Source of the DNA: Oscillospiraceae bacterium
Lineage (GTDB): Bacteria > Bacillota > Clostridia > Oscillospirales > Ruminococcaceae
Direction: 5' to 3'
Length of the DNA: 45,352 bases
Assembly: GCA_017460835.1 (NCBI GenBank)
Contig: JAFUAD010000006.1
Location: forward strand, 1 to 45,352
Of the stretch, positions 1-45,352 are shown piece by piece. The first letter of the stretch is position 1. Each line of letters starts with the position of its first letter. The notes beneath the pieces are model-generated. The model saw only the letters and a program-made list of their open reading frames with translations. It was not told the origin of the DNA and searched no databases. The translations under genes were made by a program, and so were the position numbers.

Positions 1-492
1 CTGGACTGTGCCGTGATTCTGGTCGGGCATCAGAACAAGAACGCCGGTCTCAAGGATATTTACAAGGGGCTCGGTTCGATCGACATTACCGCTGCTGCCC
101 GCTCGGTCATCACGGTTTCAAAGATACGCGGCGGGCAGCGCACTCAGCGGCTTGTGAGGCAGATCAAGAGCAGCCTCGCCCCCGAGGCGCCGCCCTGTAT
201 TTATGCATTCAATGAGAGCGGCGCACTGGAATATTCCGGGGAATATGAGAAAAAGGAACCGTCCGAAGCCGGCGCACTCGAACGCTGCAAGCTCGCGCTG
301 TATGAATATCTCAAAGGACAGCGGCGGACTTCGCGTGAATTGGTGGAATACATGAAGCAAAGGGGCTTCAGCAAAACGACCGTTGACCGGGCGAGGGCTG
401 CGCTCCGGGTGCAGGCTGAGCGCGTCGGAAAGGATTATTTGCTTACTCTGTCATATGATGACGATGATGATGAAGAAGCAAAGCACAAATAA
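1..492 (+). CDS. C-terminal part of a RepA-like AAA ATPase (5' end outside window)
   Basis: The reading frame is open from base 1, so the true start lies upstream of the window; a GTG at 13 is only an internal codon. The visible part starts with VGHQNKN and YKGLGSIDITAAARSV, which resembles the sensor/arginine region of RepA-like AAA ATPases from plasmids, phages and integrative elements (usual form GHMNK...YRGLGSIDI.AAARSV). Residues about 100-145 look like a winged-helix segment (RTSRELVEYMKQRGFSKTTV). The protein ends in a run of aspartates and EEAKHK. Family members load replication proteins or supply ATPase activity to small mobile elements, so this may be the edge of such an element. 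No integrase or other element gene is visible to the right, and the next gene is chromosomal in character. The family assignment rests on the C-terminal half only. Confidence 0.7.
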   Translation: MDCAVILVGHQNKNAGLKDIYKGLGSIDITAAARSVITVSKIRGGQRTQRLVRQIKSSLAPEAPPCIYAFNESGALEYSGEYEKKEPSEAGALERCKLALYEYLKGQRRTSRELVEYMKQRGFSKTTVDRARAALRVQAERVGKDYLLTLSYDDDDDEEAKHK

Positions 493-507
493 AATGATTG
501 CTTCCCA

Positions 508-536
508 TTGCGTTTTTCGCTCTGACATGGTATAAT
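508..536 (+). promoter_or_regulatory. Sigma-A promoter for the P-loop ATPase gene
   Basis: TTGCGT at 508-513 and TATAAT at 531-536 are separated by 17 bases, and TGG precedes the -10 (extended -10). Transcription would start near 543, upstream of the AAAGGAG ribosome site at 553-559. Confidence 0.7.
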
Positions 537-567
537 AATGAAGAACAACCGCAAAGGAGCGATTATC

Positions 568-1263
568 ATGTATCAACCGAAAAAAATCATTGTGGTGACG
601 GGGCATTTCGGCTCCGGCAAGACCAATTTCTCGACGGCGCTGGCGCTTTCGCTTGCGGCGGAGGGCAGGGCGGTGACGGTCGTGGACTTCGACCTCGTGA
701 ACCCGTACTTCCGCACGGCGGATTTCAAGGAGGCGTTTGCCGCCCACGGCATCACGCTCCGCGCGCCGGACTATGCGAATACGAATGTGGACATTCCGAG
801 CGTGCAGTTTGATTTAGGCGGGCTTGCGGCGGGCGAGGGGCATCTCATCATCGACGTCGGCGGCGACGAGGACGGCGCGGTGGCGCTGGGGCGTTATGCG
901 CATGTGCTGAACAGCTATGCGGAGACCGGCGAGCTCGATATGCTCGCTGTGGTGTCCTTCCGCCGCTACCTGACGCGCACCGCAGAGGAGACCGCCGCGT
1001 ATTTGCAGGGCATCGAGCGCGCCTCGCGCATGAAGCTGACGCACATTGTCAATAACACGAACCTCGGCATGGAGACGACCGCGGAGATGATCGCGGAGAG
1101 CATGCCGCAGTGTGAGGCGCTCAGCGCGATGACCGGGCTGCCGGTTGCCTGCGTGACCGTCCCGGATTTTGTTGAGCCGCCGGCGCTCCCCGGATACGAT
1201 GTGATGCGCGTGCCGGTGGTGGTGCGGCTGCCGTGGATGCCGCAGTCTGAGGCACTGAAATGA
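568..1263 (+). CDS. P-loop ATP-binding protein of the MinD/CobQ-like class
   Basis: A 231-residue cytosolic protein. Walker A is GHFGSGKTN near residues 10-18. VDFDLVNPYFRT follows at about 40-51, LIIDVGGDEDGA (Walker B-like) at about 93-104, and an asparagine-rich NNTN segment at about 161, as in deviant P-loop ATPases of the MinD/ParA/CobQ group. The ATG at 568 is chosen because AAAGGAG (553-559) lies eight bases upstream; an upstream in-frame ATG at 538 falls between the promoter -10 and the ribosome site. The stop overlaps the start of the flavin reductase gene (ATGA), so the two are translationally coupled and may act on one redox or cofactor process. That link is inference, and the substrate cannot be read from the sequence. 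Confidence 0.75.
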   Translation: MYQPKKIIVVTGHFGSGKTNFSTALALSLAAEGRAVTVVDFDLVNPYFRTADFKEAFAAHGITLRAPDYANTNVDIPSVQFDLGGLAAGEGHLIIDVGGDEDGAVALGRYAHVLNSYAETGELDMLAVVSFRRYLTRTAEETAAYLQGIERASRMKLTHIVNNTNLGMETTAEMIAESMPQCEALSAMTGLPVACVTVPDFVEPPALPGYDVMRVPVVVRLPWMPQSEALK

Positions 1264-1874
1264 TGCCGCAGGAACAGAGTCCTGCGCGGGTGCAGTGGGG
1301 CGGGAGCGCGCTGCTTGCGCCGGTGCCGCCTGTGCTCGTGACCTGCTGCGCGGACGGCAGGGTCAATGTGCTGACGGTCGGCTGGACGGGCATCTGCGCG
1401 ACGCATCCGCCGATGACCTATATCTCGCTGCGCCCTTCGCGCTTTTCGTATGGGATCATCAGGGAAACCGGCGTATTTGCTGTGAATCTGCCGACGACGG
1501 GGCTTGTGCGCGCGGTAGATTTCTGCGGGGTGCGCTCCGGGCGCGATACGGACAAGCTCGCGGCATGCGGCCTGCACGCGGTACAGCCCGGGGGGCTTGC
1601 GGTGCCGGTTCTGGAGGAATCGCCGGTGAGCCTGATCTGCCGGGTGCAGCAGGTGATTCCGCTCGGGTCGCATGAGATGTTTTTGGCTGAGATCGAGGCG
1701 ACATCTGTTGACGGGCGGTATGTGGACAGCAAGGGGAAGCTGAATTTGCAGCAGAGCGGGCTGCTGGCCTATGCGCACGGAGAATATTTTGCGCTCGGGC
1801 GCAAGTGCGGGGAATTCGGGTTTTCTGTCCGCAAATCATCGGCGAAGAAAAAGAAAAGAGGGGTTCCCGGGTAA
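1260..1874 (+). CDS. Flavin reductase family protein (flavoredoxin-like)
   Basis: A 204-residue protein with the split-barrel flavin reductase-like domain. The N-terminal block has LAPVPPVLVTC, NVLTVGWTGICATHPPM and YISLRPSRFSYGII, followed by GVFAVNLPT and the CGVRSGRDTDKL loop, the usual order in flavoredoxins that bind FMN and pass electrons between donors and acceptors. The end of the domain has the usual LAYAHGEYFALG segment. The C-terminus is a basic tail (KSSAKKKKRGVPG), longer than typical. The start overlaps the upstream stop by four bases (ATGA); a second ATG at 1263 is equally possible. The electron partner is unknown. Confidence 0.85.
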   Translation: MMPQEQSPARVQWGGSALLAPVPPVLVTCCADGRVNVLTVGWTGICATHPPMTYISLRPSRFSYGIIRETGVFAVNLPTTGLVRAVDFCGVRSGRDTDKLAACGLHAVQPGGLAVPVLEESPVSLICRVQQVIPLGSHEMFLAEIEATSVDGRYVDSKGKLNLQQSGLLAYAHGEYFALGRKCGEFGFSVRKSSAKKKKRGVPG

Positions 1875-1929
1875 AGCAGCCTGTTGGTTATTCATTTTAC
1901 TGAATACTGTAACGGAAAGGAACAGAATC

Positions 1930-2271
1930 ATGGAAGAACACATGCCAAGAAACGCATTTGATATTCCCGCGGTGTTTTATTTCGAGGTCGGGAACATTCA
2001 CACCGGCAGCCGGGGCGCGCTCCGCTACCGCATTCTGCCGAAGGACGGCAGTCTGATTACGGAGGCATGGCGGGAGGATATCTGCTATGAGCTTGCGAAG
2101 GAGCGCGGGGTGATCGAGGCAACGGAATCCTTCCCCGTCAGCAAGGAGGGATTTCAGCAGATGCTGGATTTTTTGCAGAATCTTTATGATACATGCGGGT
2201 ACTGCCCGCCTCCGATACAGCAAAGCGCCGGTCGGCAGTGCCGACAGCCGATACAGCAAAGCGACGACTGA
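1930..2271 (+). CDS. Small unknown protein whose C-terminus runs into a dispersed repeat
   Basis: A 113-residue protein of no family I recognise. The ATG at 1930 follows a GGAAAGGA site at 1913-1920; the open frame extends further upstream into the flavin reductase gene but has no better start. Residues 1-90 are ordinary globular sequence (FDIPAVFYFEVGNIHTGS...). The last 25 residues, rich in Cys, Pro and Gln (CPPPIQQS and RQPIQQSDD), are coded by the beginning of repeat locus R1, which carries two copies of a GATACAGCAAAGCG block. The original stop has therefore probably been replaced by repeat sequence. The gene lies 55 bases after the flavin reductase and could be its operon partner. No signal peptide or membrane segment is seen. 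Confidence 0.6.
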   Translation: MEEHMPRNAFDIPAVFYFEVGNIHTGSRGALRYRILPKDGSLITEAWREDICYELAKERGVIEATESFPVSKEGFQQMLDFLQNLYDTCGYCPPPIQQSAGRQCRQPIQQSDD

Positions 2272-2430
2272 GCGAATTGTTCTATATTGGTTTGAATCTC
2301 GCCTGTTGACTATTGGGCGTAATCATATCGCCTGCACGCCCAAGCGTGCCAAAATATTCGGCTGAGATAAAACAATCAGCTTATCTCATTATGGTGCGAA
2401 GCGAAATGGAGGCCGGCACTGCCCGCCCGG
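2201..2430. repeat. Dispersed repeat locus R1 (modules A and B)
   Basis: Module A (2252-2319) runs from CAGCAAAGCGACGACTGAGC through TTCTATATTGGTTTGAATC to CGCCTGTTGAC.ATTGGGCG. A 14-base variable spacer follows. Module B (2334-2406) starts with the hairpin GCACGCCCAAGCGTGC, continues with ATTCGGCTGAGA and ends CTCATTATGGTGCGAAGCGA. A GGAGGCCGGCACTGCC tail follows. The same order and spacing recur at 9571-9742. A partial first copy of the module A start lies at 2214-2227. The repeat starts inside the preceding gene. Confidence 0.85.
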
Positions 2431-2503
2431 CCGGCCGAAAATGGCGAAAAGAGGGAGGAAAGATGCCGTTATTTTGTGAAATCGGCAGAAATTTTCCGAG
2501 GTC

Positions 2504-2532
2504 TTGACAAATTGACAAAAAATCATTATAAT
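2504..2532 (+). promoter_or_regulatory. Consensus sigma-A promoter of the str operon
   Basis: TTGACA at 2504-2509 and TATAAT at 2527-2532 with a 17-base spacer; both boxes match the consensus exactly. A second TTGACA at 2512-2517 is too close to the -10 to serve it. The start codon of rpsL is 61 bases downstream of the -10. Confidence 0.9.
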
Positions 2533-2593
2533 AATATGAGTGCGCGTTATCGCCGCGCACGGTTATTCTATTATTAAAAGAAGGAGGAAAATC

Positions 2594-3016
2594 ATGCCAA
2601 CATTCAATCAGCTCGTTCGCAAGGGCAGAAAGACTCTGGCGGAGAAATCGACCGCTCCGGCACTTCAGAAGGGCTACAATGCTCAGAAGAAGTCCCAGAT
2701 CGACCTCAGCTCCCCGCAGAAGCGCGGTGTCTGCACCGCCGTCAAGACTGCTACCCCGAAAAAGCCGAACTCCGCAATGCGGAAGATCGCGAGAGTGCGC
2801 CTGACCAACGGTTATGAGGTGACAGCCTACATTCCGGGTATCGGTCACAATTTGCAGGAGCACAGCGTCGTTCTGATCCGCGGCGGACGTGTCAAGGATC
2901 TGCCTGGTGTGCGTTATCACATCATCCGCGGAACCCTCGACGCACAGGGCGTGAACGGCCGTCTCCAGGCTCGTTCCAAGTACGGCGCAAAGCGCCCGAA
3001 GGCAGGCAAGAAGTAA
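2594..3016 (+). CDS. rpsL: 30S ribosomal protein S12
   Basis: A 140-residue S12, the usual length in clostridia. It contributes to decoding at the A site of the small subunit. The N-terminus [12 protein letters not shown], the [17 protein letters not shown] block and [16 protein letters not shown] are diagnostic. The lysines in TPKKPNSA and GRVKDLPG, where streptomycin-resistance changes fall, are wild type. The ATG at 2594 sits behind AAGGAGG at 2581-2587; an upstream in-frame ATG at 2540 is rejected because it lacks such a site and would add a non-S12 leader. It is the first gene of rpsL-rpsG-fusA. Confidence 0.98.
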
Positions 3017-3206
3017 GTTTCTCCCCTGCACCCCAGATCGCAAAACCCCACACGGCACTTGTGGATTTGATTGATGGCATGTATTTTTTCTTTAGAAAAC
3101 ATATGCTGTCTCTTTTCTGCACGGCGCCTACACCGCGTTCCCCGCGCGTAACGGGGAAACAGGTGAGTACCTGTGAATTCATCTTTTATGAAGGAGGGAA
3201 GCGAGT
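3017..3206 (+). promoter_or_regulatory. Structured rpsL-rpsG spacer, possible S7 autoregulatory site
   Basis: The 190-base gap between rpsL and rpsG is long for a ribosomal operon and contains two clear hairpins just before rpsG. One is TTCCCCG (3138-3144) with CGGGGAA (3152-3158); the other is CAGGT (3160-3164) with ACCTG (3169-3173). In E. coli, S7 represses the str operon by binding the S12-S7 spacer. A similar role here is inference from position and structure only. Confidence 0.35.
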
Positions 3207-3677
3207 ATGCCAAGAAGAGGCAGTATCGCAAAGCGTGACGTTCTGGCAGACCCGATGTACGGCTCCAAGCTGGTCACCCGTCTGATCAACAACATCATGC
3301 TCGACGGCAAGAAGGGTGTCGCACAGAAGATTGTGTATGACGCATTCGAGATCGTGAAAACCAAGACCGACCGCGATCCGCTGGAGGTCTTTGAACAGGC
3401 AATGGAGAACATTATGCCGGTTCTGGAGGTCAAGGCCCGCCGCATGGGCGGTGCGACCTATCAGGTCCCGATGGAGGTTCGCCCGGACCGCCGTCAGACT
3501 CTGGGCCTGCGCTGGATCACCAAGTATTCCAGACTGCGTTCCGAGAAGACCATGAAGGAGCGTCTGGCAGGCGAGATCGTTGACGCTGTCAACGGCACCG
3601 GCGGCTCTGTCAAGAAGCGCGAGGATACCCACAAGATGGCAGAGGCAAACAAGGCGTTTGCACACTATCGCTGGTGA
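3207..3677 (+). CDS. rpsG: 30S ribosomal protein S7
   Basis: A 156-residue S7, the standard bacterial length. It nucleates assembly of the 30S head and lines the mRNA exit region. Family blocks seen are [60 protein letters not shown] and [15 protein letters not shown] at the end. The ATG at 3207 has a strong AAGGAGGG site about ten bases upstream. fusA follows after 66 bases with its own AGGAGG, so the three genes are probably cotranscribed. Confidence 0.98.
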
Positions 3678-3743
3678 TCTGCGGCGAGGATGCCCGCAGA
3701 TGTCTGCCGCAATGCAGACGAAACTATTTAGGAGGAACCCGGA

Positions 3744-5831
<2,088 letters not shown>

Positions 5832-5847
5832 TTCCGAACGCGTTTTC

Positions 5848-5932
5848 GCAGATTTCCTTCCCCGACTGCACCCTGAGCAGCATCAGAACGGGGATATCCG
5901 CTGCCGGATGAAAAAAATCTGCTGTCTTTTTG
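5848..5932 (+). terminator. Terminator-like structure after fusA
   Basis: GCAGATTT (5848-5855) can pair with AAATCTGC (5915-5922), with an inner CCCCG/CGGGG pair (5860-5864 with 5889-5893). The outer stem is followed by TGTCTTTTT and, a little further on, by a longer T run. The loop is large for a classic terminator, so this is a moderate call. Confidence 0.5.
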
Positions 5933-5952
5933 GAATTTTTTTCTAAAAAGGC

Positions 5953-5981
5953 TTGCATTTTTCTCTCAAATCTGGTAGAAT
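5953..5981 (+). promoter_or_regulatory. Sigma-A promoter of tuf
   Basis: TTGCAT at 5953-5958 and TAGAAT at 5976-5981 are 17 bases apart, with TGG before the -10. This gives tuf its own transcript with a leader of about 75 bases, in addition to any read-through from fusA. Confidence 0.8.
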
Positions 5982-6061
5982 ATAAGGTGTCAGGTCCTTG
6001 TCGTATCCAGATGATGACCGAACCTTATTTATTCCAAATTCTTTATTAGGAGGAGATTCCA

Positions 6062-7264
6062 ATGGCAAAGGAACATTTTGAACGTACAAAACCCCATGTC
6101 AACATTGGTACCATCGGCCACGTTGACCACGGCAAGACCACTCTGACTGCTGCGATCACCAAGACGCTGGCAATGAAGGGTCAGGCAAAGTTTGAGGACT
6201 ATTCCATGATCGACAAGGCTCCGGAGGAGCGCGCTCGCGGAATCACAATCAACACTGCTCACGTTGAGTACGAGACCGATAAGCGTCACTATGCTCACGT
6301 TGACTGCCCCGGTCACGCTGACTATATCAAGAACATGATCACCGGTGCTGCACAGATGGACGGCGCAATCCTCGTTGTCGCTGCTTCCGACGGCCCGATG
6401 GCTCAGACCAAGGAGCACATCCTGCTCGCGCGTCAGGTCGGCGTGCCGGCAATCGTCGTGTTCATGAACAAGACCGACCTGGTCGATGACGAAGAGCTGA
6501 TCGACCTCGTTGAGATGGATATCCGCGATACCCTGAGCTCCTACGAGTTCCCCGGCGATGACATTCCGATCATCAAGGGCTCCGCTTTCCAGGCACTCGA
6601 CTCCAAGTCCACCGATATCAATGATCCGGTCTATGCACCGATCCTTGAGCTGATGGATGCTGTCGATTCCTATATCCCGACTCCGGACAGAAAGGCTGAC
6701 CAGCCGTTCCTGATGCCGGTTGAGGATACCATGACCATCTCCGGCCGCGGCACTGTTGCTACCGGTCGTGTCGAGCGCGGCCAGATCAAGGTCGGTGAGA
6801 CTGTTGAGATCGTCGGCCTGAAGGACGAGAAGACCTCTACTGTCGTGACCGGTCTGGAAATGTTCCGTAAGACTCTGGACTATGCAGAAGCCGGCGACAA
6901 CATCGGCGCTCTGCTCCGCGGTATTGCCCGTAAGGACATCGAAAGAGGACAGGTTCTCTGCAAGCCGGGTTCCATTCACCCGCACACCAAGTTCAAGGGT
7001 CAGGTTTACGTTCTGAAGAAGGAAGAGGGCGGTCGTCATAAGCCGTTCTTCACCAACTACCGTCCGCAGTTCTACTTCCGTACAACTGACGTTACCGGTA
7101 TCATCACGCTGCCGGAAGGCGTTCAGATGTGCAACCCCGGCGATAACATCGAGATCTCTGTCGAGCTGATCACCCCGATCGCAATTGAGCAGGGCCTCCG
7201 TTTCGCTATCCGCGAGGGCGGCAGAACTGTTGGTTCCGGCGTTGTCACCGAGATCGACGAGTAA
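6062..7264 (+). CDS. tuf: Translation elongation factor Tu
   Basis: A 400-residue EF-Tu that carries aminoacyl-tRNA to the ribosome with GTP. G1 is GHVDHGKTT (about residue 19), G2 is [13 protein letters not shown]3 is [12 protein letters not shown] and G4 is [11 protein letters not shown]. Domains 2 and 3 follow, with [13 protein letters not shown] and [13 protein letters not shown]. The last residues are [16 protein letters not shown]. The ATG at 6062 follows AGGAGGAG by six bases. A bidirectional terminator lies 22 bases after the stop. Codon choice is strongly biased, as expected for a very highly expressed gene. Confidence 0.98.
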
Positions 7265-7285
7265 TCTGATTGAATCCAATCAAAC

Positions 7286-7316
7286 AAAAACCGAGGGCAG
7301 ATGCCCTCGGTTTTTT
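7286..7316. terminator. Bidirectional terminator between tuf and the jelly-roll gene
   Basis: CCGAGGGC (7291-7298), loop AGAT, GCCCTCGG (7303-7310), flanked by AAAAA on the left and TTTTTT on the right. It ends tuf on the plus strand and gives a T run on the minus strand for the converging gene at 7339. Confidence 0.93.
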
Positions 7317-7338
7317 GCTTTCGCCCGCAGGAGTGCGC

Positions 7339-7905
7339 TTATGCCTCTGTCACGGTCATGGATGCGGCAAAGACATTCGGCGCGGTGCCTGCGACCGGAA
7401 TGTTGACCGCGGCGCCGGAGACATTCACGAGCGCCCATGCGGTGCCGGCAGGGAGGAATGCAACCGCGTTGCCGGAAATCTGCGTGCCGCCGGTCGTCGG
7501 AACCTCCGCTGCACCGGAAACGCCCAGAACCGTCTGGCCGTCCAGCGATTGCAGCGCGATGACCGCATCGGCTGCCGCGCCGTCAGACTGCACCAGAACA
7601 TTCCAGTTGAACTCGTAAACGCCCGGTTCCGTCACCAGAACCGCACGGCTCGCCGCGTCATAGCTGAGCCCGTTTCCGGTCTGCCGGAGCAGTCCGGTCA
7701 TCGGGATCGCAGCGCCGTTCGCAAGGGCGGTCTGCGCGGTCGCGAGCTGTACGCTCAGGGTGTCCGGCTCAGCCGGCGGGAACGGCACCGGCGGCGCAGG
7801 CGTCGGCGGAAACGGCTGGGGCGGTGTCGGCTGCGGCGGGAAGGGATACGGCGGATATCCGCAGCAGTTTGCTCTGCCGAAGCTGGCATCAATCATCATC
7901 TTCAT
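7339..7905 (-). CDS. Proline-rich protein with a C1q/TNF-like jelly-roll domain (BclA C-terminus-like)
   Basis: A 188-residue protein. Residues 1-15 are MKMMIDASFGRANCC. A Pro-Tyr/Phe-Pro rich linker (GYPPYPFPPQPTPPQPFPP and on) spans about 17-45. The last 135 residues look like the jelly-roll found at the C-terminus of spore-coat and exosporium collagen-like proteins, with GVYEFNWNVLVQ, VSGAAEVP and LVNVSGAAVNI. The proline segment stands where such proteins have collagen triplets. No signal peptide or membrane segment is seen. The start at 7905 is chosen over the longer frame from 7938 because the residues before it look like leader and a weak AAAGAG site precedes it; alternative Met codons lie at residues 3 and 4. 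A surface or spore role is inference. Confidence 0.6.
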   Translation of the reverse strand: MKMMIDASFGRANCCGYPPYPFPPQPTPPQPFPPTPAPPVPFPPAEPDTLSVQLATAQTALANGAAIPMTGLLRQTGNGLSYDAASRAVLVTEPGVYEFNWNVLVQSDGAAADAVIALQSLDGQTVLGVSGAAEVPTTGGTQISGNAVAFLPAGTAWALVNVSGAAVNIPVAGTAPNVFAASMTVTEA

Positions 7906-8066
7906 CACTCTTTTCTCTCTTGATTCCAAATCCAGCAAGTCGCTGCATTTGTAATACAGAATATGCAGCAGCGCGGAAAATGGTGAAACACTGCACCGCG
8001 CCGCGGCAGATTATGACAAAATTCTGACTTTTTCCTTTTGTTTCCTTATTTTTTTCAAAAAAGGTA

Positions 8067-8095
8067 TTCCATTTTCCGCGGTTTTCTGGTATAAT
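8067..8095 (+). promoter_or_regulatory. Extended -10 promoter of the carboxypeptidase-like gene
   Basis: TATAAT at 8090-8095 preceded by TGG. The -35 region at 8067 (TTCCAT) is poor, so recognition would depend on the extended -10. AGGAG at 8147-8151 and the start at 8161 follow. Confidence 0.65.
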
Positions 8096-8160
8096 AAATG
8101 TGTACGCGCACCCGGAGATCGGGGTGCAGAACCCGGAAATACATTTAGGAGATGAATCCC

Positions 8161-9543
8161 ATGCAGAAACGCCTCTTGTCCGCATTGCTCGCCGTATGCA
8201 CGGCGGTCGTGATGCTCTGCAATCTGCCGGCGCAGAAGGCACATGCGCTGCTCTTTACCCCGAACAGCACCGTGCAGAGCGATGCCGCCATTCTGATGAA
8301 CCTCGACGTCGGACAGATCGTCTATGAGAAGAACGCTGACAGAAAGGAATATCCCGCTGCGCTTTCGCAGATCATGACCGCTGTGGTCGTGCTGGAAAAC
8401 TGCGCGGATATCAGCAGCGTGTCGGTTACGGCGACAGAGGAAATGTCCGTTGCGCTGAATAATGAGGAGCATCAGTCTGAGCTGCGGCGCGCCGGTATTC
8501 TGCCGGGCGATACGCTGACGGTCGAGGATCTGCTCTATGCGATGATGCTGACCTCCTCCTGCGAGGCCGATTATATGCTCTCGGAGAAGATCGGCGGAAG
8601 CCTCGACGGCTTTATCGCGATGATGAACGCGAAGGCAGAGGAGCTCGGCATGGAGGATACGCGCTTTACCACCGCCGGCCAGCTTTACAGCCCGCGTCAG
8701 CTCTCGACCGCCCGCGATATGATGAAGCTGCTCTCCTATGCGATGACGCTGCCGCGCTTCGAGACCATTGCCTGCGCAAACAGCTACACGCCGCCGGGCG
8801 CCGCTGCTGCCGAAAAATCCGATATCTGGAACTGGACGCACTCCAATCTGATGGTTGAGCCGAGCAGCGATTATTACTGCAACGGCGTCCGCGGCATCAA
8901 GACCGGCAACTCTGAGGACGGCGGCCGCAGCATCGCCTGCAAGGCCTCCAGAGACGGCATCAATTACCTGCTGATCTGCATGAATGCGCCGCTGACCGAT
9001 GCGGAGGGCGAGAACCATTTTTATCATCTGGAGGATGCCTCGAACATTCTGGAGTGGGCATTCCTGCATCTTTCGTTCCAGGATATCCTGAGCGAGATGA
9101 CCGAGCTCGGCGAGATCAAGGTCGTGGATGCGAAGGGCAAGATTGATTATGTCAAGGTGCGGCCGGTTTCGGGCTATTCGTGCATCTGGTGCGATACGAC
9201 GGACATCAACAGCGTGAAGCCGATCGGCGACTGGCCGACCAAGCTGAATGCGCCGGTTTATGTCGGCACGAAGCTCGGCACGGTGACGCTGAAGCTCTCC
9301 GGCGAGACGCTCGCTGAAATCGACGTTGTTGCGTCCTATACGGTCGAGCGGTCGTTTTGGCAGTATAATCTGCACAAGATCCCCGGATTTTTCACGATGG
9401 GTCAGGTAAAGAAGATTCTGATTCTGGGGATTGTGCTGTCGCTGATTTATATTGGGCTGTGCGTGTTCTTTGCATTCCGGTATCATGAGGACAGAAAGCG
9501 CCGCGCAGAGGCAAGAGCCGGCTACTACCGCAATAAAAAGTGA
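8161..9543 (+). CDS. Membrane-anchored D-alanyl-D-alanine carboxypeptidase homologue lacking catalytic residues
   Basis: A 460-residue low-molecular-weight penicillin-binding protein homologue. A signal peptide (KRLLSALLAVCTAVVMLC) is followed by the serine-peptidase S11 domain, a C-terminal beta domain, and a transmembrane helix near residues 415-435 ending in a basic cytoplasmic tail. In active enzymes the SxxK box reads PASLTKIMT; here it is PAALSQIMT, so the nucleophile Ser is Ala67 and the Lys is Gln70. The SxN box is SSC (132-134). KTG (247-249) is kept. The enzyme is therefore probably inactive as a peptidase and may bind peptidoglycan or regulate others. The ATG at 8161 is preferred because AGGAG (8147-8151) is nine bases upstream; the ATG at 8152 would touch the ribosome site. 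Repeat R2 begins just after the stop. Confidence 0.88.
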   Translation: MQKRLLSALLAVCTAVVMLCNLPAQKAHALLFTPNSTVQSDAAILMNLDVGQIVYEKNADRKEYPAALSQIMTAVVVLENCADISSVSVTATEEMSVALNNEEHQSELRRAGILPGDTLTVEDLLYAMMLTSSCEADYMLSEKIGGSLDGFIAMMNAKAEELGMEDTRFTTAGQLYSPRQLSTARDMMKLLSYAMTLPRFETIACANSYTPPGAAAAEKSDIWNWTHSNLMVEPSSDYYCNGVRGIKTGNSEDGGRSIACKASRDGINYLLICMNAPLTDAEGENHFYHLEDASNILEWAFLHLSFQDILSEMTELGEIKVVDAKGKIDYVKVRPVSGYSCIWCDTTDINSVKPIGDWPTKLNAPVYVGTKLGTVTLKLSGETLAEIDVVASYTVERSFWQYNLHKIPGFFTMGQVKKILILGIVLSLIYIGLCVFFAFRYHEDRKRRAEARAGYYRNKK

Positions 9544-9555
9544 CGCGGTCGGCGG

Positions 9556-9835
9556 GGAGTGCCCGCCTCCGATACAGCAAAGCGACGACTGAGCGAATTG
9601 TTCTATATTGGTTTGAATCTCGCCTGTTGACAATTGGGCGTGTTCCCGCGCGTGCACGCCCAAGCGTGCCCACATATTCGGCTGAGAAAAGAAACCTGCC
9701 TTCGCTCATTGTGGTGCGAAGCGAATCGGCAGCCGGCACTGCCGGCCAGCACACTCCTGTGCTGCGTCCTGAATAAGATTGGGAGCATGCAACAAGAAAC
9801 CCGCGAAGCCAAAATGGAGGCCGGCACTGCCGGTC
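9556..9835. repeat. Dispersed repeat locus R2 (modules A, B and C)
   Basis: Module A is at 9571-9640, the 13-base variable spacer follows, and module B is at 9654-9725, the same arrangement as R1. Module C follows at 9747-9833: a hairpin AGCACACTCCTGTGCT, then TTGGGAGCATGCAACAAGAA, then GCGAAGCCAAAATGGAGGCC and a GGCACTGCC palindrome. Module C occurs in the opposite orientation at 44467-44556. The locus begins 12 bases after the preceding stop codon. Confidence 0.88.
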
Positions 9836-9849
9836 GCAGGGGCGCAAAC

Positions 9850-10102
9850 CTGAGAGGGAACCTTAAGAGAGGGGAGAGAGCGCGAACTTCGTTCGCTTAT
9901 TCTCTCCCCTCTCTTAAGGTTCCCTCTCAGACTCTCCTTCCTTGACTCACCCCTCTCTAGTTCCAGAAACCTAAAGTGTTGGAACAGAGAGGAGTAGGTA
10001 AGGAAAGAGGGAGCGCGAGGGGAAGAACCTTAGGGAGAGGGGAGACCGGAACGGAGCAAAGCGGAGTGACGACTTCCCTCTCCCTGTGGTTCTTCCCCTC
10101 GC
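9850..10102. repeat. Array of three long inverted repeats, purine/pyrimidine-biased, non-coding
   Basis: First, a perfect 30-base inverted repeat (9850-9879 with 9901-9930) whose loop holds a further GCGAAC/GTTCGC hairpin. Second, CCTCTCTAGTTCCA pairs with TGGAACAGAGAGG (about 9952-9992, one bulge), and an imperfect extension reaches about 9931 and 10012. Third, a 27-base inverted repeat (10015-10041 with 10076-10102) with one two-base mismatch. Arms are GA-rich on one side and CT-rich on the other. No convincing gene, ribosome site or codon pattern lies inside. A transcript would fold into a chain of stable hairpins on either strand. Confidence 0.85.
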
Positions 10103-10203
10103 ACTCGCGCCCCTGCGCCCAGCAGAGGGTTATTTCGGACAATACGGTGAAGAATACAGGACTAAAATGCACAGCAAAACACACCCAACCACCAATAAAC
10201 ATG

Positions 10204-10266
10204 AAAACAAAACGCCGCAGTATGTCTGACTGTCTGTCATGCATACTGCGGCGTGATTCTTTTTTC
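10204..10266 (-). terminator. Terminator of the Rrf2-family regulator gene
   Basis: A 13-base-pair stem, ACGCCGCAGTATG (10212-10224) with CATACTGCGGCGT (10242-10254). On the minus strand it is followed by TTTTGTTTTC. A T run also follows on the plus strand (10257-10266), so it may stop transcription from both sides. The gap 10103-10211 holds nothing else I can identify. Confidence 0.85.
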
Positions 10267-10278
10267 TGATCAATCAAA

Positions 10279-10725
10279 TTATATATAGTACATCAGGTGC
10301 GGCGTGCTCTCCTCCACAAGCCTTGTGTAGGCTGCCGCAACATCCGCAAGCGTCAGATTCCCCGCAATCTCACAGAGCGCCTCCGACATCCTGTCCCAGA
10401 TACATTCACAGATTGCCGTCGAAAGCAGCGTCTCCGAAATGCTCTCAAACTCCGCACCGCTCAGGACCGTGCTGTCCAGCGCGTCAATGACCTGCTGCAT
10501 CGTGATCTCCTTCGCCGGCCGCGCAAGATAATATCCCCCGCGCGAGCCCTTGATGCTCCGGATGATATGTGCGTGCTTCAGCAGCGGCAGAATCTGCTCC
10601 AGATATTTCGCTGAGAGGTTCTGCCGGGCGGCAATATTCGAGACCGTGACCGAATCACCCTCCGAGTGGACGCAGATATCCACCAGAACCATGATCCCGC
10701 ATTCCACCTTTGCAGAGATTTTCAT
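10279..10725 (-). CDS. Rrf2-family transcription regulator, CymR-like
   Basis: A 148-residue winged-helix regulator starting MKISAKVECGIMVLVDI, with NIAARQNLSAKYLEQILPLL (recognition-helix region), IRSIKGSRGGYYLARP (wing), and an end LMYYI that resembles the YMFYI end of CymR. CymR represses cysteine and sulfur genes in Firmicutes, and this gene diverges from a complete sulfate-to-homocysteine operon, which supports that role. Three cysteines (106, 108, 118) sit where cluster-binding Rrf2 proteins have theirs, but the spacing C-x-C-x9-C is not that of IscR, so metal or cluster sensing is open. The start at 10725 is set by AAAGGAGGAG on the minus strand. The longer frame from 10809 would start upstream of the gene's own promoter boxes. 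Confidence 0.85.
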   Translation of the reverse strand: MKISAKVECGIMVLVDICVHSEGDSVTVSNIAARQNLSAKYLEQILPLLKHAHIIRSIKGSRGGYYLARPAKEITMQQVIDALDSTVLSGAEFESISETLLSTAICECIWDRMSEALCEIAGNLTLADVAAAYTRLVEESTPHLMYYI

Positions 10726-10767
10726 GCAGTCTCCTCCTTTTCTCCTAGTAATCATATGGATATACTT

Positions 10768-10796
10768 ATTATAGCATATTGCCTCATTTTTTGCAA
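10768..10796 (-). promoter_or_regulatory. Promoter of the Rrf2-family regulator gene
   Basis: On the minus strand TTGCAA (10796-10791) and TATAAT (10773-10768) with a 17-base spacer. One copy of the TAGCATATTG repeat (10772-10781) overlaps the -10 and spacer, consistent with autoregulation. Confidence 0.8.
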
Positions 10797-10874
10797 GTGG
10801 CAAATCCACCGAAATCCCTACATCTCCTACCGCGATAGTATGTATAAAATATGGAATTGCCTATTAGCATATTG
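10772..10874. promoter_or_regulatory. Candidate operator pair, direct repeat TAGCATATTG
   Basis: The exact 10-mer TAGCATATTG occurs at 10772-10781 and 10865-10874. Flanking bases are also similar (TTATAGCATATTGCC and TATTAGCATATTGAC). The first copy covers the regulator's -10, the second covers the start of the -35 of the metY operon. A second small repeat, ATAGTATG, occurs at about 10845 and 10877. Binding by the adjacent Rrf2 protein is inference from position. Confidence 0.5.
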
Positions 10875-10900
10875 ACATAGTATGAATTGAGGAGTATAAT
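10872..10900 (+). promoter_or_regulatory. Consensus sigma-A promoter of the sulfur operon
   Basis: TTGACA at 10872-10877 and TATAAT at 10895-10900 with a 17-base spacer. The leader of about 67 bases has a small CCCGC/GCGGG hairpin (10921-10935) and is too short for a T-box or SAM riboswitch. Confidence 0.9.
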
Positions 10901-10973
10901 AAAGGAAACACCGCCCGGAGCCCGCTCTGTGCGGGATACCCGGAATTCTTTATCAGGAAACGGAAGTGAGCGT

Positions 10974-12200
10974 TTGGAATTCAACACGGCATTGCTCCAC
11001 CAGGCCGCCCCCTGTGACCCCGCAACCGGCGCAACCCTGCCCCCGGTCTATCAGGTCAGCGCATTTGCACAGGAATCGGCGGAAAAGCTGGAGCGTGTGT
11101 TTCATAATCAGGCGCCGGGCTTTGCATATACCCGCATCGGGAATCCGACCGTCGATGCCTTTGAAAAGCGCATTGCGGCGCTCGAGGGCGGCATCGGCGC
11201 AATTGCCTGTTCCTCGGGCATGGCGGCGGTGACAATGGCGCTGCTCAATATTTTGCAGTCCGGTGACGAGGTGATCGCGGGCGCGGGGCTGTTCGGCGGA
11301 ACGATTGATCTGTTCGGAGATCTGCGGCAGCTCGGCATCACGGCGCGCTTTGCGGATACGATCACGGCGGAGCGCGTTTCTGCGCTGATTACGGACAAAA
11401 CGCGCGCGGTATTCACCGAGCTGATCGGCAACCCGAAGCTGAATATCGTCGATCTGAAGGCGGTTTCGGCGCTCTGCCGCAGCCGCGGAATCCCGCTTAT
11501 CATCGACAGCACGACCGCGACGCCGTTTCTGATTCACCCGCTGGAATGGGGCGCGGATATCGTCATCCATTCCACATCCAAATACATCAACGGCGGCGGC
11601 AATGCGATCAGCGGCATCATCATCGACAGCGGCCGCTTTGAATGGGACTGTTCGCGCTATGCGGGCTTTTCGGAATACAAAAAATTCGGGAAGGCGGCGT
11701 ATCTCGCAAAGCTGCGCAACGGCATCTGGCGCAATACCGGCGGATGCCTCGCGCCGTTCAACGCCTTTCTCAATCTCGTCGGGCTGGAAACGCTCGGCCT
11801 GCGCATGGAGCGCATCTGCGAGAATGCCAAGCGGCTCGCGGAATATCTGCAAACGGTGGACGGCATGACGGTCAATTACCCGGCGCTGCCGCAGCATCCG
11901 GACTATGCGCTGGTGCAGTCGCAGTTCGGCGGGCGGGGCGGCGCGATTCTGACGCTGCGCACCGGCAGCAAGGAGCGTGCATTCCGGCTCATCAATCATT
12001 TGCAGTATGCACTCAATGCGACCAATATCGGCGATGTGCGCACGCTGGTCATTCATCCCGCCAGCACGATCTATGCGCACAGCACGCCTGAGCAGCAGAT
12101 CACGGCCGGTGTGTATCCGGATACCATCCGGATCAGCACGGGCATTGAGGATATCGAGGACCTGATCGCCGACTTTGCACAGGCGATCGCACAGCTATAA
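10974..12200 (+). CDS. metY: O-acetylhomoserine sulfhydrylase, PLP enzyme of the MetY type
   Basis: A 408-residue Cys/Met-metabolism PLP enzyme. Near the N-terminus are FNTALLH and DPATGATLPPVYQVSAF; FAYTRIGNPTVDAFEKRIA is the substrate/cofactor loop; SSGMAAVTMALL follows; and the PLP lysine is in HSTSKYINGGG. MetY makes homocysteine from O-acetylhomoserine and a sulfide donor. With the neighbouring carrier-protein genes the donor here may be a protein thiocarboxylate rather than free sulfide. The start is a TTG at 10974 preceded by GGAAGTGAG, giving the N-terminus MEFNTALLH typical of the family. The in-frame ATG at 10887 is rejected because it lies upstream of the promoter -10. First gene of a ten-gene operon. 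Confidence 0.9.
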   Translation: MEFNTALLHQAAPCDPATGATLPPVYQVSAFAQESAEKLERVFHNQAPGFAYTRIGNPTVDAFEKRIAALEGGIGAIACSSGMAAVTMALLNILQSGDEVIAGAGLFGGTIDLFGDLRQLGITARFADTITAERVSALITDKTRAVFTELIGNPKLNIVDLKAVSALCRSRGIPLIIDSTTATPFLIHPLEWGADIVIHSTSKYINGGGNAISGIIIDSGRFEWDCSRYAGFSEYKKFGKAAYLAKLRNGIWRNTGGCLAPFNAFLNLVGLETLGLRMERICENAKRLAEYLQTVDGMTVNYPALPQHPDYALVQSQFGGRGGAILTLRTGSKERAFRLINHLQYALNATNIGDVRTLVIHPASTIYAHSTPEQQITAGVYPDTIRISTGIEDIEDLIADFAQAIAQL

Positions 12201-12218
12201 AAAAGGAGTGTGGAGAAT

Positions 12219-13082
12219 ATGGCAGTGGATTATGCAGCGCTCAAAAAGGGCGGATTCATGCGGCAGAAGCAGAAGAACAACTTTTCGCTGCGGCTGCGGG
12301 TCGTCGGCGGAAACGTCACGGCAGAGCAGCTCGCGAAGATCGCGGAGGTCGCGGAAAAATTCGGCGACGGGCATGTGCATCTGACCTCCCGGCAGAGCAT
12401 TGAGATCCCGTTCATCAAGCTGGAGGAGATCGACGCCGTAAAGGCCGCGCTCGCAGAGGGCAAGGTCGAGCCGGGCGTCTGCGGCCCGCGTGTCCGCACG
12501 ATCACCGCATGTCAGGGCAATGCGATCTGTCCCAGCGGATGTATCAACACCTACGAGCTCGCAAAGGAGCTCGACGACCGGTACTTTGCGCGGGAGCTGC
12601 CGCATAAATTCAAGTTCGGCATCACGGGATGTCAGAACAACTGCCTGAAGGCGGAGGAAAATGACCTCGGCATCAAGGGCGGGCTTCAGGTGACATGGCG
12701 CGAGAGCGACTGCATCGGCTGCGGCGTCTGCGTCAAGGCATGTCGAACGGAGGCGATCACGCTGGAGGACGGCAAAATCACAGTCGATCCGGAAAAGTGC
12801 AACTTCTGCGGCAGATGCAGCAAGGCATGTCCGACCGACGCATGGGACACGGTCAGCGGGTACATCGTCAGCTTCGGCGGCGTGTTCGGCAACCACATCG
12901 CAAAGGGCGAGCCGGTCATTCCGTTTATCAGCGATCACGACCTGCTGATGAAGATTTGCGACGCGGCGATCGAATTCTTCGCGCGCAATGCAAATCCCGG
13001 CGAACGGTTCAAGTTTACGCTGGACCGCGTCGGCAGGGATGTATTTGAGAAGGAAATCAGGGAGGTATATGAAAATGGCTGA
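12219..13082 (+). CDS. Siroheme sulfite reductase-type protein with two 4Fe-4S ferredoxin motifs
   Basis: A 287-residue protein with one ferredoxin-like half domain and one siroheme/4Fe-4S domain of the sulfite/nitrite reductase family. The cluster ligands are ACQGNAIC (C-x5-C) and GCQNNC (C-x3-C). Two 4Fe-4S motifs are inserted after them, CIGCGVCVKAC and CNFCGRCSKAC, then the fold resumes. The arrangement is like AsrC or other single-subunit clostridial enzymes, and no separate flavin subunit is present in the operon, so the electron donor is unknown. It would reduce the sulfite made by AprBA to sulfide. Start ATG 12219 behind AAAAGGAG (12201-12208); a GTG at 12210 is too close. The stop overlaps the next gene. 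Confidence 0.87.
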   Translation: MAVDYAALKKGGFMRQKQKNNFSLRLRVVGGNVTAEQLAKIAEVAEKFGDGHVHLTSRQSIEIPFIKLEEIDAVKAALAEGKVEPGVCGPRVRTITACQGNAICPSGCINTYELAKELDDRYFARELPHKFKFGITGCQNNCLKAEENDLGIKGGLQVTWRESDCIGCGVCVKACRTEAITLEDGKITVDPEKCNFCGRCSKACPTDAWDTVSGYIVSFGGVFGNHIAKGEPVIPFISDHDLLMKICDAAIEFFARNANPGERFKFTLDRVGRDVFEKEIREVYENG

Positions 13083-13320
13083 GATTCAGATTGCAGACAC
13101 CGTGGATATCACGGATGTGGTCTGCCCGGTCACCTTCGTCAAGGCGAAGGTTGCGCTGGAGGAGCTTGAGATCGGCGAAGTGCTGGCTGTCCGCATGAAC
13201 GACGGCGAGCCGGTACAGAATGTGCCGCGCAGCATGAAGGAGGAGGGGCATAAGGTGCTCCGCCTCGATGCGAACGAGGACGGCACATACACGCTGCTTG
13301 TGCAGAAAAACGAGGAGTAA
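13075..13320 (+). CDS. TusA/SirA-family sulfur-carrier protein
   Basis: An 81-residue TusA-fold protein. The family's Cys-Pro motif is VVCPVTFVKAKVALEEL with Cys17 as the persulfide-bearing residue. The ATG at 13075 is preferred over 13069 because GGAGG (13061-13065) is nine bases upstream; 13069 leaves only three. It overlaps the sulfite reductase stop by eight bases and precedes the carrier-protein gene by 15 bases. Placement between sulfite reductase and the ThiS-like carrier suggests it relays sulfur between them, but that step is inference. Known versions of the homocysteine carrier pathway were described without needing a TusA. Confidence 0.85.
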   Translation: MAEIQIADTVDITDVVCPVTFVKAKVALEELEIGEVLAVRMNDGEPVQNVPRSMKEEGHKVLRLDANEDGTYTLLVQKNEE

Positions 13321-13335
13321 GAGAGGAGCATTATC

Positions 13336-13557
13336 ATGAAGATCACAGTTGCAGGCACGGAAAAGCAGGTTGCGGACGGCATCACCGTCGCGCAGCTCAT
13401 TGAGGATGAAAAGGTCGAGACCCCGCAGTATGTCACCGTGACCGTGAATGACGAATTTGTCGAGAGCGGGAAATTTGCGGAGACGGTCATTCACGAGGGC
13501 GACAGCATCGAATTCCTGTATTTCATGGGAGGCGGCAGCAATGGCTCTGACAAATGA
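13336..13557 (+). CDS. hcyS: ThiS/MoaD-like sulfur-carrier protein with C-terminal extension (HcyS-like)
   Basis: A 73-residue beta-grasp carrier (MKITVAGTEKQVADGITV...). ThiS, MoaD and CysO end at Gly-Gly. Here the glycines in YFMGGG are followed by seven residues, SNGSDK after the third Gly, so the carboxylate must be exposed by proteolysis before adenylation. The JAMM protease two genes on is the natural candidate, as HcyD trims HcyS in Wolinella succinogenes. The Gly codons also form the GGGAGG ribosome site (13527-13532) of the next gene, which starts inside this one. The start follows GAGAGGAGC by seven bases. Confidence 0.82.
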   Translation: MKITVAGTEKQVADGITVAQLIEDEKVETPQYVTVTVNDEFVESGKFAETVIHEGDSIEFLYFMGGGSNGSDK

Positions 13558-14353
13558 ACAGATCGAGCGCTACTCGCGGCATATCATCCTGAAGGAGGTC
13601 GGCGCAAAGGGGCAGAAAAAGCTCCTGAATGCGAAGGTTCTGATTATCGGCGCAGGGGGCCTCGGCGCTCCGGCGGCGCTCTATCTCGCGGCAGCCGGCG
13701 TCGGCACGATCGGCATTGCGGATGCGGATGAGGTGGATCTCTCCAATTTGCAGCGGCAGGTCATTCACTCGACCGCCGATATCGGCAAGCCGAAGGTGCA
13801 GTCCGCAAAGGAGAGCATGGAGGCGATCAACCCCGACGTCAAGGTCATCACCTATCATAAATTCCTGACGAGCGACAATATCCTCGATATCATCAAGGAT
13901 TATGATTTCATCCTCGACGGCACGGACAATTTCCCCGCAAAATTCCTCATCAACGACGCCTGCGTCATGGCGAAAAAGCCGTTTTCCCATGCGGGCATCA
14001 TCCGGTTCAAGGGGCAGCTCATGACCTATGTGCCGGGCGAGGGTCCCTGCTATCGCTGCGTATTCCGCGACCCGCCCCCGAAGGACGCCGTCCCGACCTG
14101 CAAGCAGGCGGGCGTCATCGGCGCGATGGGCGGCGTGATCGGCAGCCTTCAGGCGATGGAGGCGGTCAAGTATATCATCGGGCAGGGCAAGCTCCTGACC
14201 GGCTCGCTGCTGACCTATGATGCGCTGAGCATGACCTTCCACAAAATTCAGCTTCCGCGCGACACGAGCACCTGCCCGGTCTGCGGCACGCACCCGACGA
14301 TCACAAAGCTGATCGACTATGAGCAGACTGTCTGCGAAGGAGTCGGGCTATGA
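13541..14353 (+). CDS. hcyF: ThiF/MoeB/HesA-family adenylyltransferase (HcyF-like)
   Basis: A 270-residue E1-like enzyme that would adenylate the C-terminus of the carrier for sulfur transfer. It has the ATP-binding GAGGLGAPAALYLAAAGVG, DADEVDLSNLQRQ, DGTDNFPAKFLINDAC, a PTCKQAGVIGAMGG segment with the conserved cysteine, and zinc ligands CYRC and CPVC. No rhodanese domain follows, so sulfur comes from another source, here probably sulfide from the reductase or the TusA-like protein. The ATG at 13541 lies inside hcyS, overlapping by 17 bases, with GGGAGG eight bases upstream. The stop overlaps hcyD (ATGA). Confidence 0.9.
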   Translation: MALTNEQIERYSRHIILKEVGAKGQKKLLNAKVLIIGAGGLGAPAALYLAAAGVGTIGIADADEVDLSNLQRQVIHSTADIGKPKVQSAKESMEAINPDVKVITYHKFLTSDNILDIIKDYDFILDGTDNFPAKFLINDACVMAKKPFSHAGIIRFKGQLMTYVPGEGPCYRCVFRDPPPKDAVPTCKQAGVIGAMGGVIGSLQAMEAVKYIIGQGKLLTGSLLTYDALSMTFHKIQLPRDTSTCPVCGTHPTITKLIDYEQTVCEGVGL

Positions 14354-14778
14354 TTACGCTGCATGCTGCGGATTATGAGAAGATGCTCGCGCACGCCCGC
14401 GCAGAAGCGCCCGTCGAGGCCTGCGGGCTGATCGGCGGGACAAAGGACGGCGCGGATAAGCACATCGAATTCGTCTATCTCCTGACGAATACCGATCATG
14501 CGGAGGAGCATTTCACGCTCGACCCGAAGGAGCAGCTCGCCGCGGTCAAGGACATGCGCGCACACGGCTGGGTGCCGCTCGGAAACTGGCACTCGCATCC
14601 GGTGTCGCCCTCGCGTCCCTCTGAGGAGGACAAACGCCTTGCCTTTGACAGCTCCGCAAGCTACCTCATTCTCTCGCTGATGGATGCAGAGCCGGTGCTC
14701 AATTCGTTTCATGTCGAGAATATGCAGGCGGAGAAGGAGCAGCTCGTCATTCTGAATCACACAGAGGAAACCCCATGA
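14350..14778 (+). CDS. hcyD: JAMM/MPN metalloprotease (HcyD/Mec+-like)
   Basis: A 142-residue JAB1/MPN-domain zinc protease. The complete JAMM signature is present: an upstream Glu in VEACGLIGG (about residue 20), then HSHPVSPSRPSEED, which fits H-x-H-x7-S-x2-D. Bacterial members in sulfur operons trim the carrier protein and release cysteine (Mec+) or homocysteine (HcyD) from the carrier-amino-acid adduct. With metY in this operon the homocysteine version is favoured. It overlaps both neighbours by four bases, so synthesis is tightly coupled. Confidence 0.9.
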   Translation: MITLHAADYEKMLAHARAEAPVEACGLIGGTKDGADKHIEFVYLLTNTDHAEEHFTLDPKEQLAAVKDMRAHGWVPLGNWHSHPVSPSRPSEEDKRLAFDSSASYLILSLMDAEPVLNSFHVENMQAEKEQLVILNHTEETP

Positions 14779-16460
14779 AAACAGAATTCATCCGCACCGA
14801 TCTGCTCATTATCGGCGGCGGCACGGCAGGCTGCTGGGCGGCGATCACCGCGGCACAGACCGGCAGGCGCATTCTGATCTGCGAAAAGGCGCATATCAAG
14901 CGCAGCGGCTGCCTCGCGGCGGGCGTCAATGCCTTAAACGCCTACATCACAAAGGGCAAAACACCGCAGGATTATGCGGATTACTGCAAGCAGGACGCCG
15001 CCGGCATTGCCCGGGACGACCTGCTGCTGTCCCTCGCGGAGCGGTTCAATTCCGTGACGGCAAGGCTTGAGGAGCTGGGGCTCGTCATCCTGAAGGATGC
15101 GGACGGGAACTATGTCTCACGCGGCTGGCGCAATATCAAGATCAACGGCGAGAACATCAAGCCGCTGCTCGCGGAGGCGGTCAGCCGGTATGACAATATC
15201 ACCGTGCGGAATCATGTGAACATCACCGACCTCGCAGTCAGCGGGAACCGCGTGCAGGGCGCTTACGGCATCGGCATCCGCGACGACACGTTTTACTGCA
15301 TCGAGGCGCCGGCGGTGCTGATCGCGACAGGCGGCGCGGCGGGACTGTACCGCCCGAACAACCCCGGCTTTTCGCGGCACAAGATGTGGTATCCGCCGTT
15401 CAATACCGGCGCGGGATATGCAATGGGCATCCGGCACGGCGCCGAGATGACGACAATGGAAATGCGGTTCATCGCGCTGCGCTGCAAGGATACGATCGCC
15501 CCGACCGGCACGCTGGCGCAGGGCGTCGGCGCAAGGCAGATCAATGCGGCGGGCGAGGTCTATGAGCAGAAATACGGGCTGACGACCTCCGAGCGCGTGT
15601 ACGGCACCGTCCGCGAGAACCTCGAGGGGCGCGGGCCGTGCTATCTCCGGACAGAGGGCATCTCGCCGGAGCAGGACGATGCGCTCATCAAGGCATACCT
15701 GAACATGGCACCCTCGCAGACGCTCCGCTGGATCGAGCAGGGCAAGCTGCCCTCGCAGCAGAATGTGGAAATCGAGGGAACCGAGCCGTATATCGTCGGC
15801 GGGCACACCGCAAGCGGCTTCTGGGTGGATGCCTCCCGCGCCACGACGATCGGCGGGCTCTATGCCGCAGGCGATGTCGCAGGCGGCGCCCCGCAGAAAT
15901 ATGTCACCGGCGCACTGGCAGAGGGCGAGATCGCAGCGGAGTCGATTTCCCGCTATCTGGATACAGCCCCCGCAGCCGCGCTCGACCCGGATGATCTCGA
16001 CGCACACCGGCAGGAGATCGAGCGGTATCTTGCACCGGCCGAGCCGGAGAATCCCGATACCGCAGAGACGCTTGAGGCCGCTATGCAGCAGGTGATGGAC
16101 ACCTGCGCGGGCGGAATCGGCACACACTATCAGTACAGCGCGGCACAGCTTGCGAAGGCCGATGCGGAGATCCGGCTGCTGGAGCAGCGTACAGAGCGGC
16201 TTCATGCAGCGGATTTTTATGCGCTGATGCAGATTTATGAGCTGCGCGAACGGCTGACGGTCTGCCGCTGTGTGATCGCGCACCTGAATGCGCGGAAGGA
16301 AACGCGCTGGCACTGCTTTGCCGAGCGCACGGACTTCCCCCTGCGCGATGACCGGGATTTCCGCTGCTTTGTCAATTCGCGGCTGGAAGGCGGCGAATTC
16401 AGGATCATTCTGCGCGATCTGCGCGCGAGAGGCGGTGAATGCAATGAGCATCCGGATTGA
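14775..16460 (+). CDS. aprA: Adenylylsulfate (APS) reductase alpha subunit, FAD flavoprotein
   Basis: A 561-residue flavoprotein of the fumarate reductase/succinate dehydrogenase superfamily. The FAD-binding LLIIGGGTAGCWAAITAAQ lies near residue 9. SGCLAAGVNALNAYITKGKTPQDYADY is characteristic of AprA, and GLYAAGDVAGGAPQKYVTGA is the second FAD segment. It reduces APS to sulfite and AMP with AprB. It is about 60-100 residues shorter than AprA of sulfate respirers, and no qmo or dsr genes are near, so the role is probably assimilation. It starts four bases inside hcyD, and its stop lies 17 bases inside aprB. Confidence 0.9.
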   Translation: MKTEFIRTDLLIIGGGTAGCWAAITAAQTGRRILICEKAHIKRSGCLAAGVNALNAYITKGKTPQDYADYCKQDAAGIARDDLLLSLAERFNSVTARLEELGLVILKDADGNYVSRGWRNIKINGENIKPLLAEAVSRYDNITVRNHVNITDLAVSGNRVQGAYGIGIRDDTFYCIEAPAVLIATGGAAGLYRPNNPGFSRHKMWYPPFNTGAGYAMGIRHGAEMTTMEMRFIALRCKDTIAPTGTLAQGVGARQINAAGEVYEQKYGLTTSERVYGTVRENLEGRGPCYLRTEGISPEQDDALIKAYLNMAPSQTLRWIEQGKLPSQQNVEIEGTEPYIVGGHTASGFWVDASRATTIGGLYAAGDVAGGAPQKYVTGALAEGEIAAESISRYLDTAPAAALDPDDLDAHRQEIERYLAPAEPENPDTAETLEAAMQQVMDTCAGGIGTHYQYSAAQLAKADAEIRLLEQRTERLHAADFYALMQIYELRERLTVCRCVIAHLNARKETRWHCFAERTDFPLRDDRDFRCFVNSRLEGGEFRIILRDLRARGGECNEHPD

Positions 16461-16758
16461 TGCGGCTGCCTGCATCGGCTGCGGCCGCTGCACGGAGATC
16501 TGCCCGGGGTCGCTCATTCTGCGCGGCGCAGACGGAAAAGCCCGGCTGCGCGATGTGCGGGACTGCTGGGGCTGCACCTCCTGCCTGAAGGAATGTCCGG
16601 TGCATGCGATCCGGTTTTATCTCGGCGCAGATATCGGCGGGCGCGGCAGCGAGCTGCATACGGAGCAGCAGGGCAATATCCTGCACTGGATCATCGACCT
16701 GCCGGACGGCACGCGCAGGGATATCCCGGTCAATCAAAAGGAATCCAACCGTTATTAG
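16444..16758 (+). CDS. aprB: APS reductase beta subunit, two 4Fe-4S ferredoxin
   Basis: A 104-residue ferredoxin-type subunit with two 4Fe-4S motifs, CIGCGRCTEICPG and CWGCTSCLKECPV, and the following strand ILHWIIDLPDG that in AprB contacts AprA. Typical AprB is about 145-165 residues, so the C-terminal tail that wraps AprA in sulfate reducers is mostly missing. ATG at 16444 is chosen; a GTG at 16435 is an alternative. A GAGAGGCGG stretch serves as ribosome site. It overlaps aprA by 17 bases and precedes cysD by nine. Confidence 0.9.
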   Translation: MSIRIDAAACIGCGRCTEICPGSLILRGADGKARLRDVRDCWGCTSCLKECPVHAIRFYLGADIGGRGSELHTEQQGNILHWIIDLPDGTRRDIPVNQKESNRY

Positions 16759-16767
16759 GAGGACAAT

Positions 16768-17661
16768 ATGGCTTCACATCTGGATGAGCTGGAAGCAGAG
16801 GCAATTTATATCATCCGCGAGGTCGCGGCGGAGTGCGAAAAACCGGTCATGCTCTATTCGATCGGCAAGGACAGCTCCGTGATGCTGCATCTCGCGATGA
16901 AGGCGTTTTACCCCGAAAAGCCGCCCTTTCCGTTTCTGCATGTCAATACGACATGGAAATTCCGCGAAATGATCGAATTCCGCGACAAAACCGCGCAGAA
17001 GCTCGGCATCGAAATGCTCGAATACATCAATCAGGACGGCGTTTCGCAGGGGATCAATCCCTTTGACCACGGCGCGGCGTATACGGATATCATGAAAACG
17101 CAGGCGCTCAAGCAGGCGCTGACCAAATACGGCTTTACGGCGGCATTCGGCGGCGGGCGGCGCGATGAGGAGAAATCCCGCGCAAAGGAGCGCATCTTCT
17201 CCTTCCGAAGCGCATCGCACGCATGGGACCCGAAAAACCAGCGTCCGGAGATGTGGAAGCTCTATAATACGAAGATCAACAAGGGCGAAAGCATCCGCGT
17301 GTTCCCGATCTCAAACTGGACAGAGAAGGATATCTGGCAGTACATTCAGCGCGAGGGCATCGACATTGTGCCGCTGTATTTTGCGGCGGAGCGCCCGGTT
17401 GTCGAGCGCGACGGCAATCTCATCATGGTCGATGACGACCGCTTCCCGCTGCGGGAGGGTGAGGTGCCGCAGATCAAGTCGGTGCGCTTCCGGACGCTCG
17501 GCTGCTACCCGCTGACCGGCGGCGTCGAATCCAATGCACATACTCTTGATGAGATCATCGCGGAGACCCTCAGCAGCGTCGAATCAGAGCGCACCTCCCG
17601 CGTGATTGACAATGAAGCAGCAGGCAGCATGGAACGCAGAAAAAGGGAGGGCTATTTCTGA
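16768..17661 (+). CDS. cysD: Sulfate adenylyltransferase subunit 2 (ATP sulfurylase small subunit)
   Basis: A 297-residue CysD, normal length. It adenylates sulfate to APS with CysN. The PP-loop reads [20 protein letters not shown] near residue 30; [30 protein letters not shown] and [15 protein letters not shown] are family blocks. AGGAGGAC lies six bases before the ATG. The stop overlaps the start of cysN by one base. Confidence 0.96.
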
Positions 17662-19358
17662 TGAACGGACTGTTGAAATTCATCACCTGCGGCAGTGTGG
17701 ATGACGGAAAATCCACGCTGATCGGGCATATTCTCTATGACGCAAAGCTGCTCTACGCCGATCAGGAGAAGGCGCTGCTGCTCGACAGCAAGGTCGGCAG
17801 CAATGCGGGCGGCATCGACTATTCCCTGCTGCTCGACGGGCTCATGGCAGAGCGCGAGCAGGGCATCACCATTGATGTGGCCTACCGCTATTTCACGACG
17901 GAGCGCCGCAGCTTTATTGTCGCGGACACGCCGGGCCATGAGGAATATACGCGGAATATGGCAGTCGGCGCGTCCTTTGCGGAGCTTGCCGTCATTCTCG
18001 TCGATGCCTCGCAGGGCATCCTGACGCAGACCCGCCGCCATGCGCGGATCTGCTCGCTCATGGGCATTCAGCACTATGTATTTGCCGTCAATAAAATGGA
18101 TCTCGTCGGATACGGCGAGGCGCGGTTCCGCGAGATCGAGGCGGAGATTCGTTCCCTTGCCGCGGAGCTTCAGCTCGGCAGCTACACGGTCATCCCGCTC
18201 TCGGCAACCGCAGGCGACAATGTGACCCTGCGCTCGGAGAATATGCCGTGGTACAGCGGAGAGCCGCTGCTCTCCTATCTCGAGACGGTCGATGTCAGCG
18301 CGGACAGCAGCGAGCAGTTTTATATGCCGGTGCAGCGCGTCTGCCGCCCGGACCGCACCTTCCGCGGCTTTCAGGGGCAGATCGAGGCGGGCAGCATTGC
18401 CGTCGGGGATACCGTCCGGATTCTGCCCGGCGACGAGACCGCAGCGGTGCAGTCGATTCTCATAACCGACAAGCCCGCAGAGCGCGCATTCGCCGGCCAG
18501 CCCGTCACGCTGACGCTTGACCGCGAAATTGATATTTCCCGCGGCTGTGTCATGACGAAGGACCCGGCGCTCGCGGCCTATCAGACACTGGAGGTCACGC
18601 TGCTCTGGATGGACGACAAGCCGCTGACGGCGGGCAGCGATTACCTCTTAAAGCTCGGCACAAAAACGATCCCGGCCGTCGTGACCGAGATCCGGTTTGC
18701 AGTGGATATCAACACCGGGGCGCATATCCCCGCAGAGACACTCGGCAAAAACAGCATTGCGCAGTGTGTGCTCCGGCTCAGCGAGGGCATCCCCGCGGAC
18801 CGCTTCCGCCTGCACAAAGCCCTCGGCGAGCTGATTCTCATAGACCGCGTCAGCAATATGACGGCGGCATGCGGCGTTGCGGAGGAGGTGCGCGACAAGA
18901 CCGGCTCCGATGCCGAAAAGGCTGCGTTCACGGACGGCATCCTGCGCGCACGCGGCGATCTGTTCGAGGAGTTTTATTACGATGTGAACAGCTATCATGT
19001 GTTCAATGCGCAGACGATCAACAGCGTGTATCATGTCGGGGATGAGATTCCGACGGAGGGCAGGAGCTATCATTATCCGGCGGATTTCGATATCATCGTG
19101 CTGCGCGACAGCATTGCCGTGACGGTGCGCGGCAGGAAAATCACCGCATTGCAGCGCCTGACGGACTATCACTATGACGGGACGGTTCCGGTCGTGAACG
19201 GCAGAGGGTTTGCAATCCAGGCGAAAACGGACGCCGAGCTGCGGGAGTTCGCGGCGGAATATGCGGCATCCGATGCGCACACCCTGCCGGAACTGTTCGG
19301 GCGCTGGCTGAAGTTCGAGACCTTCCGGCAGATTTACATTTCCGGGGCATATATCTGA
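17661..19358 (+). CDS. cysN: Sulfate adenylyltransferase subunit 1 with an unusual C-terminal extension
   Basis: A 565-residue CysN GTPase that powers sulfate adenylation. G1 is GSVDDGKSTLIG (about residue 12), G2 is EQGITIDVAYRYF, G3 is DTPGHEEYTRNM and G4 is NKMDLVG; two EF-Tu-like barrels follow to the block VSNMTAACGVAEEV near residue 400. About 155 more residues follow. They are not the APS kinase domain found in CysNC fusions, since no second P-loop is present, and I do not recognise them. A fitting reading is that the product APS goes straight to AprBA, so PAPS is not made. Last gene of the operon; a terminator lies about 110 bases on. Confidence 0.92.
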   Translation: MNGLLKFITCGSVDDGKSTLIGHILYDAKLLYADQEKALLLDSKVGSNAGGIDYSLLLDGLMAEREQGITIDVAYRYFTTERRSFIVADTPGHEEYTRNMAVGASFAELAVILVDASQGILTQTRRHARICSLMGIQHYVFAVNKMDLVGYGEARFREIEAEIRSLAAELQLGSYTVIPLSATAGDNVTLRSENMPWYSGEPLLSYLETVDVSADSSEQFYMPVQRVCRPDRTFRGFQGQIEAGSIAVGDTVRILPGDETAAVQSILITDKPAERAFAGQPVTLTLDREIDISRGCVMTKDPALAAYQTLEVTLLWMDDKPLTAGSDYLLKLGTKTIPAVVTEIRFAVDINTGAHIPAETLGKNSIAQCVLRLSEGIPADRFRLHKALGELILIDRVSNMTAACGVAEEVRDKTGSDAEKAAFTDGILRARGDLFEEFYYDVNSYHVFNAQTINSVYHVGDEIPTEGRSYHYPADFDIIVLRDSIAVTVRGRKITALQRLTDYHYDGTVPVVNGRGFAIQAKTDAELREFAAEYAASDAHTLPELFGRWLKFETFRQIYISGAYI

Positions 19359-19469
19359 CCCGGAAGCTCGCGCACAGACTTGCGGGGGCGAGGACTGCAC
19401 TCCCCGCCCCCGTTCTCATTGCCCGCACACAGCAGCGCCTTCTGTATCAGCACAGAAGGCTTGCGGCAT

Positions 19470-19500
19470 AAAAAAAGCGCCCGGAAATCCGGACGCTTTT
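19470..19500. terminator. Bidirectional terminator between cysN and the pilin-like gene
   Basis: AAAAGCGCCCGG, loop AAAT, CCGGACGCTTTT with one mismatch, preceded by seven A on the left. It gives a T run on both strands. Two more hairpins lie before it: CGGGGGCG/CGCCCCCG (about 19383-19413) and GCCTTCTGT/ACAGAAGGC (about 19437-19460). Confidence 0.85.
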
Positions 19501-19511
19501 CGCATTTTGAA

Positions 19512-20123
19512 TCAGGACCATGCTCTCGCCTTGTACCCCTGCATGATCGAAACGTCAACATTGGCAATCGTGGTAGAGCCGGTGACATCCGCATCATCCT
19601 TGAACTGCGCCTTGAGCGGATATCCGCCGATATAATGGCTGTCGCTCGCTGATGCCGCAACCACACCGTATACCCTGTAATTCTCAATGTACGCACACCA
19701 TGCGGTTGTCTTATAATCGGGATAGAGACGGATCAGTCTGCCGCCGATCGTCGCAGAAGCGGGATTCGAGCCCGCACCGATCTCTGCATCGCTCGCGAAA
19801 TTCGATGTTGCCGAACCGACATAGGCCTTCTTGATGAGACCCTGATCGCCCATCAGCAGCAGCGTACCGGTCTTTGAGGAGCCGTAGAAGAACGACTCAT
19901 CGGCCGAGCGCTCGGCGAACTCATATTCCTGCATAATGGTCTGCAAGGAATTGAAGACCACCTTTGCGTCGCTGTTTGCACTGTTGAGGCGGCTGTTGGT
20001 GTAGTAGCCGGTGACTGCCGGAACTGCGACCAGCAGCAGGATGCCGATAATTGCAACGACTACGATCATTTCCAGAAGCGTAAAGCCCTGATGGACCTTC
20101 TGCTTCACTTTTTTCAGGCTCAT
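19512..20123 (-). CDS. Type IV pilin-like protein with prepilin cleavage site
   Basis: A 203-residue protein. A short basic leader ends at Gly13, followed by FTLLEMIVVVAIIGILLLV, the class III signal with Glu at +5 and the hydrophobic helix of pilins and pseudopilins. The rest (VPAVTGYYTNSRLNSANSDAK) continues the N-terminal helix into a globular domain of about 140 residues with two Tyr-rich strands. No peptidase, ATPase or assembly gene is nearby, so it must use machinery coded elsewhere or act as a single envelope protein. The start follows a GGGGGAG site. It has its own promoter and shares a terminator with cysN. Confidence 0.85.
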   Translation of the reverse strand: MSLKKVKQKVHQGFTLLEMIVVVAIIGILLLVAVPAVTGYYTNSRLNSANSDAKVVFNSLQTIMQEYEFAERSADESFFYGSSKTGTLLLMGDQGLIKKAYVGSATSNFASDAEIGAGSNPASATIGGRLIRLYPDYKTTAWCAYIENYRVYGVVAASASDSHYIGGYPLKAQFKDDADVTGSTTIANVDVSIMQGYKARAWS

Positions 20124-20163
20124 TGTTCAGCTCCCCCTTTTCTGAAAGGTACCGGATATCAAA

Positions 20164-20236
20164 CACGGCGCTTCGCTCCGGCGAAAAGCCGTGACTTCTT
20201 CACATACAGTATAGCATATCCTGAAGAAAATGTCAA
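20164..20236 (-). promoter_or_regulatory. Promoter and hairpin leader of the pilin-like gene
   Basis: On the minus strand TTGACA (20236-20231) and TATACT (20213-20208) with a 17-base spacer. The leader contains a hairpin CACGGC...GCCGTG with an inner TTCGC/GCGAA pair (20164-20193) about 40 bases ahead of the start. Confidence 0.8.
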
Positions 20237-20330
20237 TAGAAAATGAACAATTTGTTAAGGGGAAAAGCAACCAAAACAGACGCGCCGCATTCGTGCATTC
20301 TGCCGAATACCGAACATCGGCGGGGCGGAT

Positions 20331-21413
20331 TCAGAAAACATGCGGGAAATCGGCGGGATGGATGATCTCCGAGAGCATGACATGCAGCAGGCCGAAGCTG
20401 CCCTCATCGTAGGGATTCTGAAGCGAGGAGAGCGGCAGGAAGCCGTAATCCGGCGCAGCCTCGGGCAGAATCAGCGTACACTCCGGCTTTTCAGGGTCGT
20501 CCCCGCGGATGATCTCTGCGCTGAAGATCCGGCAGAACCGCTCCAGCAGGGAGGCGCTGTTTGCGAGCGAGATATCGCGCGAAAGCGGCAGATGAAACAG
20601 GGATTTCCGCTTTCTTCCTTTGGAAAACGCCATGCGGATGCGGACGCGGCCGTCCCGCTCCTCCGCCTGAAGCGTCATTTCATTGCGCTCCGGCACACCG
20701 CCGTGTGTCGAGAGAAACATCAGAATGAGAACATATGCAAACCGCTCCGGGTCAATTTTCACATAAAGGCCGCGCTCGATCCTGCAATCCGTCAGCTTCA
20801 GGCTGCTGCCGGTCAACCTCGTGAGCTTCTCGGCAAACTGCCGCAGCGTGATCGTGAGGTCCTGAATCTCCTGCACCTCATCCTGCGAATGGTAGGTATA
20901 CCAGAGCAGCTCCTCGCAGTGCTGGCAGGAATCCATGATCGTATAGCAGGGCTCCTCCGCATCGTAAATGACCTCCCGCAGATCGGGCGCGCGGCCGTTT
21001 CGCAAATCGTTTTCGGCAAAATACAGGGTCTGCATCACAGAGGCGACGGCGCTCCGGCAGATGTCGGTATGCGAACGCAGCATCGCGCGCGACTCCTGCG
21101 GCGTGAGCTCCCGGCGCTCGGAATGCTCCGGAAACCGCAGCAGAAAGAGCTCCTCTCCCGAAACCGTAAGGCGCTGAATCTGACAGGCCGCCGGCTGATC
21201 CTCACGGATATCGAACAGCACGGTGCCGTCCGGCGGAAGGATCACGCCGGGGGAGGAGACAGAGGCGGGAAGCTCCTTGCGAAGCCAGCTCAGCAGCGTG
21301 CGGCAGCGGCTGTCCGATGCCCAGATAAGGTCCAGTCTGCGGTCCACCGCGCATACCGGCACCTCTGAGCTGCCGTAGAGGAGCTGAAGCGCCTGCTGAA
21401 CTGATAAATCCAT
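20331..21413 (-). CDS. Cytosolic PAS-like plus degenerate histidine-kinase-like protein
   Basis: A 360-residue protein that I recognise only in outline. Residues about 15-105 resemble a PAS domain (VPVCAVDRRLDLIWASDSRC). A helical stretch about 110-190 stands where a kinase dimerisation domain would be, and residues about 215-330 resemble a HATPase_c fold, with DPERFAYVLILMFLS in the place of the N box. The N-box asparagines and the glycine-rich G boxes are missing, so ATP binding is doubtful. No membrane segment and no response regulator gene is adjacent. The start at 21413 follows AAGGAGA; the longer frame from 21650 crosses the gap promoter and is rejected. A TATAAT lies on the minus strand at 21477-21472, and the leader has a GC hairpin. 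Confidence 0.55.
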   Translation of the reverse strand: MDLSVQQALQLLYGSSEVPVCAVDRRLDLIWASDSRCRTLLSWLRKELPASVSSPGVILPPDGTVLFDIREDQPAACQIQRLTVSGEELFLLRFPEHSERRELTPQESRAMLRSHTDICRSAVASVMQTLYFAENDLRNGRAPDLREVIYDAEEPCYTIMDSCQHCEELLWYTYHSQDEVQEIQDLTITLRQFAEKLTRLTGSSLKLTDCRIERGLYVKIDPERFAYVLILMFLSTHGGVPERNEMTLQAEERDGRVRIRMAFSKGRKRKSLFHLPLSRDISLANSASLLERFCRIFSAEIIRGDDPEKPECTLILPEAAPDYGFLPLSSLQNPYDEGSFGLLHVMLSEIIHPADFPHVF

Positions 21414-21610
21414 CCGTAATCTCTCCTTTTTTAGGGGGATTGCCCCGTGCGGGGGGCGACAGTATAGATACATTATACACGAAAGCAGCGATGAATTCGA
21501 GCTTTTTTCAAGAATTCGGAAAGATACACAATTTTCCGGATATTCCCTTGTGCAAACCGAACAAAAAGCATATCTTTGATTCCGGGAACGTGATTTTTTT
21601 GTCAAAGTGC

Positions 21611-21639
21611 TTGCAATTTCGCTCAAAATGGTGTAAAAT
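21611..21639 (+). promoter_or_regulatory. Sigma-A promoter of gap
   Basis: TTGCAA at 21611-21616 and TAAAAT at 21634-21639, spacer 17 bases. The start codon of gap is 31 bases downstream, with AGGAGGTAA as ribosome site. Confidence 0.8.
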
Positions 21640-21669
21640 AGAAGTATCAAATTTTAGGAGGTAATTCCA

Positions 21670-22707
21670 ATGTCTGTTAAAGTTGCTATCAATGGTTTCG
21701 GCCGCATCGGTCGTCTGGCATTCCGCCAGATGTTCGGCGCTGAGGGCTATGAGGTCGTCGCGATCAACGATCTGACCAAGCCTTCGATGCTTGCACATCT
21801 TCTGAAGTATGATACTGCACAGAAGGGCTACTGCGGCGTGATCGGCGAGAACAAGCACACTGTCTCTGCTGACGACGAGGCCGGCACGATCACCGTGGAC
21901 GGCAAGACCCTCAAGATCTATGCAGAAAAGGATGCAAAGGATCTGCCGTGGGGCGAGCTCGGCATTGATGTTGTGCTCGAGTGCACCGGCTTCTACTGCT
22001 CCAAGGAAAAGTCTCAGGCTCACATTGACGCAGGCGCGAAGAAGGTCGTCATCTCTGCTCCGGCAGGCAACGATCTCCCGACCATCGTGTTCTCCGTCAA
22101 CGAGAACACCCTGACCAAGGATGACACCATCATCTCCGCAGCTTCCTGCACCACCAACTGCCTCGCTCCGATGGCAAAGACGCTGAATGACTATGCTCCG
22201 ATCCAGTCCGGTATCATGAGCACCATTCACGCTTACACCGGCGACCAGATGATCCTCGACGGCCCGCACCGCAAGGGTGACCTCCGCCGCGCACGCGCAG
22301 GCGCTGCCAACATCGTTCCGAACTCCACCGGCGCTGCAAAGGCAATCGGTCTGGTTATTCCGGAGCTGAACGGCAAGCTGATCGGCTCTGCACAGCGCGT
22401 TCCGGTTCCGACCGGCTCCACCACCATCCTGACCGCTGTTGTCAAGGGTGCTGATGTGACGAAGGAAGGCATCAATGCTGCAATGAAGGCTGCTGCTTCT
22501 GCATCCTTCGGCTACAACGAGGATCCGATCGTTTCCTCTGATGTCATCGGCATGACCTACGGTTCTCTGTTCGATGCAACCCAGACGATGGTCGCAAAGA
22601 TCGCTGACGATCTGTATGAGGTTCAGGTTGTTTCGTGGTATGACAACGAGAACTCCTACACCAGCCAGATGGTTCGCACGATCAAGTATTTTGCAGAGCT
22701 CGGCTGA
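21670..22707 (+). CDS. gap: Glyceraldehyde-3-phosphate dehydrogenase
   Basis: A 345-residue GAPDH, of usual length. It oxidises glyceraldehyde 3-phosphate with NAD and phosphate in glycolysis. NAD-binding [14 protein letters not shown] is at residue 8; the catalytic cysteine is in [44 protein letters not shown] and SWYDNENSY are further family blocks. It stands alone, with its own promoter and terminator. Codon bias is strong, as in tuf, in line with high expression. Confidence 0.98.
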
Positions 22708-22727
22708 TTCCCTTACACGGAATACAC

Positions 22728-22767
22728 GGAAGCCCCGGGGCATAACCGCTCCGGGGCTTCCTTTTCA
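22728..22767 (+). terminator. Terminator of gap
   Basis: GGAAGCCCCGG (22728-22738) with CCGGGGCTTCC (22751-22761), then TTTTC. On the minus strand no T run follows, so it is mainly a plus-strand terminator. The converging eight-gene operon ends at 22792. Confidence 0.88.
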
Positions 22768-22791
22768 TTTTGTAATAAAAGCATTTTCCTT

Positions 22792-24051
22792 TCAGGACTG
22801 CGACGCGGGAATCCGCTCGGGAGCTTCCGCTTCCGGCTCATTCTCCTCCTCATCAATCGGCGGTGCCTCCGGGTCAGCATTATTCTCCGAGGTAATCACC
22901 TGCAAAATAGCGATCGGCCGCATCGAATCCGCAAAATTGATCAGATCCGTATGCGTATTCAGCTTCTCGGCAATGCCCTTTCGCCCGTCTCCGTCTCCGC
23001 TGTCATTCTGCTGCGGGGCGGGCGGCGCGGCTGCCTGCTGCTGCACAGACACCTCCCCGGCCGCCGGAATCGCGGTCTGTACCGGCATCTGCACCGGCAT
23101 CGCCATCGCCGCCGGCGCGAACTGCCCCTTCTGCTTTCTTATCATCTGCTTGCTGCGGATATTCTCCAGAATCATCTCACAGACCTGCTCCGGAATCACA
23201 AAAACATCCTGCGCGAGCCCGCTGATGTAATCGCCGGGCTGGAGCTGTGCCTCCTGCAAACCGGTCATGATCCACGCATAGAACATCTCGCTCGCTTCGT
23301 TCAGCATCCGGAAGGTGAAGCCCTCAGTCTTTTCCGCAAGATCATCCGGCTGCATCTCAAACGCCAGCTTCGGATACGGCTTCATCATCAGCGTGAAAAA
23401 GCTGCTGCGGTCCTCCTTTGTCGGGAGCGACAAATACAGCACATGAAAGCCGCGCTGGATGCACTCGGGCAGGGCGGCGGGCTCACGGTGACACCAGCCC
23501 GTCGTGACCGACATATGCGTTTCATCGGAGGGCAGGCGGCGGATCCAGTATGCAAAGCGCTCGGCGAGCTGCCTCTTTTTCAGGATGGGTCTGAGATCGC
23601 CGAAGGACAGGTACAGGCAGATTTCCTCATACTCCGGCTTCAGGCACATGGTTTGGATCGCAGACATGACCGCATCGAGCCGCTGAAGCGACTCCGATTT
23701 CGTTGTGCCCTTGATGATATGCAGCGGAAATTCATAATACCGCAGCTCGGCCTCCTGCTTCTGATAATCCTCATAGAGCCGGTCGAGAAAGGCGAGATTC
23801 AGGGCGCGCTTGCCGCAGCCCTCTGGGCCGGTGAACAGGAAGGCGCGGCTCGGCCGGACGCCGGGGGGATACATGCCCGCCAGCATAAACTGCCACGAGA
23901 TGCCCTCATCATCGAAAAACGGCAGCGCACCCATCAGGATGCGGGCGTGCTCCGATCTGCCGATCAGCCTGTCCAGTGCCCAGTCCGGCAGGGGCAGAGC
24001 GGAGGGCTTGACATAGCAGCCCTCCGGATCAAATGTGAATTTTTCTGCCAT
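22792..24051 (-). CDS. Degenerate AAA-type ATPase with long proline/acidic tail (cluster gene 8)
   Basis: A 419-residue protein. A P-loop GPEGCGKRA is at 75-83, where Arg replaces the usual Ser/Thr after Gly-Lys. The Walker B position (about 144-152, ICLYLSFGD) lacks the Asp-Glu pair, so hydrolysis is unlikely. A helical C-terminal lid-like region follows to about 320 (LSLPTKEDRSSFF, EKTEGFTFRMLNEASEMFYAW). The last hundred residues are low complexity, with Ala/Pro/Gln/Met stretches and an acidic end. It starts seven bases after the stop of the active AAA gene, with no strong ribosome site, so it is probably translated by coupling. The likely role is partner or adaptor of that ATPase; this is inference. 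Confidence 0.75.
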   Translation of the reverse strand: MAEKFTFDPEGCYVKPSALPLPDWALDRLIGRSEHARILMGALPFFDDEGISWQFMLAGMYPPGVRPSRAFLFTGPEGCGKRALNLAFLDRLYEDYQKQEAELRYYEFPLHIIKGTTKSESLQRLDAVMSAIQTMCLKPEYEEICLYLSFGDLRPILKKRQLAERFAYWIRRLPSDETHMSVTTGWCHREPAALPECIQRGFHVLYLSLPTKEDRSSFFTLMMKPYPKLAFEMQPDDLAEKTEGFTFRMLNEASEMFYAWIMTGLQEAQLQPGDYISGLAQDVFVIPEQVCEMILENIRSKQMIRKQKGQFAPAAMAMPVQMPVQTAIPAAGEVSVQQQAAAPPAPQQNDSGDGDGRKGIAEKLNTHTDLINFADSMRPIAILQVITSENNADPEAPPIDEEENEPEAEAPERIPASQS

Positions 24052-24057
24052 AGCGGG

Positions 24058-25353
24058 TTAATCCTGAATCTGGCGCGGCTCGGTGTCCTCGTCATCATCT
24101 GCATAGAACAGATCGTCGTCCTCATCCAGATTCCGGCGCTTCCAGTCTGCGATTGCATCCAGAATATCCTTCTTCGGCGAGGGCTTGAATTTCGAGACCG
24201 CATCCTCCCACTTCTTCCGGGTCAGCATGTAGCTGCCGTTGCGGAGCGCGCCGATCGCGGCAAACTGGTTATCGTACTGCTCCAGCACATCCTTGAACGC
24301 ATCGCGCTTGATGCGCGTGGTCAGGCGCTCGAAGTCACGGTAATTGTAGCCCTCGGTGACCGATGCCATCTCAGCAAAGCTCAGTCCCCTTTCGACGGTC
24401 AGGATATCCTCGAAGCGCTTGCGGAGCGCTGCCTCTCTTGCGCCGGTATCCGGCAGCGGAACCTCGATGACCTCGACACGGTCGAGCATAGCGGAATCCA
24501 CGCGCTGCGGATAGTTGGTCGCGCCGATGAAGATGACCTTGGAATCGGAGCTGTGAATCCGGTTGAAGCCGGTCAGGAACGAGGTTGTGATATTGGCCGC
24601 ATATTCCGGCAGATTCGGCAGAGAACGGTTCTTGCACACGCTGTCGATCTCGTCGATGAACACGATGCAGGGCGCGTTCTTCTCCGCCTCCTCAAACAGG
24701 CGGGTGACGATCTTTTCCGCGTCGCCGACATAGCGGCTGATGATATCGGAGCCCTGCAGGGACAGATACTTGTAATCCTGCTCCATCAGCTCATGCGCGA
24801 ACGCCTCGATGATATAGGTCTTGCCGCAGCCGGGAGGGCCGACGAAGAAATAGGAATTGAGGTGCGGAATCTGGAGATAATCCATCAGCTCCTCGGATTT
24901 CGCATCGGTGATGCAGCCCTGGAGCTTCTTTTTCAGCTCGACCATACCGGAAACATCCTCAAAGGAATGCCGCGGCGCTTCCTTGAACCATGTCCGGACG
25001 GTGCGGTCGAGGGCTTCCTCATCCTTCGTCTTTTCGCCGTCGGCGCCCGGAGCCGGCGCCTTGCCGCCCTCCTTATCGCCGGCGGTCTTCTTGACAGAGC
25101 CGGGGTTCAGCTCCTGCCGGATCTTCATGATCTCGTAATCCAGACGGTTCTTCTCTCTGGTATGGCGCGCCTGCTCGGCACCGATCGAGATCTGTGCCAT
25201 TTCAAATTCCAGATCTGCTGCCATTTGCAGGAAGCGGCATTCCTGCTCGCTCGCGGCATTGTTGTTCTGCTGCCGGCAGGCTCTTGCCTGTGCCTGATAA
25301 TTCGCGCTCATCGTTTCCTTTTTCAGGAAATTCGTTGTGAATTTGCTTTCCAT
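24058..25353 (-). CDS. VPS4/katanin/spastin-like AAA ATPase (cluster gene 7)
   Basis: A 431-residue classical AAA ATPase. Residues 1-85 are helical, Gln/Asn/Ala rich and charged, a likely substrate or partner domain. A flexible Gly/Pro/Lys linker (about 86-112) leads to the AAA module (about 125-375): Walker A GPPGCGKT 172-179, pore loop GSDIISRYVGDAEK 201-214, Walker B CIVFIDEIDSV 229-239, sensor 1 GATN 277-280, and Arg292 as probable arginine finger. The pore loop has the aromatic residue expected of substrate-threading meiotic-clade ATPases. The tail is very acidic. The GGAGG site lies 11 bases before the ATG. No protease domain is fused, so remodelling rather than degradation is likely. 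The target is unknown; the neighbouring helical proteins are candidates. Confidence 0.88.
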   Translation of the reverse strand: MESKFTTNFLKKETMSANYQAQARACRQQNNNAASEQECRFLQMAADLEFEMAQISIGAEQARHTREKNRLDYEIMKIRQELNPGSVKKTAGDKEGGKAPAPGADGEKTKDEEALDRTVRTWFKEAPRHSFEDVSGMVELKKKLQGCITDAKSEELMDYLQIPHLNSYFFVGPPGCGKTYIIEAFAHELMEQDYKYLSLQGSDIISRYVGDAEKIVTRLFEEAEKNAPCIVFIDEIDSVCKNRSLPNLPEYAANITTSFLTGFNRIHSSDSKVIFIGATNYPQRVDSAMLDRVEVIEVPLPDTGAREAALRKRFEDILTVERGLSFAEMASVTEGYNYRDFERLTTRIKRDAFKDVLEQYDNQFAAIGALRNGSYMLTRKKWEDAVSKFKPSPKKDILDAIADWKRRNLDEDDDLFYADDDEDTEPRQIQD

Positions 25354-25376
25354 GCGACTCTGTGCCTCCGTTTCAT

Positions 25377-26261
25377 TCAGTGATTCTTGATGTATTCCAG
25401 GCAGGCTTCCGCATCTGCGTTATCCAGAACGGTTCCGCCCATGCCGACATTGCTGATCGAGACAGGGGCGGTCTGGCCCTGCTCTGCCATCATTTTCTCG
25501 GCGTTTTCGGTTGCGGCGATGACCTCCTCGGGCTGCATGGCAAGGAACGCGCCGTTCTTTGCCGCATCCCGGATCTGCTCCTTCGTCAGCCCCTTCATAT
25601 CGCTGCTGCTCGCGGTAATGAGCATATCCGCGGGGGTTTTCGGGAGATTCTCCTCCTCGATCAGCTTGTCGATCGGGGTCAGGAAGTACCGCTCATTGTT
25701 GATCGCGGAGACATCGCTCTTGATGCCGAACTTGGTCTTCTGATACCAGAGGGAGATGCGCGTCATCCAGTCCGAGCCCGTCGAGATCGCGTTGACGGTC
25801 TTGTAGCCCTTTGTCAGGTTCCGGATGATCTGCTGCCACTCATGCTCCTCCGGAATCTCCGAGAGGCGCTCCAGCGTCTGCTCGACCAGAGCCAGCGCAT
25901 AATACGCATTTTTCCACTTCGTTTCGAGCTTTCTCAGCTTGGCATCTCTGCCCGGGGTTGCCGGCTCGGTCTGCCGGTAAGCGATTTCCTTCTGGGCGGT
26001 ATAGATGATATCCGTGAGCTGGTCGCGGATGACCCACATTTCGCCCTTTGCCTTGTCGATCTGCTCAAGGAGCTGATTCCGCCGGAGCTGCTGATCGACC
26101 CATTCCACATTGGAGGCGCGCTCCTTCTGGGCGCGGGTTCTGGTTGCGTTCTCCATGCGGGCATTGTTGAGATCCTCCAGGGAATCGAGCCGCCTGTCCT
26201 CTTTGTCGGCATTTTTCTGCATTTTTTTGGTTTCCCGCTTCATGCGCCATTCATCAAACAT
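25377..26261 (-). CDS. Unknown helical charged protein (cluster gene 6)
   Basis: A 294-residue protein of no family I know. Residues 1-60 are extremely charged (MKRETKKMQKNADKEDRR), predicted helix and probably coiled coil. Helices continue to about 145 (LLEQIDKAKGEMWVIRDQL), then a mixed region with SLWYQKTKFGIKSDVSAI, and a C-terminal part with alternating short helices (LTKEQIRDAAKNGAFLAM). No signal peptide, membrane helix or catalytic motif. It has AAAGGAG before the ATG. It lies between the AAA gene and the MGIFGSKKK protein gene, with short gaps on both sides (23 and 24 bases), so it is part of the same operon. Confidence 0.7.
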   Translation of the reverse strand: MFDEWRMKRETKKMQKNADKEDRRLDSLEDLNNARMENATRTRAQKERASNVEWVDQQLRRNQLLEQIDKAKGEMWVIRDQLTDIIYTAQKEIAYRQTEPATPGRDAKLRKLETKWKNAYYALALVEQTLERLSEIPEEHEWQQIIRNLTKGYKTVNAISTGSDWMTRISLWYQKTKFGIKSDVSAINNERYFLTPIDKLIEEENLPKTPADMLITASSSDMKGLTKEQIRDAAKNGAFLAMQPEEVIAATENAEKMMAEQGQTAPVSISNVGMGGTVLDNADAEACLEYIKNH

Positions 26262-26285
26262 AATTCAAGTTCTCCTTTCAGTGGG

Positions 26286-27602
26286 TCAGCCCATATCAGC
26301 CAGAATGTGATTTTCTTCTTCCGGCTGCTCATTGATCTGCGGCTCGTTTTCCTGCTTCGGCGGCTTGTTTCTCTGCTCGGTATACATCTTGTTGAAATCT
26401 GCAAACGCCTTGTCCGCTTCCTCAAACAGCTTTCTTCTTTCGCGGGCATTCTCCGCATTATCCAGCCATTCCTGATTAGCTGCCGCCGCATGCACAAGGC
26501 TGTCGAGCCGCTGCGTCATCTTGTAGGATTCATTCTCTGCGCGGAACATCGCGTTGATCTCATTAACCGCACGCTCGGTAATGCGGCGGAGTGCCTGCTG
26601 GTTTTCCTCCTCGCTGTAATCCATGCCCTGCTCGGTCGCATAGCGCATCTCTGCATCCTGACGGAAGGTTTCCAGCTCGCTGCGCAGACGGGTGATCATT
26701 TCGGTCAGGCGCTCGATATAGAGCTGCTGGAGCTCGACCTTTGCGATCGCCCGGCGTGCATCTATCTCAATGCCGATGAACTTTCTCAGCGGGTGATTAG
26801 ACGGAAGCTTTTCTGCGCCGGCAAAGCCGATCACATCAAACTGCTGCTGATATTTCTCCGGGATTGCATTCAGTCTGTCCCGGTGTTCTTCAAATTCATG
26901 GCGGCGCTTTTCATAGGCCTTTTCGGCAACGCTCAGTGAGGAAACGCCGGCATAGATCTGGTCAGCGGCACGGATTGCAGGCCAGAATACATTTTCGACC
27001 GTATCCTTTCTCAGCTCAATGATCTTTCTTGCGGTATCCTCGCTCTTGCCCTCGATCGGGCGCTTATGAACAACCAGAACGGCATATTTCAGAACCTCAT
27101 AGCAGACATCCGCCTTGAGCTTCTGGCCGTCATTCAGCGCCTCCTTCAGCTTGCGCACAAAGGGCAGAATCAGCGGGTCGATCTCATCCGCGCCGACGGC
27201 ACACGCCTCTGCCGCGGACATATTGACCGTATAAGCGCCGGTGACCGCTCTGATCATCGTGCGGTATCCCTGAAGCTCCGGCGGAAGGATATAGAGCCCG
27301 TCCTCAAGCGCGAGGCGGTTCTCGGTGACATATGCCTCCGAGGGAGTCGTTTCCCGCACGCGGTCCAGAATCTGCATATTGAAGTCGAAGGTTTCCTCAT
27401 TCTGCTGCGCGGCCTTCATCATCTGCGCCTCGAATGCCGGCTGCTGCAATGCGCCCAGCTCCTCGACGAGCTGATCCAGTGCGGTGCGGGCACCTGCCAT
27501 TTTCACCTGCTCGGCCGCGATCATCTGCTTCGGCGTGAGCTCCTGCGGCGCGACCGCCTCCTGCTCAACCTTTGCCTTTTTCTTGCTGCCAAAAATTCCC
27601 AT
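26286..27602 (-). CDS. Unknown helical protein starting MGIFGSKKK (cluster gene 5)
   Basis: A 438-residue, almost wholly helical protein. The N-terminus MGIFGSKKKAKVEQEA is short, hydrophobic then basic, a pattern seen in peripheral membrane-binding proteins such as Snf7/CHMP4 and PspA, though that is a weak resemblance. Residues about 25-75 and 230-420 are heptad-rich (LQQLYIERLTEMITRLRSEL, RRKLFEEADKAFADFNKMY), with a compact middle (GLYILPPELQGYRTMIRAVT). No catalytic motif. GGAGGAA precedes the ATG by eight bases. In the neighbourhood of a VPS4-like ATPase it is a candidate filament- or scaffold-forming substrate; this is inference and needs structure prediction. Confidence 0.72.
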   Translation of the reverse strand: MGIFGSKKKAKVEQEAVAPQELTPKQMIAAEQVKMAGARTALDQLVEELGALQQPAFEAQMMKAAQQNEETFDFNMQILDRVRETTPSEAYVTENRLALEDGLYILPPELQGYRTMIRAVTGAYTVNMSAAEACAVGADEIDPLILPFVRKLKEALNDGQKLKADVCYEVLKYAVLVVHKRPIEGKSEDTARKIIELRKDTVENVFWPAIRAADQIYAGVSSLSVAEKAYEKRRHEFEEHRDRLNAIPEKYQQQFDVIGFAGAEKLPSNHPLRKFIGIEIDARRAIAKVELQQLYIERLTEMITRLRSELETFRQDAEMRYATEQGMDYSEEENQQALRRITERAVNEINAMFRAENESYKMTQRLDSLVHAAAANQEWLDNAENARERRKLFEEADKAFADFNKMYTEQRNKPPKQENEPQINEQPEEENHILADMG

Positions 27603-27625
27603 AGAAAGTTCCTCCGTTTCCTCTA

Positions 27626-28111
27626 TTACAACATCCCGATCGGTTCAGACAGGATGTATGCGTCCCTGTTTCCGACTGCGAGCCGGAATTTGAAATCCTC
27701 TGCGGCGATCACGCCGACGCGCTCGCGGCTGACGGGCTTATCCGGCTTCAGCGTGACAAGCTGCTCCCGGCTGCCGCTGCCCATCCGCATCCGCACGCGC
27801 ATCGTGAATGCACGGTCGGAGGTCATCTGCTGGCAGACCAGATCGGACCAGAACACGGCATCGCTCCGGAGCTGGGAGGCGCCGGCGAGCGGACGCCATG
27901 CGCTGCCGGTATCCGAGACACCGTCTGCGCGCACCTCATAGCTGAATACCTGAAGATCAATCGTGATCTGCTTGAGCTTCGAGGCGCGGTATTCCTCGAT
28001 CATCCTGCGGTTTTCCTCGGTCGTGTCCCCGACGGTCAGCACCGGGAATCCGCAGACGGGACAGGTCGCCAGTCCCTCTGCGACGTCATGATAACAGCAA
28101 CTACACTGCAT
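27626..28111 (-). CDS. Zinc-ribbon protein (cluster gene 4)
   Basis: A 161-residue protein. A zinc ribbon at the N-terminus has ligands in CSCC (residues 3-6) and CPVC (17-20). A helix (ENRRMIEEYRASKL) connects it to a beta-rich domain of about 115 residues (ITIDLQVFSYEV, FTMRVRMRMG, REQLVTLKP) that I do not recognise. It overlaps the end of the coiled-coil gene by 11 bases and has an AAAGGTG site, so the two are translationally coupled and may form a complex. Cytosolic, with no catalytic motif. Confidence 0.75.
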   Translation of the reverse strand: MQCSCCYHDVAEGLATCPVCGFPVLTVGDTTEENRRMIEEYRASKLKQITIDLQVFSYEVRADGVSDTGSAWRPLAGASQLRSDAVFWSDLVCQQMTSDRAFTMRVRMRMGSGSREQLVTLKPDKPVSRERVGVIAAEDFKFRLAVGNRDAYILSEPIGML

Positions 28112-30311
28112 ATTGGTTCACCTTTCTTTCCGTATCTTCGATTACCAGAATATAGTCCTTATGCAGCCCCGCCATCAGGGCACGGACTGTTTCAAGCTCA
28201 GCGGCAAGCGCCTGCTGCTTTTTCTCCAGCAGCGGCATGCCGTTCTGCGCAAAGAATTCTGCGGGGATATTCGTGCCGAAAAGCGCCTGAACGCCCTCCT
28301 CATAGAAGCGGATCATCTCCTGACAACTCTGAATCTCCCGCTTCTGCGCCTCATACTGCTCCGGGCTGAATGCGCGGCGGTATTCCTCGATATCGTTGCG
28401 GCAGGTGCTGAGCTGCTGCTCGAGCTCCCGGCGGTTCGCTGCCATTTCATTGCGCTTTGTCTGAATCTCCGCGACCTGCTTTTCGAGCCCCTCCAGCTCC
28501 AGCGCCGCTGTCCGGGCGGCGATCTGTTCATCCTGGAGTGCAGCGGTGAGGGTATCGTGCTCCTGCTGCATGTCCGCGCGCTGCTGCTGCGCCGATGCGA
28601 GATCGGTTTTCAGCGTTTCCAGCTTCTCCTGAAGCCCGACGATATCGCTGTGGCTGAGCATCTCCTGCTTTTCGTTGATCTCGCGGATGAGACTCTGCTG
28701 GCGCGCGCCGAGCTGCCGGATGCGCTCCTCGACCTGTTCGAGGGTCTGCTCCTTTTCGGCGATTGCGCTCTCGAGCGCCGCGATCTGTTCATCGGTCTCG
28801 CGGCTGCTCTCAGCGATCTGATCGAACTCGCCCTGCTTCTGCGCAAGGATCTCCTCCTGCTCCGTTTTGCGGTCGAGCGCGGACTGCTTCTGCTCATCCA
28901 GCAGCTTGATCTTCAGGCGCAAAGCGGAGGTCTCCTTGTTGAATGTCTCCTCGGAGGACGACAGCTCTGCCGCCATTTCGGCGAGCAGCTTCTTCTGCGC
29001 TTCATGATCCTCCATTTTGCTGCGCTTTTCGTCGGTTTCCGCCTGCATTGCCGCGAGCTCGTCCGTCAGGGCCTGACAGGCGGCTATCGCCTCGTCGTAT
29101 GCGGCCTTTGCGGCATCGCGGGCTGCCTGCGCATCATCGCGCTGCTGCTGTGCCTGCTCCAGTGCCGCGGTACACTCCGCATTCTGAGCGGTCATCTCCG
29201 AGAGCTCCGCCCCGGCAGTCTCCAGCGCCTCCCGGACGGCATCGAGCGCATCCTTTGCGCTCCGGCGCTTCTGCTCTGCCTGCTCCTGCTCCTGCGTCAG
29301 CCGGGCAGTTTCCGTCTCCGCGGATTCCAGCTCGGCGGCTGTCTCCGCAAGATACTGCTTCAGCGATTCCTGCTTTGATTTTGCATCATCAATGAGCTGA
29401 TGCTTCTGCGCGAGCGCCGCCTCAATGCCGCCGTTTTCGCCGGTCAGCATGTCATATTCCGATTGCAGTGCTTCGAGCTGCTCCTGCCGTGCATGGGCGG
29501 CGCCGGAGACCTCGGAGAGCTTCTGCTTCAATGCGGCACAGGCCTCCTGCTGCTCCTGCACGCTCTGCTCGGCGGCGGCGACCGCATCCTGCAATGCATC
29601 GGATTCCGCCTTTACGGCCGAGAGCGCGGACTCCCGCTCTGCCTGTACCTGCTTCTGTTCTGCGATCTGCTCCAGCACGGCCTGCTTCTGTGTCAGCAGC
29701 CGCTCTGCGGCCTCCTGCTGATCGGCGGCCTCGTCCTGGAGGGCGTGCAGCTCCTGTTCAATGGCCTCGGCGCGCTGGATCGCGGCCTCCCGCGTCTGCT
29801 TCTCCTGTTCGAGCGCCTCGATCTGTGCGGCGAGCTGATCCGGATCGACGACGGAGAGATCGTCGAGGGCGCGGTGCAGCGCCTCCTCCTTCTTCCGCAG
29901 TGCGGTCAGGCCGGCGGTCTGCTCCTCCTTTTTCCGCACCAGATTCTCCAGCGAATCGAGCTCGCGGTTCAGTGCGGTGATTTCCTGCTCGCCCTCTGCA
30001 AGCTCTGCCTCGGCATCCGCCGTCTCCGCATGGCGTGCCTCCAGCTCATCGCGCAGCGCCTGCATCCGCGCCTGCTGCCGCTCGGTCATCTGCGATGCCG
30101 CATCCGGGGAAGCGCTCCGCAGCAGCACATGCGCCACGGTCCGCCACTTTTGCAGCGCGGTGTCATCCGCCTCAAGCTCGGCGGGGTTTGTGCCGGTTTC
30201 ATCCTGTATATCCTGCATCATATCCTGCATGACCGCGTACATCTCGCCGAGGGTCAGGGTACGCTCACGCTGTAAATTTTGCAGGCTTTGTTTTGTTCTG
30301 GCAAATAACAC
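28101..30311 (-). CDS. Long coiled-coil protein (cluster gene 3)
   Basis: A 736-residue protein. Residues about 1-75 are a helical globular head (LTLGEMYAVMQDMMQDIQDE). From about 78 to 660 it is nearly unbroken coiled coil, very rich in Glu, Gln, Ala and Leu, with many heptad repeats and a few short breaks. The last 70 residues (FYEEGVQALFGTNIPAEFF) form a second small head and end NQYAV. There is no Walker A or SMC signature, so it is not an SMC ATPase. The start is GTG at 30311 with GGGAGGG eight bases upstream; that site overlaps the stop of the Hsp70 gene. It could be a spacer or scaffold of 80 nm or so if fully extended, an estimate from length only. Confidence 0.82.
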   Translation of the reverse strand: MLFARTKQSLQNLQRERTLTLGEMYAVMQDMMQDIQDETGTNPAELEADDTALQKWRTVAHVLLRSASPDAASQMTERQQARMQALRDELEARHAETADAEAELAEGEQEITALNRELDSLENLVRKKEEQTAGLTALRKKEEALHRALDDLSVVDPDQLAAQIEALEQEKQTREAAIQRAEAIEQELHALQDEAADQQEAAERLLTQKQAVLEQIAEQKQVQAERESALSAVKAESDALQDAVAAAEQSVQEQQEACAALKQKLSEVSGAAHARQEQLEALQSEYDMLTGENGGIEAALAQKHQLIDDAKSKQESLKQYLAETAAELESAETETARLTQEQEQAEQKRRSAKDALDAVREALETAGAELSEMTAQNAECTAALEQAQQQRDDAQAARDAAKAAYDEAIAACQALTDELAAMQAETDEKRSKMEDHEAQKKLLAEMAAELSSSEETFNKETSALRLKIKLLDEQKQSALDRKTEQEEILAQKQGEFDQIAESSRETDEQIAALESAIAEKEQTLEQVEERIRQLGARQQSLIREINEKQEMLSHSDIVGLQEKLETLKTDLASAQQQRADMQQEHDTLTAALQDEQIAARTAALELEGLEKQVAEIQTKRNEMAANRRELEQQLSTCRNDIEEYRRAFSPEQYEAQKREIQSCQEMIRFYEEGVQALFGTNIPAEFFAQNGMPLLEKKQQALAAELETVRALMAGLHKDYILVIEDTERKVNQYAV

Positions 30312-30313
30312 GG

Positions 30314-31951
30314 TTACGGCCCTCCCAATCCGGTCAGTACGATGCTTTCAAACATATCCTTCAGCGTGGAAAGCCGGAGCGATGCTGTCGGCTTCGGGTC
30401 GCGCTGCGCCCTTTCGATGTCATAATTGTAGACATGCACCGTGATCCGGTCGCAGTTGTCCATCGAAAAGCCGATCACGACGACATTCCCGCAGGGGAGC
30501 GATTGCAGCCGCGCGGCAAACTCCGGCTTCGGGCGGACGTCGATCGCGGTGGACTCCCGCTTGCCGAAATTCAGCAGGAACTTGTCAATGCTGCCCGAGG
30601 TCATCGGCCACGGGTTGCCGCGGTCATCGAGGGCGAAATACACGCTGTCGGGCTCGATCTCCTGCCCGTAATTGATCGCGAAGCGGTTGAAGCGGCTGCC
30701 GTCGGAGTAGGTCGCGTAGGTGCCGATCGAGAACTGCGCAATGTTGCAGACGCTCAGCACATTGTCTGCAAAGAGCGCCGCACCGTGTGCGATCGCGGTC
30801 TCGCGCTGTGCCTCCTCGCGGATCATGCCCTTTGTCCGCTCGTCGATCTGTGCGATTTTGAAATAGTCATAGATCTGCTTCCGGACGAGATAGAAATTGC
30901 AGAAGCCGCCGACCAGCGCAATGCGCAGATTTTTCGTATCGTCCATATCGGCGGTGGTCTCATCGAGAACGCGCTGCAAAACCGGCGAAATGATCTGCTG
31001 ATAGCAGGTGTAGAGCTGGTGGTAGTCGATCTCGACCGGCTCGCCCTTGTATTCGAGATCGCAGAACAGCACCTCGCGCATTTCCTCCGGCGTGAAGATG
31101 AATTCATCCATCGTGTCCGCGATTTCCTCGGACTGTGACAGAAGCTGCTCCTCAAAGAGCTTCAGGAACTGGTTGAAATGGGCGTCGTAGGGAATCTTCC
31201 GCTGCGGGGTGCCGGTCGCCTCGCTGATCGCCAGCCGCGCGACTGCCTCCTGAAATGCGATGCCCGCCTCGCCGATTTCGTTGTCGCGGTTTTCGCCCGC
31301 GCCGCTGCGCATCTCCGGCTTGATCTGCATCTGCCCGTTCTGCCGGCGCACATTCACCAGCGCGGTATCGAGCGTGCCGCCGCCGTAATCGACGACGAGG
31401 ATTCTGCCGTCGAGCGGCTCATGATACTCCTGCTCGTAATTCCAGACGCAGAAGGCCGCCGCATTCGTCGGCTCGCTGACGATCTTCACATTCTCGACCA
31501 GATCGGTCATGCCCGAGCAGATATCCCGCAGCGTCCCGCGCGCATCGACGGTCTGGATGCTCTGGAACCAGCACTCCGGCGCGCCGATGACCAGCGTCCC
31601 GACCTTGTCCTCGCCCTTAGTATTCAGTGTATTGCTGATGACAAACCGCAGAAATTCCGCGGTGATCCGCTCCGGGGTGTTGACGTCATCATAGCCGCGC
31701 AGTGCCAAGTTTTCTGCGCTCATCTGCTGATTCAGCAGCATTTTGAAGCCGCGGAAGGTGATGGTATCCCGGCTTCCGACCCGGCTGCGCGCCGCATTGC
31801 CGCACAGATAGCGCGAGCGGCGCTTGTCATATACGACAATGGACGGGTAGCTGTATGAAAGAGCATCCGGCTTGACGGTTGCCGGCTTTTCCCCGTCATA
31901 AACCGACACCATCGTATAGGTACTGCCGAAGTCAATTCCGATATTGATCAT
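30314..31951 (-). CDS. Divergent Hsp70/DnaK-like protein (cluster gene 2)
   Basis: A 545-residue actin-fold ATPase of the Hsp70 family. Phosphate 1 is IGIDFGSTYTMVSVY (4-18), connect region VSEPTNAAAF (158-167), phosphate 2 LVVDYGGGTLDTALV (185-199), adenosine motif IALVGGFCNFYLV (344-356). The usual K71-type residue cannot be placed with confidence. After about residue 420 only 125 residues remain, which may be a reduced beta substrate domain (DSVYFALDDRGNPWPMTSG); there is no helical lid. It is far from housekeeping DnaK, and no DnaJ or GrpE is near. GGGAGTA lies before the ATG. It probably works as a regulated switch within the cluster rather than as a general chaperone. Confidence 0.85.
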   Translation of the reverse strand: MINIGIDFGSTYTMVSVYDGEKPATVKPDALSYSYPSIVVYDKRRSRYLCGNAARSRVGSRDTITFRGFKMLLNQQMSAENLALRGYDDVNTPERITAEFLRFVISNTLNTKGEDKVGTLVIGAPECWFQSIQTVDARGTLRDICSGMTDLVENVKIVSEPTNAAAFCVWNYEQEYHEPLDGRILVVDYGGGTLDTALVNVRRQNGQMQIKPEMRSGAGENRDNEIGEAGIAFQEAVARLAISEATGTPQRKIPYDAHFNQFLKLFEEQLLSQSEEIADTMDEFIFTPEEMREVLFCDLEYKGEPVEIDYHQLYTCYQQIISPVLQRVLDETTADMDDTKNLRIALVGGFCNFYLVRKQIYDYFKIAQIDERTKGMIREEAQRETAIAHGAALFADNVLSVCNIAQFSIGTYATYSDGSRFNRFAINYGQEIEPDSVYFALDDRGNPWPMTSGSIDKFLLNFGKRESTAIDVRPKPEFAARLQSLPCGNVVVIGFSMDNCDRITVHVYNYDIERAQRDPKPTASLRLSTLKDMFESIVLTGLGGP

Positions 31952-31965
31952 TTCTCTCTACTCCC

Positions 31966-33588
31966 TTATTTCATAAGCAGGTCTCGCCCGAATTTCTTGA
32001 CCGCCTCATAAAAATCCTTACTTGTTCTGTAATTCTGCGGCCCCAGCACATGCACGGTTCTTCTGGTCAGCTTCGAGGCTTCCGCATCCTCATAGGGCGC
32101 ATTCTCCGATTTGCGCAGACAATAGCGGATCAGCGTCGCTTCCTTATCCTGTGCGGCGGCCCCGGTCTTCCCCGTAATGATGATCTGGATCGCCTTTTTG
32201 CATGCAAGGTGCTGGTCGTCCGTGCCGATGCGGCTCTCTGCGTCATCGCGGCACAGGAGGAACAGATGATACAGGGCATACATAATGCCCTTGTCCCAGT
32301 TATTCCACTGCGGCTGCTTTTTCAGGTAATCGAACAGAATCCGCAGTGCCTTCTGGCAGTCCGGATTCCGGAACTCGCAGTATGCGGGCTCTGTCCAGTT
32401 TTCCGGGTGGAGATAATCCGGAGCCGCAAACGCCTCGGTCATCTCCAGCAGCGCGGTCAGCTCCTCCTCGGAGAGCAGCTTCTCATGGCCGCGCAGCACA
32501 GAGCGGTACTGCGTCAGCGTACTGACGAAATCCTGCCCGGACTCCGCACGCTGCATCAGAATCGGCTGCATGCCGGGCTGCATGGTATCCGAAAGCTGCG
32601 ACAAAAGCTGCCCCGGGTCGGTCAGGAGCTCCTCCTGCGCCAGCTCGGTGATGCGCAGCCGGAACGCGGGGTCCTCCAGATTCTGCACCAGAACATCCAG
32701 CATCCGGCGGGGATTGTCGCGGCAGCCGAGCGCCGCACAGCGGTCGCGGAACAGAATCGTGCTGTGCCAGCCCCACAGAATCGCGGCGAAAAGATCGGAT
32801 TTTCCGCAGTTTTCCCATTCCGGATGACGGAAATATGCATATCGCACCGCCGCACGGACATCCTCATAGGCCAGGGCATTCCAGCAGTGCAGGCGGTTTC
32901 CGAGCGCGCTGCGCAGCATTTCATAGCGCATCACGCGGTAGGTATCGGCGCCCTTGATCTGCCGGATCAGCTCCGGGAACAGATAGGGCTGAAGCAGCAA
33001 GCCGGGGGGAAGCCCGGTTCCCTTGCCGTCCTTTTCCTGCTCCGGCCAGCGAAACAGCGGATCGGCCTCTGCTGCCCGCGGCGACACCGTCAGAATCAGG
33101 ACATTGCTGCGGTTATGTGCGATCAGATCGGCAAGCTGGCGCTGGATATCGGGATTCTGCTCGGCAACGCGCCCCAGCAGCTCGCCCGGCATAGCCAGCG
33201 CAGTCGCATTCTTCTGCTTCATCACATTCAGCAGGGCGCGCACGCGGTCGGCGAGGCCGTCCTCATCCAGAAATTCCTCTCCGGCAGCGGCATCCCGCTT
33301 GGTATTGGTATCCTCGCGCTTTGAGAATAAGCCGCCGAACAGCTTTTTCTTCTGCTCGGGCTCCATTGCGGCGATGCTCTGGCCGCCGACCCACTGCATG
33401 CGGTAATCGTGGTCGCTGCCCTTCGGGGTATCGTACAGCAGGAAGATGTTGCGGAACTCCGGCTCAGCGCAGTAGATCCGGTAGCGGAGACAGGGCAGAA
33501 ACTGCATGCGGATCAGGTTCGGGGTATAGTAGCTGTCATCCGGGTTTGCAATCAGCAGGTGTACGAAGCCGTCTGCGGCAAGGAACAT
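31966..33588 (-). CDS. Unknown 540-residue protein, first gene of the cluster
   Basis: I do not recognise a family. The N-terminal 70 residues are beta-rich (FVHLLIANPDDSYYTPNLIRMQFLPCLRYRIY). A charged linker (KKKLFGGLFSKREDTNTKRD) follows. Residues about 130-200 (NVMKQKNATALAMPGELLGRV..., NRSNVLILTVSPRAAEADPLF) recall the second half of a P-loop domain, but no Walker A is present. The remaining 340 residues are helical and rich in Trp, Leu and Glu (LFAAILWGWHSTILFRDRC). Cytosolic. It follows the operon promoter directly, with GAGAGGTG ahead of the ATG. As first gene it may be the sensor or regulator of the set; that is a guess from position. Confidence 0.7.
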   Translation of the reverse strand: MFLAADGFVHLLIANPDDSYYTPNLIRMQFLPCLRYRIYCAEPEFRNIFLLYDTPKGSDHDYRMQWVGGQSIAAMEPEQKKKLFGGLFSKREDTNTKRDAAAGEEFLDEDGLADRVRALLNVMKQKNATALAMPGELLGRVAEQNPDIQRQLADLIAHNRSNVLILTVSPRAAEADPLFRWPEQEKDGKGTGLPPGLLLQPYLFPELIRQIKGADTYRVMRYEMLRSALGNRLHCWNALAYEDVRAAVRYAYFRHPEWENCGKSDLFAAILWGWHSTILFRDRCAALGCRDNPRRMLDVLVQNLEDPAFRLRITELAQEELLTDPGQLLSQLSDTMQPGMQPILMQRAESGQDFVSTLTQYRSVLRGHEKLLSEEELTALLEMTEAFAAPDYLHPENWTEPAYCEFRNPDCQKALRILFDYLKKQPQWNNWDKGIMYALYHLFLLCRDDAESRIGTDDQHLACKKAIQIIITGKTGAAAQDKEATLIRYCLRKSENAPYEDAEASKLTRRTVHVLGPQNYRTSKDFYEAVKKFGRDLLMK

Positions 33589-33655
33589 CTCTCTGCACCT
33601 CTCTTCTCATTTTTCGGCGGATTCCGGCTCCGCCGGACACAAACATTCAATTGTA

Positions 33656-33684
33656 ATTATACCATATTTTACCTACAAAGTCAA
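33656..33684 (-). promoter_or_regulatory. Sigma-A promoter of the eight-gene cluster
   Basis: On the minus strand TTGACT (33684-33679) and TATAAT (33661-33656) with a 17-base spacer and TGG before the -10. A short hairpin GGCGGA/TCCGCC lies in the leader (about 33616-33635). No other promoter was seen inside the cluster, whose gaps are all 24 bases or less. Confidence 0.88.
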
Positions 33685-33720
33685 TCCTTATTTTATATAT
33701 TTTGATGTTAGGCCATGATA

Positions 33721-33880
33721 ATCGGCAGGCATGACAAAATAATTCTCGCCTGCCGGAACAGGGGAGATGCCCCCATCCAACAGGCGAGAAAAATATCAAT
33801 TCAGAACAATCCGCTCGGCTGAGATAAAATACCCGGCTCCGCTCATTATGGTGCGAAGCGAATCGCCAGCGGGGGCTCCG
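33721..33880. repeat. Dispersed repeat locus R3
   Basis: A diverged reverse module A (33777-33815, CAACAGGCGAGA...CAGAACAATCCGCTC) is joined directly to the inner part of a forward module B (33815-33866, CGGCTGAGATAAAA...CATTATGGTGCGAAGCGAA). A hairpin TTCTCGCCTG (33743-33752) with CAGGCGAGAA (33781-33790) encloses GGGG/CCCC. The module B end lies inside scpA and supplies its last codons. Confidence 0.8.
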
Positions 33881-34637
33881 CGCCTCCGCGCCCGCGTTTT
33901 TGGCGGGAGCCGGTAAGGAGTGCATTGCGGTCCTTCATCACGATCTCCGTCCCGTCCTCGCTGATGCAGATGCGCCCGTGCCGCGTCAGCTCCAGAATCG
34001 CAAGAAACAGCGCGACCCGATCCGTCCGCTTCGTCAGGCCGTCAAACAGCTCGTTCATGTTCACGGAATCCACCCTGAAAAACTGCCGCAGCAAAAATAC
34101 CACCTTCGAGGCGACGCTCGTCACCTGATGATGCATCTGCACGACCGCGTGAATCTTCTCGCCGAGCCTGCCCTCTGCCTCGCCCTTCGGCATCCGCCGG
34201 AGCCCCATACTCTGATAGGTCTCCGAGAGCACACCGGGCTCGTGCGTGCGGCGATAGGTCAGATCGACCGGGAGGGCAATGCCCCGCCGGACAAAGAGCA
34301 GGTCACCGCAGAACTGCTGACGCAGCAGCTCCGCCGTGCGCTTGCAGAGCGAATACTCGATCAGCGCACCCTCCAGCTCCTTCTTGACCGCCTCTGCCTC
34401 CTCGCGCTGCGGGAGCAGTGCCGCCGTTTTCATCCAGATCAGCTTCGCCGCCATTGTCAGAAACTCGCCGGCGAGCTCGTAATCCTGCTCGGCACACTGC
34501 TGCATATACAGCAGATACTGCTCCAGCAGAACCGAAATCTCAATATCGTGAATATTGAGCTGATGCTTCGCAATCAGATGCAGAAGCAAATCCATCGGCC
34601 CCTCAAAGACCGGCAATCGAAATGACAGCTCCGGCAT
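33846..34637 (-). CDS. scpA: Segregation and condensation protein A
   Basis: A 263-residue ScpA, the kleisin subunit of the bacterial SMC-ScpAB condensin. N-terminal FEGPMDLLLHLIAKHQLNIHDI binds the SMC neck; YLLYMQQCAEQDYELAGEFLTMAAKLIWMKTAALLP is the following conserved helix; the winged helix near the C-terminus has FLAILELTRHGRI. The last 20 or so residues (GRGGAEPPLAIRFAP) are encoded by repeat R3, and the stop TAA is part of the module B text CATTATGGTGC read in reverse. The start is four bases after the stop of the metalloprotease gene. scpB, the usual partner, is not in the window. Confidence 0.94.
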   Translation of the reverse strand: MPELSFRLPVFEGPMDLLLHLIAKHQLNIHDIEISVLLEQYLLYMQQCAEQDYELAGEFLTMAAKLIWMKTAALLPQREEAEAVKKELEGALIEYSLCKRTAELLRQQFCGDLLFVRRGIALPVDLTYRRTHEPGVLSETYQSMGLRRMPKGEAEGRLGEKIHAVVQMHHQVTSVASKVVFLLRQFFRVDSVNMNELFDGLTKRTDRVALFLAILELTRHGRICISEDGTEIVMKDRNALLTGSRQKRGRGGAEPPLAIRFAP

Positions 34638-34641
34638 ACCG

Positions 34642-35379
34642 TCACCCGAATACCTTTGGAATCCAGTCGGTGATCGCCAGGAACATATCCCGAATCTGAT
34701 CGCTCAGCCATCCCATCGGTTCGCTCAGAAGGCCGGAAAACAGCACGATCAGGAAAACGATCCGGACAATCTGGTTGTTCTGGTAGATCCAGCGGTCGAA
34801 TTTTTCCGGCGTGAAATATCCGATGACCTTTGAGCCGTCGAGCGGCGGAATCGGAATCAGATTGAACACGGCAAGGCCGATATTCACGGAAATAAAGAAC
34901 TCAAGGAACATCTTGATCAGCATTTGCGTATCATTTGCATGGCCGGAAAGCACATAGCCCCAGCGGATATAGTAGCCGCCGGTCAGGCTCGTGTAAAAAT
35001 CCGAAATGAGGTAGAAGCGGTAGATCACCATACCGATCAGTGCGGCGATCAGGTTGCTGACCGGCCCTGCCAGCGCGGTGATCGCGATGCCGAAGCGCAT
35101 GCTGTGCTTGCGGTTAAAGCGGCGCGGGTTGATCGGAACCGGCTTCGCCCAGCCAAAACCCGTCGTCAGCATCAGCAGCGCGCCGATCGGGTCGAGATGC
35201 GCGATCGGGTTCAGCGTCATGCGCCCCTGAATGCTCGCGGTGTCGTCGCCGAGCTTATATGCGGTCCATGCGTGCGCCATTTCATGCAGCGGAAGAATCA
35301 GAAAAATGATGACAAGCTCAGCAAGAAGCTGGATGATCGTGGACTGATCCACATTTCCCGACAGCAGATCTCGCAGCAT
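34642..35379 (-). CDS. Site-2-type (M50) membrane metalloprotease
   Basis: A 245-residue multi-pass membrane protein of the rhomboid-sized M50 family (SpoIVFB/YwhC-like group). Zinc ligands are in LPLHEMAHAW (HExxH, His32, Glu33, His36) within the first membrane helix, and the third ligand in NLIPIPPLDGSK (about residue 177). About five hydrophobic segments. The group cleaves membrane-spanning substrates, but the target is unknown. The ATG at 35379 is preferred over a GTG at 35388 because AAAAGGAG lies eight bases before the ATG. It pairs with scpA, an arrangement common in clostridia, and has a duplicated promoter. Confidence 0.92.
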   Translation of the reverse strand: MLRDLLSGNVDQSTIIQLLAELVIIFLILPLHEMAHAWTAYKLGDDTASIQGRMTLNPIAHLDPIGALLMLTTGFGWAKPVPINPRRFNRKHSMRFGIAITALAGPVSNLIAALIGMVIYRFYLISDFYTSLTGGYYIRWGYVLSGHANDTQMLIKMFLEFFISVNIGLAVFNLIPIPPLDGSKVIGYFTPEKFDRWIYQNNQIVRIVFLIVLFSGLLSEPMGWLSDQIRDMFLAITDWIPKVFG

Positions 35380-35442
35380 ATTCGTCACTCCTTTTGATAA
35401 TCAGAACAAAGTTTCGGGGTCTTCCTTCGGGGGAATGCTATT

Positions 35443-35471
35443 ATTATACCATATATCGGGTAAAATTGCAA
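35443..35471 (-). promoter_or_regulatory. Proximal promoter P1 of the M50-scpA operon
   Basis: On the minus strand TTGCAA (35471-35466) and TATAAT (35448-35443), spacer 17 bases, with TGG before the -10. The -35 is inside the first copy of a 31-base direct repeat. Confidence 0.8.
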
Positions 35472-35589
35472 TGAAAAGAAGATGAAAAAAGCATGGCGGG
35501 GCACTGCCGGGGATTAAAACCGGAGCCGGGCACTGCCCGGTTATAACATAGATTACCGAAAATTGCAATGAAAAGAAGATGAAAAAAGC
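35462..35589. repeat. 31-base direct repeat covering the -35 and upstream region of two promoters
   Basis: Identical copies at 35462-35492 and 35559-35589 (plus strand AAAATTGCAATGAAAAGAAG and on). In each, the minus-strand TTGCAA acts as -35 with an AT-rich stretch upstream of it. Between the copies lie two GGCACTGCC-type palindromes (about 35497-35515 and 35523-35540), the short unit also found in the dispersed repeats. Confidence 0.85.
35540..35568 (-). promoter_or_regulatory. Distal promoter P2 of the M50-scpA operon
   Basis: On the minus strand TTGCAA (35568-35563) and TATAAC (35545-35540), spacer 17 bases. The -35 lies in the second copy of the 31-base repeat. Confidence 0.65.
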
Positions 35590-35691
35590 GGAGGAGGCTG
35601 CCGGGCATGCTATATTTTGTGGCTCTTTGCATATCCGGGCGGGTGATTTTCGGTGAAATCTGATAAATTTTGAAAATTCTGCAAAAAACAC

Positions 35692-35720
35692 TTGCTTTTT
35701 TTCCGGATATCTGGTACAAT
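35692..35720 (+). promoter_or_regulatory. Promoter of rpmB
   Basis: TTGCTT (35692-35697) and TACAAT (35715-35720), spacer 17 bases, TGG before the -10. AAAGGAGGTG follows before the start at 35758. Confidence 0.8.
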
Positions 35721-35757
35721 AGGTATCGTAGACAAGTATGTAAAGGAGGTGCCAGCT

Positions 35758-35949
35758 ATGGCAAAATGTGAAGTCTGCGGCAAGGGCGTGACGTTTGGTA
35801 TCAAGGTCTCTCACTCTCACCGTCGTACCAACCGTACATGGAAGCCCAATGTCCAGCGCGTGAAAGCCATTGTGAAGGGTTCTCCCTGCCACATTTATGT
35901 TTGCTCCAGATGCCTGCGCTCCGGTAAGGTGCAGCGCGCAAACGGCTGA
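35758..35949 (+). CDS. rpmB: 50S ribosomal protein L28, zinc-binding form
   Basis: A 63-residue L28, normal size. The four zinc ligands are in CEVCGK (residues 4 and 7) and CSRC near the C-terminus, so this is the cysteine-containing form. [18 protein letters not shown] is the family block. It starts at the ATG after AAAGGAGGTG and is a single-gene transcription unit on the plus strand between minus-strand genes. A GC-rich hairpin lies 15 bases after the stop. Confidence 0.97.
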
Positions 35950-36219
35950 TGAACAGATACAGCAAACGGCTGCGGGCAGTGCCCGCAGCCGTTTCGCTTC
36001 GCACCATAATGAGCGGAGCCGTGTGTTTTTTCTCAGCCGAATATTTTGGCACGCTTGGGCGTGCAGCGGGCCGTGCCCGCCTCCATTTTGCTTTGGCCGG
36101 CCGTGCCGGCATCCAATTCGCTTCGGCCGGCCGTGCCGGCATCCAATTTGCTTCGCACCATAATGAGCGGAGGCGTATCTTTTATCTCAGCCGAATATTT
36201 TGGCACGCTTGCGCGTGCA
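35950..36219. repeat. Dispersed repeat locus R4, two reverse module B copies and a 30-base tandem repeat
   Basis: Reverse module B at 35993-36065 and again at 36144-36219 (GCTTCGCACCATAATGAGCG ... CTCAGCCGAATATTTTGGCA ... CGCTTGGGCGTGC). Between them a 30-base tandem pair, GGCCGGCCGTGCCGGCATCC plus CAATTCGCTTC, at 36095-36124 and 36125-36154 with one difference. This accounts for nearly all of the gap between rpmB and rpoC. Confidence 0.88.
35964..35994 (+). terminator. Strong hairpin after rpmB
   Basis: AAACGGCTGCGGGC (35964-35977), loop AGT, GCCCGCAGCCGTTT (35981-35994): 14 perfect pairs. No long T run follows (GTTTCGCTTC). The core GGGCAGTGCCC is the palindrome that also marks the dispersed repeats, which begin here. 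Confidence 0.6.
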
Positions 36220-36258
36220 GGCAAAGGAAGAATACAAAAAACATCATACGACTCCCTA

Positions 36259-36294
36259 AAAAGGGCGCCTCCAAACCGGAAGCGCCCCTTTTTT
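36259..36294 (-). terminator. Terminator of the rpoBC operon
   Basis: AAAAAGGGCGCCTCC with GGAAGCGCCCCTTTTTT. On the minus strand the stem is followed by TTTTTAGGG. It lies just after the rpoC stop and is nearly symmetrical. Confidence 0.85.
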
Positions 36295-36296
36295 CA

Positions 36297-40067
<3,771 letters not shown>

Positions 40068-40156
40068 AACATTCCCTCCTAATCTGTATCATCCAGTTTG
40101 ACGGGCTTGCAGGCAGCAGGGCAGATGGTGCTCTGCCCGCGCCGCATTCCGCTGCA

Positions 40157-43100
40157 TCACATATCCTCATCCGAGCCGTAGAAGTCGTCTGCTGTTTCGG
40201 AATATGCCTCCGCATCATCCGGCTCCTCATCATAGCCGAACTCGTCTTCCTCATCCTCGTCGCCTGCGGCATCGTGCTCAACCTCATGGGTCTCGGTATC
40301 CTCGCCGTACATTGCGGTGCCGAAGCCGGCTGCGCCCATGTCGTCAGACTCATAGTGTGTGGTATCCGCGGTATTCTCGTCCGCGAATTCCGTGCTGCTC
40401 TGCGGCGGGAGATCGTCGTCGAAGCTCTGCTTCAGATCAATTTCCTGCTGATCCTCATCGAGCACGCGGACATCCAGTCCGAGGGACTGCATTTCCTTGA
40501 TCAGAACCTTGAAGCTCTCCGGGATACCCGGCTTCGGGACATTCTGCCCCTTGACGATCGCCTCATAGGTGTTGACACGGCCGGTGGTGTCGTCGGATTT
40601 GACGGTCAGGATCTCCTGAAGCGTATAGGCAGCGCCGTATGCTTCGAGCGCCCAGACCTCCATCTCACCGAAGCGCTGGCCGCCGAACTGTGCCTTACCG
40701 CCGAGCGGCTGCTGGGTGACCAGCGAATACGGGCCGACGGAGCGCGCGTGAATCTTGTCGTCAACGAGGTGGTGGAGCTTCAGATAATACATATAGCCGA
40801 CGGTGACGCGGTTGTCGAATTTCTCACCGGTTCTGCCGTCATAGACCGTGAACTTGCCGTCCTCGGCGAGCGGGATCGAGGTCGTGTCGATGACCTTGTC
40901 CATCGGGCTGAGTACGAAGGTTTCCTCGGTCTTGTTTGCATTCTTTTCCTCATTCTGCTGCTGTGCGAGGCGGAAGCACTTGCGGATATCGTCCTCATGC
41001 GCACCGTCGAAGACCGGCGTCATGATGTGCCAGCCCAGCGCCTTTGCGGCCATGCCGAGGTGAACCTCGAGCACCTGACCGATGTTCATACGGGACGGAA
41101 CGCCGAGCGGGTTCAGGCAAATATCGAGCGGGGTACCGTCCTCAAGGAACGGCATATCCTCCTCCGGCAGGATGCGGGAGACAACGCCCTTGTTTCCGTG
41201 GCGTCCCGCCATTTTGTCTCCGACGGAGATCTTGCGCTTCTGTGCGATATAGCAGCGGACGATCTGGTTGACGCCCGGGCCGAGCTCATCGCAGTTCTCG
41301 CGGTCGAAGATCTTGACATCGACGACGATGCCGGATTCGCCGTGCGGCACCTTCAGGGAATTGTCGCGCACCTCGCGTGCCTTCTCGCCGAAGATCGCGC
41401 GGAGCAGGCGCTCCTCGGCGGTCAGCTCGGTTTCGCCCTTCGGCGTGACCTTACCGACCAGAATATCGCCGGAATGCACCTCTGCGCCGATGCGGATGAT
41501 ACCGTTCTCGTCGAGATCCTTGAGCGCATCCTCGCCGACATTCGGGATATCGCGGGTGATTTCCTCGGCGCCGAGCTTGGTATCGCGGCACTCGAGCTCA
41601 TACTCCTCGATGTGAACCGAGGTAAAGACATCCTCACGAACCAGACGCTCATTCAGCAGAACGGCGTCCTCGTAGTTGTAGCCCTCCCATGTCATGAAGC
41701 CGATCAGGGCATTCTTGCCGAGGGAGATTTCGCCGTCGCAGGTTGCAGGGCCGTCCGCAATGACCTGTCCCTCCTCGACCTGATCGCCGATGCTGACGAT
41801 CGGGCGCTGGTTGACGCAGGTGCCCTGGTTGCTGCGCTTGAATTTGGTCAGATGATAGGTGCGGAGGTCATCCTCGCGCGGGCCGTATTTCACAATGATC
41901 TCGTCCGCGCTGACATCGACGACCGTACCTGTCTCCTTCGCGAGCACGCAGACGCCGGAATCGACCGCCGCCTTGTACTCCATGCCGGTGCCGACGAACG
42001 GGCGCTCGGTCTTGAGGAGCGGAACCGCCTGCCGCTGCATGTTCGAGCCCATCAGCGCACGGTTCGCGTCGTCGTTTTCGAGGAACGGAATCATCGCAGT
42101 TGCGACGGAAACGACCATCTTCGGCGACACATCCATGAAGTCGATCAGGGAAGGATCACACTCCAGAATCTGGTCGCGGTGGCGTGCGGTGACGCGCTTT
42201 CTTGCGAATTTGCCGTCCTCAGTCAGCGGCTCATTCGCCTGTGCGACATAATAGGTGTCCTCGACATCCGCCGTCATATAGACGACCTCGTCGGTGATGA
42301 CGCCGGTTTCCTTATCGACCCGGCGGTACGGGGCTTCGATGAAGCCGTAGATGTTGATTTTCGCAAACGATGCGAGATAGGAGATCAGACCGATGTTCGG
42401 ACCTTCCGGTGTCTCGATCGGGCACATTCTGCCGTAGTGCGAGTAGTGAACGTCACGCACCTCGAAGCCTGCGCGGTCTCTCGTCAGACCGCCCGGGCCC
42501 AGTGCGGAGAGACGGCGCTTGTGCGTCAGCTCAGCGAGCGGGTTGTTCTGATCCATGAACTGCGACAGCGGAGAGGAACCGAAGAATTCCTTGATCGCCG
42601 CCGTGATCGGGCGGATGTTGACCAGCGTCTGCGGGGTCAGCGTCTCGGAATCCTGCGCTTGCAGGCTCATGCGCTCGCGGATGACGCGCTCCATTCTCGC
42701 AAAGCCGATGCGGAACTGATTTTGCAGCAGCTCACCGACCGAACGGATGCGGCGGTTGCCGAGGTGGTCGATGTCATCGGTGTAGCCGATGCCGTCGCAG
42801 AGATTGCAGAAATAGCTGACGGTCGCAAAGATATCGTCGCGGACGATGTGCTTCGGAACGAGCAGCTCCTTGTTGGTGCGGATCGCATTGCCGAGCGCCT
42901 CGGCGTCGCCGTCCGCATCCTCCAGAATATCTCTGAGCACGCGCGCGGAGACCTTCTCGTTGATGCCGTATTCCGCGGCATCAAAGCCCTCGATGACGGC
43001 TTCCGCATACGGGGTAATATCAATCATGCCGCTGCCGAGCACCTTGACCTCGCGCTCGACATATTCCGAGATCAGCTCATGCTTTTTCTCGTCAACATGT

Positions 43101-44161
43101 GTTTCACGAACCTCAGCGCGGACATACGCCTCATAGACGCCTGCCTGCTCGATCTGCGCCGCGAGCTCCTTCGTCACCTTTGTTCCGGTGTCCGCGATCA
43201 GCTCGCCGGTCATGAAGCTGACGACCGGTCTCGAAAGAATCTGGCCGAGCAGACGGGAGCCGATGCCGAGCTTTTTGTTATACTTGTATCTTCCGAAGCG
43301 GCAGAGATCGTAGCGCTTCGGGTCGAAGAACAGGCTGTTCATCAGCGTGCGCGCCGCCTCGACCGTTGCCGGGTCGCCCGGGCGGAGCTTCTTGTAGACC
43401 TCGAGCAGCGCATCGTTGATGTTCTTCTCGGCGTCCTCGGTGACGCCCTCCTCCTTCTGCTCGATCGTCGCCTTTAAGCGGGGATCGTCGCCGAAGAGCT
43501 CGAAGATTTCCTGATTGGTGCCAAGCCCCAGTGCGCGGATGAACTTGGTGATCGGGATTTTCCGGTTCTTGTCGATCTTGACCGAGATCACATCGTTGGA
43601 ATCCATTTCGTACTCCAGCCATGCGCCGCGGTTCGGGATGACCGTCGTGGTATACAGCGTCTTGCCGGACTTATCGCGGGTGAAGCTGTAATACACGCCC
43701 GGAGAACGCACGAGCTGCGAGACAATGACGCGCTCTGCGCCGTTGATCACGAAGGTGCCGCTCTCTGTCATCAGAGGCATATCGCCCATGTAGATTTCGC
43801 TGCTGGTGACCTCGTCGGTCTCCTGATTCCACAGTCTTGCCTTGACGCGCAGCGGCGCGGCGTAGGTCGCATCGCGCTCCTTGCACTCGGCAATGGTATA
43901 CTTCGGGTTTTCATCAATGCGGTAGTCAATGAAGCTGAGCTGCAAATTCCCGTTGAAGTCGGTAATCGCAGCGACGTCCCGGAAGACCTCGCGCAGGCCT
44001 TCGGTCAAAAACCACTCGTAGGATTTCTTCTGAACCTCGATGAGGTTCGGCATCTGCAAGACCTCGTCGATCTTGCCGAAGCTCTTACGCGTGTTTTTTC
44101 CGACCCGCACATCCTTGACCGAGACCTGTGTCTGCACATCCGGATTGATTTTGGGGCTCAT
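40157..44161 (-). CDS. rpoB: RNA polymerase beta subunit with long acidic tail
   Basis: A 1334-residue beta subunit. The rifampicin region reads [20 protein letters not shown] and [14 protein letters not shown], with the residues of sensitive enzymes. [26 protein letters not shown] and [19 protein letters not shown] are further conserved blocks. After the normal end near [16 protein letters not shown], about 110 residues follow, dominated by Asp, Glu, Thr and Tyr, probably disordered. The start is [12 protein letters not shown] at 44161, set by AGGAGG on the minus strand; the longer frame would add 36 residues of leader. The gene has its own promoter, and rplJ/rplL are not adjacent on the upstream side within the window. 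Confidence 0.97.
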
Positions 44162-44327
44162 GGGCAAAAACCTCCTGTCCTTTGTATCGGGCTCCGCAGA
44201 ATGCCGTCCGCGGCAGGCTCCCGGCGCTCCGGAAAAATTTTCCTTCGCAGGGGCTTGACAACGGGGCAATTCTGTGATATACTATTATGCGGAGAAAAGC
44301 CGCTTTGCCATAATGTGGCATTTTAAT
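44162..44327 (-). other. rpoB leader (5' untranslated region)
   Basis: About 160 bases between the predicted start of transcription and the rpoB start codon. Read on the minus strand it can form TGCC/GGCA, GCGG/CCGC and GGAAAA/TTTTTCC hairpins. No known riboswitch or leader peptide with a ribosome site was recognised. It also holds the plus-strand promoter at 44255-44283. Confidence 0.5.
44255..44283 (+). promoter_or_regulatory. Plus-strand sigma-A promoter antisense to the rpoB leader
   Basis: TTGACA (44255-44260) and TATACT (44278-44283), spacer 17 bases, with TGA before the -10 (extended -10). It points away from rpoB, through the rpoB promoter. Confidence 0.7.
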
Positions 44328-44356
44328 ATTATAGGACGATTCCGGCTTTTTGTCAA
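44328..44356 (-). promoter_or_regulatory. Consensus sigma-A promoter of rpoBC
   Basis: On the minus strand TTGACA (44356-44351) and TATAAT (44333-44328), spacer 17 bases. Both boxes match the consensus exactly. Confidence 0.92.
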
Positions 44357-44382
44357 GTGTTTCTGAAAATCTTTGTGAATCC

Positions 44383-44417
44383 TGCCGTGCTGCAACACCC
44401 CGCAGCACGGCATTTTT
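44383..44417 (+). terminator. Terminator on the plus strand
   Basis: TGCCGTGCTGC (44383-44393), loop AACACCCC, GCAGCACGGCA (44402-44412), then TTTTT. The minus strand has no T run after the stem, so it serves plus-strand transcription only. Confidence 0.88.
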
Positions 44418-44423
44418 ATTACA

Positions 44424-44893
44424 ATTGGCTGGGCGGGCGCGGAGCCCGCGCTGGCGATTTGGCTTCGGCCGGCAGTGCCGGCCTCCATTTTAGCTTCGCG
44501 GGTTTCTTGTTGCATGCTCCCAATCTTATACAGGACGCAGCACAGGAGTGTGCTGCCCGATTGGTTCATCCTCCCATAATTCACATATGGGTACTGCCGG
44601 CTGCACGCCCAAGCGTGCCCACCTATTCGGCTGAGACAAAAGATTCAACTCCGCTCATTATGGTGCGAAGCGAATTGGCAGCGGGGGCTCCCCGCCGCAG
44701 CACAGGAGTGTGCTGCCCGATTGGTTCATGCGCCCATAATCCGCATACACAAAGCCCAATCGTCAACAGGCGGGATTCAACCCAATATAGAACAATTCGC
44801 TAAGACGGCGCTTTGCTGTATCGGAAGCGGGCACTGCCCGCCGCAGCACAGGTGTGTGCTGCTCGTTTGGTTCATGCTCCCATTGTCCGTACA
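44424..44893. repeat. Dispersed repeat locus R5 (modules C, D, B, D, reverse A, D)
   Basis: Module C 44467-44556 (opposite orientation to R2); module D 44537-44586, 44697-44748 and 44843-44893, each starting with the hairpin GCAGCACAGGAGTGTGCTGC and then CCGATTGGTTCATGC-like text; module B 44603-44680; reverse module A 44754-44824. GGCAGTGCC or GGCACTGCC palindromes mark several junctions. No gene is visible here. Confidence 0.88.
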
Positions 44894-44906
44894 GATTTGT
44901 AAAATA

Positions 44907-45222
44907 TTGCCGCAAGATGATGCAATTTTAGTACATCCTTTGGTGATGATGAAGTAGTAAACCCGAGAAAGTAAAAATATATATTAACAAAATATTTTTT
45001 AGAGAGATTTTTACTGCTTCATCGTCACCAAGTTGTGTACCGGAGTTGTCATATGTTGCCGCAAGATGATACTATTTCAGTACATCCTTTGGTGATGATG
45101 AAGTAGTAAGCCCGAGAAGATAAAAATATATATTAACAAAATATTTTTTAAGAGATTATTTTTTACTACTTCATCGTCACCAAGTTGTGTACCGGAATCG
45201 TCCGATATTGCAGCAAGATGAT
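44907..45222. repeat. Two tandem AT-rich palindromic units, 149-base period
   Basis: Each unit has a 21-base inverted repeat, TTGGTGATGATGAAGTAGTA at its left (44940-44960; 45089-45109) and TTACT.CTTCATCGTCACCA at its right (45011-45031; 45163-45183), with two and one mismatches. Around it are GTAC boundaries, and inside an AT-rich centre (AAAAATATATATTAACAAAA) that can itself pair. Units are flanked by TTGC.GCAAGATGAT at 44907, 45056 and 45208. The core is far richer in A+T than the rest of the window. No gene found. Confidence 0.88.
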
Positions 45223-45248
45223 TATAATGCCGCAATCCGAAATGTCTG

Positions 45249-45352
45249 AGCCTGTTGACACGGGGGGTACAAGCCCCATAGCCAACAGGCGCGAAGAAAG
45301 TCTATATGGGAAAATTCGCTCAGACGGCGCTTTGCTGTAATGGAGGCCGGCA
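45249..45352. repeat. Dispersed repeat locus R6, cut by the window end
   Basis: A hairpin GCCTGTTG (45250-45257) with CAACAGGC (45283-45290) around GGGG/GCCCC, like the one in R3. It runs into a diverged reverse module A (45281-45342: AACAGGCGCGAA..., TCGCTCAGACGGCGCTTTGC) and ATGGAGGCCGGCA. It continues beyond the window. Confidence 0.75.

What the first reader, a model, noticed from the sequence alone, without database searches (positions are those of the whole stretch)
22792..33684. Eight-gene operon: Hsp70 switch, VPS4-like AAA, pseudo-AAA, giant coiled coil, zinc ribbon and unknown helical proteins
All eight genes lie on one strand behind one consensus promoter, with gaps of 24 bases or less and one overlap. 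The proteins combine two nucleotide-driven machines (actin-fold and AAA) with large helical scaffolds and no transporter, nuclease or toxin. I know of no described system with this set. GC and codon use look like the neighbours, and it sits between gap and scpA, so it appears to be resident rather than newly acquired. A reasonable model is a cytosolic or membrane-associated remodelling machine. The model is inference.
Basis: partly seen in the sequence, partly recalled or inferred. Interest (0 to 1): 0.88.

Follow-up and report, generated by a model that had tools for sequence, protein, structure and literature searches.

The report
Undescribed eight-gene bacterial ATPase machine
Eight neighbouring genes in a bacterium related to gut Oscillospiraceae stay together in distantly related bacteria and look like one ATP-powered protein-remodelling machine whose job is unknown and which fits no named system that was tested.

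Summary
In detail: eight minus-strand ORFs (22792-33588) follow a strong promoter-like site, with gaps of at most 24 bases and one 11-base overlap. All eight genes, in order, with near-identical gaps and promoter, occur in three more genomes of the genus; a diverged version occurs in six genomes of a second family, five with all eight. Profile comparison pairs every gene with its counterpart, g5 and g6 less firmly. g1, g4, g5, g6 and g8 have no significant Pfam, NCBIfam, PADLOC or PHROGs match. Hsp70 keeps catalytic residues but no lid; g7 is a classical AAA, g8 a degenerate one. The four genus carriers form one clade although the surroundings differ: old, but relocated. Four of six second-family loci add a SWIM-HerA ATPase; the copy scanned with PADLOC resembles DndH's translocase domain, hinting at anti-invader work. 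I favour a Hsp70-gated AAA remodelling complex.

The parts
33656..33684 (-). Promoter-like site TTGACT-17-TATAAT with extended -10 TG
   Evidence: 11 of 12; core conserved upstream of g1 in 4 of 4 genus loci, window included
31966..33588 (-). g1, 540 aa, no known family
30314..31951 (-). g2, 545 aa, Hsp70-type ATPase: nucleotide-binding domain, beta-domain-like C-terminus, no helical lid
28101..30311 (-). g3, 736 aa coiled coil (GTG start), conserved ends and a middle of variable length
27626..28111 (-). g4, 161 aa, N-terminal zinc-ribbon-like cysteine pairs plus a small conserved domain; overlaps g3 by 11 bases
26286..27602 (-). g5, 438 aa, no known family; conserved short C-terminal tail within the genus (ADMG)
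25377..26261 (-). g6, 294 aa, no known family; strongly conserved within the genus; net acidic C-terminal half
24058..25353 (-). g7, 431 aa, classical AAA ATPase (GPPGCGKT, FIDEID, GATN) with a conserved N-terminal region of about 85 aa
22792..24051 (-). g8, 419 aa, degenerate AAA (GPEGCGKR, no standard Walker B by eye)

Best explanation
One co-inherited, ATP-driven cytosolic remodelling machine. Shown: the eight genes are a single, old unit under purifying selection. Inferred from anatomy: g7 is the motor and g8 a non-hydrolysing partner in the AAA ring; the ring acts on the charged subunits g5 and g6, always encoded directly before it, probably gripping their C-terminal tails. The lidless Hsp70 (g2) is a nucleotide-gated clamp or switch that loads or releases the client; g3 is a spacer of variable length with conserved ends; g4 and g1 are adaptors or sensors. 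The most likely setting is a stress or anti-invader response, because the set is patchily distributed and in the second family often adds a SWIM-HerA ATPase and RCC1-repeat proteins.
For: Unit: eight genes in the same order in the window and three genus relatives, near-identical gaps and the same promoter core. Six loci in another family: five have all eight genes, L085 seven with a multi-TM protein in the zinc-ribbon slot. Profile matrix: each window-genus profile scores best against its own counterpart (probabilities g1 to g8 98.1, 100, 98.6, 97.9, 80.1, 67.8, 100, 98.5%); off-diagonals are at most 2.3% except AAA versus pseudo-AAA. g5-g6-AAA-pseudoAAA follow one another in 10 of 10 loci (L085 has two g6 copies, L097 a split AAA). 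Selection: dN/dS window to relatives AAA 0.05-0.11, g6 0.08-0.20, Hsp70 0.12-0.19, the others 0.18-0.58. Motor and switch: Walker A, Walker B and sensor residues in g7; three phosphate-site residues of the host's own DnaK are invariant in 10 Hsp70 sequences. g8 keeps GxxGxG[KR][RH] without a standard Walker B. Accessory SWIM-HerA: L095 copy 588 bits to the DndH C-terminal ATPase and 68 bits to mad8; the kinase-like RCC1 protein of L085 34 bits to the MADS6 kinase, cut-off 460.
Against: No nuclease, toxin or other effector was found in the set. The flanks look like ordinary chromosomal genes by eye; they were not scanned with PADLOC. The SWIM-HerA partner was not found in the window's genus: 10 of 30 genomes gave weak hits, all within query 184-297, linker and very start of the ATPase. 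Within the genus inheritance looks vertical, less typical of mobile defence. Profiles from the four genus sequences alone did not find g1, g5 or g6 significantly in L086; that link rests on the profile-profile test and on position.
Confidence: 0.42

Rival explanations
1. It is an anti-phage or anti-plasmid conflict system: Hsp70, g1 and the zinc ribbon sense invader components and the AAA pair triggers or executes the block, with HerA as DNA-handling arm where present.
For: Patchy distribution: 4 of 30 genomes in the genus, window included, 6 of 300 in the second family, g5 in none of 147 other genomes drawn from the window's family (single-sequence query). Faster divergence of g1, g3, g4, g5 and g8 than of the AAA. 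SWIM-HerA in four of six second-family loci (PADLOC scan of the L095 copy). A paper on conflict systems describes HSP70 partners, inactive enzyme versions and chaperone-type thresholding (PMC7159879, passages).
Against: No PADLOC match for the core except generic AAA similarity to IetA and similar, coiled-coil matches of g3 and very weak Hsp70 hits. No effector. Plasmid and phage searches gave nothing or only DnaK- or FtsH-level partial matches. Vertical within its clade. The DND paper warns that homologues with only the C-terminal ATPase are false positives for DndH (PMC10853773, passages).
Confidence: 0.3
2. A bacterial ESCRT-like machine: g6 (and g5) are ESCRT-III-type filament subunits and g7/g8 a Vps4-type disassembly ATPase, with Hsp70 and g3 controlling assembly at the membrane.
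For: In the AAA profile search of PDB sequences, Vps4B scores 139.5 bits with one AAA domain, while the two domains of the one CDC48 chain printed score 106.4 and 118.5. The C-terminal half of g6 is net acidic in 11 of 11 sequences. A small charged protein directly before the AAA is an ESCRT-like order (recalled). L085 carries a multi-TM protein. One g6 (L095) has a sub-threshold hit to EAP30/Vps36, an ESCRT-II family, 13.7 of 26.8 bits.
Against: No Pfam Snf7, PspA or MIT hit (g7's list was cut at 25 of 32). g6 against yeast Snf7: hhalign probability 1.3% or less, with unrelated profiles at up to 0.5%; 5 and 76 of 1000 shuffles reach the score for two g6 profiles; with a Snf7/Shrub model 13 to 434 of 500 shuffles reach the eleven g6 sequences. 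AAA N-terminus against yeast MIT: 218 of 1000 shuffles. The two-sequence Snf7 model has little power. No transmembrane-strength window in the eight.
Confidence: 0.18
3. An assembly factory for one large cytosolic structure or enzyme used by this clade, with no link to invaders or membranes.
For: Consistent with vertical inheritance in the clade, a strong promoter-like site, and GC3 like housekeeping neighbours; chaperone-type ATPases plus scaffolds.
Against: By eye, no enzyme or structural gene recurs next to the operon; the neighbours differ between loci.
Confidence: 0.1

Closest known systems
Vps4/CdvC and CDC48 classical AAA ATPases
   Same: g7 has the classical AAA core; CDC48 118 bits and CdvC 109 bits in NCBIfam, Vps4B among the PDB matches.
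   Different: Far below the family cut-offs (802.65 and 650 bits); N-terminal region not recognised as MIT; partners are a degenerate AAA and an Hsp70.
Hsp70/DnaK
   Same: Nucleotide-binding motifs and a beta-domain-like C-terminus align with the host's own DnaK.
   Different: No helical lid; 59 bits to PF00012; part of this operon.
DndH-type HerA/FtsK translocases and 'HerA/FtsK capture' systems (PMC10853773: section 22 and passages read)
   Same: The accessory SWIM-HerA of L095 has this type of ATPase domain (588 bits).
   Different: Only the C-terminal ATPase of DndH is matched; no DndF or DndG hit in the proteins scanned; the accessory was not found in the window's genus.
NTP-dependent conflict systems with HSP70 (PMC7159879: passages read)
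   Same: Chaperone-type ATPases, inactive enzyme versions, patchy distribution.
   Different: No vWA, GTPase or tubulin hit among the eight and only a sub-threshold MoxR hit on g7.
IetAS
   Same: g7 matches IetA models at up to 93 bits.
   Different: NCBIfam model 74 of 510 bits needed, as expected of an AAA in general; no protease domain in the set.

Membership tests
Classical AAA ATPase | Pfam AAA with Walker A, Walker B and sensor 1 motifs | tested here: met
   g7: PF00004 E 1.8e-32; motifs invariant in the four genus and six two-family sequences
Hsp70 | Phosphate-binding residues of the nucleotide-binding domain | tested here: met
   Aligned with own-genome DnaK: D, D and T columns invariant in 10. 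The script's look-ups for K70, E171 and the linker failed; those were read from the alignment by eye
Hsp70 | Helical lid after the beta domain | tested here: not met
   Sequences end before the DnaK lid
ESCRT-III/Vps4 | Snf7-family filament protein | tested here: inconclusive
   No Snf7 or PspA hit for the window g6 or six second-family relatives; shuffle tests not convincing; shallow reference, no structure
ESCRT-III/Vps4 | N-terminal MIT domain on the AAA | tested here: inconclusive
   No MIT hit in six N-terminal pieces; 218 of 1000 shuffles reach the score
DndFGH | DndF and DndG present | tested here: not met
   No hit among the eight window proteins or nine L095 proteins and one L085 protein
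DndFGH | DndH with its N-terminal domains | tested here: not met
   Only the C-terminal ATPase is matched, best model 1287-1685 of 1686
MoxR-vWA or GTPase/tubulin/HSP70 conflict systems | MoxR-vWA pair, or GTPase with tubulin | tested here: not met
   No vWA, GTPase or tubulin hit in the rows shown; one sub-threshold bpMoxR hit on g7, 16.5 of 27 bits (g7 list cut at 25 of 32)
CoCoNuT/McrBC | McrB GTPase and McrC-type protein | tested here: not met
   No McrB- or McrC-named hit in the rows shown; g7's AAA_5 match (32 bits) overlaps its far stronger AAA match (113 bits)
IetAS | IetS protease partner | tested here: not met
   No protease domain found in the eight

The most novel reading that the evidence does not exclude
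A categorically new bacterial machine in which an Hsp70 switch controls an active/inactive AAA pair that assembles and disassembles filaments of g5/g6 on or near the DNA or membrane of an invader: an ESCRT-like logic built from unrelated or very distant parts, used as a defence or stress response.
Probability: 0.22. Interest if true: 0.88.

Novelty: categorically new. Interest (0 to 1): 0.68.

Why it matters
A conserved eight-gene set with two ATPases, five products without a significant family match, and carriers in two bacterial families is a whole undescribed molecular machine rather than a single orphan gene. If it is a remodelling or defence system, it would link Hsp70 switching to AAA remodelling in one operon. 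It is directly testable: the eight proteins have no transmembrane-strength segment and are encoded together. 'Categorically new' refers to the set and its unknown subunits; the folds of at least three subunits (Hsp70 and the two AAA-type proteins) are known, and the function is open.

Tried and rejected
Recent mobile insertion within the genus: I first read the different sites as horizontal spread, but the scpA+M50 tree puts all four carriers in one clade (100/99) with the same pairing as the operon genes, so vertical inheritance with relocation is simpler there. Spread between the two families stays open.

ESCRT-III and MIT homology: tested with Pfam, PDB sequences, hhalign and shuffles. Not shown. 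A class-level AAA hit (L102) first looked like a bridge to ESCRT-III, but its two small proteins match neither the g6 profiles nor the Snf7/Shrub model beyond shuffles.

SWIM-HerA as DndH: rejected as membership, kept as a HerA/FtsK relative. RNA families: 0 Rfam matches at gathering score in 20000-36300. Viral contigs: g5, close Hsp70 and g6 queries gave no relative; wider Hsp70 and AAA profiles gave 2 and 3 loci, in which only Hsp70- or AAA-type matches appear and no other core gene. Phages and plasmids: nothing or DnaK/FtsH-level partial matches. PDB searches with g5 and g1 profiles gave only weak matches to unrelated proteins.

Papers: eight searches. Five of them (69, 70, 74, 102, 110) aimed at a set of this kind, and none of the titles and abstracts listed describes it. 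The library is open-access PubMed Central; most subscription papers and bioRxiv preprints as such are not covered. Seen as passages: PMC7159879, PMC11090510, PMC11237479, PMC12839542 and PMC10853773 (of the last, section 22 in full). All others: search listing only.
Full report
The operon. The eight ORFs lie as described: g1 31966-33588, g2 30314-31951, g3 28101-30311 (GTG start), g4 27626-28111, g5 26286-27602, g6 25377-26261, g7 24058-25353 and g8 22792-24051, all on the minus strand, with gaps 14, 2, -11, 23, 24, 23 and 6. The promoter-like site at 33684-33656 matches 11 of 12 consensus bases with a TG before the -10.

Families. In Pfam only Hsp70 in g2 and AAA-type families in g7 pass their cut-offs; g3 shows coiled-coil similarity below cut-offs; g1, g5, g6 and g8 have no match better than E 0.13, and g4 a weak zinc ribbon (E 0.35). 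NCBIfam and PADLOC add generic AAA, DnaK and coiled-coil matches below the NCBIfam cut-offs in the rows shown. PHROGs gives 0 families at E 0.01 for g1, g4, g5, g6 and g8 of the window.

Distribution. In the genus a full-length AAA orthologue occurs in 4 of 30 genomes, the window's included, and g1 in the same 4 of 30; among the 13 genomes at least 90% complete and at most 5% contaminated, 1 has g1. In the window's family single-sequence g5 was found in 1 of 148 genomes, the own one; single-sequence g1 in 1 of 197 of the order, the own one. The genome-contig scan with g6 returned 3 loci, on contigs of the same lengths as those of the three relatives and titled as Oscillospiraceae or Ruminococcus MAGs, two from sheep gut. 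The AAA profile over 345 genomes of the order gave two further strong matches, G873 and G863 (E 1e-135 and 3e-105; the next other genome 8e-30). The extended profile over 300 genomes of that second family gave 6 carriers at E 1e-35. A class search of 291 genomes gave two more AAA hits (G1284, G1429); their surroundings (L101, L102) gave no match at E 0.01 to the six other core profiles used (g3 was not among them) apart from a weak g8-profile match to the L101 AAA itself, so I do not count them as this system. A phylum search with the close Hsp70 profile at E 1e-60 found only the own genome in 398, a strict threshold. Neighbourhoods of the other, FtsH-level AAA hits were not examined.

Conserved set. 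In the three genus relatives all eight genes are present in the same order (in L019 the g3 match covers only its first 174 residues, the rest being seen as an 844-aa ORF). Gaps there are 16-18, 1, -11, 21-23, 24, 21-22 and 6, and the promoter core is conserved. In the second family five of six loci have all eight, ordered Hsp70, coiled coil, zinc ribbon, g1, g5, g6, AAA, pseudo-AAA; L085 has g1 first, a multi-TM protein in place of the zinc ribbon, and two g6 copies. In L097 the AAA frame is split by a stop. Profiles of the four genus sequences alone find in L085 Hsp70, AAA, g1 (E 2e-13) and g6 (8e-10), and weakly g5 (0.008); in L086 Hsp70, AAA, g4 (5e-8) and g8 (7e-8), but not g1, g5 or g6 significantly. 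Profile-profile comparison of the genus set with the second-family set puts each gene's best score on its counterpart. That test used 4 to 6 second-family sequences per gene: L094 was left out as near-identical to L086, L097 from g7 because it is split, and L085 from g4. Probabilities for g5 (80.1%) and g6 (67.8%) are modest; position supports them.

What the proteins keep. Hsp70: two aspartates and a threonine of the phosphate loops are invariant in 10 sequences when aligned with the genome's own DnaK; the beta-domain region aligns and the lid is missing (three other look-ups in that script failed and were judged by eye). AAA g7: alignment columns 201-300 are identical in all four genus sequences, while g1, g3, g5 and g8 are at 38-67% identity to the window. 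The AAA genes are not recent DNA copies: dS is 0.51-0.77 in the pairs computed. g8: GPEGCGKR in the window, GxxGxG[KR]H[TS] in the five second-family sequences printed, and no standard Walker B by eye; L085's copy reaches the Pfam AAA cut-off exactly (21.2 bits). g3: conserved ends, gapped middle. No window of transmembrane strength in any of the eight.

Resident or mobile. GC3 of the genes (0.69-0.80) matches seven neighbours (0.70-0.79). The scpA+M50 tree (28 of 30 genomes; the two without an scpA hit, G340 and G362, dropped) places the four carriers as one clade, 100/99, pairing the window with G347 and G364 with G351, the same pairs as operon-gene identities. The sites differ: scpA lies on another contig than the operon in each relative, gap is not in the stretch held around scpA in the other 27 loci (several cut short), and flanking genes differ by eye. 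So the simplest reading is that the operon was present in the ancestor of this clade and its location changed. How it came to be in a second, distant family is open.

Accessory genes in the second family. A SWIM-HerA protein lies next to the core in L086, L094, L095 and L096 (twice in L096): four of six loci by ORF assignment. Only the L095 copy was scanned with PADLOC (588 bits to the DndH C-terminal ATPase) and only the L086 copy with Pfam (HerA central domain E 8.5e-12, SWIM below cut-off). L085 and L097 show none in the stretch held, and L085 ends 480 bases after g8. RCC1-repeat proteins, mostly with zinc-ribbon-like cysteines, lie upstream in L086, L094, L095 and L097, and a kinase-like RCC1 protein in L085. 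A paper on DND systems states that homologues with only the C-terminal ATPase are false positives for DndH and that such HerA/FtsK domains are repeatedly captured by anti-invader systems (PMC10853773). In the genus this partner was not found: 10 of 30 genomes hit, all within query 184-297, the linker and the very start of the ATPase.

Mechanism. Shown: a selected, co-inherited set with one intact-looking Hsp70 and one intact-looking AAA. Inferred: ring of g7 with g8; clients g5/g6; Hsp70 as gate; g3 as spacer; g1/g4 as adaptors. The stress or anti-invader setting is inference from patchiness and accessory genes.

ESCRT question. The AAA profile scores Vps4B at 139.5 bits as one domain, versus 118.5 and 106.4 for the two domains of a CDC48 chain, the only chain whose domains were printed. 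But neither g6 nor the AAA N-terminus could be tied to Snf7 or MIT. The best single result (5 of 1000 shuffles) is one of 13 comparisons and is not repeated by the other g6 profile (76 of 1000) or by the reverse test. The reference was two sequences only, so the negative has little power.

Noticed in passing
L102 (G1429:C2:181000-197000), 4684-12415: Another operon of the same class: SPFH-zinc ribbon protein, two small charged proteins, an AAA aligning to nearly the whole CdvC model (6-366 of 370, 212 of 650 bits needed; Vps4_C E 0.0021, below cut-off), and a large protein with cysteine pairs and weak TPR hits. It looks like a Vps4-type system in bacteria, but its small proteins did not match the two-sequence Snf7/Shrub model.
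   Followed up: partly
L096 (G1132:C32), 109-2913 and 13483-15135: This locus carries a second, N-terminally short AAA (1903-2913) and two SWIM-HerA-type proteins, one on either side of the core.
   Followed up: no
L085 10795-14481; L086 17400-19470; L094 17450-19435; L095 171-2501; L097 10891-16150: RCC1-repeat proteins, mostly with zinc-ribbon-like N-termini, one with a kinase-like domain, upstream of the core in the second family.
   Followed up: partly
L097 1550-2878: The AAA reading frame is split by a stop; broken copy or assembly error, not examined further.
   Followed up: no
window, downstream of scpA (33846): The stretch after scpA differs between genomes of the genus; by eye an scpB-like ORF follows in seven of them, here the operon does.
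   Followed up: partly
L018 112-5781: Divergent from the operon, by eye: FHA-domain, FtsW/RodA-like and PBP-like genes.
   Followed up: no
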